This document shows, piece after piece, positions 1-64,000 of a DNA stretch of 64,000 nt. Both the position numbers and the translations under genes were made by a program. Positions within the stretch are counted from its first letter, which is position 1. Every line of letters starts with the position of its first letter. Source of the stretch: Actinomycetota bacterium. Its GTDB lineage: Bacteria; Actinomycetota; Acidimicrobiia; Acidimicrobiales; JAJPHD01. Location: positions 62,001 through 126,000 of the forward strand of contig JAJPHD010000004.1 in NCBI GenBank assembly GCA_021325455.1, given 5' to 3'. The notes below the pieces were generated by a model, which ran no database searches, was not told the DNA's origin, and was given only the letters and a program-made list of their open reading frames with translations.

Positions 1-101
1 TCCTGGGTCCCGAAGTGGAGGTCGATGGTGTGAGCCACTTCCTTCCTCGCCTCCTCGAGGAAGGTGGGCAGATCCGGATGGTCGAGCTGCTCCAGCGACA
101 T
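1..101 (-). CDS. partial ORF at window edge, unknown function
   Basis: On the minus strand an open frame begins at an ATG ending at 101 and runs off the left edge with no stop. The visible 33 residues start MSLEQLDHPDLP and are acidic and helical in composition. Codons end in G or C as in the neighbouring genes, which supports coding. The frame stays open upstream of the ATG, so the true start may be earlier, and no clear ribosome binding site is visible. Too little is present to name a family. Confidence 0.4.
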   Translation of the reverse strand, partial: MSLEQLDHPDLPTFLEEARKEVAHTIDLHFGTQ

Positions 102-190
102 GGCAGGGTCGTACCCTGGAGACCACGGTCTTGACCCTTTCCCCGGGGGGGCGGGAGGGCTCCGTGGCCGGGGGGTAAGACCAGCACCAG

Positions 191-1042
191 ATGCCTCCCG
201 CCCGCCGTCCCGGGGCCCTCCGCCGACGCCTGGTCCCAGCCCTGCTCACCCTCCTGGCCCTGGCCCTCGCCCTCCTGACCGCATCCTGTGGGACCAGCCG
301 GGGGAGGAGCGGGGTGGGACCTGCCCCCCCGGCCGTCCTCACCGGGCCGCCCTCCTGTCAGCGGGACCCCTCATGCAAGGGGCCGGTGTCCGACCACGGC
401 CAGGTGGTGCGAAGCCCGGTCGTGGAGCCCGTCTACTGGGGGCCGGGCACCAGGGGGGACCGCCCGCTGGTCAAGGCCACCTTGAGGGCCATGACCAGGA
501 GCGGCTGGTGGGCCCTGCTCCGCCAGTACGGGGTGGGGCCCCTGCGGGCCGAGCGGGGCCGGTTCGTGGGCTACCGGCCGCCCATCACCATCTTCGGTGA
601 GCTGCCCGCGCCGCCCGTGCCCTCTCCCTCACCCGACACCGTGCTCCTGGTGCTGCTGGGCTCGGCGGCCAGCCAGGGGATGAGCGAGCGCTCCTACTGC
701 GGCTGGCACGGGCGCCTGCCCGTCACGGGGACCCTGGTGGCCTACGTGGTCATGGGGGGCGGGCACGGCTCCTGTCTCGATCCCTCCCAGGCCATCGCCC
801 ACGAGCTGGCCGAGGCCGCCACCGACCCCAGCCCTGGGCAGGGATGGCGCTCCCCGGCCGGGTGGGAGGTGGCGGACCTGTGCGCCAGGAGCCCGGCGGC
901 CACCTTCCAGCTCCTCGACAGGAGGGTGAGCCTTCCCGCCCTGTGGGACCAGGCGGCGGGGAGCTGCGCCCAGCCCCCGTCGGTGGCCCGAGCCGGCGGC
1001 CGGGCGGCCCGGGCCAGCCCCACGAGCGCTAGCCGTCCCTAG
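191..1042 (+). CDS. secreted lipoprotein with HELAEAATDP motif
   Basis: This 283-residue protein starts with an arginine-rich n-region, a hydrophobic core and a lipobox-like cysteine (LLTASC, about residue 33), so it is probably a lipid-anchored exported protein. The central motif HELAEAATDP near residue 205 resembles the HE..EA.TDP motif of bacterial secreted proteins related to the plant phosphate-induced (EXORDIUM) family. That assignment is from memory of the motif, not an alignment. The HE pair could bind a metal, but the third ligand of a classical HExxH protease is not obvious. The C-terminus is Ala/Arg/Ser-rich and probably disordered. Its stop codon overlaps that of the small minus-strand ORF ending at 1039, so the two converge. 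Confidence 0.7.
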   Translation: MPPARRPGALRRRLVPALLTLLALALALLTASCGTSRGRSGVGPAPPAVLTGPPSCQRDPSCKGPVSDHGQVVRSPVVEPVYWGPGTRGDRPLVKATLRAMTRSGWWALLRQYGVGPLRAERGRFVGYRPPITIFGELPAPPVPSPSPDTVLLVLLGSAASQGMSERSYCGWHGRLPVTGTLVAYVVMGGGHGSCLDPSQAIAHELAEAATDPSPGQGWRSPAGWEVADLCARSPAATFQLLDRRVSLPALWDQAAGSCAQPPSVARAGGRAARASPTSASRP

Positions 1043-1218
1043 GCCGGCTGGGGGTCCGGCAGGGGCGGCTGGGGCTCCGGAGGCCCCGGGTCGGGGATGG
1101 GCGGCACCGGAGGAGAGGGGATGCCCGGATCGGGAGGGTCGGGCAGCGGGGGCTCGGTGGGGCCGGTCCCCCGGGCCGGGAAGGGGGCCTGGTCCATCGT
1201 TGTCTGCGTCCGCTCCAT
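1039..1218 (-). CDS. small proline-rich protein (59 aa), tentative
   Basis: A 59-codon minus-strand frame opens with ATG at 1218, only 9 nt after the stop codon of the CheB-like gene upstream, which suggests co-transcription. The product (starting MERTQTTMDQAP) becomes almost entirely Pro, Asp, Gly and Glu with repeated PDP and PPxP steps, and ends at a TAG overlapping the stop of the convergent lipoprotein gene. Third positions are mostly C or G. A second in-frame ATG lies at 1197. Such tails are typical of disordered linkers, so this could also be the remnant of a longer chemotaxis-type protein. No function is proposed. Confidence 0.45.
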   Translation of the reverse strand: MERTQTTMDQAPFPARGTGPTEPPLPDPPDPGIPSPPVPPIPDPGPPEPQPPLPDPQPA

Positions 1219-1227
1219 GCCCCGGTC

Positions 1228-1842
1228 CTACCCGGGGGTGGCGATCCCGGCACTCCGGGCCATGCCCACCAGGGCTCCGGCGATGCTCTCGGGGGTGAGC
1301 ACCTGGTCCACGCAACCAGCCGATATGGCACTGGAGGGCATCCCCGGAGCGGCGGCGCTGGACGGGTCCTGGGCCAGCACCCTCCCGCCCCGGTCCTTCA
1401 CCGCCTGGGCCCCCCTCGTCCCGTCCCTGAGGCGGCCGGACCGCACCACCGCCACCACCCTGGCCCCCAGGGCCTCGGCCGCGCTGGTGAGCATGGCGTC
1501 GCCGCCCCCCAGGGCTAGGCGGGAACCGAGGACCAGCCGGTGCCCGGCATCGAGAGTGGCCGTACGGCCGGCGGGGATGACGGTCACCCCGGGGGGGCCG
1601 ACGGGCATGCCTTGGGTGGCCGTGCGCACCGGCAGCTCGGTCCGGCCCTTCAGCAGCCGGGAGAGGCGGCCCGGGTCAGGCTGGGCCCGCCCGTGCTGGA
1701 CCAGCACTATGGGCACCGGGAACCAGGAGGGGAGGCAGGCCAGCAGGCGGGAGATGGCATCGATGCCGCCCAGTGAGGCCACCACCACTATCAGCTTGGG
1801 GGACAGCGGGGAACCGGTCTCGCTGGCGGTGGGCATGGGCAC
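1228..1842 (-). CDS. CheB-type methylesterase domain protein
   Basis: This 204-residue protein is a free-standing CheB catalytic domain with no receiver domain. Its elements match the CheB Ser-His-Asp triad: VVVASLGG (Ser near residue 23), VLVQHG (His near 50) and RLRDGTRG (Asp near 142). In chemotaxis CheB removes methyl groups from receptor glutamates, but stand-alone actinobacterial copies lie away from receptor genes and their substrate is unknown. No cheR, cheA or receptor gene is in the window. It sits just downstream of a second CheB-like gene on the same strand. The usual GMGxDGxxG loop is reduced to RSGRLRDGTRG, so activity is plausible but not certain. Confidence 0.8.
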   Translation of the reverse strand: MPMPTASETGSPLSPKLIVVVASLGGIDAISRLLACLPSWFPVPIVLVQHGRAQPDPGRLSRLLKGRTELPVRTATQGMPVGPPGVTVIPAGRTATLDAGHRLVLGSRLALGGGDAMLTSAAEALGARVVAVVRSGRLRDGTRGAQAVKDRGGRVLAQDPSSAAAPGMPSSAISAGCVDQVLTPESIAGALVGMARSAGIATPG

Positions 1843-1845
1843 TCA

Positions 1846-2045
1846 TCACCCCGGGCTGGGAGGCCTCTCGTCCTCCGCCCCCCTCCCGGCCCGCCGGGGG
1901 GCGTCCTCGGCCCGCATGAGGATGATGGCCCCGTCGGGGCCGGTCCCCTTCAAGGGGTAGATCGACACCTGGCAGCGGATGGCACGCCCCCGGCGGGGTC
2001 GCCCCCGCCGGTGTCCTGGGGCGGATCGGGGTCCAGGTCGGTCAC
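1846..2045 (-). pseudogene. PAS-like C-terminal segment, out of frame with upstream CheB
   Basis: From 1980 down to a TGA at 1848-1846 the minus strand codes with excellent codon bias for a segment with IRCQVSIYPLKG and GAIILMRAED. That resembles the last strands of a PAS domain. No start codon exists in this frame before the segment. Adding one G to the G5 run at 1987-1991 would join it to the preceding frame, which carries a GTG at 2045 behind a strong GGAGGA and is also the CheB frame. The restored product would stop 3 nt before the next gene. This is either a single-base sequence error or a real frameshift. The feature start is the GTG candidate, not a proven start. Confidence 0.5.
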
Positions 2046-2741
2046 GGCCTCTCCTCCGTGGTGATGGGCCTCGTAGCCGGGCTCAGCCTCTGGCAGGGCG
2101 GCCAGACGGGTCACGGCAGCGGTGATGAGGGTGGCCAGCTCGTCGGCGGGAGCCACCTCGTCGGGGCTGGCAAAGCGAGCCGCGCTGGCCGGCATGCTGG
2201 GGAAGGCGGTGTCGGCGGGGTCCTGGGCCATGACCAGGGCCCCGGCCCTCTTCATCTCGATCAGCCCGGCCGTCCCGTCGTCGAGCATGCCCGACAGCAC
2301 CACTCCCACCCCGGCGGGACCGTACTCGGAGGCCGCCGAGCGGAACAAGGGGTCGACGGCGGGCCGCAGCCCGTTCTCCCGGGGCCCCCGCCACAGGCGG
2401 GCCCGGCCCTCCTCCACCACCAGGTGGTGGTCGGGGGGGGCCACGTATATGCGCCCGGTGAGGAGCTTCTCCCCGTCCTCCGCATGGCCGGCGGGGAGGG
2501 GGCCGCAGCGGCTCAGGATGCGCGGCAGGACGCTCGGGGACGAAGGGGACACGTGCAGCACGACCAGGACGGCGGCCTCGAGGTCAAGGGGCAGGCCCCG
2601 GACCAGGCGGCACAGCGCCTCGACCCCCCCGCCGAGGCCCCCACCACCACCACGCCGGCGGGCCGGCCCCCCCCCACGGCGCTCACCGTCCCCCGGGGGG
2701 AACCGGGTTCCCGGGGCGGGGGCGACGGTGGGGCGGCTCAC
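1950..2741 (-). CDS. CheB-type methylesterase, apparently frameshifted
   Basis: The body is a CheB catalytic domain: VLHVSPSS supplies the His, the RIYVAPPDHHL segment follows, and VVLSGMLDDGTAG supplies the Asp. As read, the N-terminus is low-complexity Arg/Gly and lacks the nucleophile. In the +1 frame the same DNA encodes VVVVGASAGG, the missing active-site Ser loop, starting from a GTG at 2686. A single extra G in the G7 run at 2624-2630 would join the two frames. So either a homopolymer error or a real mutation has broken the gene. Its 3' end also runs out of the good-codon frame near 1990. It heads a minus-strand cluster with the second CheB. Confidence 0.7.
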   Translation of the reverse strand: MSRPTVAPAPGTRFPPGDGERRGGGPARRRGGGGGLGGGVEALCRLVRGLPLDLEAAVLVVLHVSPSSPSVLPRILSRCGPLPAGHAEDGEKLLTGRIYVAPPDHHLVVEEGRARLWRGPRENGLRPAVDPLFRSAASEYGPAGVGVVLSGMLDDGTAGLIEMKRAGALVMAQDPADTAFPSMPASAARFASPDEVAPADELATLITAAVTRLAALPEAEPGYEAHHHGGEAVTDLDPDPPQDTGGGDPAGGVPSAARCRSTP

Positions 2742-2802
2742 CGGGGAGGCCCGGGCCGGCGGTCCCCGGCAGGCTGGAGGTGGTCACGGGCGGTCCCTTT
2801 CG

Positions 2803-3255
2803 TCAGTCAGGTGGGGTGAGGTGGGGGGGGAGCGTGGCCTTCACGCTCTTCACCCGCATGGCCCGCATGAGGGTGGCGAGCACCACACCGGGCGGGCCGG
2901 TGAGGCTGGCCGGGACATCCTCCTCACCCAGGCGGAAGGACTCCCCCAGGGAGACCACGAGCTCGGCGTGGGAGCGGAGGAGCGGGGGGAAGCGGAGGCT
3001 GCCCTCCTCGTACTCCGCCCATACCGCCTGGTCACCCACCGTCCCGTCCACCCGGAAGGAGGAAAGCCCCCCGGGCTGCGGGCGGGGCCGGCCTGCCGGG
3101 TGTGCGGGCCGCCAGGGAGGGCGAGCCTCCCGGCGGCGGACCGTCTCCATGCGCAGGAAGCGGGCCGTCTCCACCAGTTCCCGGCTGTGCTCGCTCAGCA
3201 CAACGGCCCGGGCGCAGGCCAACCTGCTCCGGACGATCACCCCCGACCCTTCCAC
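2803..3255 (-). CDS. hypothetical protein, upstream of the cheB pair
   Basis: A 150-residue protein starting from a GTG (MEGSGVIVRSRL) with a GAGGG-like sequence just before it. It has an N-terminal helical stretch (VLSEHSRELVETARFL), a Pro/Arg-rich linker, and a C-terminal part (ELVVSLGESFRLGEEDVP and GVVLATLMRAM). I do not recognise a family. The heptad-like leucine spacing at the N-terminus could pair with another helix. The cheB-like gene follows 61 nt downstream on the same strand, so it may be the first gene of that transcript and a regulatory partner, which is inference. Confidence 0.6.
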   Translation of the reverse strand: MEGSGVIVRSRLACARAVVLSEHSRELVETARFLRMETVRRREARPPWRPAHPAGRPRPQPGGLSSFRVDGTVGDQAVWAEYEEGSLRFPPLLRSHAELVVSLGESFRLGEEDVPASLTGPPGVVLATLMRAMRVKSVKATLPPHLTPPD

Positions 3256-3368
3256 CCTCGCATCGTACCGTCCTGGGGGCCTCGCCCCAAGGGGGACTTT
3301 GTCTCCCGCCGGCCAGGGGGCCCCATACGATGGCGGCGATGAGCGAGCCCGCGGCCGGCGCCTAGGAA

Positions 3369-4274
3369 GTGCTCGACTACCACCTCCACCTCTGGCCCCA
3401 CGGCGAGAGGGACCGCCAGCCCAGGGTGGAGGAGCTGGCCGCCTACTGGGACCGGGCCCGCTCGGCGGGTGTGACCGAGATCGCCCTCACCGAGCACCTG
3501 TTCCGCTTCCGCCAGGCCGATGCCCTGCTCGGGGGTTGGTGGGAGGAGGAGGGTGGGGACCCGGCGCTGCGGGCATCGGCCGCTTCCTACTGGCAGCGCC
3601 ACGTGGGGGCCGACCTGGACGAGTACGTGGCCACGGTCCTCGACGCCAAGGCCGCCGGTCTGCCGGTCGCCCTGGGCCTGGAGGTGGACTACTACCGGGG
3701 GCGCATGGACCAGGTGGCCGCCCTGCTGTCGGGGTACCCCTTCGACGTGCTGCTGGGCTCGGTCCACTGGCTGGGCCCCTGGCTGTTCGATGACCTGAGC
3801 GACGAGGTGGCCCAGGCCGAGTGGGGGAGGCGGGGAGTGGAGGCGGCCTGGGACGCCTACACCGAGGCCCTCTGCGAGCTGGCCGCCTCCGGTGTGTGCG
3901 ACGTCCTGGCCCACCCCGACCTGGCCAAGGTGGCCGGCCACCGCCCCCCCGACCTCCACGATCGCTACCAGCGCATGGCCGAGGCGGCTGGCGCCCACGG
4001 CATGGCCGCCGAGGTGTCCTCGGCCGGATGGCGCAAGCCAGCCCTGGAGGCCTATCCCGCCCCCGAGCTGCTCGAGCGGTTCTGCGCTCTCGGCGTCCCG
4101 GTCACGACGGCCTCCGACGCCCACGGCCTGGGGGACGTGGCCGACCGGGCGGGCGAGCTGGCGGGGCTGGTGCGGGGGGCCGGTTACGGGTCGCTCACGG
4201 CCTTCAGGGCCCGCCAGCCGGTGAAGGTGGACATCGGGGCCGGTGGGCCGGGAGCTACATTTCGTCCCGGATGA
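3369..4274 (+). CDS. PHP-family phosphatase, histidinol-phosphatase-like
   Basis: This 301-residue protein has the metal-ligand order of the PHP superfamily: HLH at residues 5-7, TEH near 41, a Glu in LGLEVDYYRG, GSVHW, LAHPDL and a terminal SDAHG. This is the pattern of HisK/HisJ-type histidinol phosphatases, which dephosphorylate L-histidinol phosphate in histidine synthesis, but related PHP enzymes act on other phosphates. No other his gene is nearby. The start is a GTG behind AGGA. Its TGA overlaps the ATG of the following histidine-kinase gene (ATGA at 4271-4274), so the two are translationally coupled, an unusual pairing for a biosynthetic enzyme. Confidence 0.85.
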   Translation: MLDYHLHLWPHGERDRQPRVEELAAYWDRARSAGVTEIALTEHLFRFRQADALLGGWWEEEGGDPALRASAASYWQRHVGADLDEYVATVLDAKAAGLPVALGLEVDYYRGRMDQVAALLSGYPFDVLLGSVHWLGPWLFDDLSDEVAQAEWGRRGVEAAWDAYTEALCELAASGVCDVLAHPDLAKVAGHRPPDLHDRYQRMAEAAGAHGMAAEVSSAGWRKPALEAYPAPELLERFCALGVPVTTASDAHGLGDVADRAGELAGLVRGAGYGSLTAFRARQPVKVDIGAGGPGATFRPG

Positions 4275-5767
4275 CGACCCCGGCAGAGGTGGTCCGCGAG
4301 CACACCGACCTGGACGGCGAGGACCTGACCCACCTGCAGGGGCTGATGGCGTGGTGGGGGATGCTGGCCGACCTCTCCTTCGCCGACCTGTTGCTGCTGG
4401 CACCGGACCGGGAGGGGGGCTTCGTGATCCTGGGCCAGATGAGGCCCAGCACCACCCAGACCGTCCACCCGCAGGACCTGGTGGGCCGGGTGGTGGAGGA
4501 GGCGGGCATGCCCCTGGTCGCCCGGGCCTGGCGCCTCCGGGAGATGGTGGAGGGGGAGAGGGAGCTGGGCCGGGGGGAGCGGGTGCGGAGCGAGTGCATC
4601 CCCGTCAGGCGGGAGGGGCGCCTGCTGGCCGTGCTGGACCGGGAGTCCCCGCTGTCGGTCCGGCGCCGCCCGGGTGAGCTGGAGCGGACCTATGTGTCTC
4701 TGTTCGGGCGTTTCGCCCGCATGGTGATGGAGGGGGCCTTCCCCTTCCCCTACGGCCAGGACGTGCCCGAGGGGGAGGAGTCCCCCCGGGTCGGTGACGG
4801 GGTGATCGTGCTCGACGAGGGGGCCCGGCTGGTCTACGCCTCGCCCAACGCCGTGAACGCCTTCCACCGCATGGGAGTCACGAGCAACCTGGCCGGCCTG
4901 CGCCTGGCCGAGCTGGGCGTGGACGACTCGGCCGTGCCGACCTCCTTCGAGACCGCCCGCCCCGTGACCGTGGAGATCGAGCGCCCCCCCGACGTGGTGG
5001 TGATGCTGCGCTGCATCCCGCTCCTGGCCGGCGGGCGCATGGACGGGGCCCTCGTGCTCCTCCGGGACATGACCGACCTGCGCCGGCGGGACCGCCTGCT
5101 CCTGTCCAAGGACGCCAGCATCAAGGAGGTGCACCACCGGGTCAAGAACAACCTCCAGACCATCTCTTCCCTGCTGCGCCTCCAGGCCCGCCGGCTGACC
5201 TCGGAGGAGGGGCGGGACGCCCTGCGGGAGGCCGAGAGGCGCATCCAGTCCATGGCGGCGGTGCACGAGATACTGTCCCGGGACGCCCGGGACCAGGTGC
5301 CCTTCGACCAGATCGTGCCCCTGCTGGTGCGGATGGCCGAGGACGCCGTGGTGGCTCCCTGCCCGGTGCGGGTGGAGGTGAGCGGGCATGCCGGCGAGCT
5401 GGTGGCCGAGGTGGCCACCCCGCTGGCGGTGGTCATCACCGAGCTGCTGCAGAATGCCGCCCAGCACGCCTTCGCCGACCTCTCCGAGGAGCCCCAGGGA
5501 GAGGAGGGCGAGGAGGGCCGGGTGCACCTGGACCTGAGGCGGGCCGGGGGGCGCCTCACGGTTCGCGTCCAGGACAACGGGCAGGGGCTACCGGAGGGAT
5601 TTCGCCTGGGCCAGCCGGCCAGCCTCGGGCTCTCGATCGTGAAGCACCTGGTGGCCGACCAGCTGGGGGGGACCATCACCATGTCCAGCGGGGCGGGCAC
5701 CCTGGCCGAGGTGAGCGTGCCCGTCCCCGAGGGGGCGGCCCAGCCCGCCGGCCCTCCCGTCGGCTAG
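4271..5767 (+). CDS. pdtaS: PdtaS-like sensor histidine kinase
   Basis: This 498-residue cytosolic kinase has no membrane segment. The layout matches mycobacterial PdtaS: an N-terminal GAF-like region (about 1-150), a PAS domain (about 175-275, with DGVIVLDEGARLVYASPN) and a HisKA_2 phosphoacceptor around residue 291 (EVHHRVKNNLQT). An HATPase domain follows with ELLQNAAQHA (N box), DNGQGLP (G1) and SLGLSIVKHLV (G2). PdtaS phosphorylates the ANTAR antiterminator PdtaR. No ANTAR gene is in the window, so the partner must lie elsewhere. The ATG at 4271 is chosen because it overlaps the upstream stop and because the residues before it are out of character. The gene converges on whiB with overlapping stop codons. 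Confidence 0.92.
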   Translation: MTTPAEVVREHTDLDGEDLTHLQGLMAWWGMLADLSFADLLLLAPDREGGFVILGQMRPSTTQTVHPQDLVGRVVEEAGMPLVARAWRLREMVEGERELGRGERVRSECIPVRREGRLLAVLDRESPLSVRRRPGELERTYVSLFGRFARMVMEGAFPFPYGQDVPEGEESPRVGDGVIVLDEGARLVYASPNAVNAFHRMGVTSNLAGLRLAELGVDDSAVPTSFETARPVTVEIERPPDVVVMLRCIPLLAGGRMDGALVLLRDMTDLRRRDRLLLSKDASIKEVHHRVKNNLQTISSLLRLQARRLTSEEGRDALREAERRIQSMAAVHEILSRDARDQVPFDQIVPLLVRMAEDAVVAPCPVRVEVSGHAGELVAEVATPLAVVITELLQNAAQHAFADLSEEPQGEEGEEGRVHLDLRRAGGRLTVRVQDNGQGLPEGFRLGQPASLGLSIVKHLVADQLGGTITMSSGAGTLAEVSVPVPEGAAQPAGPPVG

Positions 5768-6078
5768 CGGTTGCCGAGCTGGTGCGCCCGGCGGGCCTGG
5801 CGCCGGCGCGCCAGCCAGGTGGGGCGGAGGGACCGGCGCTCGTCCTCCGAGGTCCCGCCCCACACGCCCGACTCCTGGTTGGTGGCGAGGGCGAACTCCA
5901 GGCACGGCGACTGGGAGGGGCAGGTGCGGCACACGGCCTTGGCCGCCTCGATCTGGGACACGGCGGGGCCGGTGCGGCCCACGGGGAAGAACAGGTCCGG
6001 GGGGCTGAACCGGCACGCTGCCTCCTGGCGCCAACCCGAAGCGTCCCAGTCCGTCGACCGCACCCAGCTCAGAGCCAA
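5764..6078 (-). CDS. WhiB-family iron-sulfur regulator
   Basis: The 104-residue product carries four cysteines in WhiB spacing, C22, C50, C53 and C59 (the last three as CxxCx5C), which bind a [4Fe-4S] cluster. The G[VI]WGG turn is at residues 71-75, followed by a basic tail (ARRRQARRAH) for DNA contact. WhiB proteins are found only in actinobacteria and their phages and usually act with a sigma factor. I place the start at a TTG because AAGGAGG sits 4 nt upstream and no ATG or GTG has comparable support; a GTG six codons in is the alternative. The stop overlaps that of the convergent kinase gene. Subfamily cannot be set from sequence reading alone. Confidence 0.92.
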   Translation of the reverse strand: MALSWVRSTDWDASGWRQEAACRFSPPDLFFPVGRTGPAVSQIEAAKAVCRTCPSQSPCLEFALATNQESGVWGGTSEDERRSLRPTWLARRRQARRAHQLGNR

Positions 6079-6270
6079 CTCGCCTCCTTGTTCCTCTCCC
6101 TCCGTGCCCCGGGCCGGACCGGCGGGCGGGCAGACGCCGAGCGGGGCGGGCCGGACCATGGTAGGAGGCGGTCCTTGCTGTGGCAAGCAATGGTGGCCGC
6201 CCCTCGGCGGGCCTGGGCCGCCGGCCGGGAGGCCGCCCCTGGTGGCCCTCCCGGTAGCGTGGAGCAGCCG

Positions 6271-7188
6271 ATGAGCGTCGACATCGACCTGCTGTACGGC
6301 CAGCACCTGACCGAGACGGACAGGCAGCTGCTGCAAGGCTTCGGCGCCCGCCCGGCCGGCTTGGCCCAGGTCCTGGAGGACCCCGCCCTGGAGGAGGCCA
6401 TATTCGGCCCCGAGCCGGCGGAGGAGGGCCCTGGCCCCGCGCTCGCCCGGGCCGACGGGGCCGGCGCCGCCAGGCTGGCCGGCCCCTCCTCCTCCCCGCC
6501 GGTGGCCGCCCCCGGCCTCATAGGCGCTTCCCCCTTCCTCACCTTCGCCACCGCCGTGCACCGCACCGCCGTCCGCCTGGCCCGGGCCTCCTACGTGCAG
6601 GAGCGGTGGGCGCCCCGCCAAAGGGTGCCGGTGTTCGACGTGGGCCCCCTGCGGGACCTCCTGGCCGACCCGGCCCGCCGCTTTTTCCTGGTGGAGCTGC
6701 TGGCCTCCTACACCCACGTGGCCAGCGGGACCACCTGGCAGCGCACGGCGAGGGGGTGGCGCCGGCGCCGGTTCAGCGAGCTGGACCCGGTGCGCCTGGC
6801 CGGCCTGCTGGAGGCCGTGGGGCCAGCCGAGCGCCCCGGCATCTACCGCCGCCTGGGCGACCTGTCCCTCTTCCTCACCGGGGTCTTCCCCGACCACCGC
6901 AGCATCCTGGACCTCGGGGAGGTGGGCACCGGCCGCCTGCTGCGGGCGTCCGGCGTGCGCCGCGAGGGAGATGAGCGGCTGTCGGGCCAGGAGCTCCTGG
7001 AGAGCCTGGGCCGGCGCTGGTACTCCCTGGCCGCCCGGTCCCTCAAGGCGGCGGGGATGCCTCTCAGCGGGGGCCTCTCGGTGGTGGACGAGATGGCGGA
7101 GCGGTTCATCGACGCCCGCCGTACCCTGAACGTGGTGACGGACTGGTACCTGTTCCCCTGGAGGGACCGGTGGTTCGGGCTGGGGTGA
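6271..7188 (+). CDS. conserved hypothetical protein
   Basis: A 305-residue protein from an ATG after GGAGCAGCCG. It reads as soluble and helical, with a Pro/Ala linker (about 55-85) between an N-terminal segment (LTETDRQLLQGFGAR) and the main domain. The main domain has several Trp/Tyr-rich stretches such as ASGTTWQRTARGW and a conserved-looking C-terminus (NVVTDWYLFPWRDRWF). The segment LASYTHVASG and the helix LYRRLGDLSLFLTGVF suggest an all-helical actinobacterial family, but I cannot name it. It diverges from whiB, sharing a 192-nt intergenic region, so the two may be co-regulated. Confidence 0.7.
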   Translation: MSVDIDLLYGQHLTETDRQLLQGFGARPAGLAQVLEDPALEEAIFGPEPAEEGPGPALARADGAGAARLAGPSSSPPVAAPGLIGASPFLTFATAVHRTAVRLARASYVQERWAPRQRVPVFDVGPLRDLLADPARRFFLVELLASYTHVASGTTWQRTARGWRRRRFSELDPVRLAGLLEAVGPAERPGIYRRLGDLSLFLTGVFPDHRSILDLGEVGTGRLLRASGVRREGDERLSGQELLESLGRRWYSLAARSLKAAGMPLSGGLSVVDEMAERFIDARRTLNVVTDWYLFPWRDRWFGLG

Positions 7189-7396
7189 AGAGGCCGGGGG
7201 GCATCCTTGTAGGGCCCCGCTGGCTGGGGTTGAATTGGTGGCAAGCGTCCCTCCGGGGACCGGGTAGGAGGGAGGAGGCATAGCCGGCAGGCTCTTTCCC
7301 CGTGGCCAGGGCAAGGGTCGGCGCCCGCCACCCTCCCAGGCCAACCCGCCCCCTGGGGCCAGCCCGGTCGGCCCCGAGGAGCTGAGGCGGGCGGAG

Positions 7397-7954
7397 ATGA
7401 CCAAGGCCGCCGCCATCCGGTCGGCCACGGTGGCCCGTTCCGAGGCGCTTCGGCGCATCTCGGCCGCCCACCGGGAGAGGCTGGAGGAGGCGGAGCGGGA
7501 GAGGGCCGACGCCATCCGCCGGGCCGAGGCCACCCATGCCCAGATGGTGGAGGAGGCCGAGCGGGAGGCGGAACGGGCTGCGGAGCAGGTCTACGAGCAG
7601 GAGCTGGCGGCGGGCCGGCGGGCCGGCGGGGAGCCCCTGCAGGCAGCTCAGGCGGCGGTGCAGGGCCTCGTGGACCATGCCGGGGCCATCCAGCGGGCCG
7701 GCAGGGCATGGGCCCGGGCGGTGGAGGCCGCCGACGAGGCCCGCCAGGCGGCCATCCGCCAGGCCGAGGCGGCCTACGAGGAGGCGGTGCACGAGGCCGA
7801 GCGCAGGAGGAGCGAAGCCCTGCGCCAGGCGGTGCGGGACCACGACCGGGCCACGCGAGAGGCGCTGTCGGCCTTCGAGCGGGCCGTCTCGGCGGGCTCA
7901 GGGGCACCGCCGTCAGAAGGCGAGCGGCCTGCAGGGCGGGCGGCTCAGGGGTAG
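7397..7954 (+). CDS. alanine/arginine-rich coiled-coil protein
   Basis: The 185-residue product is almost wholly long amphipathic helix rich in Ala, Glu and Arg, with blocks such as RERLEEAERERADAIRRAEA and EEAVHEAERRRSEALRQAV. This is typical of coiled coils or membrane-peripheral scaffolds. There is no signal peptide or membrane segment. The standard ATG is used here, but the same frame stays open upstream to 7268 with plausible residues (PVGPEELRRAE continues the helix) and lacks any ATG, GTG or TTG. The true N-terminus is therefore uncertain. Function unknown. Confidence 0.6.
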   Translation: MTKAAAIRSATVARSEALRRISAAHRERLEEAERERADAIRRAEATHAQMVEEAEREAERAAEQVYEQELAAGRRAGGEPLQAAQAAVQGLVDHAGAIQRAGRAWARAVEAADEARQAAIRQAEAAYEEAVHEAERRRSEALRQAVRDHDRATREALSAFERAVSAGSGAPPSEGERPAGRAAQG

Positions 7955-8002
7955 GTTGGCGGCAGGTCGGAAGGTCAAGGCCAAGCAAAGGAGGTGCGGC
8001 CG

Positions 8003-8227
8003 ATGGCCAATCCCGGTGACCGGATCGAGTTGCCTGGCCGCAAGGTGGGCCAGGCGCCGCGAGTGGGCACGGTCGAGGAGGTGCACGGTGCCCTGCTGAC
8101 CGTCCGGTGGGAGACCGGCGAGGTCAGCACGTTCGCCCCCACGGCAGGGGCGGTCACCGTCCTTGCCTCCAGCGCCAAGGCTCCCAAGGCCAAGGCGGCC
8201 AAGAAGGCCAAGAAGGTGGCTAGCTAG
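8003..8227 (+). CDS. DUF1918-like protein with Lys/Ala-rich tail
   Basis: A 74-residue protein with an SH3-like DUF1918 core (GDRIELPGRKVGQAPRVGTV, then TVRWETGEVSTFAP), a small fold common in actinobacteria and of unknown role. The last 18 residues are an AKxxKAKKAKK tail like histone H1 or HupB tails, suggesting nucleic-acid binding, which is inference. The ATG at 8003 has a strong GGAGG 8 nt upstream; an in-frame ATG three codons earlier lacks this. It may share a transcript with the coiled-coil gene 48 nt upstream. Confidence 0.8.
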   Translation: MANPGDRIELPGRKVGQAPRVGTVEEVHGALLTVRWETGEVSTFAPTAGAVTVLASSAKAPKAKAAKKAKKVAS

Positions 8228-8338
8228 CAGGTGGCCAGCTAGCAGGGTCCAGGGGCCCCGACCGCAGGGCGCGGCTCAGGCCCTGGCCCGGGTCACGACC
8301 CCTTCCGGCCAGGGCCAGCCGCCACCTGGTTCGCCCGA

Positions 8339-9247
8339 CTAGGCGGTGGAGCGGATGGAGATGGGCTCCAGCGGGCCGCTGGGTGCGGGGTTGGGCTTCA
8401 TCACCCGGAAGCCGCACTGGCCGTAGGCGCCGCCGTTGACCACGTTGGGGGAGCCGCCGCTGTCGCCGTACTGCACGGCCGGGGAGTTGGCGGAGCAGCT
8501 GAGGGACCGGTTGACGTAGTTGTGCAGGACCTCGTTGGCATCGGGGTCGGCCATCCGGTTGCCCTCGAAGCTCAGGCTGCCGTGGACGGCGTTGCGCAGC
8601 AGGCCCAGCCAGCAGGACCTGACCCCGCTCACCGCCACGCTGCCGCCGATGGCGTCGTCCTCGTAGTCGCTGTAGGCGGGGGAGTTGAAGGCGGCGAAGA
8701 TGCCCTGGGGCTTGCAGGTGAGGCCACCGCCCCCACCGAATTGGGATACGTCGCCGGCCACCGAGGTGTTGTGTACCAGCACCCCGAGGGCCCGGTAGGA
8801 GGCCAGGTCGCCGCCAATGGTGACCCGGGACTGCAGCGAGGGCGTCTTCCCCTTGTCGTCTATGCAGGTGAAGAAGTTCGGCTCGCACCCGAGGGCGGCG
8901 GCCGCCCCCCTCGCCACCACGAGGTTGCCCTCCACCGTGAGGCTGGAGGCTCCCTTGCCGGTCCGGTCGTTCATGGCGAAGGCCGCCAGCAGGGCCCCGC
9001 CCCTGGCGACCCGCAGGTTGCCCTCGACCACAGCCGGGCCACCGTTCACGGCGCACGCCCCCCTCACCACGACGTTGCCCTTGAACCTTCCCGCCAGGAC
9101 CCCTGGCGCCTGGGGCGTGCCTCTGCAGGTGTAGGTGGTGATGGTTCCGCTGGCCGAGGCGGCCAGCGTGGGCGCCGCCACCAGGCCGGCCAGGAGCCCA
9201 CCCACGGCCAGGGCGCGGCCCGCAGGTCTGGCGAAGCGTTGAAGCAT
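8339..9247 (-). CDS. secreted repeat protein, probable beta-helix
   Basis: The 302-residue protein begins with a Sec signal peptide (LAVGGLLAGLVAAPTLAASA, cleavage after about residue 30) and has no anchor, so it is probably released. The mature part is built from short Gly/Val repeats: GNVVVRG, GNLRVARG, GNLVVARG, IGGDLASY, AGDVSQF, GGSVAVSG, HGSLSFEGN. This resembles the turn-and-strand period of right-handed beta-helix proteins, including bactofilin-like folds. Six or so cysteines suggest disulfides. The ATG at 9247 has GGGAGGGG 4 nt upstream. It is divergent from the LuxR-type regulator, which could control it. No enzymatic motif is visible. Confidence 0.75.
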   Translation of the reverse strand: MLQRFARPAGRALAVGGLLAGLVAAPTLAASASGTITTYTCRGTPQAPGVLAGRFKGNVVVRGACAVNGGPAVVEGNLRVARGGALLAAFAMNDRTGKGASSLTVEGNLVVARGAAAALGCEPNFFTCIDDKGKTPSLQSRVTIGGDLASYRALGVLVHNTSVAGDVSQFGGGGGLTCKPQGIFAAFNSPAYSDYEDDAIGGSVAVSGVRSCWLGLLRNAVHGSLSFEGNRMADPDANEVLHNYVNRSLSCSANSPAVQYGDSGGSPNVVNGGAYGQCGFRVMKPNPAPSGPLEPISIRSTA

Positions 9248-9381
9248 TGTCCCCTCCCTGTGAGAGTCGTGGCGGCTCCCGACATGAGACCCGCCACCAG
9301 ATGTTGGGCCCGGCGGCCGGGCGACGTCATGAGTGGAGCCACCCAAATCCGCTCCCGGGCTGCGGGCCGGTTTCAGGGCTA

Positions 9382-12273
9382 ATGTCGGTACCGATGGAGG
9401 TGAACGGGGGGACCTCCCTGCTCGACGGTCGGCGCGGCCCCGCTCCCCCCGACACGCTGGTCGACAGGGCGGAGGAGGCCGGGCTGCTCGCCCACCGGGC
9501 CCGTCGGCTGGCCGGCGGCCAGGGCGGGGTGGTGGTGCTGGCCGGGGAGCCGGGCAGCGGGAAGTCGTGGCTGGTGGCCACGGGGCGGGCGCTGGTGGTG
9601 GATGCGGGGGTGGCGGCTCTCGAGGTGACCTGCCTGCCCGTGAGCGAGAGCCTCCCCATGGACCCCATCCGCTCGCTGCTCCGCCAGGCCCGCCGCCTGG
9701 CCCCCCCGCCCCTGCCTCCGCTGCCCCCCGATGCCCGGGTCGAGGTGGTGGCCAACTCCTTCTTCGACCACCTGGAGCACCTGGCTGCTGCCGCCCCTCT
9801 TCTCGTGGCCATCGACGACCTTCACTGGGCCTCGGCCGCGGCCCGCCACGTCCTCCAGTCCGCCATCACCCACCTGGCCGACCTGCCCATGGCCTGGCTC
9901 CTGGCGGGGAGGCCGGACCCGTCCCTCTCGGCCCTGGTGCGCCAGCTGGGCCGGGAGCTGCCCGTAGACGTGCGGGTCCTGGGCCCGCTGGGCCCGGAGG
10001 CCGTGGGCCAGCTGCTGGCGATGCACCTGGGCCGGCCCGCCGACCCCGAGCAGGTCGCCCGGGTGCACGCCAGGACGGGCGGCAACCCCCTGCTCTGCGT
10101 GGCCCTGGCCCGGACCTGGCCCGGCCCCGCCGGCCCCGGGCCAGGGGCGGGGGAGGCCCCCGGCCCCGCCGTGCAGGCCATCCTGGCCGAGTGGCTGGAC
10201 CGCCTGGACCCCCGGGTGGTGGACGCCCTGGGTTGGGCGGCCGTGCTGCCCGAGCCGGCTCGGGCTCCGTGGCTGGAGGCCCTTACGGGGCTGGGCCCGG
10301 ACCTGGCCGGTCTGGCCGGCCCGGGGGCAGCCGACCTGGGGGGCCGGGGCCCTCCCGGCTCGGCAGCCACGGGCCTCCTGGTGCCTGACTCCCGGGGGCA
10401 GTGGTGGTTCCGCCATCCGGTGGTGAGGGAGGCGATCTACGGGCGCCTCAGCCCTGGCGAGCGGGGCCGCCGCCATCGCCGGGTCGCCGACCTGCTGGCG
10501 GGCGAGGCCCCCCACCTGCTGGCACCCCAGCTGGCCGGTGCCGGGGACCTGGCCGGCGCGGCCCGGGCCTACCTGGAGGTGGGGGAGATCATCCTGGCCC
10601 GGGGAGGGGGGGAGGACGCCACGGCGCCCTTCGAGCGGGCCGTGGCCCTGGGGTCGGCGCCGGCGGCGGAGGGGGTGGGTGGCGCCCCGGGGGTGGGAGT
10701 CGCCGGCTCGGTGGCAGCCGGCCCCGGGACCATGGCCGGGGGCCCGGAGGTGGTGGACCGGGCCCGGGCCGGCCTGGCTCTGGCCTGGCTCCGGGCCGGG
10801 CACGTCTCCCGGGCCTGGGAGGTGGCGGCCCCCCTCCTGGAGGATCTGGCCCGCCCGGGCCGGGAGGGGGAGCGGCTGTCGTTCCTGTCCCGCTTCGGGC
10901 TGGCCCTCTGGGACGAGGCGTGCGACCTCGAGTCATCGCGGCGGGTCCTGGCCGAGGCCGAGGCCCTGCTGGCCGGGGGGGCGAACCTGGGCAGGCGTGA
11001 GAGGGCCCAGGCGACCTTGGCCCAGGCGGTGGTGCTGGACCGGGCCGGCGAGCCGGGCCGGGCCCTGCCCTTTGCCGAGGAGGCCTTCCGCCAGGCCCAG
11101 GACCTGGGGGACCCTCTCTTGTCCCTGCAGGCCAGGAACCGCCTGGGGCTCATCGTGGGACAGACGGCGGGCCCCGCCCACGCCATCCCGCTGCTCCGGG
11201 AGGTGAAGGAGGCGGCCGGCCGGGCAGGCATGCCGGGGGAGGCCGCCCTGGCCCTGCTCAACCTGTCCTGCTTGTCCGAGCTGGCCGGGGACACGGCCGG
11301 CTTGGAGGCCTACGCCCGGGAGGGGCTGGCTCTGCCCGGGGTCCCTCCCTCCCTGCAGGCCCTGCTCCGCTCCAACCTCTCGCTCGGCGTCATGAACCGG
11401 GGCGACCTGGACGAGGCCCTGGCCCACCAGCTGGCGGCCCGGGCGGTGGCGGTCCGGGTGGGGCGGCGGGCCGAGGACAGGGTGGTGGTGGGTCTGGTCC
11501 ACGTCCATGCCCGCCGCGGCGACCTGGGGCTGGCCGAGCGCCTGCTGGAGGGGCTGTCGTTCCCCCCCGGCAGCGCCGAGGACAGACGGATGAAGGGGGC
11601 CCGGGCCTTCCTCCTGGAGGAGTCGGGCCACCTCCCCGCCGCCCTCGGCTTGTACGAGGAGGTGGCGGGGGCCACTGACCACCCCGGCCGGGCCTGGGGC
11701 TTGGCAGGCGTGGTGCGGGCTGCGGCCCGGGCCGGGCTGGGGGCCCGGGCCGAGTGGGCGGCCAGGGGGTTGGAGGAGCTGGCGGGCCGCTGGCCGGCAG
11801 CGGAGTGGCTGGGCCAGGCCAGCCAGGGGTGGCTGGCGGTCCTGAGCCACGACCCGAGGAGGGCCGCCGACCTGTTCGCCCGGGCCGCGGACCGCTCCCC
11901 CGAGGCCTTCGAGGCCGCCCGCCTGCGCCTGGAGGCAGCCCGGCTGCGCTCCGACGGGCCCGGCCTCGTGGCCTGCGCCCAGGCCTACGAGGCCATGGGG
12001 GCCCGCCGGGGAGCGGACCGGGCTCGCCAGGCGGCCCGGGCCCTGGGTGTCCGCCTGAGCTCCCCCCGGGCCCGGGTCGGCCGGCTGACCAGGCGGGAGC
12101 ACGAGGTGGCCCTGCTGGTGGCCTCGGGCCGGCGCAACTCCGAGATCGCCGGCCTGCTCTATGTGAGCGAGCGGACTGTCGAGCGCCATGTGAGCAGCGT
12201 CTTGAGGGCGCTGGGCCTGCGCTCGCGGGTGGAGCTGGCCTCCCTGGCCGCCTCCGGCCGCCTGCCGGGCTGA
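9382..12273 (+). CDS. LuxR-family ATP-binding regulator (LAL type)
   Basis: A 963-residue regulator. An AAA/STAND ATPase lies at the N-terminus: Walker A GEPGSGKS at residues 55-62 and Walker B LLVAIDDLHWA near 140-150. A long central region of Ala/Leu-rich helical repeats (about 370-880) resembles TPR repeats. The C-terminus is a LuxR helix-turn-helix (LTRREHEVALLVASGRRNSE and SERTVERHVSSVL, about 895-960). LAL proteins such as MalT sense a ligand through the repeats and activate promoters. The ATG at 9382 is used; ATG 9394 is also possible. Divergence from the secreted beta-repeat gene makes that gene a candidate target. Confidence 0.9.
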   Translation: MSVPMEVNGGTSLLDGRRGPAPPDTLVDRAEEAGLLAHRARRLAGGQGGVVVLAGEPGSGKSWLVATGRALVVDAGVAALEVTCLPVSESLPMDPIRSLLRQARRLAPPPLPPLPPDARVEVVANSFFDHLEHLAAAAPLLVAIDDLHWASAAARHVLQSAITHLADLPMAWLLAGRPDPSLSALVRQLGRELPVDVRVLGPLGPEAVGQLLAMHLGRPADPEQVARVHARTGGNPLLCVALARTWPGPAGPGPGAGEAPGPAVQAILAEWLDRLDPRVVDALGWAAVLPEPARAPWLEALTGLGPDLAGLAGPGAADLGGRGPPGSAATGLLVPDSRGQWWFRHPVVREAIYGRLSPGERGRRHRRVADLLAGEAPHLLAPQLAGAGDLAGAARAYLEVGEIILARGGGEDATAPFERAVALGSAPAAEGVGGAPGVGVAGSVAAGPGTMAGGPEVVDRARAGLALAWLRAGHVSRAWEVAAPLLEDLARPGREGERLSFLSRFGLALWDEACDLESSRRVLAEAEALLAGGANLGRRERAQATLAQAVVLDRAGEPGRALPFAEEAFRQAQDLGDPLLSLQARNRLGLIVGQTAGPAHAIPLLREVKEAAGRAGMPGEAALALLNLSCLSELAGDTAGLEAYAREGLALPGVPPSLQALLRSNLSLGVMNRGDLDEALAHQLAARAVAVRVGRRAEDRVVVGLVHVHARRGDLGLAERLLEGLSFPPGSAEDRRMKGARAFLLEESGHLPAALGLYEEVAGATDHPGRAWGLAGVVRAAARAGLGARAEWAARGLEELAGRWPAAEWLGQASQGWLAVLSHDPRRAADLFARAADRSPEAFEAARLRLEAARLRSDGPGLVACAQAYEAMGARRGADRARQAARALGVRLSSPRARVGRLTRREHEVALLVASGRRNSEIAGLLYVSERTVERHVSSVLRALGLRSRVELASLAASGRLPG

Positions 12274-12301
12274 GCCCCGGCGCCGAGGGGGGAGCGCCCG
12301 C

Positions 12302-13600
12302 CTAGAGAGGCGTGGGGAGGGCCGGGCGCAGGGGGTCGAAGGGGGCGATGGGAGGGGGGACCCGGCCGGTGACGATCTGGTCGGCGAGCAGCTTCCCGGT
12401 GGCGGGGCCCAGGGTGATCCCCCACATGCCGTGGCCGCCGGCCACGTACACCCCCGGTGCCCTGGTGGCCCCCACGAGGGGGAGGCCGTCCGAGGTGACG
12501 GGGCGGGGGCCCACCCAGGGATCGGCCACCGACCCCCAGTCCACCCCGGGGAGCAGCGGGCGGGTGGCCTTGATGATGGAGGTGATCCGGGCCGGGTCCA
12601 AGGGGTGGTCAGGGGGGCGGAACTCCATCGTGCCCGCCACCCGCACCCCGCCCCGGTAGGGGGTGCACGCCACCCGGGTCCCGGGGAGGTACAGGGGGCC
12701 CTCCAAGGGCTCTGCGGCCTCCACGCTGAAGGAGTAGCCCCTGCCCGCCTGGACCGGCACCCGGATGCCGAGGGGCCGGGCCAGCTCGGACAGCCAGGCC
12801 CCGGTGGCGAGGACCACGGCGTCGCCCCGCTCCGGCGGCCCGGCCCAGGCCTCCACCGCTATCCCCCCCGGGCCGTGGCGCAGGGCCCGGGCGTTGAACC
12901 CGGCCCGCACCTGCCCGCCCCTGGCCTCCACGGCCCGGGCCAGGGCCAGGGCCGTCGCCCCGGGGTCGATGTAGCGCTGGCCCTCGATGAGGAGGCCCGA
13001 GGCCAGGGAGGGGGCGACGAGGGGCGCCGCCCGGCGCAGGTCCTCCCCGGCGAGCGCCCTCACCCTCACCTCCTGGCCCACACCCCGGATGGCCTCGATC
13101 TCGTGCTGCAGGGCGGCATGGTCGTCGGAGCCCGGCCCGTCGAAGACGGCCATTATGGGAGCCTCGGGGGTGGAGACCTCCACCCCCCCCTGGAGCAGGG
13201 TGTCGTATGCCTCCAGGGCCAGGGCGTTGATCCCGAGGTAGGCGGCCATCGACCGCCGCCACCGCCCGGCGGTGCAGTTGAGGGCGAAGCGGGCCAGGAA
13301 GCGCCAGGCAGCCAGGCCGGCGGAGGGGGGGACCGACAGGGGGGCGTCAGGGTCGAGGAGGGCCCGCAGCCCGTAGCGCAGCACGCTCGGCTCGGGCAGG
13401 GGGACAGCCAGGGCCGGGGAGAGCCAGCCGGCGTTCCCCCACGAGGCGCCGGCTGCCACCCCCGAGCGGTCGACCACGCACACCTCCACCCCGTGCTCCT
13501 GGAGGAACCACGCCACCGAAAGACCGACCAGGCCGGCCCCCACGACCACGGCCCGCCCGGGGGGGCGGCCGGCCCGCTGGGGAAGCTCGGATGCCACCAC
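12302..13600 (-). CDS. DadA-like FAD-dependent amino-acid oxidoreductase
   Basis: A 432-residue protein with an N-terminal Rossmann FAD-binding motif (VVVGAGLVGLSVAWFLQEHG, about residues 18-37), the acidic end VCVVDR, and a C-terminal GHGMWGITLGPATG segment that closes the FAD site. The whole resembles DadA, the D-amino-acid dehydrogenase that oxidises D-amino acids to keto acids and passes electrons to the respiratory chain. Glycine, sarcosine and proline oxidases share the fold, so the substrate is not fixed. It converges on the LuxR-type gene 28 nt away and diverges from the PiT-type transporter. Confidence 0.85.
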   Translation of the reverse strand: MVASELPQRAGRPPGRAVVVGAGLVGLSVAWFLQEHGVEVCVVDRSGVAAGASWGNAGWLSPALAVPLPEPSVLRYGLRALLDPDAPLSVPPSAGLAAWRFLARFALNCTAGRWRRSMAAYLGINALALEAYDTLLQGGVEVSTPEAPIMAVFDGPGSDDHAALQHEIEAIRGVGQEVRVRALAGEDLRRAAPLVAPSLASGLLIEGQRYIDPGATALALARAVEARGGQVRAGFNARALRHGPGGIAVEAWAGPPERGDAVVLATGAWLSELARPLGIRVPVQAGRGYSFSVEAAEPLEGPLYLPGTRVACTPYRGGVRVAGTMEFRPPDHPLDPARITSIIKATRPLLPGVDWGSVADPWVGPRPVTSDGLPLVGATRAPGVYVAGGHGMWGITLGPATGKLLADQIVTGRVPPPIAPFDPLRPALPTPL

Positions 13601-13616
13601 GGGCCCCTGACGCTAG

Positions 13617-13628
13617 CTGGCATGCCAG
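13617..13628. promoter_or_regulatory. 12-bp palindrome in divergent promoter region
   Basis: A perfect palindrome, CTGGCATGCCAG, lies in the 110-nt gap between the divergent dadA-like and PiT-like genes, 17 nt before the dadA-like start. Its place suits an operator for one or both genes, but a 12-bp GC-rich palindrome can arise by chance. Confidence 0.3.
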
Positions 13629-13710
13629 TCCCACCGTCCGGGGCGGTTGCCGGCCCGGCAGGCAGGGGACGGGATGTCCCCGGCAGCGCTCCCAGTGGCA
13701 GCCTGGTCCG

Positions 13711-14691
13711 GTGGATGCCGTCCTGGTCCTGCTGGCCCTGGGGTTCGCCTGGAGCATGGGCGCTCACTACACCGGAGCGTGCATGGGCATGCCCCGAGCC
13801 CTGGGCGCCATCGGGACCGGGGCGGCGCTGGTGGTCATGGCCCCTCTGGCCTGGCTGGGAGCCACCTTGGCCAGCCACGCCGTCGAGCACACCGTTGCCC
13901 ACGGGCTCACCACCTCCACCCTGGGGACAGGTGCCGAGGTCCTGGTGCTGGCCGTGGCCTTCGGCCTCACCACCGCCTACAACCGCCTGCGCATACCCAC
14001 CAGCACCATCCAGATCCTGGTGTCCTCCGTGGCGGGCACGGCGCTGGGGGCGGGCGTGGGCGTGCGGTGGGCCTCCATCGGGGAGCTGGCCACGGTCTGG
14101 GTGCTGGCCCCTGTGGTGGCGGCGGGGGTGGGCTTCACCCTCACCAGGTCCCTGGACCGGGCGGCGGCCTGGCGACACCGGGGCCATCTGGCGGCCGGCG
14201 ACCGGGCCGCCCCCTTCCGGTGGCTGGGCCCGGGCCTGGTGGGGGTGGGGGCGGCCGCCTCCTTCACCATGGGGAGCAACGACGTGGCCAACGCCACCGG
14301 TTCCCTGGTCGCGGCCCACCTCTTCTCCCCCCGGGTGGCCGGGGCGGTGGGGGGTGCCGGCCTGGCCCTCGGGGTCCTCACCGCCGGGCGGCCCCTGCTC
14401 CACCGGGTGGCCTTCGACATCGTCCATCTCGACCGGTCCATGGCCACGGCGGCCCAGGCCGTGCAGGCCTCCGTGGTCCTCCTGGCGGCCAGCCTGGGGT
14501 TCTTCACCTCCATGAACCAGGCCCTGGTGGGGGCCATGGCGGGTGCCGGCCTGGCCCGGGGGGTCCACACGGTCGAGCGCAAGACCCTGGTCGGCATCCT
14601 GCGGGGCTGGGTGCTGGGGCCGGCGGCCGGGTTGGCCGCCGGCTTCGTGGTGGCCCGCCTGGCCGCGCTGGCCGGTGTCCACCTGGCCTGA
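13711..14691 (+). CDS. PiT-family anion transporter with altered first repeat
   Basis: A 326-residue integral membrane protein with about nine or ten hydrophobic segments. The second repeat has the PiT signature (MGSNDVANATGS near residue 190), characteristic of low-affinity phosphate transporters that use protons or sodium. The first repeat, which normally has the matching GANDxANA motif, reads MGAHYTGACMGMPRALG instead, so the Asn-Asp pair is lost on one side. PiT relatives also carry sulfate (CysP), so the substrate is uncertain. The start is a GTG (VDAVLVLLALGFAW), placing the first helix at the N-terminus; the residues before it in the frame are Arg/Pro-rich and unconvincing. Confidence 0.82.
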   Translation: MDAVLVLLALGFAWSMGAHYTGACMGMPRALGAIGTGAALVVMAPLAWLGATLASHAVEHTVAHGLTTSTLGTGAEVLVLAVAFGLTTAYNRLRIPTSTIQILVSSVAGTALGAGVGVRWASIGELATVWVLAPVVAAGVGFTLTRSLDRAAAWRHRGHLAAGDRAAPFRWLGPGLVGVGAAASFTMGSNDVANATGSLVAAHLFSPRVAGAVGGAGLALGVLTAGRPLLHRVAFDIVHLDRSMATAAQAVQASVVLLAASLGFFTSMNQALVGAMAGAGLARGVHTVERKTLVGILRGWVLGPAAGLAAGFVVARLAALAGVHLA

Positions 14692-14767
14692 GGCACGCCT
14701 CGGCGGTGCCCACCGGGCACAAGGCACGCCTCGGCGGTGCCCACCGGGCCCGGGGCGCGCCCCGGGC
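14691..14767. terminator. tandem 28-bp repeats plus 20-bp palindrome
   Basis: Two identical 28-bp units (14691-14718 and 14722-14749) lie 31 bp apart. Each can fold on its GGCAC...GTGCC arms. They are followed by a perfect 20-bp palindrome made of GCCCGGGGCG and its complement (14748-14767). The array begins at the last base of the PiT-type stop codon and separates it from the convergent M24 gene, so a bidirectional terminator is the simplest reading. No U-run is visible, as is common in high-GC actinobacteria. Confidence 0.6.
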
Positions 14768-14782
14768 GGGCTCAGGAAGGGC

Positions 14783-15985
14783 TCAGCCGATGCGCCCGAG
14801 CCCCGGGGGGAAGCGGTGCAGGGGGGCCCATCCCTCCTCCGTGACCAGCACCAGCTCGCCGGTCTGGACCCCGGCCCGGGCATCCCTGGTCACCACGTTG
14901 GGCTGCACCACCACGGTCATCCCCGGCTCGAAGACGAGGTCGGGCACGGCCCCGGCGCCTCCGGGGCCCGGCCTGCCGGGGCCGGCTATGACCGGAGGCA
15001 GGTACCCCCCGACGAAGCCGTGCAGGAGGTCGTCGCAAGCAAAGAAGCCCGAGTCCTCGATGACGGCGGCCCCCTCGGCCACCTGGGCCGCCGTCGCCCC
15101 GGGGCCGAGCCTGGACAGCATCTCGGCCAGGGCGGCGCTGGCCACCTCGTGCAGCCTCTCGTAGAGGGGGGTGGGGTCGGTGGCGACGGTGAAGGTGCGC
15201 AGCAGCTGGCCGGGATACCCCCAGTAGCTGGCGCTGACCTCGCAGACCAGGGCGTCCCCCGCCCGCAGGGGGCGGCGGGAGGGCCACTGGGCGGGGACGC
15301 AGGAGGCCGGACAGGACATGGGCGTGGCGCTCAGGTAGTGGATGTGGTTCACCCCCCCGGACCCGAGGTAGGCGGACTCGATGAGGGCGCAGAGCTCGGT
15401 CTCCGTGGCTCCCACCTCGGCCCCGGCGGCCAGGGACGCCACCGCCTTGTCGGTGAGGGAGGCCCCGGTGCGGACCCAGGCCAGCTCCTCCTCGGACTTG
15501 ACGAGGCGCAGGCCGGTGTAGGCGTCGTCCAGGAACACCACCTCGCCCACGGCGGCGGAGAGGGGGCCGAGCAGGCGGGCCGGGAAGGGGCCGATCACCC
15601 CGATGCGGCCGAGCCCGGCCCCGCTGGCCCGGAGGGCCTCGATGGCGGTGCCGATGGTCGAGGCCCCGCCCCAGCGCACCTCGGTCCCCTGGGCCAGCAG
15701 GCGGGCATTGGGCACGTGGTTGTAGAACTGCACCACCAGCACGGGCTCTCGGCCCGGCGCCAAGACGACGGCCCCCTCCCGGGTGACCGGCCAACCGGTG
15801 AGCCACTGGACGGCCGAGCCCGAGCGCTCGGCCCCGTAGGCGAGGAGCTGGTCGATGCCCCGTTCCGCCAGGGCGGCCTCCAGCGCCAGGCGCCGGCGCT
15901 CCATCTCCTCGGGGGAGAACCGGGGGTAGGGGGCCCCTTCCCCCTCGTCTCCGGCCAGGGCGGGGCCCGGTCCCGTTCCCGTCAT
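14783..15985 (-). CDS. M24-fold peptidase/creatinase-like protein, metal site altered
   Basis: A 400-residue protein with the two-domain layout of creatinase and Xaa-Pro aminopeptidases: a small N-terminal domain and a C-terminal pita-bread domain (from about residue 165). The C-terminal landmarks are present but changed. Where metallo-members have Asp in the GYxxDxxRT strand, this has WGYPGQLLRTF; the GHGxG His region reads LLHGFVGGY; the EPG Glu is replaced by Gln in VVQPNVV. At most one or two metal ligands remain, so it may be a non-metal creatinase-like hydrolase or a catalytically divergent branch. The ATG at 15985 is the only good start. It is followed on the other side by the MFS gene, 13 nt away on the same strand. 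Confidence 0.75.
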   Translation of the reverse strand: MTGTGPGPALAGDEGEGAPYPRFSPEEMERRRLALEAALAERGIDQLLAYGAERSGSAVQWLTGWPVTREGAVVLAPGREPVLVVQFYNHVPNARLLAQGTEVRWGGASTIGTAIEALRASGAGLGRIGVIGPFPARLLGPLSAAVGEVVFLDDAYTGLRLVKSEEELAWVRTGASLTDKAVASLAAGAEVGATETELCALIESAYLGSGGVNHIHYLSATPMSCPASCVPAQWPSRRPLRAGDALVCEVSASYWGYPGQLLRTFTVATDPTPLYERLHEVASAALAEMLSRLGPGATAAQVAEGAAVIEDSGFFACDDLLHGFVGGYLPPVIAGPGRPGPGGAGAVPDLVFEPGMTVVVQPNVVTRDARAGVQTGELVLVTEEGWAPLHRFPPGLGRIG

Positions 15986-15998
15986 GGCGGCGGCGGTG

Positions 15999-17420
15999 TC
16001 AGCGCCCCATCTGACCGGGGGCCAGAGCCGGCCCCGGGGCGGCGGTGGGCGCCGGGAGCTCCAGCAGCTCGGCGCCGCCCACTCCCGACGCGGTCTCTAT
16101 GTCGCGGCCCTTGCCGGTCTCGATCCCGCCGATGAACCAGATCAGGGCGCCCAGGATGCCGAGGCACCAGACCATCAGGTTGAAGAAGATGAGCTGGCCG
16201 GTGGTGAACGACGCCGTCCAGTAGATGGTGCCGATGTAGCCGCCGATGCTCACGAAGCGGCACAGGGCCGTGAACCGGGCCCGGTAGCGGGTCGGCCACA
16301 CCTCCCCCTTCAGGGTGTCCTCGGTGATGTAGGCCATGTTGACGAACAGGTTCAGCACGACCAGCAACCCGTAGAAGATGGCGATGTCCCTCACCCAGGC
16401 CGCCTCCGTCTGCCAGGCGATGAGGGTGAGCACGGCCGACCCCACATAGCCGATGAGCAGCAGCCAGCGCCGGCTGAGCCGGTCCGCCCAGAAGGCGAAC
16501 AGCCCGGTGACGAAGCCCGCCGCCTCGGTCACCAGGATGATGAACGAGGTGTCGTGGGGGAAGTGCACCGGGCCCAGGGTGTAGGTGAGCAGGCCGAACC
16601 CGGTGGTGTCGGCGAAGGCCACGAAGATGACGGCCACCAGCCGCACCCAGAGCGGGGGGTAGCGGCGCCTCCGGTTGGAGCGGGCGGAGCGTTCGGCGGC
16701 GGCCTGGGCCGCCGCCTGGGCCCTCATCACGGCCGCCCGGCGGGCCTCCACCTCCTCGGCACCGTAGAAGCGGGCCAGCTCGGCGGCGGCCTCCTCGCCC
16801 CGGCCCTTGCGCAGCAGCCAGCGAGGCGACTCGGGGGTGCGGGTCCGGGCGAACAGCAGGATGGCGAGGACCCCGAGCAGGGCGCAGACCACCATGTCCC
16901 GCTGGAAGGAGACGGACCCGGAGCCGGAGGCCAGGTCCACTCCGGCCACTATGAAGCCTCCCATGTTGATGAAGTTGACGGCCAGCATGGCCGCCTTGGA
17001 GCGGTGCTTGGTCGGCATCGTCTCGTGCACCGCCACCATGATCATGTTCATCTCGCCCCCCGCCGCCAGGAGCAGGACGGCGAGGAAGGCCAGGATCAGG
17101 GCGTACGTCCCCGAGAAGAACAAGCCGACGGCCCCCACTCCGTACAGCGCCATCGTGAGGTAGAAGGTCCGGCGCCGGCCGATCCAGTCCCCGAGGGGGC
17201 CGGCGATGCCGATACCGATGATCAGCCAGATCGGCGCCCACGACAGCAGCAGCGAGCGCAGGGCCGGGGGCTCCTTGACCCAGTTCGTGGCCACGGGGGC
17301 CAGGGCGAAGATGTAGGCCTCCAGGGTGTACCCGAGCACGAACGACAAGAGGAGCCACGTGTCGGTCTTCATCCAGCGCTCGTCCCGCACTGCGGGCGCC
17401 TCGCGGTTGGCTTGCACCAC
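15999..17420 (-). CDS. MFS transporter
   Basis: A 473-residue transporter with about 12 membrane segments split by a charged cytoplasmic loop (about 215-285, rich in Ala/Arg). Sugar- and metabolite-porter hallmarks are present: GPLGDWIGRRRTFY in loop 2-3 and PESPRWLLRKGR after helix 6, as in the SP/NarK-like MFS groups. Substrate unknown. The GTG at 17420 is chosen because AGGAGG lies 7 nt upstream; an ATG at 17373 is a shorter alternative. The M24-like gene follows 13 nt downstream on the same strand, so a transporter and hydrolase pair for one small nitrogen compound is a reasonable inference. Confidence 0.85.
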   Translation of the reverse strand: MVQANREAPAVRDERWMKTDTWLLLSFVLGYTLEAYIFALAPVATNWVKEPPALRSLLLSWAPIWLIIGIGIAGPLGDWIGRRRTFYLTMALYGVGAVGLFFSGTYALILAFLAVLLLAAGGEMNMIMVAVHETMPTKHRSKAAMLAVNFINMGGFIVAGVDLASGSGSVSFQRDMVVCALLGVLAILLFARTRTPESPRWLLRKGRGEEAAAELARFYGAEEVEARRAAVMRAQAAAQAAAERSARSNRRRRYPPLWVRLVAVIFVAFADTTGFGLLTYTLGPVHFPHDTSFIILVTEAAGFVTGLFAFWADRLSRRWLLLIGYVGSAVLTLIAWQTEAAWVRDIAIFYGLLVVLNLFVNMAYITEDTLKGEVWPTRYRARFTALCRFVSIGGYIGTIYWTASFTTGQLIFFNLMVWCLGILGALIWFIGGIETGKGRDIETASGVGGAELLELPAPTAAPGPALAPGQMGR

Positions 17421-17667
17421 TCTCCAGCCTCCTCTGCCCCGCGGCCTGCCGGCCGGACCGGCCCCCACGACGCCAACCGGTCTAGCCTCCCCGGGGCCCG
17501 GGAAGCACGTCCGGGCGCCCTGGCCCCCCGCCCGGAGGGACGGCCGCCGGCTGGCGCCGAGGCCGGCCTGGCGCCGGCACCGGCGCCGCCCTGGCCATCA
17601 CAGCGTGAGCGCACCTTGACGGGGGCGGCCCGTCATGAGCATCCTCGGGGCCGAGGAGGAAGAAGCC

Positions 17668-19701
17668 ATGCCTGAAAGGCCAGTCCTCGACGACCTCTAC
17701 CGGGTGCCGGTCCCGGGCCAACCGACGCTGGCTCCGGACGGCAGCCGGGTGGCCTTGGCGCTCACCCGGCCCGACCGGGAGGCGGACGCCAACCGCTCCA
17801 CCCTGTGGTGGGTGGGGACCGACGGCAGCGGCCTGGCCCAGCTGACCCTGGGCCCCCACGACGCCAGCCCGGCCTGGTCCCCTGGCGGCGACTGGATCGC
17901 CTTCCTCCGGCCCGGGGAGGCGGGGCCGGGCGGGGGGGAGGAGGGACGGGAGCCCGGCAGGCGATCAGGTGCCGGTGACGGCCCCCTCCAGGTCTGGCTC
18001 CTTCCCGTGGCCGGGGGTGAGCCCCGCCAGCTGACCCACCTTCCCCTAGGTGTCGGCGAGCCGAGGTGGAGCCCCGATGGAACGAGGATCGCCTTCGCCG
18101 CTCTCGTAGACCCGGGCGCCGGGCCCCGGCGGGCCGGGGAGCCGGTGGTGGTGGAGACCCTGGACGACAAGGTGGACGGGGAGGGCCTGCTCGCCGGGGC
18201 GCGCCGCCAGGTGTTCGTGGTGGACGTGGACGCGGCCCAGCCCGGCGGGGCCGTCCCGGAGCCGGTGCAGGTCACCGCCGAGCCGGCGGGGGCGGCCCAC
18301 CCGGCCTGGTCCCCCGACGGGCGCCAGCTGGCCTATTCGGCCCCTACGGTCCCCGACCCGGGCCTGGCCCCGGACAGCGCCGCCTGCGTTATCGACCTGT
18401 CCCCCCTCCCGGCGGGCCCCGGCACGGGCCGGCGGGTGGGGCCCTCCCCCATGGTGGCGGGGCCGGTCACCTTCAGTGCCGACGGCAGGTCCCTCCTGGT
18501 GGTGGGGCGCCTGGGGACCGACGTGGGCCACAACCGCCTTCTCCTCGTTCCCCTGGACGGCGGGGAGGTCAGGGACCTCGCGGGCGCCCTGGACCGCAAC
18601 GTCATGCCGGGAGCCCCCGCCTATCCCGGCTCCCTGCCCCAGCCCGTGGACGGGGGGTCCCGGATCCTCTTCTGTGCCAGGGACCGGGGCTGCACCCACG
18701 TCTACACGGTGGAGGCTTCGGGGGACGGCTCACCGGTCAAGGTCCTGGGCCGCCCCGATGAGGTCGTGACCGGGGTGGCGGCCCTCTCGGGCCCCGACCT
18801 GGTGGTGGCGGTGGTCGCCGGCCCTCGCAGCGCCGGGGAGGTGGTGGTGAGGGCGGGCGGCTCCGAGAGGGTCCTCACCTCCTTCACCGCCGAGGCCCTC
18901 CCGGGGGTGGAGCCCTTGGTCTTCCGGGAGCGGGAGGTGAGCGCCCCTGATGGCCGGGCCGTCCACGCCTTCGTGCTGCGGGACCCGGCGGCGCCCACTC
19001 CCGGGCCCCTCTTCCTCGACGTCCACGGCGGGCCCCACAACGCCTGGTCCCCGGTGCTCGACCCGGCCCACCTCTACCACCACGAGCTGGCCGCCGCCGG
19101 CTGGACCGTGGTGCTGGTGAACCCGAGAGGCAGCGACGGCTACGGGGAGGACTTCTACCGGGCCGTCTCGGGGGCCTGGGGGACCTCCGATCGGGGTGAC
19201 TTCCTGGCCGCCGTGGACGCCCTGGTGGCGGAAGGGGTGGCCGACCCGGGCCGGCTGGCGGTGGGGGGCTACAGCTACGGCGGGTACACGACGTGCTGGC
19301 TCACCACCCAGACCGACCGCTTCGCCGCCGCCGTGGCCGGAGGCTGTGTCAGCGACCTGCGCAGCATGGCCGGGACCTCGGACGTGGGCCACTTCCTCGG
19401 CCGTCACGAGGTCGGGGACCTCTACTGGCAGGACCCCCAGCGCTACGAGCTCTCCTCGCCCCTGGCCCATGCCTCGGCGGTCACCACGCCCACCCTGGTC
19501 CTGCACGGGGAGGAGGACCACCGGTGCCCCATCGGCCAGGCCGAGCAGTGGTTCTCCATGCTCCGGGCCAGGGGGGTGCCGACCCGCCTGGTCCGCTACC
19601 CCGGGGCCAGCCACCTGTTCATCCTGGACGGCCGCCCCTCCCACCGGGTCCACTACGGAAGGCAGATCGTGGCCTGGCTGGAGGAGCACTCGAAGCTCTG
19701 A
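17668..19701 (+). CDS. S9-family prolyl oligopeptidase-like serine peptidase
   Basis: A 677-residue protein in two parts. Residues 1-420 form WD/PD40-like propeller repeats (SPDGRQLAYSAPT, SADGRSLLVVGR). Residues 430-677 form an alpha/beta-hydrolase with the triad Ser in GYSYGG (about 535), Asp in EEDHRCP (about 617) and His in GASHLF (about 649). This is the S9C acylaminoacyl-peptidase/DPP-like architecture, releasing peptides or acylated residues in the cytosol, as no signal peptide is present. The ATG at 17668 has GAGGAGG about 8 nt upstream; an ATG 33 nt earlier lacks this. The 247 nt before it are shared with the divergent MFS gene. Confidence 0.9.
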   Translation: MPERPVLDDLYRVPVPGQPTLAPDGSRVALALTRPDREADANRSTLWWVGTDGSGLAQLTLGPHDASPAWSPGGDWIAFLRPGEAGPGGGEEGREPGRRSGAGDGPLQVWLLPVAGGEPRQLTHLPLGVGEPRWSPDGTRIAFAALVDPGAGPRRAGEPVVVETLDDKVDGEGLLAGARRQVFVVDVDAAQPGGAVPEPVQVTAEPAGAAHPAWSPDGRQLAYSAPTVPDPGLAPDSAACVIDLSPLPAGPGTGRRVGPSPMVAGPVTFSADGRSLLVVGRLGTDVGHNRLLLVPLDGGEVRDLAGALDRNVMPGAPAYPGSLPQPVDGGSRILFCARDRGCTHVYTVEASGDGSPVKVLGRPDEVVTGVAALSGPDLVVAVVAGPRSAGEVVVRAGGSERVLTSFTAEALPGVEPLVFREREVSAPDGRAVHAFVLRDPAAPTPGPLFLDVHGGPHNAWSPVLDPAHLYHHELAAAGWTVVLVNPRGSDGYGEDFYRAVSGAWGTSDRGDFLAAVDALVAEGVADPGRLAVGGYSYGGYTTCWLTTQTDRFAAAVAGGCVSDLRSMAGTSDVGHFLGRHEVGDLYWQDPQRYELSSPLAHASAVTTPTLVLHGEEDHRCPIGQAEQWFSMLRARGVPTRLVRYPGASHLFILDGRPSHRVHYGRQIVAWLEEHSKL

Positions 19702-19722
19702 GCGCCCGGGCCGGCTCCCGCC

Positions 19723-20583
19723 TCAATCGGGCCGGGAGAACTGCCCCACCGCCACCAGGAGCATGGCCAGGGCGGCGGCAGCGACCATGGCCAGCTCCAG
19801 CCCCACCGGCAGGCGCCACCCGGCCCAGGTCACCCCGGGGTCGAGGGTGTGGGCCAGGGCCGGCGGGAGCCGGACGTGGGCAAAGACGGCCCGTCGCAAG
19901 GGGTCCACGGCGTAGGTGAGGGGGTCGACCTTGGCCAGGACCCCGAGCCAGGTCGGCAGGTGGGAGAGGGGGAACACCGCCCCCGACAGGAAGAACATGG
20001 GCAGCACGAAGAACTGGGTGACGACCTGGAAGGACTCCACCTGGGCCATGCGGCTGGCCACCAGCACCCCGAAGGCGGTCAGGGCGAAGGCGGTGAGGGC
20101 CATCTCGCCCACCATGGCCGCCAGCATGGGAGGGGAGTAGGGGACCCCGACGGCCCCGGCCAGGGCCAGCATGATGGCGCCCTGGATGGTGGCCACGGTC
20201 GCCCCCCCGAGGCACTTGCCGAGCACGAGGGACCAGCGGTGGACCGGGGCCACCAGCATCTCCCGCAGGAAGCCGAACTCCCTGTCCCACACGATGGAGA
20301 TGGCCGAGAAGATGGAGGTGAACAGCACCGTCATGGCCACCACGCCCGGGAACATGAAGGTCCGGAAGCTGAAGCCCCCCCCGGCGGTCAGTATGGGCGA
20401 CAGGCCGGTGCCCAGGATGAAGAGGAACAGGACGGGCTGGACCAGGGCGGTCACGATCCGCAGCCGGTTGCGCCCGAAGCGGATCAGCTCCCTCTTCCAC
20501 ACCACCCGCAGGGCCCGGGCGTCGTCGGCCAGCCTCCCCCCGGCCACCCGGGTGGGGGCGGGCTCCACCACCACGCTGGTCAC
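19723..20583 (-). CDS. ABC-2 exporter permease (DrrB-like)
   Basis: A 286-residue permease with six hydrophobic segments and the ABC-2 signature region FGFLREMLVAPVHRWSLVLGK typical of DrrB, the membrane half of daunorubicin-type exporters. It is the last gene of the five-gene tetR-led operon. The GTG start overlaps the TGA of the ATPase gene (GTGA), and AGGAGG lies 5 nt upstream. The product presumably pairs with the ATPase encoded just before it to pump a hydrophobic compound, lipid or glycan out. It converges with the S9 peptidase gene 21 nt away; an imperfect CTCCCG/CGGGAG stem-loop spans its stop. Confidence 0.9.
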   Translation of the reverse strand: MTSVVVEPAPTRVAGGRLADDARALRVVWKRELIRFGRNRLRIVTALVQPVLFLFILGTGLSPILTAGGGFSFRTFMFPGVVAMTVLFTSIFSAISIVWDREFGFLREMLVAPVHRWSLVLGKCLGGATVATIQGAIMLALAGAVGVPYSPPMLAAMVGEMALTAFALTAFGVLVASRMAQVESFQVVTQFFVLPMFFLSGAVFPLSHLPTWLGVLAKVDPLTYAVDPLRRAVFAHVRLPPALAHTLDPGVTWAGWRLPVGLELAMVAAAALAMLLVAVGQFSRPD

Positions 20584-21566
20584 GGCCGCCTCCTGGCCCT
20601 CATCCACGGGCTGGCCCGTAGCCGGTCGGCCGCTCCGGCCTCGGCGTCGCGTATGGTCCGTCCCGTGTAGGTCATGAACACGTCGTCGAGGGTGGGGCGC
20701 GCCACCTTCACCGAGCGGACGGGCACCTCCAGGCCGGCGAACAGCCGGGGCACGAACTCGGCGCCCGAGGGCACGTGCACGGTCACCGCCCCCTCGCTCA
20801 GCTTGGCCTCCAGGGCGAAGCGCTCGCCCAAGGCCCTGATGGCGGCCTGGTCGTCGTCGGTGACCAGCTCCACCCGGTCCTGGCCCACGCTGGCCTTGAG
20901 CGCCTCGGGGGTGTCCACGGCCACCAGGGTGCCGTGGTCGATGATGGCGATGCGGTCGCAGTACTCGGCCTCGTCCATGTAGTGGGTGGTGAGGAACATG
21001 GTGATGCGCTCTTTGTCCTTGAGCTGGTTGATGTAGCTCCAGATGTGGGCCCGGGTCTGGGGGTCCAGCCCCACGGTGGGCTCGTCCAGGAACAGCACCC
21101 GGGGTGAGTGAAGGAGGCCCCGGGCGATCTCGAGGCGCCTCTTCATCCCACCCGAGAAGGTGCGCACCAGGCTGTCCCGGCGCTCGGCCAGGCCCACCAT
21201 CTCCAGCACCTGGGCCATGCGGGCCCCCACCGCCCCCCGGGGCACCCCGTAGAGCTCGGCGTGGAAGCGCAGGTTCTCGGCCGCCGTCAGGTAGTCGTCG
21301 AGGGTGGTGTCCTGGAACACCAGCCCGATCCGCCTCCTCACCTCGGCCCGGGCCGAGACCACGTCGAAGCCGGCCACGCTGGCCCGGCCCCCGCTGGGGG
21401 CGCTCAGGGTGCAGAGCATGGAGATGGTCGTGGACTTCCCGGCGCCGTTGGGACCGAGGAACCCGAAGGTCTCCCCGGCCGCCACCTCGAAGCTGACCTC
21501 CCTCACGGCCTGGAGGTCCCCGTAGCGCTTGGAGAGGCCCTCGACCACGATGGCCGCCTCGGTCAC
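20580..21566 (-). CDS. ABC exporter ATPase (DrrA-like)
   Basis: A 328-residue ATP-binding subunit with Walker A GPNGAGKST (about 38-46), Q-loop FQDTTLDDYLT, signature FSGGMKRRLEIARG, Walker B RVLFLDEPTVGLDPQ and the H-loop TTHYMDEAE. The Q-loop and ~100-residue C-terminal extension are those of DrrA-type drug-exporter ATPases. Its stop overlaps the start of the permease that follows. A 78-nt gap (21567-21644) separates it from the upstream permease. It shares the operon with a second, distinct ATPase-permease pair, so the two exporters are probably expressed together. Confidence 0.93.
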   Translation of the reverse strand: MTEAAIVVEGLSKRYGDLQAVREVSFEVAAGETFGFLGPNGAGKSTTISMLCTLSAPSGGRASVAGFDVVSARAEVRRRIGLVFQDTTLDDYLTAAENLRFHAELYGVPRGAVGARMAQVLEMVGLAERRDSLVRTFSGGMKRRLEIARGLLHSPRVLFLDEPTVGLDPQTRAHIWSYINQLKDKERITMFLTTHYMDEAEYCDRIAIIDHGTLVAVDTPEALKASVGQDRVELVTDDDQAAIRALGERFALEAKLSEGAVTVHVPSGAEFVPRLFAGLEVPVRSVKVARPTLDDVFMTYTGRTIRDAEAGAADRLRASPWMRARRRP

Positions 21567-21644
21567 GGCTGCCCGCCCGGGGGCGGGGGGGCCCCGGGAG
21601 AGGGGCCATGCCCCCCCGCCAGGGTGGGGCTGGCGGCGGCGGCG

Positions 21645-22454
21645 CTAGGCATCCCGGCGGGAGAGGACCAGCGCCGCCCCGAGGAGGGCGGCGGCGGCGT
21701 AGGCGCAGAAGACCCCGAAGCCGGGCCAGGGGGCCAGCTCGTGGAAGCGGAACCCGACGTGGAACACGGCCTGGCCGGCGGTGCTCGGCAGGTAGGGGCC
21801 GATGGCATTGGCCCAGGAGGAGGGCAGGGCGCCCACGATGCCGGGCAGGACCAGGATGAGGCCGAACACAGCGGCGATGGCCCCGGCCGTGTGGCGGATG
21901 AGGGTGCCCAGGCCCAGGGAGAGCAGGCCCAGCACGGCCAGGTACAGGCCCCCGCCCACCACGGCGCGCAGCACCCCCGGGGCGCCGATGGTGGTCTGGA
22001 GGTGGTGGCCGGACAGGATGGCCTGGCCGGCGAAGAAGGCGGCGAAGCAGGAGGCCACGCCGATCACGACCGTCACCCCGGCGAAGACGGCGGCCTTGGC
22101 CCCGAGGACCAGCCGGCGCTGCGGCGTGGCGGCGAAGGTGGCCCGGATCATGCCGGTGCTGTACTCGCTGGTCATCACCAGCACCCCGAGGACCCCTATG
22201 GCCAGCTGGGCCAGCATGATGCCGCTCAGGGAGAAGCTGGCGGCGTTGAAGCGGGCCCGGTCCTGCAGGCTCAGGTGGGAGTAATGGGAGGCGTACACCG
22301 AGCACAGGATGGCCCCCAGGCCGATGGTGGCCGCCGCCGCGGCCAGGAGGGTCCAGTAGGTGGAGCGCACGGAGCGCAGCTTGGTCCATTCCGAGCGCAG
22401 CACGTCGGCCAGGAGGGGCCGGTCCGGCCGGGCCGGGGCAGGGGCCAGGGCCAT
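21645..22454 (-). CDS. ABC transporter permease (ABC-2/NatB-like)
   Basis: A 269-residue membrane protein with six hydrophobic segments. It starts with the short cytoplasmic RSEWTKLRSVRSTYW motif common to permeases of bacitracin- and lantibiotic-type self-protection exporters (ABC-2 family 2/4). It has no visible ATPase domain and its ATG lies one base after the stop of the ATPase gene, so the two form a transporter. The likely job is export or removal of an antimicrobial or lipid, which is inference. Confidence 0.88.
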   Translation of the reverse strand: MALAPAPARPDRPLLADVLRSEWTKLRSVRSTYWTLLAAAAATIGLGAILCSVYASHYSHLSLQDRARFNAASFSLSGIMLAQLAIGVLGVLVMTSEYSTGMIRATFAATPQRRLVLGAKAAVFAGVTVVIGVASCFAAFFAGQAILSGHHLQTTIGAPGVLRAVVGGGLYLAVLGLLSLGLGTLIRHTAGAIAAVFGLILVLPGIVGALPSSWANAIGPYLPSTAGQAVFHVGFRFHELAPWPGFGVFCAYAAAALLGAALVLSRRDA

Positions 22455-22455
22455 C

Positions 22456-23385
22456 TCAGCCCTCCCCTCCCGCCGTGGCCAGGGCTCCCCCCCGGTAGTC
22501 CACGTCCTCCCGGGTGAGCTCCATGAAGGCCTCCTCCAGGGAGGCGTGCTGGGGGGCCAGCTCGTGGAGCACGACGCCGGCGGCGGCGGCCAGCTCGCCC
22601 ACGGCGGCAGCGTCCAGCCCCCGGACGGCCAGGGCCCCGTCGGGCTCGCTCCCCACCGTCGCCCCCTCGGCCTCCAGGGCCGGCACCAGGCGGGGCGCTT
22701 GGGGGGAGCGGACCCGCACGTAGCCCTGGGAGCTGGCCTTCAAGAAGTCGGCCACGCTGGTGTCGGCGATCAGCCTCCCCCTGCCGATCACGATCAGGTG
22801 GTCGGCCGTCAGGGCCATCTCGCTCATCAGGTGGCTGGACACGAACACCGTGCGCCCCTCGCCGGCCAGGGAGCGCATGAGGTTGCGGATCCACATGATG
22901 CCCTCGGGGTCCAGGCCGTTGACGGGCTCGTCGAACAGGAGGATGCCGGGGTCGCCGAGCAGGGCGGCGGCGATGCCGAGGCGCTGGCTCATGCCGAGGG
23001 AGAAGCTCCCCGCCCGCCGGCGGGCCACGTCGGTGAGGCCCACCCTCTCCAGCACCTCGCCGACCCGGGCCTCGGGTATGCCGCTGGCCTGGGCCAGGCA
23101 CAGGAGGTGGTTGTAGGCGCTGCGCCCCCCGTGGACCGCCTTGGCCTCGAGGAGCGCCCCCACCTCGTGGAAGGGGCGACGGTGCTCGGCATAGGGCCGG
23201 CCGTTCACGGTCACGGTCCCGGCCGTGGGGGAGTCGAGGCCCATGACCAGGCGCAAGGTGGTGGACTTGCCCGCCCCGTTGGGGCCGAGGAACCCCGTCA
23301 CCCGCCCGGGCACCACGTCGAAGGTGAGCCCGTCCACGGCCAGGGTGGACCCGTAGCGCTTGGTGAGCCCCCGGGCCTCGATCAC
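22456..23385 (-). CDS. ABC transporter ATPase (bacitracin-exporter type)
   Basis: A 309-residue ATPase with Walker A GPNGAGKST, the loop VGALLEAKAVHGGRSAYNH in place of a classic Q-loop, signature SFSLGMSQRLGIAAALL, Walker B ILLFDEPVNGLDPEG and SSHLMSEM as H-loop. The SLGMxQRL variant signature is typical of BcrA-like exporters. The GTG start at 23385 overlaps the stop of tetR (GTGA) and has GGAGG 8 nt upstream. It pairs with the permease that follows. Confidence 0.93.
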   Translation of the reverse strand: MIEARGLTKRYGSTLAVDGLTFDVVPGRVTGFLGPNGAGKSTTLRLVMGLDSPTAGTVTVNGRPYAEHRRPFHEVGALLEAKAVHGGRSAYNHLLCLAQASGIPEARVGEVLERVGLTDVARRRAGSFSLGMSQRLGIAAALLGDPGILLFDEPVNGLDPEGIMWIRNLMRSLAGEGRTVFVSSHLMSEMALTADHLIVIGRGRLIADTSVADFLKASSQGYVRVRSPQAPRLVPALEAEGATVGSEPDGALAVRGLDAAAVGELAAAAGVVLHELAPQHASLEEAFMELTREDVDYRGGALATAGGEG

Positions 23386-24032
23386 CCTTTGGACCTCCTC
23401 GGGGCCGCCCTCCGCCGGGGTGGGGGGAGGCCCGCCCCCAGCTGGTCGAAGGCGGCGGTGAGCAGGCCGGGCAGGGGCCTCCTGCCCTCGCTGGCCCGCC
23501 ACACCTGCACCGCCGCCCTGAGAGCGGACATGGCGGCGGCGGCGGCGAGGGCCGGGTAGAGGTCCCGCTCGGGATCGGTGTCGGTGCGGGCGGCGACCTC
23601 CTCGGCCAGGAGGCGCTCGAAGGTGGCGAAGAAGGCCAGGTGGCAGGCCAGCAGGCCGGGGTTCTCGCGCACCACCTTCATGCGCGCCAGCCACTCCTGC
23701 TCCCGCCCCCCCAGCTCGGCGGCCATGGCGCCCAGCGCCGAGCGCAGGATCTCGAGGGGGGGCTCGCCGGCGGGCCGGGCCGCCAGGGCCTGGCGCAGGC
23801 GGTCCACCCGGTCGGAGTCCATGCCCACCACGGCCTCCTCCTTGGAGGCGAAGTAGTTGAAGAAGGTGCGGGTGGACACGTCGGCGGCCTCGGCGATGTC
23901 CTCCACCGTGACGTGGTCGAAGCCCCTCTCGGCCACCAGGGCCAGCGCCGCCCGGCGCAAGGCCTGCCTGGTGGCCAGCTTCTTGCGGTCCCGGCGGCCG
24001 AGGCTGGCTTGGCCCAGGGTCGTCGCCGACAT
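23382..24032 (-). CDS. TetR-family repressor of the ABC exporter operon
   Basis: A 216-residue regulator with a TetR helix-turn-helix at about residues 10-60 (ALVAERGFDHVTVEDIAEAADVS split across the first two helices, then TRTFFNYFASKEE) and a variable helical ligand domain. It heads the five-gene operon and overlaps the ATPase gene by GTGA. I place the start at ATG 24032, which would be leaderless, because a TAACAT -10 hexamer lies 7 nt upstream inside a palindrome. ATG 24041 is in frame but falls within that hexamer. Self-repression relieved by the exporter's substrate is the usual arrangement, here inferred. Confidence 0.9.
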   Translation of the reverse strand: MSATTLGQASLGRRDRKKLATRQALRRAALALVAERGFDHVTVEDIAEAADVSTRTFFNYFASKEEAVVGMDSDRVDRLRQALAARPAGEPPLEILRSALGAMAAELGGREQEWLARMKVVRENPGLLACHLAFFATFERLLAEEVAARTDTDPERDLYPALAAAAAMSALRAAVQVWRASEGRRPLPGLLTAAFDQLGAGLPPPRRRAAPRRSKG

Positions 24033-24052
24033 GGAGTGCATGTTAGCACTCC
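24033..24052 (-). promoter_or_regulatory. tetR operator palindrome centred on a -10 hexamer
   Basis: Read on the minus strand this is GGAGTGC-TAACAT-GCACTCC: 7-bp inverted arms around a 6-bp core that is itself a good -10 element. A TGACAT sequence 18 bp upstream of the core could serve as -35. The right arm ends at the base before ATG 24032. A repressor here would block RNA polymerase directly, so it is a strong candidate site for the TetR protein. Confidence 0.65.
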
Positions 24053-24093
24053 GTGCAAAGATTATGTCAGTGCAAACTGTCCCGGGGACCCGC

Positions 24094-25455
24094 CTAGCGG
24101 ACCCGGGGGGTGGCCCGCCCGCCCATGTGCAGGTAGGGCGAGCCGTCGGCCAGCTCGTAGAAGTGGACCGGGGTCCAGGTCTCGAGGTCCCCGAGCCTGG
24201 TGACGAACAGCGGCCCCTCCACGGCCAGCAGCTCCACCTCCCGCACCGGCTCGGGGGAGAGGGCGGCCAGGGGCCCGGTCTCGGTGATGGTGGCGTGCAG
24301 CCGCCCGTCCCGGGCCCGCACCTCCACCCTCTCGCTCTCCCTCTCGAAGGTCCCTTCGTAGGCCGACAGGTCGGCTCCTCCTCCGGCCTCGGCTGGCGAT
24401 GGGGGAGGGGGCATGGCCACGCCGGCCAGCTCCTCCAGGACCTCGCCGACCAGCTCCCGGAACAGGTCGGTGGCCTTCCCCCCGTTGGTGAGCAGGCAGG
24501 CGACGACACCGGCCTCGGGCACGGCCCGGAGGAAGGCCTGCTGGCCCACGGTCGCTCCGTCGTGGCCGATCACCCTGTGCCCGTCCCAGTCGAAGAGCAT
24601 CCACCCGAGGCCCCAGTAGCGGGGGGGCGTGACCCCGTCGGGCACCTGGACCTGGACCTCCTGCATGGCCGCCACCGAGCCGGGGGAGAGGACCTCGGCC
24701 CCGCCCGGGGCCTTCCCGCCGTCGAGGTGCATGCGGGCGAAGGCCACCACCTCGCGGGCGCTGGCGCAGATGAGGCCGGCCGGCCCCACCGACCGGGGCA
24801 GGCCCCAGGTGGTGGCCAGGTGGGGGTCCTCCCCCGCCTTGGCCACGTGCCCGTAGGCGGCCCGGTAGCGCAGCGCCTCCTCGGGCAGCGTGACCGTCTG
24901 GCCGGCGCCGAGAGGGTCGAGGAGGCGGGAGCGCAGGGCCCGGTCCCAGGTCGAGCCGGCCAGCTTCTCGATGATCCTGCCCGCCAGCACGAACCCCGTG
25001 TTGCAATAGGACATGGTGGCGCCGACGGGATGGATGAGGCTCAGGCGGGCGCAGCTGGCCACGTAGCGCTCCACGGCGTCGTCCCCCCTGCCGGTGTCCT
25101 CGAAGTGGTCCCCATCTATGCCGCTGGTGTGGGTGAGGAGGTGGCGCACCGTGATGGGCCCGGTGTCCTCCACCCCGGCCAGGCGGAGCTCGGGCAGGAC
25201 CTCCCCGACGGGCGCGTCCAGGTCCAGGCGGCCCTCGTCCACTGCCTGCATGACCAGGGTCGTCGTGTAGACCTTGGTGATCGACCCCACCTGGAAGACC
25301 GAGTCCGGAGTCACCTCCACCCCGGTCCCCAGGTTGACCACCCCGGCCGCCGCCTCGGCCAGCTCGTCCCCCGCCATGACGGCCAGGGCTGCCCCCGGCA
25401 CCTTGTGCCTGACCGTCAGCTCCTCGAGGCGCATCCGGTAGCGGTCAGCGTCCAC
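24094..25455 (-). CDS. class-C beta-lactamase-fold serine hydrolase
   Basis: A 453-residue protein of the beta-lactamase/DD-peptidase AmpC fold: SITK at residues 58-61 gives the nucleophile and base, YCN at 150-152 the YxN, and GHDG near 300 the third motif. An extra domain of about 100 residues follows (from 350), as in esterase EstB- and D-aminopeptidase-like members. No signal peptide is visible, so it is probably cytosolic. The start is a GTG with GGAGG 8 nt upstream. It lies between the lysozyme and the tetR operon on the same strand. Substrate could be a D-amino-acid peptide, ester or amide. Confidence 0.88.
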   Translation of the reverse strand: MDADRYRMRLEELTVRHKVPGAALAVMAGDELAEAAAGVVNLGTGVEVTPDSVFQVGSITKVYTTTLVMQAVDEGRLDLDAPVGEVLPELRLAGVEDTGPITVRHLLTHTSGIDGDHFEDTGRGDDAVERYVASCARLSLIHPVGATMSYCNTGFVLAGRIIEKLAGSTWDRALRSRLLDPLGAGQTVTLPEEALRYRAAYGHVAKAGEDPHLATTWGLPRSVGPAGLICASAREVVAFARMHLDGGKAPGGAEVLSPGSVAAMQEVQVQVPDGVTPPRYWGLGWMLFDWDGHRVIGHDGATVGQQAFLRAVPEAGVVACLLTNGGKATDLFRELVGEVLEELAGVAMPPPPSPAEAGGGADLSAYEGTFERESERVEVRARDGRLHATITETGPLAALSPEPVREVELLAVEGPLFVTRLGDLETWTPVHFYELADGSPYLHMGGRATPRVR

Positions 25456-25552
25456 CTGTCGAACCTCCGATCCTCATGGGAAGCGAAATGGCGCTCCTCG
25501 CCATGCCAGCAGGCTGTCCGCTCCCGTCCCCTGCCCGCAACTGGAGGGGCCC

Positions 25553-27949
25553 TCAGGGCACCCGCTGCCAGGTACCCCAGGTGCCGTTGACGCTGGTGAT
25601 GTGCCAGAGGCCTCCGCCCGAGCCCAGGGCGAAGACGTCCTGGCGCCCGGAGCCGGGGTAGGCGGCCACGGCCGGCCCACTGGTGAGGATCCCGCCCAGG
25701 GGGTGCCAGGCCGACCAGCCCTGGGACGGGTCCCACCACCGGTGCCACAGGGCGCTCCCGCCCAGGGGGGCGAACACCTCGAGGTGCTGGGACCAGGGGC
25801 TGGAGGCCCCGGGCCCGTACCAGGCAGTCCCGCCGAGGGTGGTGGAGCTGCCGGCCCGGTCCTGCCAGATGGCCTGGTTCGCCCCCTCGTAGAAGGCGGC
25901 CAGGTCACCGCTTTGGTCCACGGCCGGGGCCGGCCCCGTGCCGCTGGCCGCCGAGCCCCCCATGGGCCGCCAGGCCGAGGCGGTGTCGGCCAGGCGCTCC
26001 CACAGGCCGCCGGTGCTGCCGGCGCCCCGGGCCGCCACGTAGACCTGCCCCCCGTAGGCGGTGGCGCCCGGAGGAGCGGTGATGATCCCGCCCAGCGAGT
26101 GCCAGCCCGACCAGGTGCCGGCTTGGTAGCGGTTCTCCCACAGCCCGTTGTCGGCGCCCCGGACGAAGACGTCGAAGACCCCGCTGGCCGGCGAGGCCAC
26201 CGCCGGGCCCCCCAGGGCGCGCCCCCCGATGGGGTAGGCGGGGGTCCACGAGCCGGAGGGAGCGGTGGTGGCGACAGTGACGGAGCCGTCAGGGGCTGTC
26301 ACGGCCACCAGCTCCTGGCCGCTCGGGGACTGGGCCGCCCCGGGGGCGAGGCGGGGGGCGGAGGCCGGCGGGGCTGGGGTGCTCGCCCACAGGGGATGGC
26401 CGTACTGGTCGTAGATGGTGGCGACCCCTCCCGTGGTGAGGGTGAGCCGGGCCCCCTGGTACCCCCACGTCCGCGTGGACCACAGGGCTTCGCCTCCCGA
26501 GCTGTACACGACCAGGTTGCCGTCGGTCTTCAGCGTGGCCCAGGCCCCCTGGTGGCCGGCCGTCCCGCTGGCCCAGGTGGCCTGGCCGGCGGGGTCGTAG
26601 AGCACCAGGTTGCCGTCGTCCTGCATCACCAGCACATAGCCGGTGGCCGACTGGAGGTAGTCACCGGGGCTCAGGCGGGTGCCGTCGGGCACGGCGGCGC
26701 CCAGGTCGGTGAGGCTGACCACGCTCAGCTGGGTGGACCCCGTGGACGCCGTGTAGCCCTGGGTGCCGGAGTAGTACGCATAGAGCCTCTTGGTCCCCGC
26801 GTCGGGGAAGCTGGCTTGGCAGCTGGCCCTCCCCGAGGACAGGGGGACGGCCGAGCACTCCACCTCGGCCCCGTTGTCGAAGGTCACGCTGCCCCCCGGC
26901 GGGGCGGGGGAGACGGTGGCGGTGAGGGTGACGGACTGCCCCGGGGACGGGGAGGAGGAGGAGGACGACAGCGAGGTGGTGGTGGAGGTGAGGCTGTAGC
27001 CCCGGGCGAAGGACACCAGCTGCTGGTAGGAGCCGTTGAACACGTCCTGGTCCCCCGGGAAGGTCCCGGAGTCGGCGTACTGCCAGATGGTCCAGGTGCC
27101 CCAGCCGGGGGGCAGGGGGGAGGGGCTGGAGCCGTAGTTGGCGATGGAAAGGGTGTCGGACCCGAAGGCCCCCGAGTAGCCCGTGCAGGCGTTCCACCAG
27201 TAGGTGTTGGTGTAGATGTCGGGGTAGCGCCCGGTGAGGAGCCGGTACTCGTCCACGAAGGAGGCGATCCAGCTCACCATCTGGGAGGGGCTGAGGCCGT
27301 AGCACTCGTTGGAGCCGTAGGGGTTGAACTCGATGTCGAGCATGCCGGGGAGGGTCTTGCCGTCGGGGGACCACCCCCCGCCGTGGGCCACGAAGTAGTC
27401 GGCCTGGGCCGCCCCCGAGGAGTTGTCGGGTATGGCGAAGTGGTAGGCGCCCCGGATGAGCCCGGCCTGGTAGGCGCCGTCGTACTGCTGGGGGAAGTAG
27501 GAGCTGGTGTAGTAGGTGCCCTCGGTGGCCTTCACGTAGGCGAAGCGGCCGCCCTCCTGGTACACCTGGGACCAGTTCACGTCGCCCTGGTAGTCCGAGA
27601 CGTCCAGGCCCAGGGGCCCCGACCCCGAGGCGGTGGCGGGCTGGATCACCATGGAGTGGGCCGCCGGCCGGAGGGCGGGGGAGCCGGTGGCGAGGCCCGA
27701 GCCGGCATGGTCCTGCTGGGGATGGGTCACCGCCTCGGGGCGCCCCGGGTGGGGCTGGCGCAGGTTGGCGGCCAGGCGGGACTGGGCCAGCTCGGCCTCC
27801 TGGTGGATGCTGGCCGCACCCGGGCTGGTCACCCCGCTCCCGCCGCTGGCCCAGGCGGCCGGGGCCAGGCCGGCCAGGGAGAGGGCCCCCGCCGCCACGG
27901 CCAGACCCAGGCGGACAGGGATACCGGCCCGCGACCACACCATGCTCAT
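25553..27949 (-). CDS. secreted multidomain GH25 lysozyme
   Basis: A 798-residue exported protein. A signal peptide (residues 1-35) is followed by a spacer to about 110, then a GH25 muramidase domain (110-330). Its markers are LDVSDYQGDVNW at the start, KATEGTYYTSSYF and the acidic LDIEF catalytic strand. After it come a Ser/Thr linker and an Ig-like domain (about 340-420), a bulb-type (mannose-binding-like) lectin domain (about 425-530, with QDDGNLVLYD and KTDGNLVVYS). The last 260 residues are PLL/tectonin-like propeller repeats with recurring WH.LGG motifs. The ATG at 27949 is preferred over a start eight codons upstream. It probably cleaves peptidoglycan on its own or foreign cells, with the lectin parts targeting glycans. 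Confidence 0.9.
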   Translation of the reverse strand: MSMVWSRAGIPVRLGLAVAAGALSLAGLAPAAWASGGSGVTSPGAASIHQEAELAQSRLAANLRQPHPGRPEAVTHPQQDHAGSGLATGSPALRPAAHSMVIQPATASGSGPLGLDVSDYQGDVNWSQVYQEGGRFAYVKATEGTYYTSSYFPQQYDGAYQAGLIRGAYHFAIPDNSSGAAQADYFVAHGGGWSPDGKTLPGMLDIEFNPYGSNECYGLSPSQMVSWIASFVDEYRLLTGRYPDIYTNTYWWNACTGYSGAFGSDTLSIANYGSSPSPLPPGWGTWTIWQYADSGTFPGDQDVFNGSYQQLVSFARGYSLTSTTTSLSSSSSSPSPGQSVTLTATVSPAPPGGSVTFDNGAEVECSAVPLSSGRASCQASFPDAGTKRLYAYYSGTQGYTASTGSTQLSVVSLTDLGAAVPDGTRLSPGDYLQSATGYVLVMQDDGNLVLYDPAGQATWASGTAGHQGAWATLKTDGNLVVYSSGGEALWSTRTWGYQGARLTLTTGGVATIYDQYGHPLWASTPAPPASAPRLAPGAAQSPSGQELVAVTAPDGSVTVATTAPSGSWTPAYPIGGRALGGPAVASPASGVFDVFVRGADNGLWENRYQAGTWSGWHSLGGIITAPPGATAYGGQVYVAARGAGSTGGLWERLADTASAWRPMGGSAASGTGPAPAVDQSGDLAAFYEGANQAIWQDRAGSSTTLGGTAWYGPGASSPWSQHLEVFAPLGGSALWHRWWDPSQGWSAWHPLGGILTSGPAVAAYPGSGRQDVFALGSGGGLWHITSVNGTWGTWQRVP

Positions 27950-28514
27950 GTCAGCTCCGCCCTTCCGCACTCACTCCGCCGGGCCGGACGCCCATGACCA
28001 TCTGTGGTGCCAAGAGAACTACTAGTAGTGAAGAGAATACCGGCCGCCGTCCGGGGAGGGAAGGGGCCGGGGGCCAGGTGGCGCGCTGCTCCCTAGCCAT
28101 GCAGGGGAACCCGGAAGGCGTCCCCCCTGCCGGTCAGCGCACCGGGAGAGCCTGGGTACCGGCCCTCCACCGGCTCGGGGTGCGGGCAGCCCCCGGGGGG
28201 CGGGCCGGCGGGCCCGACGGCCCCCCCGCCGGGCTGGTCCTCGGCCCCGGCCCGGTCCGGAGCCCCCAGCCTTGCCCGCAGGCGGCAACGGCCGTCAGTG
28301 GGCGCGCCGGCCGCACCGCCGGCGGGCAAAGCTGGGGACCCTGGCAACAATGGCACCTCTCACCTCGGTAACGCTTCGACCTAGGCATCGGCACCGCACC
28401 GCCATCTGCTTAACCAATGGAGAGCGACCTGGTAGGCACCTCGGGAGCCAACCGGCGCCGGCGCCCTCCGCCACGTGCCAAGATCGGCGAGGAGCGGAGC
28501 GAGAGAGGGAGACC
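27950..28514. other. long intergenic region, structured, no gene seen
   Basis: This 565-nt gap separates the divergent lysozyme and M20 genes. It holds an AAGAGAA direct repeat with an embedded palindrome near 28012-28037, and a GCAGGGG/CCCCTGC stem-loop at 28101-28130 followed by several GC-rich inverted repeats. ORFs here have poor codon patterns and are not called. I looked for a cyclic-di-AMP riboswitch, which often precedes actinobacterial lysozymes, and did not find its conserved segments. Confidence 0.5.
28012..28037. promoter_or_regulatory. AAGAGAA direct repeats flanking a palindrome
   Basis: AAGAGAA occurs at 28012-28018 and again at 28031-28037, exactly 19 bp apart, with the perfect palindrome ACTACTAGTAGT (28018-28029) between. 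The tract is markedly A/T-richer than its surroundings and lies 63 nt upstream of the lysozyme start. A 19-bp spacing (about two helical turns) suits a dimeric regulator, which is inference. Confidence 0.5.
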
Positions 28515-29768
28515 ATGGCCAAGGAAACCGCCGTGCTGGCCAGGCAGGCCGATGTACGCCCCTGGCAGGAGGACCTCTACCGGGACCTGCATCGCCACCC
28601 CGAGCTCTCCCACCGGGAGCACGAGACGGCGGCCAAGGTGGCGGACGGCCTGAGGCGGAGCGGCTTCCAGGTCCACGAGGGGGTGGGGGGGACCGGGGTG
28701 GTGGGCGTCCTCAGCACGGGGGAGGGGCCCACGGTGCTGCTGCGGGCGGACATGGACGCCCTGCCCGTCGCCGAGGCCACCGGGCTGCCCTATGCCAGCA
28801 CGGCCACCACCACCGATGCCGCCGGCCACCAGGTGCCCGTGGCCCATGCCTGCGGGCACGACATGCACGTCGCCTGCCTGCTCGGGGCGGCCGACCTCCT
28901 GGCCTCGGGCTCCGGGCACTGGCAGGGGACCCTGGTGGCCCTGTTCCAGCCGGCCGAGGAGACCGGGGACGGGGCCAAGGGCATGGTGGATGACGGCCTG
29001 GGCGACCTCATCCCCACCCCCGACGTGGCCTTTGCCCAGCACGTCCTGCCCGGGCCGGCGGGCCAGGTCGGCACCCATGCGGGCCACACCCTCTCGGCCG
29101 CCGACAGCATGCGTGTCACCCTCTACGGGCGCGGTGGGCACGGGTCCATGCCCCAGGCCACCGTCGACCCGGTGGTGCTGGCCTCCATGATCGTGGTCCG
29201 GCTCCAGACCCTGGTCTCCCGTGAGGCCCCGCCGACCGAGACGGCCGTGCTGACGGTGGGAAGGATCCAGGCGGGCACCAAGAGCAACGTGATCTCCGAC
29301 CAGGCGGTCCTCGAGCTGAACCTGCGCACCTACAGCGACCAGACCCGCCAGGCGATGCTGGAGGGCATACGGCGCACCGTCAGGGCCGAGTGCCAGGCCT
29401 CGGGCTGCCCGAGGGACCCGGACTTCGAGCTGTTCGACCGGTTCCCCCTCACCGACAACGACGCCGCCACCACCGAGCGGGTGGCCAGGGCCTTCCGGGG
29501 CTTCTTCGGTGACCGGGCCCAGGACCTGGGCCAGCAGACGGCCAGCGAGGACTTCAGCGACATCCCGACCGCTCTGGGCGCCCCCTACACCTACTGGGGC
29601 GTGGGCTGCATCGACCCCGACACCTACCGCAAGGCGGCCGAGGCCGGCCGGGTGGCCCAGGAGGTCCCGGTCAACCACTCGCCCGCCTTCGCTCCCGCCA
29701 TCCAGCCCACGCTCGACGTGGGCACCCAGGCCCTGGTGGTGGCGGCGCTGGAGTGGCTCGGCCCCTAG
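28515..29768 (+). CDS. M20-family amidohydrolase (hippurate-hydrolase-like)
   Basis: A 417-residue protein of the M20D amidohydrolase group (hippurate hydrolase, indole-acetyl-amino-acid hydrolase, N-acetyl-L,L-diaminopimelate deacetylase). It has RHRHPELS-type entry (LHRHPELSHRE), DMDALP, ACGHDMH and FQPAEETGDGA, which carry the metal ligands and the catalytic Glu. A dimerisation domain lies at about 190-300. The family removes acyl groups from amino acids or peptides. The ATG at 28515 follows GGGAGA. It ends 4 bases inside the convergent TRIC gene, so the two overlap tail to tail. Confidence 0.9.
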   Translation: MAKETAVLARQADVRPWQEDLYRDLHRHPELSHREHETAAKVADGLRRSGFQVHEGVGGTGVVGVLSTGEGPTVLLRADMDALPVAEATGLPYASTATTTDAAGHQVPVAHACGHDMHVACLLGAADLLASGSGHWQGTLVALFQPAEETGDGAKGMVDDGLGDLIPTPDVAFAQHVLPGPAGQVGTHAGHTLSAADSMRVTLYGRGGHGSMPQATVDPVVLASMIVVRLQTLVSREAPPTETAVLTVGRIQAGTKSNVISDQAVLELNLRTYSDQTRQAMLEGIRRTVRAECQASGCPRDPDFELFDRFPLTDNDAATTERVARAFRGFFGDRAQDLGQQTASEDFSDIPTALGAPYTYWGVGCIDPDTYRKAAEAGRVAQEVPVNHSPAFAPAIQPTLDVGTQALVVAALEWLGP

Positions 29769-30457
29769 GGCCGCCCGGGGCCGTCTCCGTCGAGCCCACC
29801 GCGCCCCGGCAGGTCCTTCCGCTTGCCCCGGGCCGCCCCTCCGGGAGGGGCCGGGACGTTCAGCCCGAAGGTCACGCCCACCATCCGGATGAGGAAGCAG
29901 GTGAGGGCGGCCCCGATGGCGGCGGGAGCGGCGTAGACGTGCTCCATGCTCGTGGCCACGGCCACGGCCGCGCCCACCAGGGCGGGCACGGCGTACAGCT
30001 CGCTGTGCAGCACGGTGGGCACCTGGCGGATGAGCACGTCCCGCAGGGTCCCGCCCCCCACCCCCGTCACCCCACCGAGGATGACCGCCTGGCCAGCCCC
30101 GAGGCCGAAGGCGAGGGCCTTGGTCGCCCCGGTGACGGCGAACAGGCTGAGGCCGGCGGCGTCGAGGAGGGTGATCAGCCAGGCCACCTTGCCCAGGCGC
30201 CGGCTGAGGAGGAAGGCCAGCAACCCCCCGCCGGCCGCCACCGCCAGGTAGCGCCAGTCCCGGAAGGTGGCGGGAGGCAGGTCGTTGATGAGGATGTCAC
30301 GGATGATGCCGCCTCCCAGGGCGGTGACCATGCCCAGGCTGACCACACCGACCAGGTCCAGCTTGGCGTGCTGCACGGCCGTCAGGGAGCCGTTGAGGCT
30401 GAAGGAGAAGGTGCCCGCCAGGTCCAGAGCGAGCATGAGGGACGCTTCCGTGGCCAT
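29765..30457 (-). CDS. TRIC/UPF0126 family membrane protein
   Basis: A 230-residue membrane protein with seven hydrophobic helices in two repeats, each carrying the GGG(I/T)xRD(I/V)L loop of the UPF0126/TRIC family (GGGIIRDILI and GGGTLRDVLI). Bacterial TRIC homologues form trimeric potassium channels; some relatives are reported as glycine transporters. The C-terminus is a basic Gly/Pro-rich tail. The ATG at 30457 is selected because it starts just before the first helix. Confidence 0.88.
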   Translation of the reverse strand: MATEASLMLALDLAGTFSFSLNGSLTAVQHAKLDLVGVVSLGMVTALGGGIIRDILINDLPPATFRDWRYLAVAAGGGLLAFLLSRRLGKVAWLITLLDAAGLSLFAVTGATKALAFGLGAGQAVILGGVTGVGGGTLRDVLIRQVPTVLHSELYAVPALVGAAVAVATSMEHVYAAPAAIGAALTCFLIRMVGVTFGLNVPAPPGGAARGKRKDLPGRGGLDGDGPGRP

Positions 30458-30542
30458 CGGACCGTGTATAGCCGCTCGGGTGGGCCGGGGAGGGTTCCGG
30501 CACCAGGAAGCGGCCCCGGAGCGGGTGGGCCCGGGGAGGACC

Positions 30543-31259
30543 TCAGGAGCCGTCGTGGAACACCAGCCCCAGCGTCCGCCTGGTGCCGGAGCGGACGGTG
30601 CTGACGCCGTGGCGCATGGGGGCGGCGGACCAGCCCCGGGCGGAGGGCACGGGGCGGTCACGGGTGGTGAAGACGATGGCCTCTCCCTGGCCCAGGACCG
30701 AGACATGGGGCCGGGACTGGGCTCGGGGCCGCTGCTCGACCATCACGAACTCGCCCCCCTGGTGGTCGATGCCGGGGCGGTCCAGGCCTATGACCACCTG
30801 GAGAGGGAAGACGTGCTCGCCGTACAGGTCGCGGTGCAGCGCATTCCAGTCCCCGGCTCCGTAGCTCAACAGGAGCGGGGTGGGCTTGGTCTGGCCCCCG
30901 CGGTGGCAGATCTCGAGCCACTGGTCGAGGCTGTCGGGCCAGGGCGCCGGGCGGCCCAGCCTCTCGGCCCAGGCCCGCGCCACCGGGAGGAGGTGAGGGA
31001 AGAAGGCCTGCCGCAGCTCGGCCACGACCGCCGGCAGCGGGTAGGCGAAGTATGAGTAGTGGCCGGCCCCGAACCGGTAGCGGCCCATGTCGATGTGGGA
31101 GCGGAAGAGCCCGGGCTCGCCGCTCATCCCGGCGATGCGGGAGCACTCGGCCTCTGTCAGGAAGGGGCCCGTGTTGGCGTAGCCGAGCTGGTCGAGCTGG
31201 GCGGCGACACCGGGCCAATCCAGGCCCTGGACGCGGCGGGCGGGAGTCTCGGTCGTCAA
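30543..31259 (-). CDS. 2OG-Fe(II) oxygenase (PF09859-like)
   Basis: A 238-residue protein with the jelly-roll iron triad: HRD with His142 and Asp144, the distal His217 in MRHGVSTV, and an Arg at about 227 to hold 2-oxoglutarate. The pattern LHRDLYGEHVFPLQ with a C-terminal RHGVSxVRSGxRxTLGxVFH is that of the Oxygenase-NA family, which I recall as AlkB-related and predicted to act on modified DNA or nucleotides; that role is not proven. The residues before the HxD include SYFAYPLP. It lies 33 nt downstream of nothing on its strand except the TRIC gene after it (85 nt), so co-transcription is possible. Confidence 0.82.
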   Translation of the reverse strand: MTTETPARRVQGLDWPGVAAQLDQLGYANTGPFLTEAECSRIAGMSGEPGLFRSHIDMGRYRFGAGHYSYFAYPLPAVVAELRQAFFPHLLPVARAWAERLGRPAPWPDSLDQWLEICHRGGQTKPTPLLLSYGAGDWNALHRDLYGEHVFPLQVVIGLDRPGIDHQGGEFVMVEQRPRAQSRPHVSVLGQGEAIVFTTRDRPVPSARGWSAAPMRHGVSTVRSGTRRTLGLVFHDGS

Positions 31260-31293
31260 GGCCTAGGTGCCGGTGCGGGCCAGCGCCAGGTGA

Positions 31294-32736
31294 TCAGGTG
31301 CGGCTCCTCCCTGCCTTCTTCAGGAGGTCGGGGTGGCGCCAGACGTAGTAGGCCGCCACGAAGAAGCCGGCCAGCAGCCAGAGCAGGCCCACCACGACCG
31401 CCGAGCCCGTGGGCTCGGAGGGGACGGGGTACACGCTGTAGAAGAGCACGATCCCACCGAGGACGGTGGCCACGCTCGGGATCAGCCCGTGGTAGAGCCA
31501 CCGGAACCGCCCCCGTTGGAGCGTGAACACGGTCAGGGCGAAGTTGCCCACGATGTGCACGGCGATGATGCAGATGCCCGAGATGGTGAGGAGCCACAAG
31601 GCACCGGTGCCGGGGCCGAGGACGGCTCCTGCCACCATGTCGATGACGATCACCAGGACGAAGAACAAGGCGATGGCCAGATGGGGGGTCCGGAAGCGGG
31701 GGTGCACCTTCCCCAGCCCCTTGAAGATGATGCCGTCCCGCCCCCCGCTGAACCAGGTCCGGGTCACGGCGTTCACCTTGGCCACCATGTACATCATGTA
31801 GCTGTTGATGGTGAAGGCGATGAGGAGGGCCCATCCCACCCGGCCCAGGTAGCGCTGGTAGACGATGAGCCCCGGGTCCGGTGACTTGGCGTAGCTCGCC
31901 ATGTGGGGCAGGCCCCATCCCACCGTGAGGGCGTAGGAGGGGATGATGAGGGCCATGCCGGCCAGCACCCAGGCGAGGGGGATGGCCCTCTTTATGAGCC
32001 GGCGGGCGTCCTTGGCCTCCTCGGAGATGGTCGTGGCCGTGCCCAGCCCCGTGAAGTCGAGCACGGAGAAGATCACGCCCAGGAACAGGAGGTGGAACCT
32101 GCCCCCCACCGGGGAGAGGGTGAAGGTGGCACCGGAGTTGTGGCCCCCGGCCATGATGATGATGACGACGGCGGTGATGACGAGGAAGGCCGTCTCCAGG
32201 AAGCCGGACCACATGGTGTAGGCGAGGGACGGCTTGATCCCGAGATAGGAGAGCACCACGCCGTAGGCCAGCACGGCGATGGCGATGACGACCCAGATGA
32301 CGACCGAGTGGGTGGCGCTGGACACGAGGAGGTAGACGAAGGACCCCAGGCCCAGCACGGCGAAGGAGGGGCCGGTCAGGTTCTCCCCTATCCAGTACCA
32401 CAGAGCCAGCACCCCGCCCCAGCCCCGCAGGCCCTGGGCCGAGTAGGCATAGAAGCTGCCCGAGTTCACGATCTCCTTGGAGAACTGCATGGGCGTGTTC
32501 ATCCACAGCCCGTAGATGATCCAGGCGATGAGGACGGCCAGGGGGGTGGCCCCTCCGGCGTAGAGGGCCGTCCCCACGAGCAGGATGGCCACGTCCCCGG
32601 CCGGGCCGATGAAGGAGAAGGACTGGAAGACGGCCTCCCAGAGGGTTACTGCTCCCCGCTTGAGCTCGCTGACCAGGACCCCGCCCGCCGGGCCGTCCCC
32701 GGGGGCGGCAGCGGGGGCGGTGTCGTCAGTGGTCAC
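31294..32736 (-). CDS. APC-family amino-acid permease
   Basis: A 480-residue transporter with about 12 membrane helices. The first helices carry FSFIGPAGDVAILLVGTALY, matching the unwound GxxGxG substrate region of APC amino-acid and amine permeases. The loop SEEAKDARRLIKRAIP is the family's characteristic cytoplasmic segment between helices 6 and 7. Substrate cannot be set. The GTG start has GGGAGGG 7 nt upstream and puts an Ala-rich cytoplasmic leader before helix 1. It lies 34 nt before the oxygenase gene on the same strand, suggesting a transcript permease-oxygenase. Confidence 0.9.
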   Translation of the reverse strand: MTTDDTAPAAAPGDGPAGGVLVSELKRGAVTLWEAVFQSFSFIGPAGDVAILLVGTALYAGGATPLAVLIAWIIYGLWMNTPMQFSKEIVNSGSFYAYSAQGLRGWGGVLALWYWIGENLTGPSFAVLGLGSFVYLLVSSATHSVVIWVVIAIAVLAYGVVLSYLGIKPSLAYTMWSGFLETAFLVITAVVIIIMAGGHNSGATFTLSPVGGRFHLLFLGVIFSVLDFTGLGTATTISEEAKDARRLIKRAIPLAWVLAGMALIIPSYALTVGWGLPHMASYAKSPDPGLIVYQRYLGRVGWALLIAFTINSYMMYMVAKVNAVTRTWFSGGRDGIIFKGLGKVHPRFRTPHLAIALFFVLVIVIDMVAGAVLGPGTGALWLLTISGICIIAVHIVGNFALTVFTLQRGRFRWLYHGLIPSVATVLGGIVLFYSVYPVPSEPTGSAVVVGLLWLLAGFFVAAYYVWRHPDLLKKAGRSRT

Positions 32737-33213
32737 GGCCCGACCCTCCCCGCAGGCTGGCAGGCGGGGGCCCGCCGGGTGCCGCCGTCGGCATGGGGGG
32801 GACCGCCCCGCCTGCCCGCCCTGGTTGGTGGGCCGAGGGTCGCCTGGTCCCTCGGCACGTCTCCTGGCCTGCTCGGTGGTGCATGCGACCTCCGACACCT
32901 GGCTCACTCCCGCCGGCCCTTGTCGGGCTTGACCCGGCCGGTACATTACTTCGCCCCGGGGCAGGAAGCCGGCTCTTGGAGCCGGCGGGGCTATCTTCCA
33001 GGCCGTGGCGCCAGCGACCCGGTCCCCGAGCAGGAGAGCCTCGAAGGCGGCCATCCCCTCGAGGGCCGGCGCCTTCTCCCGCTCCGCCGGGGCGTGGGAC
33101 GCCCGGCCATAGAGCGCCGGCCGGGCATGACTCCTGAGAGCGCCGGGCCCGGCCAGGGAGGGCCGGGGCCCGACGGCGGGACCACGGCGGGCCCCAGGTA
33201 GGGGGGGAGGGTC
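32737..33213. other. divergent intergenic region with stem-loops
   Basis: This 477-nt gap between the permease and the FNT gene holds two strong hairpins: GCCGGCTC-TTG-GAGCCGGC at 32968-32986, and 8-bp arms GCCCGGCC/GGCCGGGC at 33101-33126. No ORF in it has a convincing start and codon use. A short A/T-rich patch at 32940-32950 (GTACATTACT) is the most likely place for a promoter but no good -35/-10 pair is seen. Confidence 0.4.
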
Positions 33214-34020
33214 ATGGCTACCGACCTGGCCGGAGCCTTCGAGCGAACGGTGGAGGAGGGGGCCGACCGGCTGGAGCGGACCTGGCCCCGCCTGCTCGCC
33301 ACCGGCTCGGTGGGGGGGATCGACGTGGGGATAGGGGTGCTGGCCCTCCTCCTCGTCCAGGGGCTCACCCACAGCCGGGCGGCGGCCTCCCTCGCCTTCG
33401 GGGTGGGCTTCGTGGCCCTCACCCTGGCCAACTCCGAGCTGTTCACCGAGAACTTCCTCGTCCCCATCGCCGCCGTTACCGCCGGGAGGGCGCGGCCCCT
33501 CGCCGTCCTCAGGCTGTGGGCCGGCACCTTGGCCACCAACCTCCTGGGCGGGTGGGTGCTGATGGCGATCGTGGTGGCCGGCCTCCCCCAGGTGAGGCCC
33601 ATCGCCGTCCACCTCGGTGCCCACTTCGCTGCCGCCGGCGTGGGTACCCGGTCCTTCGCCACCGCCGTCCTGGGGGGCTGCGTGATCACGCTCATGACCT
33701 GGATGGAGCGGGGCACCGACTCCACCCTGGGCAAGCTGGTGGCGGCGGTGGGCACTGCCTTCCTCCTCGCCGCCGGCTCCCTCAACCACGCCATCGTCAT
33801 GTCCCTGGAGATGTTCGCCGGCCTGCAGGCAGGGGCCCACTACGGCTACGGCACCTGGGCCCAGGACCTCGGATGGGCGGTGTTCGGCAACCTGGTGGGT
33901 GGCATCGGGCTGGTGACCGTGCTGCGCCTGGTCCAGGTGGGCTCCACCCACATCCAGGAGGCCCGGGAGCAGTCCCGGCGCGACATGGAGGTGGAGGTGC
34001 CGGGCGGCCCTACTTCGTGA
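33214..34020 (+). CDS. formate/nitrite-transporter family channel
   Basis: A 268-residue membrane protein with six helices. FNT signatures are present: NSELFTENFL (omega-loop side) and SLNHAIV with the central His in helix 5. The family conducts formate, nitrite or hydrosulfide as weak acids. The C-terminal EREQ/AREQSRRDMEVEVP tail is typical of the actinobacterial YfdC-like group, so the exact anion is open. The ATG has GGGGGGAGGG just upstream. It overlaps the stop of the convergent substrate-binding gene by 11 nt. Confidence 0.87.
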   Translation: MATDLAGAFERTVEEGADRLERTWPRLLATGSVGGIDVGIGVLALLLVQGLTHSRAAASLAFGVGFVALTLANSELFTENFLVPIAAVTAGRARPLAVLRLWAGTLATNLLGGWVLMAIVVAGLPQVRPIAVHLGAHFAAAGVGTRSFATAVLGGCVITLMTWMERGTDSTLGKLVAAVGTAFLLAAGSLNHAIVMSLEMFAGLQAGAHYGYGTWAQDLGWAVFGNLVGGIGLVTVLRLVQVGSTHIQEAREQSRRDMEVEVPGGPTS

Positions 34021-35878
34021 AGTACCAGCGGGCCGGCTCCAAGAAGGCGTAGGGGTTCTGGGGGACCACCCCTTCCAGGCCCGACTTCACCGCCGTGATC
34101 TGGTAATCGGCCTGGGGCTGCCACAGGGCGGGGAGCTGGCGGGAGATGTAGTTCTCGTAGGCGTAGAGGGCCGAGAGGCGGGAGCTGGTGTGGGTGGCGG
34201 CGATGAGCCTGTCGGCGGTCCTGCTGGAGTAGCTGCCCTTGTTGGCCCCCGCCCCCGTGGCGTAGAGCTCGCCCCCCGTGGGCAGGTAGTCGGGTGAGTA
34301 CACCCAGCCTGCGCCGTAGTTCTGGATCTCCCAGGAGCAGGACGGCTGGGAGGGCTTGCAGATGGCCTGGTTGGCGATCACGGTGTTGGCGGGAGCGCTG
34401 GACAGGTCGATGACGATGCCGGCCTGGCCGGCCGAGGACTTGAAGGCCTCCACCTCCTGCTGGAGGGGAGGGTTGCCGCTGGCGAACTGGAGGTGCAGGA
34501 CCAGCGTGGTCCCCTTGCTCACGCCCGCTCCGCAGTGGCCCGGGCCCGAGCCGGGCGATACGCAGGTGGCGGCCCGGCCGGGGGCCACCCTCCAGCCGTG
34601 GCTCGTGAGCAGCTTCCTGGCCGCATGGATGCTGTAGGGGTAGGGGTTGTGCCGCTCGGCGGGGGAGACGAAGGGGTTGGAGGGCTGTACCGGGACCGGC
34701 CCGTAGGTGGGGACGGCGTAGCCGTGGTACAGGTGGCGGATGAAGGAGCCCTGGTCCAGCAGGTGCTGGAGGGCCTGGCGGACGTAGAGCTGGTGGAAGA
34801 CCGGGCCCAGCGTGGGGTTGTGGAAGTTGATGCGCATGAAGGAGAAGCCGAAGATCACCCACGGGTACAGGTGGTAGCCCTGCTGGGTGAGCAATCCCTT
34901 CTGGGCCACGTCGGGAGGGGGCACGTAGCCGACCGTCAGGCGGCCGGCGCGCAGGGCGTCGTACTCGGCCGTCTCGGTGGTGAAGGGCAGCTCGACGAAC
35001 CGGGCGATCCGGGGCTTGTCAGGGCCCGAGTAGTGGCGGTTGGGCACGAAGGTGGCCTGGCCCGTGGTGGTGAAGGCGGCCAGGCGCCAGGGGCCGTCCA
35101 CCACCTGCCAGAGGGGGTTGGTGGCATAGGTGGACAGGTGCTGGGCCTGGGCGTTCAAGAAGCGGTAGACGGCCCGGGCCCCGGCGGGCGTCTTGTCGTA
35201 GCTGCCGTCGGGGGAGTGGGCCGAGGTCCGGTCCCAGGCCTGCTGGGGGAGGGGAGTTATCTGGGACAGCTCGTTGTAGGTGAACCAGCGGGAGGAGTAC
35301 CTGGCGTTCAGGTGGAAGACCACCGTCGAGGGGTTGGGAGCGCTCATGGCGACCACGTTGTCGGGGAAGTCCCCCGGCACGTAGCCGGCCCAGTCCGCCT
35401 TGTTGGCCTTGAGCAGGTTCATCCAGAAGAGGACATCCCGGCTGGTGACGGGGGCGCCGTCCGACCACCGGTAGCTCTTCAACCTCATGGTCACCACCCG
35501 CCCGCCGTCGGAGTAGACGGGGGGCCGAGCCAGGCTCAAGGTGGGGTTGAGGACCGGCTTGCCGCCCTCACCGAACCAGTAGAGGGGGCGGAACATGAGG
35601 GCCTGGAACTGGCTCAGGTTGGCAACGGTGAAGTAGGGCCCCGAGGCCAGAGGGAAGATGTAGTTGGGCGTGGAGGCCGCCTGGAGGGCGAAGGTGACCG
35701 TGCCTCCCTGGACCGGGGTCCCGGGGGCGGACGAGGCCGTGCTGGTGCCCGACGAGCTCTTCTTCGCAGGGCCCGTGCAGGCCGTTAGCAGGAGGGCGGC
35801 CAGGAGGACCGCCACCACCACCATGAGGCCGGGCCTGCGCCCGGGCGAGGTCTCCGGTTCAGGTGGGCGTTGGGACAT
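34010..35878 (-). CDS. family-5 ABC substrate-binding lipoprotein (copy 2)
   Basis: A 622-residue exported lipoprotein with lipobox LLTAC (Cys34) followed by a Ser/Thr-rich linker, then an SBP_bac_5-type domain (oligopeptide/nickel-binding DppA/OppA fold). Conserved landmarks include MRLKSYRWSDGAPVTSRDV and DGPWRLAAF. It is a paralogue of the gene before it and of the one at 40050. The ATG is 8 nt after the stop of copy 1, with AGGAA between, so the two are translated from one transcript. No permease or ATPase gene follows. Such proteins capture peptides or similar solutes outside the membrane. Confidence 0.9.
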   Translation of the reverse strand: MSQRPPEPETSPGRRPGLMVVVAVLLAALLLTACTGPAKKSSSGTSTASSAPGTPVQGGTVTFALQAASTPNYIFPLASGPYFTVANLSQFQALMFRPLYWFGEGGKPVLNPTLSLARPPVYSDGGRVVTMRLKSYRWSDGAPVTSRDVLFWMNLLKANKADWAGYVPGDFPDNVVAMSAPNPSTVVFHLNARYSSRWFTYNELSQITPLPQQAWDRTSAHSPDGSYDKTPAGARAVYRFLNAQAQHLSTYATNPLWQVVDGPWRLAAFTTTGQATFVPNRHYSGPDKPRIARFVELPFTTETAEYDALRAGRLTVGYVPPPDVAQKGLLTQQGYHLYPWVIFGFSFMRINFHNPTLGPVFHQLYVRQALQHLLDQGSFIRHLYHGYAVPTYGPVPVQPSNPFVSPAERHNPYPYSIHAARKLLTSHGWRVAPGRAATCVSPGSGPGHCGAGVSKGTTLVLHLQFASGNPPLQQEVEAFKSSAGQAGIVIDLSSAPANTVIANQAICKPSQPSCSWEIQNYGAGWVYSPDYLPTGGELYATGAGANKGSYSSRTADRLIAATHTSSRLSALYAYENYISRQLPALWQPQADYQITAVKSGLEGVVPQNPYAFLEPARWYFTK

Positions 35879-35886
35879 TCGGTTCC

Positions 35887-37677
35887 TCACTTCTTCAGGT
35901 ACCAGCTCTGGGGATAGATGTAGAGGAGGGGGTCCTGGGGGGTGGTGCCTCCCAGGTCGGCCTTCACCACCGAGATCTGGTAGTCGGCATTGGCCTGCCA
36001 CACCACGGGGAGGTCACGCATGAGGAGGCGCTGGTAGCTGGCAAGGGTGGCTCCCGGCTCGTGGGTCCGGGCGATGGCCCGGTCCACGCTCGGGTCCGAG
36101 AAGCTGCCGAAGTTGGACCCGGCCCCGGTGGCGAAGAGCTCCCCCCCGGTCGGGTAGAAGTCGGGCTCGTAGACCCAGCCCCCTCCCCAGTTCTCCATCT
36201 GCCACCGGCAGGCGGCCTGGCTGGGGGTGCAGGGGGCGGCGTTGGCGATGATCTGGTTGAAGGGGGCCGTGCTCAGCTCGAGCTGGATGCCGGCCCGCGA
36301 GGCGTTGGTCTTGAGCTCCTGCATCACGGTGCTCACCGAGGGGGAGCCCGACTCGTACTGGAGCGAGATGACCAGGCGGGTCCCCCTGGCGATGCCCGGT
36401 CCGCAGCTCCCGGTGCACGTGTCCACTCCTCCCGGGACCACCTTCCACCCGTGGGCGGAGAGGAGCGCCTTGGCGGCGGCCACGGAGAAGGGGTAGGGGT
36501 TGTGGGACTCGGCCCCGGTCACCCAGGGGTTGGCGGGCTTGAGGGGCACCGGCCCGTAGGTGGGGTAGCCGTAGCCGTGGTAGGCCACCTTGACGTCGAG
36601 GGGCTGGTCGACGAGGTGCTGGAAGGCCTGACGGAAGTACAGCTGGCGGAACACGGGGCCCAGCTTCGGATTGTTGAAGTTCTCGGGGAAGTAGTTGATG
36701 GACCAGCCCACCCAGGGATGGAGGCGGTAGCCCTGCCCCCGCAGGCGGGCGGCCAGGTGCAGGTCCGTGTAGGGGAGGTACCCGTAGCTGATCCTGCCGG
36801 CCAGCAGGGCATTGACCTCGCTCGAGTCGCTGGTGAAGGGCTGCTCGACGAAGGCGGACAGGTGGGGCTTGTCCGGTCCCGAGTACCGGGGGTTGGGGAC
36901 CATCTTCACGTAGCCCGTCGTGTTGTAGGCGGCCAGGCGCCAGGGGCCGTCCACCACCTGCCACAGCGGGTTGCGGGCGTAGGTGGCGGGGCTGGCGGCC
37001 TGGGCGGTCAGGTAGCGGTAGACGGCGGGACAGTCGGCCACCTTGGCGGCGCAGTCGCTGGGGCCGGAGCGGGTGCGGTCCCAGCGGCTGGGGAGGGGGA
37101 GGATCTGGGAGAGCTCGTTGTAGGTGAACCAGGTCTGGTTGTAGGGGCGCTCGAGGGTGAACTGGACGGTGAGGGCGGAGGTGGCCCGCACCGAGGAGAC
37201 GTTGTCCGGGAAGCCCCCCGGCACGTAGCCGTACCAGTTCTTCTTCTCCGTCTGGAGCAGGTGCATCCAGAACATGACGTCCTTGGCGTCCACGGTCTCC
37301 CCGTCGGACCACTTCCATCCCTTGAGGCGGACGGTGACCACCCTCCCGCCTCGGGAGTAGCGGGGAGGGTAGGCCAGGCTCAGGCGCTCGTTGAAGACGG
37401 GCTGGCCGTTCTTGCCGAACCAGTACATGGGGACGAAGAAGAGGTACTTGAACTGGCGGTTGTTCACCACGCTGGCGTGGGCCCCCGAGAAGAAGGGGAG
37501 GATGTAGTTGGGCTCGGCGCCGGGGGGGAGGGCAAAGGTGGCGACCCCGCCGGAGCGGGCGCCCCCGGTGGTGGACGCCGAGGTGGCCGGCGGCTTGCCT
37601 CCTCCGCAAGCGGCCAGGGTGAGGGCCAGGGCTGCTGTGGCTGCAGTCAGGCGGGGTAGGCGACGGGTGAGCTTCAT
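35887..37677 (-). CDS. family-5 ABC substrate-binding lipoprotein (copy 1)
   Basis: A 596-residue lipoprotein: LTLAAC lipobox (Cys24), Ser/Thr linker, then an SBP_bac_5 domain with VRLKGWKWSDGETVDAKDV and DGPWRLAAYN. Pairs of cysteines (DTCTGSCG, then PCTPSQAAC) suggest disulfides in the second lobe; copy 2 has matching ones (CVSPGSGPGHC and CKPSQPSC). The ATG overlaps the stop of the upstream GntR gene (ATGA). So a regulator and two solute receptors form one operon, probably inducible by the solute. Confidence 0.9.
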   Translation of the reverse strand: MKLTRRLPRLTAATAALALTLAACGGGKPPATSASTTGGARSGGVATFALPPGAEPNYILPFFSGAHASVVNNRQFKYLFFVPMYWFGKNGQPVFNERLSLAYPPRYSRGGRVVTVRLKGWKWSDGETVDAKDVMFWMHLLQTEKKNWYGYVPGGFPDNVSSVRATSALTVQFTLERPYNQTWFTYNELSQILPLPSRWDRTRSGPSDCAAKVADCPAVYRYLTAQAASPATYARNPLWQVVDGPWRLAAYNTTGYVKMVPNPRYSGPDKPHLSAFVEQPFTSDSSEVNALLAGRISYGYLPYTDLHLAARLRGQGYRLHPWVGWSINYFPENFNNPKLGPVFRQLYFRQAFQHLVDQPLDVKVAYHGYGYPTYGPVPLKPANPWVTGAESHNPYPFSVAAAKALLSAHGWKVVPGGVDTCTGSCGPGIARGTRLVISLQYESGSPSVSTVMQELKTNASRAGIQLELSTAPFNQIIANAAPCTPSQAACRWQMENWGGGWVYEPDFYPTGGELFATGAGSNFGSFSDPSVDRAIARTHEPGATLASYQRLLMRDLPVVWQANADYQISVVKADLGGTTPQDPLLYIYPQSWYLKK

Positions 37678-38609
37678 GGGTCCTCCTCGGGCTCAGGGGC
37701 CCTGGTGCTCCGGGGGCGGCCGGGGACGGAGGAGCGGGGCGGAGGGACGCCCCCCGTGCGGGGGGACGGCCTCCGGGTCCGGCTCCTGGCCGGCGCCGGC
37801 CCGTACCGAGCTTCGAGCCGGGCGACCCGGTCCCGCTCCGGCTCCGGCAGGGGGCTGGTGGCGGCCACGTTCCCCAGCACGGACAGCAGGTGGATGCGGA
37901 TGGCCGCCTGGGCGGCTTCGGGGTCCCGACCGGTCACCGCCCTCAGGATGGCTTCGTGGTGGCCCAGCCAGATCCGGGGGAGCCTGCCCTCCTCCCAGGC
38001 CCGGTCCCTGATGGAGCGCCACAGCCGGCCCTCTGTCCGGTTGATCAGCTGCTCGGCCACCTGGGCCAGGCTGCGGTTGGGGCACGCCCGGGCCAGGGCC
38101 AGGTGAACGGACAGGTCGGTCCGGGCGTGCAGCTCCGGGCGCTCCAGGGCCACCTCCATGCCCTGGAGCAGGCGCCGCAGAGCACCAAGGGCCCGGGGAG
38201 GGGGGTTGGTGGCGGCCTGGCGGACGGCCTCGGACTCCACCAGCAGGCGGGCCTCCAGGATGTCGACCACCTCGGGAACGCTGCGCAGGCCCCCGCCCCG
38301 GTGGGCCGCCCCCTCCGGTGCCGCCGAGCGCACCACGCTCCCCGAGCCCCGGCGGGACTCCAGGTAGCCCACGAACTGCAGGCTGGAGAGGGCCTCGCGC
38401 ACCGAGGCCCGGCTGGCCCCGAACTGCGCCGCCAGGCTGGCCTCGGTGGGCAGGCGGTCCCCTATCGAGAGCCGTCCCTCCTTGATGGCCCTGACCACCT
38501 GGTCGGCGATCTGGGCGAAGACCGGCGTCCCCTTGTCCACCACCGAGAAGGGGGGAGGAACGGCGGGTGAGTTCGGCTCAGCCTGAGCGGTCTCCGGGCC
38601 TGGGTCCAT
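37674..38609 (-). CDS. GntR-family regulator, FCD (FadR) type
   Basis: A 311-residue regulator with an N-terminal winged helix-turn-helix (residues 27-95: IADQVVRAIKEGRLSIGDRL, PTEASLAAQFGASRASVREAL, GSGSVV) and an all-helical FCD effector domain (about 110-240) with Asp/His metal-site positions such as DLSVHLALARA and LGHHEAIL. FCD regulators usually bind carboxylic acids. A Pro/Arg/Ser-rich tail of about 50 residues follows. Its stop overlaps the first substrate-binding gene, so it most likely controls that pair and itself. Confidence 0.9.
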   Translation of the reverse strand: MDPGPETAQAEPNSPAVPPPFSVVDKGTPVFAQIADQVVRAIKEGRLSIGDRLPTEASLAAQFGASRASVREALSSLQFVGYLESRRGSGSVVRSAAPEGAAHRGGGLRSVPEVVDILEARLLVESEAVRQAATNPPPRALGALRRLLQGMEVALERPELHARTDLSVHLALARACPNRSLAQVAEQLINRTEGRLWRSIRDRAWEEGRLPRIWLGHHEAILRAVTGRDPEAAQAAIRIHLLSVLGNVAATSPLPEPERDRVARLEARYGPAPARSRTRRPSPRTGGVPPPRSSVPGRPRSTRAPEPEEDP

Positions 38610-38626
38610 GCAAGAGCGCCTCGCAA

Positions 38627-38639
38627 GTTGTCAGGCAAC
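38627..38639 (-). promoter_or_regulatory. candidate GntR operator
   Basis: The sequence GTTG-TCAGG-CAAC, an inverted repeat with 4-bp arms, lies 17 nt upstream of the GntR start. Its form resembles FCD-type GntR sites (TTGTxxxACAA-like). It lies in the 34-nt gap before the ycaQ-type gene, which is on the same strand upstream, so the promoter may be inside that gene's 3' end. Confidence 0.4.
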
Positions 38640-38643
38640 CAGG

Positions 38644-39924
38644 CTAACAGACAGTGCCGAACCCGGCCCGGCGGCCCGGGCGGGCCGCCCGGGCCAGGGC
38701 GGGGGCCAGGTCCCCCCGGTGCGCCACCTGGATGGTCCCCAGGCCCAGCCACCGGCGCACCCGGTCCAGCTCGACGGCCGCCGCCTCGGCCGTGGCCCTC
38801 TCCCCGGCCCCGGGCTCCAGGTGCGAGGCGGCCACCCGCAAGGAGCCCGAGGCCCGGTCGGCCTTCAGGTCCAGGCGGGCCACCAGCTCGTCGCCCCGGA
38901 GGAGGGGCATGACGTAGTAGCCGAACGTCCTCTGGGGCCGGGGGACGTAGATCTCGATGCGGTAGCGGAAGCCGAACAGCCGCTCGGTGCGGTCCCGGGT
39001 CCATATCAACGAGTCGAAGGGGGAGAGGAGCGTGGCGTGGGGGCGGCGCAAGGCCCTGGGGCGGGCGCCGGCGACCATGTAGGCCGGGCGGCCCCAGCCC
39101 TCCACCGCCACCTCGACCAGGCGCCCCTCCTCCACCAGCTCGGCGATCCGGGGGCGCGCCATCCGGGGCCTTATCCAGAAGTAGTCGGCCAGGTCCTCCA
39201 CCGTCCCCACCCCGCAGCAGGAGGCGGCCAGGGCCAATAGCTCCCGGTGGGCCTCCTCGGCCGGGAGGGCGGGGCGGGCCAGGACGGTGGCGGGTATGAC
39301 CCGCTCGGCCCGGTCGTAGACCCGTTCGAACCCCGGGCCCCGCCAGGCGGCCAGGACGCCGTCGGCGAAGAGGACCTCGAGGGCCCGGCGCCCGTCGCTG
39401 CGCCGCTCCCACCAGGTCCCGTGGTTGCGGCGGGGATCGCTCAGTTGGGCGGCGGTGAGGGGGCCCCGCCCGTCGACCTCGGCCAGCACGGCGGCCAGGT
39501 AGGCGCCGTTGGCCTCCCGCCAGGCCCGCCGGCGGGCCTGGGCAGCGGGGCTGTCCACCAGGTCGGCTCGCCAGCGCTCCATGCGGGGGCGGAACAGCGG
39601 GTACAGCTCGACCGGCAGGAGCGAGGCGGCATGGCCCCAGTACTCCCACAGGGCCCCTCCCGGCCCGCTCAGCTCCAGCAGGCGGTCGCGGTCGTAGGGG
39701 CCGATGCGGCTGAAGGGGACGAGGAACTGGGTGCGGGCCAGCACGTTGACGGCATCCACCTGTATGGCCCCGAGGGAGCGGGCCAGCTGGCGCAGGCGGC
39801 GGCGCCCCCCGTCGGTCCCGGGCGCCGGGAGGGGGCCGTGCAGGCCCTGGGCGGCCAGGGCCAGCCGACGGGCCTCCCGCTTGGTCAGCTCGAGGACGCC
39901 CTTCGAGCGAGGCCCCGTCGTCAT
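38644..39924 (-). CDS. ycaQ: YcaQ/AlkX-type DNA glycosylase (HTH_42)
   Basis: A 426-residue protein of the HTH_42 (winged-helix) glycosylase family. The catalytic region reads LGAIQVDAVNVLARTQF, with a QxD motif like that of E. coli YcaQ, which opens interstrand crosslinks and excises bulky alkylated bases. AlkZ, its antibiotic-resistance cousin in Streptomyces, has QxQ. Other landmarks are LWEYWGHAASLLP and YVMPLLRGDELVARLDLKAD, typical of the C-terminal beta domain. It is likely cytosolic. It stands alone, 35 nt upstream of gntR on the same strand. Confidence 0.88.
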   Translation of the reverse strand: MTTGPRSKGVLELTKREARRLALAAQGLHGPLPAPGTDGGRRRLRQLARSLGAIQVDAVNVLARTQFLVPFSRIGPYDRDRLLELSGPGGALWEYWGHAASLLPVELYPLFRPRMERWRADLVDSPAAQARRRAWREANGAYLAAVLAEVDGRGPLTAAQLSDPRRNHGTWWERRSDGRRALEVLFADGVLAAWRGPGFERVYDRAERVIPATVLARPALPAEEAHRELLALAASCCGVGTVEDLADYFWIRPRMARPRIAELVEEGRLVEVAVEGWGRPAYMVAGARPRALRRPHATLLSPFDSLIWTRDRTERLFGFRYRIEIYVPRPQRTFGYYVMPLLRGDELVARLDLKADRASGSLRVAASHLEPGAGERATAEAAAVELDRVRRWLGLGTIQVAHRGDLAPALARAARPGRRAGFGTVC

Positions 39925-40049
39925 CGGGCCATGATGGCCTGGGCCCGTCAGGAAGGGCGAGATACCGCCTTCGCCGCGGTCCCAACCTTGACGCTATTCG
40001 TGGCCGACGGCTAGCGTCCCCGGCGATCCGGGCCATTTTCGATGGCGAA

Positions 40050-41960
40050 ATGCATATGGACAAGGAGACGTCGGCCGTCGTGATCCCCCCCCGCCGCGTG
40101 CCAACACCGACGCGCCGATCCCCGGCGCGAGCTGCCCGCTGGGCCATGGCCACTGTCGCCGGGGCCCTGCTCCTGGCCGCCTGCGGGGGAGGGGGGAGGC
40201 CCTCCAACGCCTCCTCCTCGGGGAGCACGGCCTCCACCTCGACGAGCGGCCATCCCGAGCGGGGGGGCACGGCCGTGTACGCCGAGGGGTCACAGGGCCA
40301 TCCCAACTACATCTTCCCGGTGGTGTCCTCGGAGTACAACTCGGTGGCGAACCAGGGGCATTTCATCAACTTCATGTGGGTCCCCCTCTACGTGATGGGA
40401 ACCCCCCATGGGGCGGGCCTCAACGAGGCCAAGAGCATCGCCTTCCCCCCCGTCTACTCCAATGACGACAAGACGGTGACGATCAGGCTGAAGCACTGGC
40501 AATGGTCGGACGGCAAGCCCGTGACCAGCCGGGACCTGCTGTTCTTCATGAACCTGGTCAAGGCCAACAAGGCGGTCTGGGGCCACTACGCCCCGGGCCA
40601 GATCCCCGACAACGTGGTGAGCTACAAGGCGACCGGCCCCTACACCTTCGTGATGCACCTCAATGCCTCCTACGACCCGATCTGGTTCACCGACGACCAG
40701 CTGAGCCTCCTCATGGTCCTGCCCCAGCATGCGTGGGACAAGACCTCCAAGACGGGCAAGGTGGGCAACTACGACCTGACCACGGCGGGGGCCAAGGCCG
40801 TCTACAAGTTCCTGGCCGGCCAGGCGACCGACCTCAACACCTACGCCTCCAACCCGCTGTGGAAGGTGGTGGACGGGCCCTGGAAGCTGCAGAGCTTCCA
40901 GTCCGACGGGGAGGCCGTCTTCGTGCCCAACAGCCGCTACTCGGGTCCCCACAAGCCCTACCTCTCCACCTTCAAGGAGGTGCCCTTCACCAGCGACAGC
41001 GCCGAGTTCAACAGCCTGGCCGCCGGCGATGTCACGGTCGGCTACCTCCCCAACACCGACATCAAGGACCAGAGCCGCCTGGCGGCGGCGGGGTACCACA
41101 TGGTCCGCTCGGCGGAGGACTACATCAACTTCCTGGTCCTCAACTTCCACAACCCCGTGACCGGCCCCCTGGTCCGCCAGCTCTATATCCGGGAGGCCTT
41201 GCAGCGGGTGATGGACGAGAAGCACCAGATAAAGAGCATCCTGCTCGGCATCGGGGGCCACACGGACTACGGGCCGGTGCCGCCCGAGATGAACTCCCCC
41301 TACGAGTCGTCGGTGCAGGCCTCCGGTCCCTACCAGTTCAGCGTCTCGGCGGCCCGCAAGCTGCTCACCAGCCACGGCTGGGCCATCCCGGGGAGCGGGC
41401 CGGCGGTGTGCACCAAGGCGGGATCGGGGCCCGGTGAGTGCGGGGCCGGCATCAAGAAGGGCCAGCGGCTGCAGTTCGACCTGGTCTTCGCCACGGGGTC
41501 GAGCTACCTGACCCAGGAGATGGAGAGCTACAAGTCCGACGCCGCCCAGGCGGGCATCGTGATCTCCCTTCGCAGCACGCCCTTCCAGAGCGTCATATCG
41601 ACGGTCCTGCCCTGTGCCGGCAAGTCCTGCTCCAACAGCTGGGAGATGGGGAACTGGGGCATCAACTTCGCCTGGGACTACGGGGACGGCTACCCGCTCG
41701 GGTCGGAGATCTTCGGGTCGGGGAACTACATCAACTACTCCAGCAAGGAGATGGGCAACCTCATCTCGGCGGCCCTGCACGCCCCCAAGGGGAAGGCCGT
41801 GGCGGCCATGAGGGCCTACGACACCTACCTCACCGAGCAGCTCCCGGTCATCTGGCAGCTGGTCACCTACAAGCTCCAGGAGGTCTCGAACAAGCTGGGC
41901 GGGGTGAGCTTCTATCCCACCCAGTACCTGACCCCTGAGGACTGGTACCGCACGCGGTAG
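40050..41960 (+). CDS. family-5 ABC substrate-binding lipoprotein (copy 3)
   Basis: A 636-residue paralogue of the two receptors on the other strand: Arg-rich n-region, lipobox LLLAAC (Cys45), Ser/Thr linker and an SBP_bac_5 domain (IRLKHWQWSDGKPVTSRDL, VDGPWKLQSF). Cysteine pairs again occur in the second lobe (CTKAGSGPGEC, CAGKSC). The start is uncertain: ATG 40050, 40056 or 40146; the first is used and gives a typical lipoprotein leader. It is followed by a dipeptidase-like amidohydrolase 39 nt downstream, suggesting that the captured solute is a small peptide. Confidence 0.9.
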   Translation: MHMDKETSAVVIPPRRVPTPTRRSPARAARWAMATVAGALLLAACGGGGRPSNASSSGSTASTSTSGHPERGGTAVYAEGSQGHPNYIFPVVSSEYNSVANQGHFINFMWVPLYVMGTPHGAGLNEAKSIAFPPVYSNDDKTVTIRLKHWQWSDGKPVTSRDLLFFMNLVKANKAVWGHYAPGQIPDNVVSYKATGPYTFVMHLNASYDPIWFTDDQLSLLMVLPQHAWDKTSKTGKVGNYDLTTAGAKAVYKFLAGQATDLNTYASNPLWKVVDGPWKLQSFQSDGEAVFVPNSRYSGPHKPYLSTFKEVPFTSDSAEFNSLAAGDVTVGYLPNTDIKDQSRLAAAGYHMVRSAEDYINFLVLNFHNPVTGPLVRQLYIREALQRVMDEKHQIKSILLGIGGHTDYGPVPPEMNSPYESSVQASGPYQFSVSAARKLLTSHGWAIPGSGPAVCTKAGSGPGECGAGIKKGQRLQFDLVFATGSSYLTQEMESYKSDAAQAGIVISLRSTPFQSVISTVLPCAGKSCSNSWEMGNWGINFAWDYGDGYPLGSEIFGSGNYINYSSKEMGNLISAALHAPKGKAVAAMRAYDTYLTEQLPVIWQLVTYKLQEVSNKLGGVSFYPTQYLTPEDWYRTR

Positions 41961-41999
41961 GCCGGAGCGGGAAGTGGATCGTGACAGAGGAGGCCGGAG

Positions 42000-43202
42000 A
42001 TGACCAGGACCGTCTTCAGCGGTGGGCGGGTTTTCGACGGGAGCGGGGCGCCCATCGGGGACGCCGACGTGGTCATCGAAGGGGACCGGATCGTGGACGT
42101 GGGGGTGGGGCTCGACGGTGACGAGGAGGTGGACGCCACCGGGGTGACCCTCCTCCCGGGCCTTTTCGACTGCCACGTCCATGTCACCAGCTCGGGGCCG
42201 GACCTGCTCAACCGCCTGCAGCGGCCCTTCTCGTTCCAGTTCTACGAGGCGGCCCGGAACCTGGCCGCCACCCTGGACTGCGGGATAACCCAGGTCCGGG
42301 ACGCCGGGGGGGCGGATGCCGGGATCCAGCTGGCCCTGGAGCGGGGCCTCATCACCGGGCCCCGCATGCAGATCTCGGTCACGCCCCTCAGCCAGACCGG
42401 TGGGCACGGTGACAACTGGATGCTGTGCGGGGCCCACGTGCCGCGGGCGGTGCCCCACCCGGGACGCCCGAGCGGGGTGGTGGACGGGCCCGAGGAGATG
42501 AGGCGCAAGGTCAGAGAGATCATCCGGGCCGGGGCGGACGTCATCAAGGTGTTCACCTCGGGAGGGGTCCTCTCGCCCCGGGACGACCCCCGCCACGGCC
42601 ACTTCCGGGAGGACGAGCTGGCCGTCCTCATGGCCGAGGCCAACGCCGCCGGACGGTTCGTGATGGCCCATGCCCAGGCCACCGACGGCATCAAGGCCGC
42701 CGTACGGGCCGGCATCCGCTCCATCGAGCACGGCATCTACCTGGACGACGAGGCCATCGGGATGATGCTGGACCGGGGGACCTGGCTGGTGCCGACCCTG
42801 GTCGCCCCCCAGGCCGTCCTGGACGCCGCCGACCGGGGGGCGGCCATCCCCGCCGCCTCGCTGGCCAAGGCCCGTGAGGTCACCGAGGCCCACCGGGACT
42901 CCTTCGCCCGGGCCGTCGCCGCCGGGGTCCGGATCGCCATGGGCACCGACAGCGGCGTCGGCCCCCACGGCTCCAACCTGGCCGAGCTGGCCCTCATGGA
43001 GGCGGGGGGGATGAAGCCCGAGGAGGTGCTGGCCGCCACCACCTCCTCGGCGGCCCGGCTGCTCGGGGTGGAGGACCGGCTGGGCACCCTGGAGCCGGGA
43101 AAGGCCGCTGACCTGGTGGGGGTGGGGGGCGACCCGACCGACCTGGCCGGCCTCAAGGACAGGGTCCGCTTCGTCTACATGGACGGCAACAAGGTGCGCT
43201 GA
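42000..43202 (+). CDS. metal-dependent amidohydrolase, Xaa-Pro dipeptidase-like
   Basis: A 400-residue amidohydrolase-superfamily enzyme. Metal ligands in order: HVH at 59 and 61, Lys183 in VIKVFTSGG (carbamylated bridge), His in MAHAQ (about 224) and EHG (about 243), and Asp in GTDSG (about 316). This pattern is that of the prolidase-like/imidazolonepropionase-like subgroup that hydrolyses N-acyl or proline dipeptides. No signal peptide, so it acts in the cytosol. An AGGAGGCCGGAG precedes the ATG. Its TGA abuts the stop of the convergent tetR gene. Together with the upstream solute receptor it suggests dipeptide use. Confidence 0.88.
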   Translation: MTRTVFSGGRVFDGSGAPIGDADVVIEGDRIVDVGVGLDGDEEVDATGVTLLPGLFDCHVHVTSSGPDLLNRLQRPFSFQFYEAARNLAATLDCGITQVRDAGGADAGIQLALERGLITGPRMQISVTPLSQTGGHGDNWMLCGAHVPRAVPHPGRPSGVVDGPEEMRRKVREIIRAGADVIKVFTSGGVLSPRDDPRHGHFREDELAVLMAEANAAGRFVMAHAQATDGIKAAVRAGIRSIEHGIYLDDEAIGMMLDRGTWLVPTLVAPQAVLDAADRGAAIPAASLAKAREVTEAHRDSFARAVAAGVRIAMGTDSGVGPHGSNLAELALMEAGGMKPEEVLAATTSSAARLLGVEDRLGTLEPGKAADLVGVGGDPTDLAGLKDRVRFVYMDGNKVR

Positions 43203-43862
43203 TCAGGCCGGGCCGGACCGGCGCCGCCCCGGCCCGCTGCCAGCCCGGGGGGAAGGGGAGCGCAGGCCGTCGAGGACCATGGTGAGCAGCCGGTCGCCCT
43301 GGTCCTCGGACAGGGTGGGGCTCGTGCACATGGGCCCCACCACCTGCATGACGTCGGCGCCGTCCACGTCCGTGCGCACCACCCCGGCTCGCTGGGCCCG
43401 CTCGAGCACCAGGGCCATGGCCTGCTCGATGCGCTGGCGGGAGCGCAGCTTCAGGTCAGGGCTCTTGTCGAAGGCCTCCCGCAGCTCGTTCAAGAAGGTC
43501 CGCTTGCTGTGGGAGTAGCGCAGGAAGGCTCGCAGGAAGGCCTCCACCGCCGCCCAGGGGTCGAGCTCGCTGGCGGCCCGCTCCGCCGCCTGGACCAGCT
43601 CGTCGACGTCCTCCCGGTAGACGGCCTCCACCACGTCGATCCGCTTGGGGAAGTGGCGGTAGAGGGTCCCCACCCCCACGCCGGCCTCCCGGGCCACGGC
43701 CTCCATGGGGGCCCCCGTCCCCTGGGCGGCGAAGACCCGGCGGGCGGCGGCCACGAGGCGCTCCTCGTTGCGCCGGGCGTCGGCCCGGCGGGGGCGGGCG
43801 CCATCTTCGGGGCCGGGCCCCGCACCCAAAGGGGCCTCCACGACGCTTCGCCTGCCGGTCAC
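43203..43862 (-). CDS. TetR-family regulator
   Basis: A 219-residue regulator with a TetR helix-turn-helix (AARRVFAAQGTGAPMEAVAREA, GVGVGTLYRHFPKR, within residues 30-75) and a C-terminal ligand domain with a hydrophobic core. The best-supported part begins around residue 20. The start at GTG 43862 is a guess; no clear ribosome binding site is seen and the 20 residues before the helix-turn-helix are Pro/Arg-rich. The partner gene is unclear: convergent with the amidohydrolase on one side, the PAP2 gene on the same strand upstream. Confidence 0.85.
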   Translation of the reverse strand: MTGRRSVVEAPLGAGPGPEDGARPRRADARRNEERLVAAARRVFAAQGTGAPMEAVAREAGVGVGTLYRHFPKRIDVVEAVYREDVDELVQAAERAASELDPWAAVEAFLRAFLRYSHSKRTFLNELREAFDKSPDLKLRSRQRIEQAMALVLERAQRAGVVRTDVDGADVMQVVGPMCTSPTLSEDQGDRLLTMVLDGLRSPSPRAGSGPGRRRSGPA

Positions 43863-44020
43863 CGTCTCTTCGATCCCATCGACACCAGTTGATTGCCCTG
43901 GAGGCCCCCGGCGCAATGAACCGGAGGAAACCTCCGCTTGCTCACTGTACCAGCGGGATGCCCCCGCGGGCGCCCGGACCCGGGGCCCCGCCACTGGGGC
44001 CATCCGGTGGGCCACCCCGG

Positions 44021-44668
44021 TCAGCTGAACACGTCCCTGGCCCCCCGCCGGGACCTCCCCCCCGAGGTCACCAGGAAGGCCAGGGGGGTCCGCTCGACGA
44101 GCTGCTGGTCGAACCAGGTGAGCACGGCCACAGCCAGGGGGAACACCACCGCCACCAGCACCCCGCCGAAGAGCAGCCCCCCCACCACGTCGAAGGGATA
44201 GTGCATCCCCGTGTAGATCCTCCCGAAGGCCAGGAACAGCCCGAAGACGGTGCTGAGGAAGGCCATGATCCAGTCCCGGCTGAGCCACAGGCCCACGATC
44301 ACCGCTCCGGCGATGGTGGCGTGCCCGCTCGGAAAGGAGTACTCATGGGTGCGGGTGAGGAGGACCTCCATGTGGTGCATCACCAGGTAGGGCCGGCGCT
44401 CGGCCACTACCGGCTTGAGCACGAAGTGGGCCACCACCCAGGCGGCCACCGTCCCGCCCGCCGCCCACAGCACGGTCGCCACCGCCCGGGAGGGGAAGGG
44501 GCGGCGGCGCGCCCGCCACCACGCCACCAGCAGGAAGAGGGCCAGGAGGGCGAGACCGAAGTCGTGGGAGTAGAAAGCCAGGGGGCCGTGCAGCTCGGGG
44601 GTCTGGACGGCGAAGTGGTTGATGTCGCGATACCAGGTGTTGTTGGTGGCCCCGAAGCCGTGCTGCAT
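44021..44668 (-). CDS. PAP2-family membrane phosphatase
   Basis: A 215-residue protein with five or six membrane helices and the PAP2 phosphatase motifs KPVVAERRP (KxxxxxxRP), PSGHA and RIYTGMHYPFDVVGG (RxxxxxHxxxD), in that order. Such enzymes dephosphorylate phosphatidic acid, undecaprenyl pyrophosphate or similar lipid phosphates on the outer membrane face, and the last would fit glycan-carrier recycling. The ATG at 44668 has AGGAAGG 7 nt upstream. Its promoter is shared with the divergent GntR gene. Confidence 0.9.
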   Translation of the reverse strand: MQHGFGATNNTWYRDINHFAVQTPELHGPLAFYSHDFGLALLALFLLVAWWRARRRPFPSRAVATVLWAAGGTVAAWVVAHFVLKPVVAERRPYLVMHHMEVLLTRTHEYSFPSGHATIAGAVIVGLWLSRDWIMAFLSTVFGLFLAFGRIYTGMHYPFDVVGGLLFGGVLVAVVFPLAVAVLTWFDQQLVERTPLAFLVTSGGRSRRGARDVFS

Positions 44669-44797
44669 GTGATGACCTTCCTCTTGCGCCCCGGGATCCG
44701 GGCCGTGGTCGACTCCCGGGGACAAGGTAGCCGGGGATCGCTCCTCCGCAGTGGCAATCCCGGGCCGCCCGGGCCCATAGGCCGATGGTCCGTACAT

Positions 44798-44808
44798 TAG
44801 GCTAAACT
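44798..44808 (+). promoter_or_regulatory. -10 region of the GntR gene, probably leaderless
   Basis: TAGGCT (44798-44803) and the overlapping TAAACT (44803-44808) are good -10 hexamers in a short A/T-rich patch. TAAACT ends 8 nt before the ATG at 44817, and no ribosome binding site lies between, so the transcript probably starts at or next to the start codon. A -35 element is not evident. Confidence 0.5.
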
Positions 44809-44816
44809 GGTAATCT

Positions 44817-45653
44817 ATGGGGAACGATCGCCGCACTCGGGTCACGCCCCTGGACCGGGGGAGCCCGGTGCCTCTGTGGGCCCAGGTCGTGGACGACCTG
44901 CGCCACCGGATGAGGAGCGGGGAGTTCGCCGAGCGCTTCCCCACCGACCGGGAGCTGGTGGCCCAGTACGGGGCCTCCCGCCACACCGTGCGGGAGGCGG
45001 TGCGCTGCCTGCGGACCGAGGGGCTGGTGGTGAGGGAGCGGGGCCGGGGCAGCCAGGCCGTGGCGCCGGAGTTCGAGCAGCTGGTCGGCAGCTTCTACAG
45101 CCTCTTTCGCAGCATCGAGTGCCACGGGGTCGAGCAGGTGAGCTCGGTCCGGGCCCTGGAGGTGCGCACCGACCCCGAGGTGGCCTCCCGCCTGGGGCTG
45201 CAGGAGGACGAGCAGCTCGTGTTCCTGGAGCGCCTGCGCCAGGCCGGCGGTGAGCCCCTGGCCCTGGACCGCACCTGGCTCCCCGCCGACCTGGCCCTGC
45301 CCCTCCTGGGAGCGGACTTCCGCCACACCGGCCTCTACGACGAGCTGGCGGCCCGCTGCGGCCTCGAGGCCGGCTGGGCCCGGGAGCGCATCCGGCCCGT
45401 GGTGCCGGATCCCTCCGAGCGCCGGGCCCTCGGGCTGGGCCCGGGGGAGGCGGCCTTCGCCATCGAGCGGCTGACCCGGGCCACCTCGGGCCGCCTCATG
45501 GAGTGGCGGCTGGGCCTGGTCCGGGGTGACCGCTACGCCTTCGTGGCCGAGTGGCAGACCCAGGGCCGCCGCACCCTGGCCCCCGTGATCCAGATGCCAG
45601 CCCGCCCGGCTGAGGGGGCCCCCACGGCCTCGGCACTACGCTCCCCAGGGTGA
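44817..45653 (+). CDS. GntR-family regulator, UTRA (HutC) type
   Basis: A 278-residue regulator with a winged helix-turn-helix (residues 20-85: VPLWAQVVDDLRHRM, PTDRELVAQYGASRHTVREAVRCL, GRGSQAV) and a UTRA ligand-binding domain (about 95-255; ERLRQAGGEPLALDRTWLPADLALPLL, FAIERLTRATSGRLMEWRL). HutC-type proteins usually sense sugars, phosphonates or histidine-related ligands. Its stop overlaps the GTG of the ClC gene (GTGA), so the two are co-translated and the regulator may control chloride or proton transport. Confidence 0.9.
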   Translation: MGNDRRTRVTPLDRGSPVPLWAQVVDDLRHRMRSGEFAERFPTDRELVAQYGASRHTVREAVRCLRTEGLVVRERGRGSQAVAPEFEQLVGSFYSLFRSIECHGVEQVSSVRALEVRTDPEVASRLGLQEDEQLVFLERLRQAGGEPLALDRTWLPADLALPLLGADFRHTGLYDELAARCGLEAGWARERIRPVVPDPSERRALGLGPGEAAFAIERLTRATSGRLMEWRLGLVRGDRYAFVAEWQTQGRRTLAPVIQMPARPAEGAPTASALRSPG

Positions 45654-47182
45654 GGTCCCCCGACTCCGAGGGCTTACCTCCGCTCCGCCAGGGTGGCCAG
45701 CCGGAGGCCGGGACAACGGGCCCCCCGCCTGGAGGTGGCCCCCCTCCCCGTGCCTATGCCCCCGGGTACAGGCAGGCCCAGGACGGGAGGGCCCGGCGCC
45801 CAGGTGAGGGCCGGGCCCCGGGGGCCCACCGGGGACGGGTCAGGGTCCCCCGGCCCCTGATCCCCCACCGCCTCCCCTCGGGCCGGGGCGCCACGGAGCA
45901 GCCCAACGCCGGGGACGACGAGGCGTCGGCGCCGCTGACCCTCACCTTCTGGCTCCTGGTCATAGCCACCGGGGTGGTCACCGGGCTCTTCGGGGACCTC
46001 ATGATGGTGGTGCTGCACGGCACCGCCCACCTGGTCTTCGGCTACAGCCACGGCAGCTTCCAGGCCGCCGCCGAGCGGGCCACCCCGGCCCGCCGGGTGG
46101 CGGGCCTGGCCGGCGGGGGGCTGGTGACGGGGGTGGCCTGGTACCTCATCCGGCGCTTCACCCCGGGCGAGCCCTCCGACCTGGATGAGTCCCTGTGGCA
46201 GGGGACCGGGTGGCTGTCGTTCCGGCGCAGCTTCGCCTCGTCGGTCGTCTCCGAGGTGGCGGTCGGCTCCGGCGCCTCCCTGGGGCGGGAGGCGGCCCCC
46301 AAGCTGATGGGCGCCGTGGCAGGAAGCGTGCTGGCCCGCTGGCGGCGGCTCACCCCCGGCCAGCGGCGGCTCCTCGTGGCCTGTGGCGGGGGGGCGGGCA
46401 TGGCCGCCGTCTACAACGTCCCCCTGGGGGGCACTCTGATCGCCGCCGAGCTGCTGTACGGGAGCCTCTCGCTCCCGGTCATCCTCCCCGCCCTGGCCTG
46501 CTCGTGGATCGCCACCGCCACGGCGTGGATCTACCTGCCCGTGCAGGCCACCTACACCGACGTCCCCGCCTACCACCTGCATGTCTCCCAGATCATCTTC
46601 GCCGTGGTGGTCGGGCCCCTCATAGGGCTCATCTCGGTGGGCTACATCCGCCTGATCGGCTGGGTCTCCCACCACAGCATCAGCGGGTGGAGGGTGGTCG
46701 TGGCCCCCCTCGGGGCCTTCACCGTGCTGGGCCTGGTGGGCCTGCGCTACCCCCAGCTCTTCGGCAACGGGAAGGACATGGCCCACCAGGTGTTCCTGGG
46801 CGGGGGCACCCTGGCCCTCCTGTTCGCCCTGTTCGCCCTGAAGCCGCTGGTGACCGCCCTGTGCCTGGGCAGCGGGGCCACCGGGGGCCTGTTCACGCCC
46901 ACCATGAGCACGGGGGCCATGCTGGGGGGGTTCCTGGGCCTGGCGTGGTCCCTGGCCTGGCCCGGGGCGGCGGTGGGCAGCTATGCCATCATCGGGGCCA
47001 CGGCCATGATCGGGGCTTCCATGCAGGCCCCCCTGGCCGCCCTGGCCCTGATGCTGGAGCTCACCCGCACCACCGACCGCATCATCGTGCCCATGATCGC
47101 CGCCACCGTGCTGGCCACCATGGTGGCCCGCTACCTCGACGGGTACTCCATCTACTCGGCCCGGCTCAAGGCCGAGAGGTAG
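45650..47182 (+). CDS. ClC-family chloride channel/antiporter
   Basis: A 510-residue membrane protein. The first ~85 residues are Pro/Gly/Arg-rich and likely disordered. About ten or more helices follow with ClC selectivity motifs: GSGASLGREAAPKL (GSGxP and GREGP-like) and SGATGGLFTPTMS (GxFxP-like). In ClC antiporters a gating Glu lies in the GREGP motif; here Glu is present. A cytoplasmic end without CBS domains follows. The GTG start overlaps the GntR stop; a start within the long disordered leader is equally possible. Confidence 0.87.
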   Translation: MRSPDSEGLPPLRQGGQPEAGTTGPPPGGGPPPRAYAPGYRQAQDGRARRPGEGRAPGAHRGRVRVPRPLIPHRLPSGRGATEQPNAGDDEASAPLTLTFWLLVIATGVVTGLFGDLMMVVLHGTAHLVFGYSHGSFQAAAERATPARRVAGLAGGGLVTGVAWYLIRRFTPGEPSDLDESLWQGTGWLSFRRSFASSVVSEVAVGSGASLGREAAPKLMGAVAGSVLARWRRLTPGQRRLLVACGGGAGMAAVYNVPLGGTLIAAELLYGSLSLPVILPALACSWIATATAWIYLPVQATYTDVPAYHLHVSQIIFAVVVGPLIGLISVGYIRLIGWVSHHSISGWRVVVAPLGAFTVLGLVGLRYPQLFGNGKDMAHQVFLGGGTLALLFALFALKPLVTALCLGSGATGGLFTPTMSTGAMLGGFLGLAWSLAWPGAAVGSYAIIGATAMIGASMQAPLAALALMLELTRTTDRIIVPMIAATVLATMVARYLDGYSIYSARLKAER

Positions 47183-47244
47183 CCGCCGCCCCGGCCTCTC
47201 CGCCCTCCCGAAGTGTCACAACCCTGAGAGGTGATCCCAGCACC

Positions 47245-47280
47245 ATCTGTGTTGACCAGCACAGATAGTCGCGCTAGGGT
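47245..47280 (+). promoter_or_regulatory. promoter with inverted-repeat operator
   Basis: TTGACC (47252-47257) and TAGGGT (47275-47280) are separated by exactly 17 bp, the optimal sigma-70 spacing. ATCTGTG (47245-47251) and CACAGAT (47260-47266) are perfect 7-bp inverted arms that frame the -35 box. A protein binding there would control the wall-protein gene starting at 47352 and probably the glycan operon behind it. The part GACCAGCACAGATAG also occurs at 60562. Confidence 0.7.
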
Positions 47281-47351
47281 TACTGACGGAGTGGGCTCAA
47301 CGGCTCCTCCCCAGTGTGCCGCGGGGGCGGCTTCTAGGACGGGAGGCGGAC

Positions 47352-47942
47352 ATGGCGAGGTGGCGGACAGGGCTGGGGCGGATAGCGATCCTCGCCGGGC
47401 TGGTGCTGGGCAGCAGCTTCGCCGTGGCCGCCGCCGGCGCCGGGACGGCCTGGGCGGCTCCGGGCCACCACCGCCATCACCCCCACTGCCGCCGGCACCC
47501 GCACTACCCGCCCGGCCCGGCCGGCATCCAGCTGTCCCGGACCAGCGTCCCTCCCGGGGGCAGCCTGGTCGTCACGGCCGAGGGGTTCTGCCCCCACGTG
47601 GTGGTGAACGTCGACATCCACTCCGCCGATGCCCACCTGGCCACGGTGCACTCGGACAGCGCCGGCGACATCGACGTGCAGGTGGTGATCCCCACCAACC
47701 TCAAGCCGGGGTCCCACGAGATCGTGGCCAAGGGACAGGGCCCCAACGGCCTCCTGGTGCTGGAGGCCCAGGTCACCGTGACCAGCACGGCCCCGGTGGC
47801 GGCCGTCAGCCCCAAGGCCCCGACCACCTTGCCAATGACCGGCGCCGACATCGGGGCCATGGCGGCAGTGGGGGCCCTGCTCATCATCGGCGGCTCGGCC
47901 CTCCTCATGGGCCGGCACCGGGCAAGCGGCCACCGGGCCTGA
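47352..47942 (+). CDS. LPMTG-anchored cell-wall surface protein
   Basis: A 196-residue protein with a Sec signal peptide (about 1-35; LAGLVLGSSFAVAAAGAGTA), a His-rich patch (HHRHHPHCRRHPH) that could bind metal, an Ig-like beta domain (about 55-145; SRTSVPPGGSLVVTAEGF, VNVDIHSADAHLATV), a spacer, and a sortase signal LPMTG near residue 160 followed by a membrane helix and a basic tail (GRHRASGHRA). It would be linked to peptidoglycan by a sortase, none of which is in the window. The ATG has GGAGGC upstream. The glycan operon starts 12 nt after its stop. Confidence 0.85.
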   Translation: MARWRTGLGRIAILAGLVLGSSFAVAAAGAGTAWAAPGHHRHHPHCRRHPHYPPGPAGIQLSRTSVPPGGSLVVTAEGFCPHVVVNVDIHSADAHLATVHSDSAGDIDVQVVIPTNLKPGSHEIVAKGQGPNGLLVLEAQVTVTSTAPVAAVSPKAPTTLPMTGADIGAMAAVGALLIIGGSALLMGRHRASGHRA

Positions 47943-47954
47943 GCCACGGCGGCC

Positions 47955-49124
47955 ATGGCTGTCACGGCCCCGGCCTGGCCCGGGGACCTCGGGCTCGCCC
48001 CCGCCGCCCCCCGGGTGGCCACGGGGGCGGCGCCGGCCGTCGCCATCGTCCATGACTACCTGACCCAGCGGGGAGGGGCCGAGCGCCTGGTCCTCACCAT
48101 GGCCAAGGCGCTGCCCGGGGCCCCCATCCACACCTCGGTGTACGAGCCGGCCGGCACCTTCTCGGAGTTCGCCGGCCTGCCCGTGGTCCCCGGCCCCCTC
48201 AACCGGGTGCCCGCCCTGCGCCGCCACCACCGCCTGGCCCTGCCCGTCCTGGCCCCGGTCTTCTCGGCCCTGCGGGTGGAGGCCCCCGTCGTGCTGTGCA
48301 GCTCCAGCGGCTGGGCCCACGGCACCCCCGCCGCGGGCCGCAAGGTCGTCTACTGCCACACCCCGGCCCGCTGGCTCTACCAGGCTGCTCAATACCTGGG
48401 GGCCCGGGCTCCCCGGAGAAGGTCGGTGGCCCTGGGAGCCCTGGCCCCCCGGCTGCTGGCCTGGGACCAGGCCGCCGCTCGCTCCGCTCACCGTTACCTC
48501 ACCAACTCGACCGCCGTGCGGGACCGTATCCGGGAGACCTACGGCCTCGACGCCGAGGTGCTGCCCCCTCCCCCCACCCTGGACCCGGCCGGCCCCCAGG
48601 AGGAGGTGGAGGGCCTGGAGCCGGGCTTCCACCTCTGCGTCTCCCGGCTGCTCCCCTACAAGAACGTGGACGCCGTGGTGGAGGCGGTGGCCCGGATCCC
48701 CGGCGCCCGCCTGGCCGTGGCGGGCACCGGCCCCGAGGAGGCCAGGCTGCGGGCCAGCGCCCCCCCGGAGGTGACCTTCCTCGGGGCGGTGAGCGACGCC
48801 CGGCTGCGGTGGTGCTACGCCCACTGCCAGGCTCTGGTGGCCGCCTCCTACGAGGACTACGGCCTCACCCCCCTCGAGGCCAACCGCTTCGGCAAGCCGG
48901 CCGTGGTGCTGCGGGCCGGCGGGTTCCTGGACACCGTCGTCGAGGGGCGAAACGGCCTCTTCTTCGACGACCCCTCGCCCTCCACCATCGCCGGCGCCCT
49001 GCTGGCGGCGGGCATGGAGGACTGGTCCCCCGGCCTCATCCGGGCCCATGCCGAGGAGTTCTCGGAGGACCGGTTCGTGTCCCGGCTCCTCAGGGTGGTG
49101 GAGGAGGAGGCCCGGGCGGCGTGA
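47955..49124 (+). CDS. GT4 glycosyltransferase
   Basis: A 389-residue GT-B enzyme. The acceptor half has IVHDYLTQRGGAERLV, the donor half VSRLLPYKNVDAVVEA and YEDYGLTPLEANRFG with the E-x7-E pair that binds the nucleotide sugar. These are GT4 features, typical of mannosyl- and hexosyl-transfer to a lipid-linked glycan or trehalose-like acceptor. No membrane segment. It is the first gene of the long glycan operon. A 27-residue Ala/Pro leader may be unstructured. Confidence 0.88.
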   Translation: MAVTAPAWPGDLGLAPAAPRVATGAAPAVAIVHDYLTQRGGAERLVLTMAKALPGAPIHTSVYEPAGTFSEFAGLPVVPGPLNRVPALRRHHRLALPVLAPVFSALRVEAPVVLCSSSGWAHGTPAAGRKVVYCHTPARWLYQAAQYLGARAPRRRSVALGALAPRLLAWDQAAARSAHRYLTNSTAVRDRIRETYGLDAEVLPPPPTLDPAGPQEEVEGLEPGFHLCVSRLLPYKNVDAVVEAVARIPGARLAVAGTGPEEARLRASAPPEVTFLGAVSDARLRWCYAHCQALVAASYEDYGLTPLEANRFGKPAVVLRAGGFLDTVVEGRNGLFFDDPSPSTIAGALLAAGMEDWSPGLIRAHAEEFSEDRFVSRLLRVVEEEARAA

Positions 49125-50323
49125 CGGCCCTGGGCGCCGAGCCACAACCCGTCCTGCCCGGGGGCCGCTCCTCTCGCCGTGTCCCGGGCCCCCTCCGGGT
49201 GGCCATGGTGGGGGTGTCCGAGGGCCCCATCTGCGGGGTGCGGGACTACTCCGCCGTGGTGTCCCGGGCCCTGGAGGGCCGGGGGGGGGCCGAGGTGATG
49301 ACGTGCTGGCTCGACCGGGCCCCCGGCGCCGGGCTGGCCGCCTCCCGGCGGGAGGTTCGCTCCTGGGCGGCCCGGCTGGAGGGGTGGCTGGGCGAGGGCC
49401 GGCCCGAGGTGGTGCTCCTGCACTACTCGGTGTTCGCCTACAGCTACCGGGGGGTCCCGTTGCTTCTCGCCCCCGTCCTGGGGGCCCTGAGGCGCAGCGG
49501 GGTGCCGGTGGTGGCCCTCCTCCACGAGCTGGCCTACCCCTGGGGCCGCCGGGGGGCCCGGGGCCTGGCCTGGGCCCTCACCCAGAGGGCCGCCCTGCCC
49601 CTAGTGCTCCGGCTGTCCTCGGAGGTGGTGGTGACCACCGAGGATCGCCTGGCCTGGCTGGGCCGCCGGCGCTGGATCGCCCCGGTCCCGGCCCACTTCC
49701 TGCCCGTCCCCAGCAACGTGGACCCCGGCGAGGGAGGCCAGGCTGGCTCCGGGGAGGAGGGTGTGGTCGGCGTTTTCGGCTACGCCCCCGAGGGCATGCG
49801 GGCCGACCTGATGGTGGAGGCCGCCGCCCGCCTCGGGGCCTCGGGCCGCCCCGTGCGCCTCCGCCTGGTGGGAGCCCCTGGACCCGGGAGCGGGGCGGCC
49901 CGGGAGTGGGAGCGGCTGGCTGCTGCGGCAGGAGTGGAGGTGGAGCTCACGGGGGTGCTCGACGGCCGCGGCCTGTCGGCTGCCCTGCGCCGGTGCCCGG
50001 TAATGGTCTGGGCCGACGGCAGCGGCCCCACCTCCCGGCGCACCACCCTGGCCGCCCTCCTGGCCCACGCCCGGGCCGTGGTGGCCCTGGACGGGCCGGC
50101 CACCTGGGGGGGCCTGCGCGAGGCAGGGGCAGTCGAGCTGGTCCCCCCCGACGCCTCCCTCCTGGCCGCCTCGGTCGGCCGCCTGCTGGCCGGTGAGGAG
50201 GAGAGGGCCGCCTACGGGGAAAGGGCGGCCTGCTTCTACCGCTCCGCCATGGCCCCCGAGGTGGTGGCGGCCGGCCTGGAGCGGGTGCTGCGAGCCACCG
50301 CCCGACAGGGAGCAGCGACATGA
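49121..50323 (+). CDS. glycosyltransferase-like protein (GT-B fold)
   Basis: A 400-residue protein whose GTG overlaps the previous stop (GTGA). The N-half has VAMVGVSEGPICGVRDYS and LLHYSVFAYSYRGVP, the C-half VVGVFGYAPEGMRADLMVEAA and VWADGSGPTSRRTTLAALLA. The layout is a GT-B glycosyltransferase but the usual E-x7-E donor site is weak or absent, so it could be a divergent GT4 or an inactive partner of a neighbouring enzyme. Its place inside the operon supports a glycan role. Confidence 0.75.
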   Translation: MTALGAEPQPVLPGGRSSRRVPGPLRVAMVGVSEGPICGVRDYSAVVSRALEGRGGAEVMTCWLDRAPGAGLAASRREVRSWAARLEGWLGEGRPEVVLLHYSVFAYSYRGVPLLLAPVLGALRRSGVPVVALLHELAYPWGRRGARGLAWALTQRAALPLVLRLSSEVVVTTEDRLAWLGRRRWIAPVPAHFLPVPSNVDPGEGGQAGSGEEGVVGVFGYAPEGMRADLMVEAAARLGASGRPVRLRLVGAPGPGSGAAREWERLAAAAGVEVELTGVLDGRGLSAALRRCPVMVWADGSGPTSRRTTLAALLAHARAVVALDGPATWGGLREAGAVELVPPDASLLAASVGRLLAGEEERAAYGERAACFYRSAMAPEVVAAGLERVLRATARQGAAT

Positions 50324-52611
50324 GGGGAGGCCGGGGCCGGCCCGACCTCCTGGTGGTGAGCCACCCCGCCGTGGTGGGGGTGAACCAGGCCGTCTACGCC
50401 GAGCTGGCCCGCCGGGGGTGGGACGTGGGCCTGGTCACGCCGGCCCGCTGGCGCCACGACTACGCCTCTTCGCCGGTGCGGGCGGAGACCCTCCCCGCCC
50501 TGGCCGGCCGCCACCGGCGCCTCCCCACCGTGGGCCAGCCCCGTCCCCAGCGCCACGTGTACCTGGCCAGCGCCCACCTGGAGCTGGCCCGCCTGCGCCC
50601 CCGGGCCCTCTTCTGCGAGGCCGAGCCCTTCTCCCTGGCCGCCTCCCAGTGGTCCCGGGCCGCCTGGCGCCTTGGCATCCCCTTCGGGGTCCAGCAGGCC
50701 GAGAACCGGGACAGGGTCCTTCCCGCCCCCGTCCGGGCCCTGCGCCGCCAGGTCCTGGAAAGGGCCTCCTTCGTGGCCGCCCGCTCGCCCGCCGCCGCCG
50801 CCCTGGCCCGGCGATGGGGGGCGTCGGGCCGGGTGGAGGTGGTACCCCACCACGTCCCCGAGTTCGGCGCTCCCGGGCCGAGGGCGGGGGAGGGGTTCCG
50901 GGTGGGCTACGTGGGCCGCCTGGTGCCCGAGAAGGGGCTGGACACCCTGGTGGAGGCGGTGTCCATGCTGGGCGCCGGCACAGAGCTGGTGGTGGCGGGG
51001 GACGGACCCCTGCGGGAGTGGCTGCTGGCCCGGCGCCTGGGGGCCGCCACCCTGGGCTACCTGGGCCCGGTCCCCCACGACCGGGTGGACGAGGTCCTGT
51101 CCGGCCTGGACGTCCTGGTCCTGCCGTCGCGGACCACGCCGGCCTGGGCGGAGCAGTTCGGGCGGGTGCTCGTCGAGGCCCTGTGGTGCGGGGTGCCCGT
51201 GGTGGGCTCCGACTCGGGGGAGATCCCCTGGGTGGTCTCCACCACCGGAGGGGGCGCCACCTTCCCCGAGGGCGACGCAGCGGCCCTGGCTGCCATCCTC
51301 AAGGAGTGGCGGGGCGACCCCGGGCTGCGGGCCCGGCTGGCGGCCAGGGGCCGGGCCGAGGCCGCCCGCCGCTTCACCCCAGGAGCGGTGGCGACTGCGT
51401 TCGAGGAGGTGCTGGCTCCGCTGGTCCCGGGCCGGCGGCCTACCCCGGCGGAGGGGAGGCGGCCCCGGGTGGCCCTGGTGGCCCACAGCATCCACGACCA
51501 GGGCGGCATGGAGCGAGCCTGCGCCGAGCTGCTGCGCCGGGGCCGGGGCCAGGTGGACTTCGTGGTGGTGGCGGGCGAGCTGGACCCGGGGCTCCGGCCC
51601 CTGGTGTCAGAGTGGGTAAAGGTCCCCATCCCGGCCCGGCCTGCCCCCCTGCGCTTCTCCGCCTTCTACCTCGGGGCCGCTCTGGCCCTGTCCCGGGTGC
51701 GGGTCGACCTGGTGCACACGGTGGGGGCCATCGTCCCCAGCCGGGTCGACCTGGCCTCCGTGCACCACTGCCACGCCGGGTTCGTGGCCAAGGAGGGATC
51801 GCTCGCCCCCCGCCCAGCCCTACCGGCGCGCCGGGCCAACACGGCGCTGGCCCGCTGGCTGGCCCTGCGGGCCGAGTCCTGGTCCTACCGGCCCGGGCGC
51901 ACCCGCTGCCTGGCGGCGGTGTCCGACGGGGTGGCGGGGGAGCTGGGGAGGCACTACCCGGGCGTCCCCGCGGAGGTCACCCCCAACGGGGTGGACCGGG
52001 AGCGCTTCCGGCCCGACGGGGCGGCCCGCCGGGACCTCAGGGCGGAGGCCGCGGCGGGCGAGGAGGCGGTGGTCGCCCTCTTCGTGGGCGGGGACTGGGA
52101 CCACAAGGGGCTGGGCCTGGCCATCGAGGCCCTGGCCCGGGGCCGCGGGGAGCATCCCGGGCTGGTGCTGTGGGTGGTGGGGGAGGGCCCCCGGGCCCGC
52201 TTCGAGGGCCTGGCCGCCCGCCTGGGGGTGGACGGAGCGGTGCGCTTCTGGGGGAGGCGGGCCGACACCGAGAGGTTCTTCCAGGCCGCCGACCTCTTCG
52301 TCCTGCCCAGCGCCTACGAGACCTTCAGCCTGGTGGCCCACGAGGCGGCGGCATGCGGTCTCCCTCTGGTCGTGACGGGGGTCAACGGCGCGGCCGAGCT
52401 GGTCGGCAGGGACGAGGCGGGCATAGTGGTGGAGCGGGACCCGGCCGCCATCGCCCGGGCCCTGGGCCGCCTGTCCGCCGACCCGGCCCTGCGCCGGGGC
52501 ATGGGGGAGCGGGCCCGGGAGCGGGTGGCCCCCTTCACCTGGGACCGCTCGGCCCGGTCCGTCCTCGCCCTCTACGACTCCCTGCTCGGCGCGGGAGGCG
52601 GGGTGAGATGA
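50320..52611 (+). CDS. double GT4 glycosyltransferase fusion
   Basis: A 763-residue protein made of two full GT4 units. Unit one (about 1-370) has LLVVSHPAVVGVNQAVYAEL, VGYVGRLVPEKGLDTLVEA and the FGRVLVEALWCG donor segment. Unit two (about 380-763) has VALVAHSIHDQGGMERACAE, FVGGDWDHKGLGLAIEALA and YETFSLVAHEAAACG with E-x7-E. The two share only family-level similarity, so this is a fusion of different enzymes, perhaps adding two sugars in sequence. The ATG overlaps the upstream stop (ATGA). Confidence 0.9.
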   Translation: MRGGRGRPDLLVVSHPAVVGVNQAVYAELARRGWDVGLVTPARWRHDYASSPVRAETLPALAGRHRRLPTVGQPRPQRHVYLASAHLELARLRPRALFCEAEPFSLAASQWSRAAWRLGIPFGVQQAENRDRVLPAPVRALRRQVLERASFVAARSPAAAALARRWGASGRVEVVPHHVPEFGAPGPRAGEGFRVGYVGRLVPEKGLDTLVEAVSMLGAGTELVVAGDGPLREWLLARRLGAATLGYLGPVPHDRVDEVLSGLDVLVLPSRTTPAWAEQFGRVLVEALWCGVPVVGSDSGEIPWVVSTTGGGATFPEGDAAALAAILKEWRGDPGLRARLAARGRAEAARRFTPGAVATAFEEVLAPLVPGRRPTPAEGRRPRVALVAHSIHDQGGMERACAELLRRGRGQVDFVVVAGELDPGLRPLVSEWVKVPIPARPAPLRFSAFYLGAALALSRVRVDLVHTVGAIVPSRVDLASVHHCHAGFVAKEGSLAPRPALPARRANTALARWLALRAESWSYRPGRTRCLAAVSDGVAGELGRHYPGVPAEVTPNGVDRERFRPDGAARRDLRAEAAAGEEAVVALFVGGDWDHKGLGLAIEALARGRGEHPGLVLWVVGEGPRARFEGLAARLGVDGAVRFWGRRADTERFFQAADLFVLPSAYETFSLVAHEAAACGLPLVVTGVNGAAELVGRDEAGIVVERDPAAIARALGRLSADPALRRGMGERARERVAPFTWDRSARSVLALYDSLLGAGGGVR

Positions 52612-53285
52612 GCGCCGTCGTCACCGGGAGGCACCTGGAGGAGAGGACCGCTCCTGGGCTGCACGACTTCCTGGCCCGGGAGGTGCTGTCCCGCTACGCC
52701 CCTGGTGCCCGGGTGGTGGACCTGGGGGCCGGCAGCGGGGCCCTGGCCCGCCGCCTGGCCGACATGGGGGCGGAGGTGACGGCCTGCGACCAGGCCCCCG
52801 TGCGGGCCGGTCCCGGGGTCAGGTTCGTCCCCCTGGACCTGGACCGGCCCGCCTTCTCCGAGGTGGTGGGGCGCAGGGTGTGGGACCTGGTGGTCGCCGT
52901 GGAGGTGATCGAGCACCTGGAGGCGCCTCTGGCCTTCCTGCGGGAGGTGGCCGCCCTGCTCGCCCCCCGAGAGGTGGCCGTCATCACCACGCCCAACCTC
53001 GACTCCCTCCCGGCCCGGGGCCGCTTCGCCCTCAAGGGCTCGCTGCGCCAGTTCGACCGTTGGGGCGACCCCACCCACATATCACCCATCTTCTGGCCCC
53101 TCCTCCAGGAGCGCTACCTGCCCCAGGCCGGGCTCTCGGTGGCCGAGCACCTCTTCTACCCGCCCCTCGGCTTCGTGGTGGGGCGCCCCCTCTACCAACG
53201 GGCCCTCCGACCCTGGGGGAGGCTGCTGGCCGCCGCCGGGCTGGCCGGGGACGTGCACGTGCTGGTGCTGGAGCCCAGGCGGTGA
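52608..53285 (+). CDS. SAM-dependent methyltransferase
   Basis: A 225-residue class-I methyltransferase: the SAM loop VVDLGAGSGALARRLADMG near residue 37, VTACDQ at the acidic second strand, and EVIEHLEAPLAFLREV (motif IV). The C-terminal half includes WGDPTHISPIFW. In glycan clusters such enzymes O-methylate sugars. The ATG overlaps the previous stop. Confidence 0.85.
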   Translation: MSAVVTGRHLEERTAPGLHDFLAREVLSRYAPGARVVDLGAGSGALARRLADMGAEVTACDQAPVRAGPGVRFVPLDLDRPAFSEVVGRRVWDLVVAVEVIEHLEAPLAFLREVAALLAPREVAVITTPNLDSLPARGRFALKGSLRQFDRWGDPTHISPIFWPLLQERYLPQAGLSVAEHLFYPPLGFVVGRPLYQRALRPWGRLLAAAGLAGDVHVLVLEPRR

Positions 53286-54457
53286 GCCGCCCTCCCGGCG
53301 CCGCCCCCGCCCCCGGAGGTGGCCGGGGACGGTCGGTGCTGCTGGTGAGCCCCGGCGCCACCCCCGGGGGGGCGGAGCGGGCCCTGGCCGGCCTGGCCCG
53401 CCGCCTCCCCGAGGCCGGGTTTCGGCCCCTGGTGGTCCTGCTGCAGCGGGGCCCCTTCGAGTCCTGGCTGGCGGAGGCGGGGTGTCCCTTCCGGGTGATG
53501 CCGGCCGGGAGGGGGCGCCAGGTGCACCGGGCCGCAGCCACCGTCCTCCGGCTGGGCCGGCTGGTCCGGGCCAGCGGGGTGGAGGCCGTCATCTCCAACT
53601 TGGGGAAGGGCCACTGCTACGGTGGGCCGGCCGCCCTGGCCGGGGTGCCCACCATCATGTGGCAGCAGGGGATCCCCCTGGCCAACCGGTTCGAGAGGGC
53701 CGCATCCCTGGTCCCGGCAGCGGCCGTGGTGGCCAGCTGCGACCAGGCGGTGGCGGCCCAGCGCCACCTGACCCCGGGCCGCCGGGTGGTGAAGATCCCC
53801 CCGGGGTGCGCCATCGAGGAGATAGAGGCGCGCCGGGGCGGGGGCGGGGCCATCCGCCAGGCCCTCGGCTGGGAGGGGTCCCCGGTGGTGGGCATCGTGG
53901 GCCGCCTCGAACGCTGGAAGAGCCAGGACGTGTTCCTGCGGTCCGCCGCCCAGGTGGCCCAAGAGCGCCCCGACGTGCGCTTCGTGGTGGTGGGGGGGGC
54001 GGTGCTGGGATGGGAGGGGTCGTACCCCGCCGAGCTGGAGGCCCTGGCCCGGGACCTGCCCGGGCTGGCGGGACGGGTCCACTTCGCCGGGCACCAGGAA
54101 GATGTCTATCCCTGGTTCGACGCCCTGGACGTGGTGGTGCACGCCTCCTACGGCGAGCCCTTCGGCCTGGTCCTGGTGGAGGCCATGGCCCTGGGCCGCC
54201 CCCTGGTGGCCACGGCGGCAGGAGGCCCGGTCGAGATCGTCGAAGACGGCGTCTCGGGCCTGCTGGTACCCCCGGGGGGCCCGGGGGCCATGGCGAGAGC
54301 CGTCCTCCGCCTGCTCTCGGATCCCGGCCTGGCGGCCCGGCTGGGCGCCGGGGCCAGGGCCAGGGCCACTCGCTTCAGCGACACGCAGATGGCGGCCAAC
54401 TTCGCCGCCCTGCTCGACGAGGTGGCGGGGAGCCGCCGGCTGGCGGAGGTCGGCTAG
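53282..54457 (+). CDS. GT4 glycosyltransferase
   Basis: A 391-residue GT4 enzyme: VLLVSPGATPGGAERALAGLA in the acceptor half, VGIVGRLERWKSQDVFLRSAA and SYGEPFGLVLVEAMALG with E-x7-E in the donor half. The GTG start overlaps the methyltransferase stop (GTGA). The motif PPGCAIEEIE and the typical length suggest a soluble, membrane-associated enzyme acting on the lipid-linked glycan. Confidence 0.9.
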   Translation: MSRPPGAAPAPGGGRGRSVLLVSPGATPGGAERALAGLARRLPEAGFRPLVVLLQRGPFESWLAEAGCPFRVMPAGRGRQVHRAAATVLRLGRLVRASGVEAVISNLGKGHCYGGPAALAGVPTIMWQQGIPLANRFERAASLVPAAAVVASCDQAVAAQRHLTPGRRVVKIPPGCAIEEIEARRGGGGAIRQALGWEGSPVVGIVGRLERWKSQDVFLRSAAQVAQERPDVRFVVVGGAVLGWEGSYPAELEALARDLPGLAGRVHFAGHQEDVYPWFDALDVVVHASYGEPFGLVLVEAMALGRPLVATAAGGPVEIVEDGVSGLLVPPGGPGAMARAVLRLLSDPGLAARLGAGARARATRFSDTQMAANFAALLDEVAGSRRLAEVG

Positions 54458-54459
54458 GC

Positions 54460-56241
54460 GTGTGCGGGATCGTGGCGGCCTGGGGGAGGGAGGCGGAGCA
54501 CGACGCCCGCTTCCTGCTGGAGGGCGTCCGCCACCGGGGGCCGGACGACTCGGGCTCCCTCGCCATCGGGGCGGTGACCCTGGCCATGGCCCGCCTGGCC
54601 GTACTCGACCCCACCCCGGGGGCGAGCCAGCCCATGAGCGAGGGCGGTGTCCACCTCGTCTACAACGGCGAGGTCTACAACTTCGGCTCCCTCCGCCGCC
54701 ACCTGGAGCAGGCCGGGTGGCGGTTCGCCACCACCGGGGACACCGAGGTGGTGCTGAAGGCCGTGCTGCACTGGGGGCGGTCGGCCTGCCAGCGCCTAGA
54801 GGGGATGTTCGCCCTCGTCGTCCACGACGAGCGGGAGGGGGCGCTGTGGGCGGCCCGGGACCGCCTCGGCATCAAGCCCCTCTACTGGTGCCGCCGCCCC
54901 TCGGGCGGGCTGGCCCTGGCCTCCGAGGCCTCCCCCCTGGCCTCCTGCTACGGGCTCGGCCCCGACCCGGCCGGGGTGGCCGAAGTGCTCGGCTTCGGGT
55001 CCCCCATCGGGACCTCGGCCTACCTCGGGGTCCACGAGGTCGAGCCCGGGACGGTGACGGACTTCGGCCCGGACGGCCCCACCAGGACCCGCCCCTTCCC
55101 GGCCCCGGCCGATCCCGGTGCCTCCCTGGCCCAGGTCTTCCCCTCGGCGGTGGAGCGCCACCTGGTGAGCGACCGGCCCGTGGCCCTGTTCCTGAGCGGG
55201 GGGTTCGACTCGGCGGCCATCGCCTCCTTCGCCCCCTCCTCCTCCCTCACCGCCATCACCCTGGCCTACGCCGGCAACGCCGGGGACGTGGGCCGGGCCC
55301 GGGAGACCGCCACCGCCTGCGGCCTGGAGCACCGGGTGGTGGAGGTGGCGGCGGACGATGTCCCCGGGTGGTCACGGGGCTTCCTCGCCGCCATGGACCA
55401 GCCCACGGTGGACGGGTTCAACACCTACCTGGTGTCAGGGGTGGCGGCCGAGGCCGGCTTCCCGGTCGCCCTGAGCGGCCTGGGCGGAGACGAGGTCCTG
55501 GGCGGCTACGGCTACGCCCGCAGGTGGCGCCAACTGACCCTGGTTGCCCGGGCCTGGCCATTCCTCCCCCCGGGGGCGAGGCACGCCCTCGCCTCCCGGC
55601 TGGCCGCCCGCTACCGGCGCTCGCCCTCGCAGGTGACAGCCATGCTGTCGGCCCGGGACCAGCCCGGGCGCCACGCGGCCTGGCGGTCGGTCTTCGAGCC
55701 CGAGGAGGTGCTCGACCTCACCGGGGTGAGCCTGGACGGGGGAGCGCCCTGGCAGGTGGACCCGGCGGCACCGGCCCGGTCCCAGCTCCGCCAGCTCGAC
55801 CTCCAGGCCTACCTGCGCCCCGTGCTCCTCCGGGACACCGACGTGTTCTCCATGGCCCACGGCATCGAGGTCCGGGTCCCCTTCCTGGACCAGGGAGTGG
55901 TGGGGGCGGCCGCATCGGGGCCGGCCACCAAGGCCTCCCTGGCGAGGGAGTGGGGGGACCCCTATCTCGTGGCCCTGGCCCGCCGGCCCAAGCTGACCTT
56001 CGCCCTCCCCTGGGACCAGTGGATGGCTCCCGTCCTGGCCGAGACGAGGGACCTCCTGGCCGGCCCCGACCCCTGGCGGGGCCTGGTCGACCCGGCCCCG
56101 GCCCGGTCCCTGGCCCTGGGCGGGAGCCCGGGCCGCTCCCCCTTGCGCCAGTGGGCCCTGGTCGTGCTGGCCCGGTGGCTGGAGCGGGGCCCGGAGGGCC
56201 GCCGGCTCCGCCCCTGCCCCGTCCCCGCCCGGGTGCCGTGA
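54460..56241 (+). CDS. asparagine-synthase-like amidotransferase
   Basis: A 593-residue protein starting GTG TGC, so Cys2 is the Ntn nucleophile after Met removal (MCGIVAAWG). The glutaminase half includes RHRGPDDSG and YNGEVYNF. The synthetase half has the ATP PP-loop SGGFDSAA (about 245), and SGLGGDEVLGGYGY. AsnB-like proteins in glycan clusters (as in WbpS/AsnB) amidate sugar uronic acids rather than make asparagine, so it may form a sugar amide; that is an inference. Only two bases separate it from the previous stop. Confidence 0.9.
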   Translation: MCGIVAAWGREAEHDARFLLEGVRHRGPDDSGSLAIGAVTLAMARLAVLDPTPGASQPMSEGGVHLVYNGEVYNFGSLRRHLEQAGWRFATTGDTEVVLKAVLHWGRSACQRLEGMFALVVHDEREGALWAARDRLGIKPLYWCRRPSGGLALASEASPLASCYGLGPDPAGVAEVLGFGSPIGTSAYLGVHEVEPGTVTDFGPDGPTRTRPFPAPADPGASLAQVFPSAVERHLVSDRPVALFLSGGFDSAAIASFAPSSSLTAITLAYAGNAGDVGRARETATACGLEHRVVEVAADDVPGWSRGFLAAMDQPTVDGFNTYLVSGVAAEAGFPVALSGLGGDEVLGGYGYARRWRQLTLVARAWPFLPPGARHALASRLAARYRRSPSQVTAMLSARDQPGRHAAWRSVFEPEEVLDLTGVSLDGGAPWQVDPAAPARSQLRQLDLQAYLRPVLLRDTDVFSMAHGIEVRVPFLDQGVVGAAASGPATKASLAREWGDPYLVALARRPKLTFALPWDQWMAPVLAETRDLLAGPDPWRGLVDPAPARSLALGGSPGRSPLRQWALVVLARWLERGPEGRRLRPCPVPARVP

Positions 56242-58580
56242 GCGCCACGCCTCCCCCCCACCCGCCCCTCCGGGTCGCCATGCTCGGGATGGAGTGGCCC
56301 ACCGTGGCCCCCGGGGGCCTCAACCGCTACCTGGCCGACCTGGGCCAGGCCCTGGAGGGCCGGGGCGTCGCCGTGGAGAAGGTGGTGGCGGGGCTCGCCC
56401 CCCCCGGTGTGACCGGGGCGGGCACCCTCCGCCAGCCCCTCCCCGCGCGAGCTCTGCGCTACTGGGTGGCGGCCCGGCCCCACCTCTCCCGGGCCGACCT
56501 GGTCGATGCCCACTTCGCCCCCTACGCCCTCCTCTCCGTGGCCCTGCCCGGGAGGCCGAGGTGTCCTCTGGTCGTGCACTTCCAGGGGCCCTGGGCCGAG
56601 GAGAGCGCCGTGGAGGGCCAGGCCCGGTGGGCCGTGGCCCTGAAGGCCAGGGTGGAGAGAGCCGTCTACCGCCGGGCCGACCTGGTGGTCACCCTGTCGG
56701 GGGCCTTCCGGCGCATCGCCGTGGAGCGCTACGGCGTCTCCCCCTGGGCCACCCGGGTCATGCCGCCGGGGGTGGACCTGGAGGCCTTCTCGCCCGGCGA
56801 CCGCCTCCGGGCCCGGGAGGCCCTGGGGCTCGGGCCCCGCCAGCACGTGGTGGTGAGCGTGCGGCGCTTGGCCCCCCGCATGGGACTGGACGACCTCCTG
56901 GAGGCTTGGGCCAAGGCCGTCCCCGAGCTGGACGACCCCGTCCTGCTGGTGGTTGGCGAGGGACCGCTCCGGGCCGAGCTGGAGGCCCGGGCCCGCATCT
57001 TGTCGGTGACCAACCGGGTCCGCTTCCTCGGGCGGGTGGCGGACGCCACCCTGGTGAACTGCTTCCGGGCTGCCGACCTGTCCGTGGTGCCCTCCCGGGC
57101 CCTGGAGGGCTACGGCCTGGTGGTGCTGGAGTCCCTGGCTTGCGGCACACCGGTGATCGCCACCGACACGGGCGGCTTGCCCGAGGCCCTGGCCGGGCTC
57201 CCGGGTCACCTCACGGTGCCTGCCCGAGACCCGGGGGCCCTGGCCCAGGCCCTGCTGGATGCCCTGAGGGACCCCTCCGGGCGGGCCGACCCGGGCGCCT
57301 GCCGGCGCCAGGCCGAGGCCCATTCTTGGGACGGGGTGGCCGGGGCCCACCTGGACGCCTACCGCCGCGTCCTCCAGGGAGGGGAGCGCAAGCTGCGGGT
57401 CGTCTACCTGGACCACTGCGCCCGGCCCTCCGGCGGGGAGCTGGCCCTGGCCCGGCTCCTGCCCGCCCTGGAGGGGGTGGAGCCCCACGTAGTCCTGGCC
57501 GAGGAGGGCCCCCTGGTGGGGATCCTCCACCAGGCGGGGGTGTCGGTGGAGGTGCTCCCCATGGCGGAGGGGGCCCGGCGCCTCAGCCGGGACCGGGTCC
57601 GGCCCGGCAGGGTGGGAGGGGCGGCCGTGGGGGCCGCCTCGGCCTACGTCCTGCGCCTGGCCCGGCGTCTGCGGACGCTCCGGCCCGACCTGGTCCACAC
57701 CAACTCGCTCAAGGCCGCCGTCTACGGCGCCCTGGCCGCCCGCCTGGCGGGCGTGCCGGTGGTGTGGCACATCCGGGACCGGGTGGCGCCTGACTACCTG
57801 CCCGCCCCGGCGGTGGCCGCCCTGCGGGGCCTGGCCCGGGTCCTGCCCAGCCATGTCATAGCCAACTCGCAGGCCACCCTGGCCTGCCTGCCGGTGGCCG
57901 AGGGCCGGGCCTCGGTGGTGCCCAGCCCCGTGGAGCTGCCCCGGGAGGCTCCCATCGCGGGCGAGGCTCTCATGCCCCGGGCCGGGGGACCGCTCACCGT
58001 GGGCATGGTGGGCCGGCTGGCGCCCTGGAAGGGCCAGGACCTCTTCCTGCGGGCCTTTGCCACCGCCTTCCCCGACGGCCCCGAGCGGGCGGTCCTGGTC
58101 GGGGAGGCCCTCTTCGGGGAGGACGACTACGCCGGGGAGCTGAGGAGCCTGAGCGCCCGGCTCGGCCTGGAGGGCCGGGTGGACTGGCGGGGCTTCCGGG
58201 CCGATGTGGGGGCCGAGCTGCGGGGCCTGGACGTGCTGGTCCACGCCTCGGTGGTACCCGAGCCCTTCGGCCAGGTGGTGGTGGAGGGGATGGCCGCCGG
58301 CCTGCCCGTGGTGGCGGCCGGGGCCGGCGGCCCCGCCGAGACCGTCACCGACGGGGTGGACGGCCTGCTCTACCCTCCCGGGGACGTGGGTGCCCTGGCC
58401 GAGAGGCTCCGGCTCCTGGCCAGTGACCCGGACCTCCGGGCCCGGCTGGGGCGGGCCGGCGCCCGCCGGGCCCAAGCCTTCTCGGCCGAGGCCCTGGCCC
58501 CGCTGGTGCTCCACGCCTACCAGCAGGTGTGCCCCTCGCTCCTGGGCCGGGGAGCCGATCACGGCGGGAGCCAGCCGTGA
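56238..58580 (+). CDS. double GT4 glycosyltransferase fusion
   Basis: A 780-residue protein with two GT4 units. Unit one (about 1-385): VAMLGMEWPTVAPGGLNRYLA, VVSVRRLAPRMGLDDLLEA, GYGLVVLESLACG. Unit two (about 390-780): RVVYLDHCARPSGGELALA, VGMVGRLAPWKGQDLFLRAF, VPEPFGQVVVEGMAAG. Each has the donor-site E-x7-E. This is the second such fusion in the operon and not a simple copy of the first. The GTG start overlaps the upstream stop (GTGA). Confidence 0.9.
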   Translation: MSATPPPHPPLRVAMLGMEWPTVAPGGLNRYLADLGQALEGRGVAVEKVVAGLAPPGVTGAGTLRQPLPARALRYWVAARPHLSRADLVDAHFAPYALLSVALPGRPRCPLVVHFQGPWAEESAVEGQARWAVALKARVERAVYRRADLVVTLSGAFRRIAVERYGVSPWATRVMPPGVDLEAFSPGDRLRAREALGLGPRQHVVVSVRRLAPRMGLDDLLEAWAKAVPELDDPVLLVVGEGPLRAELEARARILSVTNRVRFLGRVADATLVNCFRAADLSVVPSRALEGYGLVVLESLACGTPVIATDTGGLPEALAGLPGHLTVPARDPGALAQALLDALRDPSGRADPGACRRQAEAHSWDGVAGAHLDAYRRVLQGGERKLRVVYLDHCARPSGGELALARLLPALEGVEPHVVLAEEGPLVGILHQAGVSVEVLPMAEGARRLSRDRVRPGRVGGAAVGAASAYVLRLARRLRTLRPDLVHTNSLKAAVYGALAARLAGVPVVWHIRDRVAPDYLPAPAVAALRGLARVLPSHVIANSQATLACLPVAEGRASVVPSPVELPREAPIAGEALMPRAGGPLTVGMVGRLAPWKGQDLFLRAFATAFPDGPERAVLVGEALFGEDDYAGELRSLSARLGLEGRVDWRGFRADVGAELRGLDVLVHASVVPEPFGQVVVEGMAAGLPVVAAGAGGPAETVTDGVDGLLYPPGDVGALAERLRLLASDPDLRARLGRAGARRAQAFSAEALAPLVLHAYQQVCPSLLGRGADHGGSQP

Positions 58581-58804
58581 GCGAGGGAGGGGAGAGGCCG
58601 CCGTTGGTGAGCGTCATCGTTCCCACCTACGACCGTCCCGCCTACCTGGAGGAGGCAGAGGCCAAGAGGACCCTGGCCCGGGCCTTCCGCCACCGTCCAA
58701 GCCCCCGCACGCTGGCGGCCTGGTCGGCCGCCTGGCTGCCGGGGACGATCAGGGCCAGGATCCCGGCCACTCGAGCTCCCCGCCTCCAGCGCTCCGCCAG
58801 CTGA
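58577..58804 (+). pseudogene. GT2 glycosyltransferase remnant (internal deletion)
   Basis: The GTG overlaps the previous stop and begins VSVIVPTYDRPAYLEEA, the unmistakable first strand of a GT2 enzyme. Instead of the GT-A core it jumps to RTLARAFRHRPSPRTLAAWSAAWLP, which resembles a glycosyltransferase C-terminal helix. The frame is kept. So about 200 or more residues seem deleted in frame, with the junction near 58650-58665. The 75-residue product cannot be a glycosyltransferase. Its end overlaps the convergent polymerase gene by 56 nt. Confidence 0.7.
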
Positions 58805-60254
58805 TCCAGGAGCGGTCCACCCACCCCAGGGCCAGCCAGGGGAGCCAGGCCACGGCGTACTGGCCGCCGTTCAGCCACTGGAGCAGGGTGGCCACCAGCA
58901 GGCCCAGCACGGCCAGGGCCACGAAGTCCCGCCGGGCCGCCGCCAGGCGGTAGGCCCGGGCCATCCCCACCAGCACCACCACCAGATAGGCGGCCAGGCC
59001 GGCCACCCCCCAGGCCACGGCGGCGTTGGAGGGGTCGACCTCGGTGGTCTGGGCCGTGCCCCCGAACTTGGAGGCGGCCAGGGTGATGGACCCCGTCCCG
59101 TGTCCGACGGGGTTGGTGAACCCCGACCGCAGGCCCTGGCCCAGCTCCTGGAGATGGATGCGCAGGGTGGAGCTCTGGGGGTTGAGCGGCTGGCTGAGCC
59201 CGCTCACCTGGTGGTTGAGAAGGGCGGCGGTGCTACCGGTCCCCTGGACCTGGTGGGGGCCGAGGTGGGAGAGGACCACCACCAGCACAGCCACGGCAGC
59301 CACGCCGGCCAGGGCGGCCGGCACCAGGCCCAGGCGGGCCCGGGCGGCCACCATGACCCCGAGGGCCACCACGCTGAGCACGACGATGCCCCGGGAGGAG
59401 TCGAGGACGATGGCCGTCCCCAGCAGGGCGATGGCGCCCAGCGCCAGAGGAAGCAGGGCCTTCCGGCGCCCCAGGGCGAACCAGGCCACCAGCCCCACCC
59501 CGAGGAAGGAGGCGTACTCGGCCGATGAGGAGAAGCTGGAGAAGGCCCGGATGACGCCCCCCACGTTGAGGGCGGCGTAGGTGCCGTTGCTGGTCACGGC
59601 CTGGATCCAGCGCTGGTCCCAGGGGGGGAAGCCGGCCAGGGTCTGCACCAGGCCGTAGATGGAGGCCGCCACGGCCAGGATGGCCAGGAGAACGAGGAGG
59701 TGGCGCATGGTGCGGTCGTCCACGAGGCTGCGCCCCACCCAGAAGGCGAGGACGGGGACCAGGACGAGGAGCAGGCCCCCGATGCCCACCGAGATCCCCC
59801 CCTGGAGGGGGTTGACCGCCTCGACCAGGGCCAGGAGGCAGATGACCAGCACGGCGTTGGCCAGCCTGGTGCGCCGCCGCCCCGCTCCCCGGGACAGAGC
59901 CACCCCCACCAGGAGCACCATGACCAGGGCCTCGACCAGGAGGAGCGGGTCACCCAGCAGGGCGTGGCTCCCCAGCCCGTAGAGGAGGCGGCGGAGCAGG
60001 CCCACCCCGGCCAGCCAGATGGCCAGGCCGAGGACCAGGTGGCGAGGGGCCCGCAGGGCCAGGGCCAGGACGGGGACGGCGATGGCGACCAGGAGGACAA
60101 CCTGGGTGAGGGGCCCGAAGCTGAGGGCCACGCCGGCCAGGAGAGCCCCTCCCCCGAGGAGCAGGACCAGCCCCACGGCCCGGTTCCCGGGCACCGGCAA
60201 CCCTTTCGGGGGGTGCACGGCAGCGGCGCGCCGAGGCTCTCTCAGGGCCAGCAT
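58749..60254 (-). CDS. O-antigen ligase/polymerase-like membrane protein
   Basis: A 501-residue membrane protein with about 12 helices. A large extracellular loop (about 325-400) carries the kind of residues seen in Wzy/WaaL proteins (STLRIHLQELGQGLRSGF, NPVGHGTGSITL). The O-antigen ligase family joins or polymerises lipid-linked glycan repeats outside the membrane. It lies on the strand opposite the operon, directly beyond its end. In Gram-positive bacteria such proteins polymerise exopolysaccharide. Confidence 0.87.
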   Translation of the reverse strand: MLALREPRRAAAVHPPKGLPVPGNRAVGLVLLLGGGALLAGVALSFGPLTQVVLLVAIAVPVLALALRAPRHLVLGLAIWLAGVGLLRRLLYGLGSHALLGDPLLLVEALVMVLLVGVALSRGAGRRRTRLANAVLVICLLALVEAVNPLQGGISVGIGGLLLVLVPVLAFWVGRSLVDDRTMRHLLVLLAILAVAASIYGLVQTLAGFPPWDQRWIQAVTSNGTYAALNVGGVIRAFSSFSSSAEYASFLGVGLVAWFALGRRKALLPLALGAIALLGTAIVLDSSRGIVVLSVVALGVMVAARARLGLVPAALAGVAAVAVLVVVLSHLGPHQVQGTGSTAALLNHQVSGLSQPLNPQSSTLRIHLQELGQGLRSGFTNPVGHGTGSITLAASKFGGTAQTTEVDPSNAAVAWGVAGLAAYLVVVLVGMARAYRLAAARRDFVALAVLGLLVATLLQWLNGGQYAVAWLPWLALGWVDRSWISWRSAGGGELEWPGSWP

Positions 60255-60639
60255 CAGATCGGGACCCCGCAGCAGGCCCGCCCCTTACGGCCGGACCACT
60301 GGGGAGGGTGGTCGGAGGCCGGCAGGGCACGGGTCACGGCCATGACCGTGGGCCTTGACCTTGATGCCGGAGGCTGAGGTAGCCGGTCGTCGGCACCGGG
60401 TTACCACCACGTCCTGGCCACCTGCGATGGAGCCGGGGCATGTCCGTCACCGAGCGGTTCCGGAAACCCAACCAGGCTCTGCCCAGGATCAAGGGCCTCA
60501 TCGCCCACCCAACCGCTCCCACGGTAGGAGCCTATCCTATGTCCGATACAGGAGGTAGCCGGACCAGCACAGATAGGGGCCCCGTAACCCGAAGTGGGGT
60601 AGGCTCGATCCTCGTGAGGCGGCCCGGGGGTGGGAGACC
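60255..60639. other. divergent intergenic region
   Basis: This 385-nt gap lies between the polymerase and the GT2 gene. It is less GC-rich than most of the window. It carries GACCAGCACAGATAG at 60562-60576, the same 15 bases as in the operator before the wall-protein gene, and a TAGGCT hexamer (60600-60605) 35 nt before the GT2 start. Short frames in it have weak codon bias and are not called. Confidence 0.45.
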
Positions 60640-61563
60640 GTGGCAATAGGGGAGCGGCCGCGGGCAACCGAGCCGCTGGGGGGCGCTGGCTCCCCCTTCC
60701 TGTTGAGCGTGGCTCTCGTCACCCGGAACCGGCCCGCCAGCCTGGAGCGGACCCTTTCCTCCCTGCGCGCCCAGAGCGTTCAGCCCGGCGAGGTGCTGGT
60801 CTCGGACGACTCCGACCCGTCCATGGCTCGGGAGGTGGAGGCCCTCTGCGAACGGTACGGGTGCCGGTATGTCCGCGGGCCCCGCCGGGGCCTGTACGCC
60901 AACCGCAACCACGCTGCCCTCCGGTGCGCGGGAACCCACATCCGGACCATGGACGACGATCACGAGTTCCCCGCTGGGCACATGGAGGCCTGCGCCCGGG
61001 CGGTAAGAGGTGCTCCCGGCGCCGTGTGGATCATCGGCGAGCGCATGCCGGGCGACCCTCCAGGGCGGGAATGGGTGTGCCCGCCCCAACTGCACCCTCG
61101 GGGCTTTTCCACCACTCCCCGGCCCGGTGAGCGCATCTGGGCCATAGCTGATGGAGCCGCCATATACCCGAGGGAGATCTTCGACCGGGGTCAGCGCTTC
61201 TACGAGGGCTTCGTGTTCGGGGCCAGCTATCTCGAGTGGGGGAGCCGGCTGTGGCATCTCGGCTACGAGATTCGCCACCTCTCCGAGACCTATGTCATCC
61301 ACCACGCCGTTCCCGGGGGCCGCTCGTACGAGGACCCCCTCAACGACGCCGCGGCCAGGCTCTTCGCCGGGCTGTGCCACTCTTTCATCTACCAGCGGAC
61401 CTGGCGCAACATGACCCTGACCCTGGGGGAGATGGCCCTGACCGTCCTGAGGAGCCCCCGTACGGGCTGGCGAGCGGACCTGGCTGCCGTCAGGGCCTTT
61501 GCCAGGCGCCGGGCCGGCGGGGCAGAGGAAGAAGGGGCGGATCTCGTCCGTGCCGGCACCTGA
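60640..61563 (+). CDS. GT2 glycosyltransferase
   Basis: A 307-residue GT-A enzyme: LSVALVTRNRPASLERTLSS at the nucleotide strand, VLVSDDSDP, and the metal-binding MDDDHEF (DxD). A later RTWRNMTLTL helix and basic tail may contact the membrane. Codon use is a little less GC-biased than in the earlier operon, with more A/T-ending codons. The GTG start is behind GGGAGACC. It overlaps the FkbM gene. Confidence 0.88.
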   Translation: MAIGERPRATEPLGGAGSPFLLSVALVTRNRPASLERTLSSLRAQSVQPGEVLVSDDSDPSMAREVEALCERYGCRYVRGPRRGLYANRNHAALRCAGTHIRTMDDDHEFPAGHMEACARAVRGAPGAVWIIGERMPGDPPGREWVCPPQLHPRGFSTTPRPGERIWAIADGAAIYPREIFDRGQRFYEGFVFGASYLEWGSRLWHLGYEIRHLSETYVIHHAVPGGRSYEDPLNDAAARLFAGLCHSFIYQRTWRNMTLTLGEMALTVLRSPRTGWRADLAAVRAFARRRAGGAEEEGADLVRAGT

Positions 61564-62392
61564 CGTTCTCGGGACCTTGCTCAGGGAGGGACCGGAGCTA
61601 CGGGGCAAGAGCCGGGCCATAGGCTGGTGGCTGGCCCGCCAGCCCAGTCGGTTGCGATGGCACCGTCTTCGCTCGGGCGAGTGGATGGAGCTGGACACCA
61701 GCGTCCCCTACGAAGCCATGATCTGGCTGGAGCGCGAGGAGAGATGGGAGCTCCAGCACCTGGGGCGCTTGTTGACCGAAGGGTCCTCCTTCGTGGACGT
61801 GGGGGCCAACCTCGGCCTTTGGACGCTGCGGGCGGCCACCCTGGTCGGGCGGCGGGGACGCGTGCATGCCCTGGAGCCCAACCCGGCTCTGTTCGAGCGC
61901 TTGAACCGCCATGTGGAGCGCAACGGGTTCGGGGACCGGGTGCGAACCCATCCGGTGGGGGCAGCCAGCAGGATAGGGGAGGGGTTCCTGGACATCAGTC
62001 ATGGGCACAACGAGGGAAGGGTCGTGCTAGGTGCCCGAGAGGAGGGGATCACCGCCGGCCTGCTGCTGGAGAGGGTGCGGCTCAGGGCTCTGGACGACCT
62101 CCTGGTTGATCAGCCCGTGGACGGGGTGAAGATCGATGTCGAGGGCTTCGAGGCCCAGGTACTGGCCGGGGCCTCCCGCCTGATCGTGAGGGATCACCCC
62201 TGGATCGTCGTGGAATGGAACACCCTCCTCGGACCGGGCGGGTGCCTGGGCGAATGGGAGGTACACCGCATGCTCGTCGAGCAGGGGTACGGCGAGCGGC
62301 CCAGGCTGGTGAGCTCGAGGGACATGGAAGCGGTTGGTCCTTCGTGGACCATCGCCGGCTACTGCAACCTGCTGTACGTCCCATCCCGCTGA
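61550..62392 (+). CDS. FkbM-family methyltransferase
   Basis: A 280-residue protein with SAM-binding FVDVGANLGLWTLRAA, VHALEPNP and KIDVEGFEAQVLAGA, the FkbM-type motifs. Such enzymes O-methylate sugars or polyketides. The start at GTG 61550 overlaps the GT2 end by 14 nt but has only a distant purine run; an upstream in-frame start is possible. It converges with the GT4 gene, whose end overlaps it by 34 nt. Confidence 0.85.
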   Translation: MPAPDVLGTLLREGPELRGKSRAIGWWLARQPSRLRWHRLRSGEWMELDTSVPYEAMIWLEREERWELQHLGRLLTEGSSFVDVGANLGLWTLRAATLVGRRGRVHALEPNPALFERLNRHVERNGFGDRVRTHPVGAASRIGEGFLDISHGHNEGRVVLGAREEGITAGLLLERVRLRALDDLLVDQPVDGVKIDVEGFEAQVLAGASRLIVRDHPWIVVEWNTLLGPGGCLGEWEVHRMLVEQGYGERPRLVSSRDMEAVGPSWTIAGYCNLLYVPSR

Positions 62393-63609
62393 GAGACGTC
62401 ATCACCCCTGGCCGGCGTCGACTGGGTGCCTGACCGCTCGGCCCCCTTCGACCGTTCCGCAAGGAGGGCGGCGTAGGCTTCGAGCTCGAGGGGAGTGACG
62501 CGGGTCCAGGTGAAGCAGGCGGCCCGCGCCCGGCATGCCTCGGCCCGGGACAGCATCTCGTCCCCGGTGGAGGAGAGGAGGCCCAGGACCCGCTCCGTCA
62601 TGGCCTCGATGTCGCCGGGGGGCACGAGGAGGTCCCGGTCGAGGGGCCCGAGGATGTGAGCCGGGCCCGGCACGTCGTAGCTGACCACGGGGATGCCTGC
62701 AGCCAGGAGCTCGACGGCGGCGAGGCCCCAGCCTTCGATGTAGGTGGGGAACACCCCGACCGAGGCGCCGGCCAGCAGGCGGGGGAGATCGGGGGGGTCG
62801 AAGCGCTCCACCACCTGGAGCCGGTCGTCGGACGGACGGCCCAGGTCGGTCCTCACCAAGGCCTCGGAGACTCCGGTCCCGAGGAGGAGGAAGCGAGCCT
62901 CCGGGCAGGCCCCCCAGATCCGGGCCGTCAGCTCGGGGAAGTCGGCAGCGCCCTTGCGCCTATCCCAGGAGCCGATGAAGGCGATGGTGGGCGATGCGGT
63001 GCCAGCCCTTGGCAGCGGCCGGTGGGCGAGGGCGTCGAAGGCCGCCTGGGATATGGCCGAGGGCACCGCGACGACCTTGGGGCACCATCGGGGGTTGGAT
63101 TCCAAGAAAGTGCGCTCGGCGTCGTTGCGGGCAATGATGAGGTCGGCCATGTCGAAGCTCCGGTTCGTGGCCCACTCCATCACGCCCATCCCAAGCCTGT
63201 CCCGATGCCTGTTCACCTTGGCCCGGATGCCGGGCCGGCTGGCCCACTGGAAGTTTCCTCCGGTGCGCAGCTCCCACTCCTGGTAAAGGTGAACGAGCCC
63301 GGCCGATCTGACCACCGTGACACAGCCGGGTGAAAGGTGGCCGCGGCCCAAAGGAAGGTGGCCCTGGAGGGTGCGCAGCACGTCAAAGGTGCGTGAAGTT
63401 CGCCGGAGGAAGCGGCCCAGGGCCAGGGAGAAGGGGTAGGGGTTGTAGGGGAGGATCGGTCGGTGGGCAGAGTCGAGACCGGCGTCCTCCAGGGAGAACT
63501 TGGTGACCTCGTGGCCGAGGCGGGTGAGCTCCTCGGCGAGCTCCATGTCGGCTCGCGCCGCCCCGAGATCGCGGCGCCACGAGAAGGGGGAGACGATCAG
63601 GATCCTCAT
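62359..63609 (-). CDS. GT4 glycosyltransferase
   Basis: A 416-residue GT-B enzyme with LIVSPFSWRRDLGAARADME, the donor-half FIGSWDRRKGAADFPELTA and YIEGWGLAAVELLAAG (E-x7-E). The start ATG overlaps the stop of the flippase gene (ATGA), so the two are coupled. The C-terminus is a short Ser/Arg-rich tail. Confidence 0.88.
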   Translation of the reverse strand: MRILIVSPFSWRRDLGAARADMELAEELTRLGHEVTKFSLEDAGLDSAHRPILPYNPYPFSLALGRFLRRTSRTFDVLRTLQGHLPLGRGHLSPGCVTVVRSAGLVHLYQEWELRTGGNFQWASRPGIRAKVNRHRDRLGMGVMEWATNRSFDMADLIIARNDAERTFLESNPRWCPKVVAVPSAISQAAFDALAHRPLPRAGTASPTIAFIGSWDRRKGAADFPELTARIWGACPEARFLLLGTGVSEALVRTDLGRPSDDRLQVVERFDPPDLPRLLAGASVGVFPTYIEGWGLAAVELLAAGIPVVSYDVPGPAHILGPLDRDLLVPPGDIEAMTERVLGLLSSTGDEMLSRAEACRARAACFTWTRVTPLELEAYAALLAERSKGAERSGTQSTPARGDDVSQRDGTYSRLQ

Positions 63610-64000
63610 GTATAACTGTCCGGAGGCTGAGACCCGTCTGAACCCGCTGGGGGGAAGTCCGCTACGGTCGATCGGACGTTCCAGTGGTGCCGAGCTCCGG
63701 GCAGGCCTCGCAGGTAGGAGAGGACGCCCTGGACGAGGTCCGGGACGTCGCCAATCCTCGGGACCAGGTCCTGGCAGCCGACCCGGGACAGGAAGGTGGC
63801 TTGGATGAGGAAGGTCACGATGAAGTCCAAGCTGGTGACCGCGGCGGCCGCTTGGATGCCGAAGGCCGGAAGGGTGAGGGGAAGCCCCAGCACCGTGATC
63901 AAGGTGCCGCCGAGCTGGCCCAAGGAGGCCTTCCCGGGGCGCCCGAGCACGTTGAGAGAGGCTTCGGTGGCCCCCATGCCGCTCATGGCCACGGTCCCGG
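63606..64000 (-). CDS. polysaccharide flippase-like protein (partial)
   Basis: The C-terminal part of a membrane protein, continuing past the right edge. It has helices GQLGGTLITVLGLPLTLPAFG and AAAVTSLDFIVTFLIQATFL, in the style of Wzx/MATE-type glycan flippases, followed by a cytoplasmic tail. The preceding segment (GATEASLNVLGRPGKAS) resembles the inter-helix loop of such transporters. Placed before a GT4 it would move the lipid-linked unit across the membrane. Confidence 0.7.
   Translation of the reverse strand, partial: GTVAMSGMGATEASLNVLGRPGKASLGQLGGTLITVLGLPLTLPAFGIQAAAAVTSLDFIVTFLIQATFLSRVGCQDLVPRIGDVPDLVQGVLSYLRGLPGARHHWNVRSTVADFPPAGSDGSQPPDSYT

Follow-up and report, generated by a model that had tools for sequence, protein, structure and literature searches.

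In Escherichia coli CheB the catalytic residues are Ser164, His190, and Asp286, as given in the part of the source cited here (PMC3180692). For frame changes at G tracts in actinobacterial coding genes, the closest described system is glpK: its seven-base poly-G tract is described, in the portion of the report on which we draw, as highly mutagenic in mycobacteria (PMC11898584), and frameshifting indels in the Mycobacterium tuberculosis G7 tract set a precedent for on/off switching in the excerpted accounts (PMC11898584, PMC8339072). The locus analyzed here lies in a 64,000-nucleotide stretch of DNA (the window) from a 2.95-Mb, 28-contig, 96% complete genome, in all likelihood that of an acidimicrobial actinobacterium. 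Like glpK as portrayed in those excerpts, it has a seven-base G tract within an actinobacterial coding gene and a frame change at that tract; length variation, however, is a feature of glpK, whereas the window locus is known from one assembly. The locus shares with the CheB methylesterase domain (PF01339) its His and Asp motifs, which are in frame, and a Ser loop that is present in the DNA. Unlike both that domain and E. coli CheB, it carries the Ser loop in another frame. The features on which the argument turns are these:

2624 to 2686, minus strand: N-terminal piece in frame 0 that carries VVVVGASAGG, the nucleophile loop of CheB (from translation and codon usage)
2624 to 2630, minus strand: G7 tract, the point at which the loop frame and the core frame part (from translation and the loop-to-Asp spacing)
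1950 to 2741, minus strand: frame-2 open reading frame with the CheB core, His and Asp; GTG at 2741, stop at 1950-1952 (from translation and Pfam)
1960 to 2010, minus strand: where a second frame change, from frame 2 to frame 1, probably lies (from codon usage only)
1849 to 1986, minus strand: 46-codon tail in frame 1, its codon usage good (from translation and codon usage, not homology)
1228 to 1842, minus strand: second, intact CheB-domain gene of 204 amino acids; GTG at 1842 (from the ORF list and Pfam)

As sequenced, the nucleophile loop and the core of the gene stand in different frames. Minus-strand translation in frame 0 reads VSAVGGGRPAGVVVVGASAGG from the GTG at 2686-2684 into the C7/G7 run at 2624-2630, with the Ser codon of the VVVVGASAGG loop at 2635-2633. 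The motifs VEALCRL, LHVSP (His codon 2555-2553), and LSGMLDDG (Asp codon 2279-2277) all fall in frame 2, which at the site of the loop encodes GGGGGLGGG and no Ser. The original prediction, that the frame carrying His and Asp lacks the active-site Ser and that a perfect loop sits behind a GTG in another frame, is thus borne out by the translations. Its further claim, that a single G within 2624-2630 separates the two frames, agrees with the spacing: the distance from the loop to the Asp motif is 344 nt in the window gene versus 345 nt (115 codons) in nine of the ten orthologs read, the tenth (L077) having 116 codons.

Codon usage tells the same story. Across 2688-2631 the codon log-odds are +6.6 in frame 0 and −8.2 in frame 2; across 2623-2010, successive segments of frame 2 score +8.6, +24.0, +30.2, and +9.0. 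Conservation of the frame-2 open reading frame begins at ~2624 and runs downward, and its N-terminus before ~2624 shows poor codon usage. The loop piece itself has a codon log-odds of 5.2, and values of at least 6 are reached by 1.5% of wrong-frame and 61% of true pieces of 63 nt. The frame break between loop and core is not due to chance.

The frame-2 open reading frame matches the Pfam CheB_methylest profile (PF01339) with 163.9 bits against a cut-off of 24, over profile positions 8 to 173 of 174, and the catalytic His and Asp of that family are present in LHVSP and LSGMLDDG and align with those of relatives. Both NCBIfam models for chemotaxis CheB scored below their cut-offs (NF009206, 124.1 bits versus 342; NF001965, 118.8 bits versus 293), and Pfam found no receiver domain in the gene. 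The genome, at 96% completeness, yielded no match to CheR and none to MCPsignal, and because both are missing we do not regard the gene as part of a classical chemotaxis system. In these respects it departs from E. coli CheB, and its domain content identifies it as a predicted stand-alone CheB-type esterase with no receiver domain. A 150-amino-acid open reading frame with no Pfam or NCBIfam match lies upstream of the gene (2803-3255, minus strand). On the opposite strand, near both CheB genes, is a histidine kinase open reading frame (3821-5767, plus strand) with PdtaS-type GAF, HisKA_2, and HATPase_c domains.

Relatives of the gene provide the ancestral state. Of 397 genomes in the order, 29 (the source genome among them) match the frame-2 open reading frame at E ≤ 1e-25. 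An alignment scan gathered 527 relatives, from which 80 loci (L176 to L255) in many phyla were kept; a scan of the same genome set with the single protein returned no relatives. At least 7 of 12 orthologs from the order are the same DNA as loci among the 80, and since the sets overlap their counts are not summed; the nearest genomes compared belong to other families than the window's genome. The core is the same as in these stand-alone CheB-like proteins, at 44 to 62% identity in the best segments listed. In every one of the 80, by contrast with the frame-broken window gene, loop, His, and Asp share one open frame, and each has a nucleophile (Ser in 79, Cys in 1). Within the 30 nt surrounding the end of the loop, G runs reach a maximum length of 2 to 6 in these 80 loci, never 7. 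Three orthologs that escaped the loop pattern, L073 and L074 (Cys for Ser) and L076 (truncated where its contig ends), were read separately, and in all three the loop is in frame. L073, L074, and L230 (JAJZKA010000057.1, the same DNA as L073) alike read GACAGG, in which Cys replaces the nucleophile Ser in a gene that is otherwise similar and in frame; this is a natural replacement of Ser by Cys, seen in two species that share a genus.

Because all 80 relatives are in frame and the window spacing is 1 nt short, the window sequence is one base shorter here than an in-frame ancestral gene would have been. The comparison gives good support to a stand-alone CheB esterase gene that was once in frame and whose G tract falls short by a single base. 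Since no relative is broken or carries G7, the break and the long tract are private to this lineage or to this assembly. Of 35 columns invariant in nine other sequences, the core of the window gene departs from 2; on the same count, which excluded L073, L074, L076, and L077, eight relatives depart in 1 to 4 of 34 to 37 and L005 in 12 of 45. Such conservation points to constraint that acts on the gene even now or was lifted only recently.

The original prediction held that the gene would otherwise be normal, and this was too strong: a C-terminal stretch is missing, and a second frame change is probable near 2010-1960. The stretch in question, a CxxC...CxxGH motif, occurs in 76 of the 80 relatives and is absent from the window gene in any of the three frames, as it is from the other 4; in two full relative proteins scanned it had no Pfam match above cut-off. 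No frame is clear at 2010-1960, and at 1960-1870 frame 1 reaches a codon log-odds of +10.3. This is the score of the 46-codon tail, and values of at least 10 are attained by 1% of wrong-frame and 78% of true pieces of equal length, although the same is true of 8% of pieces taken from the gaps that separate selected open reading frames. The first stop past the tail (1848-1846) comes three bases ahead of the GTG with which the second CheB gene begins. The tail, which may resemble a PAS strand pair, has no Pfam match, and in relatives it found weak matches only, the best at E 0.001 in one genome and with low bit scores. The second frame change is therefore probable from codon usage, without support from homology.

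How the base came to be missing depends in part on how prone this assembly is to frame breaks, which we surveyed by aligning the proteins of relatives by tblastn to 811 kb of the genome. In the 201,299 bp covered there were one clear break (L028) and one doubtful break (L094); the reverse test on control genomes of relatives gave 4 break sites in 257,805 bp. Breaks in this genome are rare and no commoner than in the controls, in a survey that is blind to breaks close to gene ends, the break in the window CheB gene included. The clear break lies at about 14049-14070 on the minus strand of L028 (G000:C2), at a G6 run, and three queries agree on it. Homologs spanned 313 G/C runs of at least 6 in frame (232 of 6, 67 of 7, 13 of 8, and 1 of 9); the spanned runs of at least 7 numbered 81, all in frame. 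A codon-usage frame model applied to the window and to 20 genome stretches placed a frame change at 2640 at a penalty of 12 nats and none at 18. Of its other calls, that at 23422 appeared by eye to be a boundary between genes that look TetR-like and ABC-transporter-like, and that at 45753 lacked clear coding support by eye. The model made many false calls near gene ends, and the break rate was therefore taken from homology instead.

The original prediction had left the choice between a homopolymer call error and a real frame change, and this alternative was rightly drawn; the 80 loci add that the ancestral gene was in frame. We lean slightly, and with less than even confidence, toward a slipped-strand deletion that is real and recent, rather than an error in the consensus. 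On this reading, the G homopolymer beside the catalytic Ser loop would have lost one base by slippage, leaving this CheB copy off in the sequenced population, and translation would give either a Ser-less protein of 263 amino acids, starting at GTG 2741, or, from GTG 2686, a short product that runs out of frame. We favor a real slip because the break rate is low, a second frame change is probable, the C-terminal stretch is lost, and the glpK G7 tract is mutagenic in the portion of the literature cited above. With its C-terminal stretch missing and its frame probably changed a second time, the gene looks to be on its way out, and the deletion may accordingly have struck a copy already being lost beside an intact CheB-domain gene. 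Such an event is of an ordinary kind. Against it stand a stop-free core frame and an undecayed core, its departures from invariant columns being as few as in intact relatives; the second frame change, moreover, found no support from homology. Missing mismatch repair genes speak for a slip, though not specifically. Neither MutS (MutS_V) nor NucS (NucS_C) had a match in the 96% complete genome, and among the 57 genomes searched, its own included, MutS_V is present in 4 and missing from 53 and NucS_C is present in 29 and missing from 28, which makes the absences unspecific.

A consensus error would give the identical picture. If the assembly under-called the G tract, the gene would be in frame in the cell, as its fully conserved and stop-free core would lead one to expect; each of the two frame changes fits one missing base in G/C-rich DNA, and the sequence comes from a 28-contig assembly with 72% G+C in the 811 kb sampled. 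We regard this as a serious possibility, to which we nonetheless give well under even weight: every homolog-spanned G/C run of at least 7 is in frame, clear and doubtful breaks together come to two in 201 kb, and, barring locally poor coverage, one would not expect two errors within about 650 bp.

We consider it unlikely that this is a phase-variable or slippage-expressed CheB-type esterase in which G7 switches the Ser in and out, in a genome where MCP, MutS, and NucS were not found. Its first form, in which slipped-strand mispairing varies the tract length between cells and toggles the esterase, the assembly having caught the off state, strikes us as improbable. The G7 comes directly after the nucleophile codon, the core is still conserved, the two repair proteins were not detected, and the glpK tract of M. 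tuberculosis offers a precedent in the excerpts cited (PMC11898584, PMC8339072). The tract is not kept among relatives, however, none of the 80 having a G run beyond 6, and this genome has so many runs of at least 7 G or C that one more requires no selection. The 811 kb sampled contain 454 of them; of two relatives, G011 has 55 in 791 kb and G006 none in 400 kb, and all three counts lie below a first-order expectation. A DNA pattern spanning the tract had no match in viral contigs.

Its second form, programmed −1 ribosomal frameshifting or transcript slippage at G7 that yields a joined protein, we hold to be very improbable. The loop frame reads GCG GGG GGG, which puts G GGG GGG in phase for a tandem −1 slip, but the slippery site is not conserved in the relatives and the second frame change would be left unexplained. 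In a pseudoknot-free model the 60 nt downstream of the tract fold at −22.1 kcal/mol, and 61% of 300 random 60-mers from the window fold at this value or lower; with the site unconserved and no structure standing out in this fold, programmed frameshifting is unlikely. Least probable of all is a real Ser-less CheB-like protein that starts at GTG 2741 with a Gly-rich N-terminus and binds without cleaving, for although the frame-2 open reading frame is open and its core conserved, the codon usage of that N-terminus is strongly negative where frame 0 is positive, a perfect loop lies in the other frame, and none of the 80 relatives is without a nucleophile.

The finding is mainly a caution for annotation: a gene caller would list a 263-amino-acid CheB protein without a nucleophile here, in a family whose relatives have a normal active site. 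If the length of the tract does vary in the population, the locus would be a switch that turns on and off a CheB-type esterase outside chemotaxis, comparable to the G7 tract of glpK as that tract is described in the excerpts cited.

Follow-up and report, generated by a model that had tools for sequence, protein, structure and literature searches.

Glycosyltransferases that carry several modules on one chain are an already known kind. The WbdA mannosyltransferases of Escherichia coli O9a and Klebsiella pneumoniae O3/O5 are built from modules belonging to GT4. WbdA is a polymerase that works in an ABC-transporter pathway, and its two or three glycosyltransferase modules each provide one linkage (PMC11231755). 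Among single GT4 enzymes, the closest described systems are HepE (Alr3699), a single-domain protein of Anabaena that takes part in making the heterocyst envelope polysaccharide, and WaaG and MshA, which have the same fold. A literature search for tandem GT4 proteins returned little.

The window analysed here, a stretch of 64,000 nucleotides from an Acidimicrobiales genome, encodes two proteins with two GT4 units each: gene C (positions 50320-52611, + strand; 763 residues, ATG start) and gene G (56238-58580, + strand; 780 residues). As in WbdA, several modules lie on one chain, but the modules come from four unrelated GT4 lines, and the likeness is one of layout. The ABC-transporter-dependent context of WbdA is also absent from the locus; its neighbours are instead a Wzx-type flippase and a protein resembling Wzy_C. 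We think it likely, with a probability of roughly 0.7, that genes C and G encode bifunctional GT4–GT4 enzymes, each made of two unrelated GT4s of the cluster, with both halves adding sugars to a repeat unit. What is new relative to known multi-module enzymes is which modules are paired, that the pairings originated independently, and that re-pairing has occurred repeatedly inside a single cluster family.

Operon layout and architecture of the two double GT4 proteins

The operon (47955-58580, + strand) consists of seven tightly packed genes, A to G. Five of the six junctions overlap by 4 bases (ATGA or GTGA), which makes co-transcription and translational coupling of the seven genes probable. 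Gene A (47955-49124, +; 389 residues), which comes first, is a single GT4 according to Pfam (PF00534, E = 6.6e-22) and synteny. Gene B (49121-50323, +; 400 residues, GTG start) encodes a divergent GT4-like protein with Pfam matches below the curated cut-off; the motif check found no E-x7-E in it, and the position expected for this motif reads SGPTSRRTTLAALLAHA (within 49121-50323). Homologues of gene B with approximately 40% identity are conserved at three other loci (L025, L165 and L166), where they are in frame with an FkbM methyltransferase.

The initial annotation described the two double genes as lying side by side, together with separate GT4 genes. Single GT4 genes are indeed present and the double genes share the operon, but three genes stand between them: D, a SAM-dependent methyltransferase (52608-53285, +; 225 residues; PF13489, E = 4e-16), E, a single GT4 identified by Pfam and the tree (53282-54457, +; 391 residues), and F, an asparagine-synthase-like amidotransferase (54460-56241, +; 593 residues, GTG start, MCGI; PF00733 and PF13537). 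The GTG start of gene G overlaps the stop of gene F. On the opposite strand follows gene H (58749-60254, −), a membrane protein with approximately 12 transmembrane segments that hydropathy and synteny mark as Wzy/O-antigen-ligase-like; in the Pfam search gene H itself gave no match, while its homologue at L085 passes the PF04932 (Wzy_C) cut-off, and the gene belongs to the conserved neighbourhood. The C-terminal part of a Wzx-type flippase lies at 63606-63998 (−), in a gene that continues beyond the end of the window; searched as the complete gene (L156), it matches PF13440. A GT2, an FkbM methyltransferase and a further GT4 are also found near the operon. Taken together, the region resembles a polysaccharide locus that works by the flippase/polymerase route.

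Both double proteins match PF00534 twice (whole-protein E = 1e-58 for gene C and 2.5e-66 for gene G) and, according to Pfam, contain two N-terminal GT4 domains each, with a short linker between the units. We refer to the halves, all on the + strand, as C_N (residues 1-378; 50320-51453), C_C (residues 379-763; 51454-52611), G_N (residues 1-382; 56238-57383) and G_C (residues 383-780; 57384-58580). Pfam, AlphaFold and Foldseek comparison to GT4 structures agree that all four halves have the full GT-B architecture, with an N- and a C-terminal Rossmann domain, confirming that each gene holds two complete GT4 units. The AlphaFold model of gene C consists of two confident modules (mean pLDDT 89.5), the mutual placement of which is left open by a pTM of 0.54, from an alignment with only three fused sequences. 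For gene G, the model likewise has two confident modules (mean pLDDT 87.1), and the pTM of 0.82 predicts a defined arrangement of the two.

MshA and WaaG are the closest solved structures for gene C, at about 20-24% identity and among the best matches of its model. For gene G the closest is HepE/Alr3699, via the C-terminal half. G_C aligns with HepE over its full length (phmmer, E = 2e-50), and HepE is its best fold match (Foldseek, 4xsr, 30-31% identity), in a structure bound to UDP-glucose. G_C differs from single-domain HepE in being fused, and in having an Arg where HepE has a second His.

Double GT4 fusions had been called rare in the initial annotation. In this genome they account for 2 of 30 PF00534 matches (approximately 28 GT4 proteins), but they are not unique: among the best 150 PF00534 matches listed for 13 genomes of the order, there are two further same-frame pairs (G010, contig C242, and G005, contig C40). 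Double GT4 proteins are uncommon, not unique. Chance was rejected as their source, as was a sequencing or frameshift artefact, since both fusions recur in other genomes.

The E-x7-E donor motif is present in C_N (EQFGRVLVE, 51151-51177), C_C (ETFSLVAHE, 52318-52344), G_N (EGYGLVVLE, 57105-57131) and G_C (EPFGQVVVE, 58260-58286), all on the + strand, and across the four half-families it is kept in each of the 50 members that were compared. The initial annotation had named, as a finding against its reading, a half that lacks the donor site and acts only as a scaffold; loss of the donor site did not appear in any of these halves or homologues. The basic pair that contacts the donor phosphate is R/K in C_N and G_C, G/K in C_C and R/M in G_N, and these residues are near-invariant inside each half-family. 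The position of the usual catalytic His (T-x-H) is canonical only in C_C (7 of 9 members of its family); C_N has Ala, G_N has Gln (Gln or His across its family) and G_C has Arg (mostly Arg in its family, sometimes His). Both G_N and G_C have a His two residues before this position. For C_N, a His there or nearby is seen in 0 of 7 members, and the motif check did not find the classic N-terminal Gly-Gly loop. Since unfused homologues share the non-canonical residues, these characterise the subfamilies and do not reflect degeneration that followed fusion. None of the four halves reaches an NCBIfam equivalog cut-off.

Independent origins and distribution of the fusions

The initial annotation had proposed a tree of the GT4 halves as a check on whether the fusions arose independently. 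Our maximum-likelihood tree takes in 88 GT4 units, comprising those of the window, 19 others of the genome, and halves and single genes of relatives. C_N, C_C, G_N and G_C form four separate supported clades, with relatives' standalone genes in that of C_N. It follows that two unrelated GT4 lines meet in each protein and that the fusions arose independently of each other. The G_C clade is sister to that of gene E. Two simpler origins were rejected on this tree: internal duplication of one GT4 in each protein, given that the halves fall into separate clades, and a common origin of both fusions.

The 780-residue fusion is old, being carried by more than ten other actinobacterial genomes. It occurs in G021, G022, G056, G109, G116, G152, G212, G270 and G359, in several named MAGs (L060 to L069) and, outside the class, in G510 and G520. 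Elsewhere the halves also occur as separate genes. Paenibacillus has genes homologous to those of the window in the order G_N, G_C, A, but as three separate adjoining genes, unlike the fused gene G. G_N and G_C are also separate and adjoining in an Armatimonadota MAG, and they are neighbours in reversed order in a Phycisphaerales MAG. As a side observation, in family f23 the gene immediately after G_N–G_C is a fusion of a GT2 and a GT4 (L024:9584-11773, L049:8717-10828, L051:2841-5165 and others).

The 763-residue fusion was found in two further MAGs (loci L061 and L062), in both directly after the G_N–G_C gene, and was not found in the sampled 59 relatives, 395 class genomes and 396 phylum genomes. 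C_N and C_C are present as separate genes at the same locus as a G homologue in G022, G116, G270 and a named MAG (L063), where the separate C_C gene mostly lies immediately ahead of the G homologue. This sharing of a locus by the unfused halves indicates that the fusion partners belong to one conserved cluster. The C_N–C_C fusions of the window and of L061 and L062 may stem from one fusion event or from two; their grouping in a single clade could not be rejected (p-AU 0.435).

Changing partners and an identity drop at the linker

Several genomes combine the same modules differently. In G510, C_C is fused to a GT4 of the gene E type (identities of 61% to E and 54% to C_C); this locus also has a G_N–G_C gene and so contains two double-GT4 genes, in a pairing unlike that of the window. 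G518 (L158) has an E-type gene and C_C next to each other without a fusion. A GT2 is the fusion partner of C_C in G056. Altogether, C_C is found behind three different N-terminal transferases and G_C behind at least four. Other partners of G_C are a C_N-like GT4 (L055), a third GT4 type (L035 and L077) and a fourth (L070), and in some relatives G_C stands alone. There are also GT2–GT4–GT4 triples that end in the HepE-like G_C, with the third GT4 type in the middle (L053:7419-11834 and L098:7883-11152). For the set of N-terminal halves, well-supported branches of the tree force at least four changes.

Because partners differ among genomes, a given pair does not amount to a disaccharide-adding unit fixed for the whole family. 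The proposal of the initial annotation that sugars are added in pairs therefore cannot hold as a family-wide rule; for a given strain it is plausible, with WbdA as the nearest functional precedent, and makes a reasonable hypothesis.

The loci L061 and L062, both of which retain in-frame C_N–C_C fusions (L061:4776-7268 and L062:9844-13680), bear on how partners may change. Their DNA identity is 85-97% (approximately 92%) over nearly all of C_N, falls to approximately 60% at L061:6050-6100, i.e., at the C_N/C_C linker, and stays lower through C_C and gene H. The simplest reading of these sequences would be a recombination joint at the linker and possibly a module swap. Given the low coverage of both contigs (about 2.7x), the drop may instead come from a chimeric assembly. 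We tentatively suggest, although we would not bet on it, that in this cluster family the polysaccharide is diversified through new pairings among a limited set of glycosyltransferase modules in fused enzymes, with the linker as the recombination seam.

Proposed function and alternative explanations

In the mechanism that we propose, each protein arose when two unrelated GT4 genes of one polysaccharide cluster were joined end to end, and it would act as a cytoplasmic, retaining enzyme. Each half would use its own nucleotide-sugar donor to extend a growing lipid-linked repeat unit by a sugar of its own. The unit would then be modified by the methyltransferases and the amidotransferase of the locus, flipped by Wzx, and polymerised or ligated by the Wzy/WaaL-like protein. 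Fusion would hold two pathway enzymes at 1:1 and side by side. Catalysis by every half, a consecutive order of the sugars, channelling and the Wzx/Wzy route are what we infer. The fusion probably serves two consecutive steps, although a fused pair need not do so, since partners vary between genomes.

The main competitor accepts that both halves are active but holds that they do not act consecutively, the fusion being a neutral by-product of overlapping genes or only securing co-expression. We regard this as a real contender, if somewhat short of even odds. With 4-base overlaps at most junctions of the operon, a single indel could join two reading frames, and the free change of partners also speaks for this reading; the persistence of G_N–G_C across families and classes and the defined arrangement predicted for gene G nevertheless suggest a benefit. 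It is rather unlikely that only one half is catalytic in one or both proteins, with the other serving as a scaffolding, membrane-holding or acceptor-binding pseudo-enzyme. The most likely candidate for such a role would be C_N, given its missing catalytic His and classic Gly-Gly loop, yet C_N keeps both R/K and E-x7-E in 7 of 7 members, standalone copies included, which argues for activity.

We consider it very improbable that the double proteins are WbdA-like polymerases that alternate two linkages many times and so build a whole chain. Multi-module enzymes of this layout with known function are polymerases (WbdA, PMC11231755), and Foldseek weakly lists the capsule multienzyme 8qoy; the Wzx flippase, the Wzy_C-like protein and the several single glycosyltransferases of the locus, however, suit block-wise assembly. 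On balance, both proteins are probably ordinary two-step enzymes of a cluster that repeatedly re-pairs its enzymes.

Fusion of glycosyltransferases gives a hint as to which glycan assembly steps are coupled. The naturally fused, split and re-paired versions of these modules in relatives allow one to ask whether fusions mark consecutive steps, and the same modules raise the question of whether exchange at the linker could alter a polysaccharide. They would also offer clues about the polymers at the surface of uncultured Acidimicrobiia and their relatives, the chemistry of which was not found in the literature searched.

Three features of the wider surroundings may be mentioned. Just upstream of the operon (47316-47942) lies a gene for a 208-residue secreted protein with an LPMTG motif, a transmembrane segment and a basic tail, which is like a sortase substrate. 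Further upstream, the stretch 34010-41960 holds, close together, the genes of three large extracellular proteins that resemble one another and bind solutes for ABC transporters of the peptide type. Past the downstream end of the window, contig C27 encodes at L156:15446-18319 (−) a 958-residue protein with Ig-like domains of the HYDIN/ASH/DUF1573 type.
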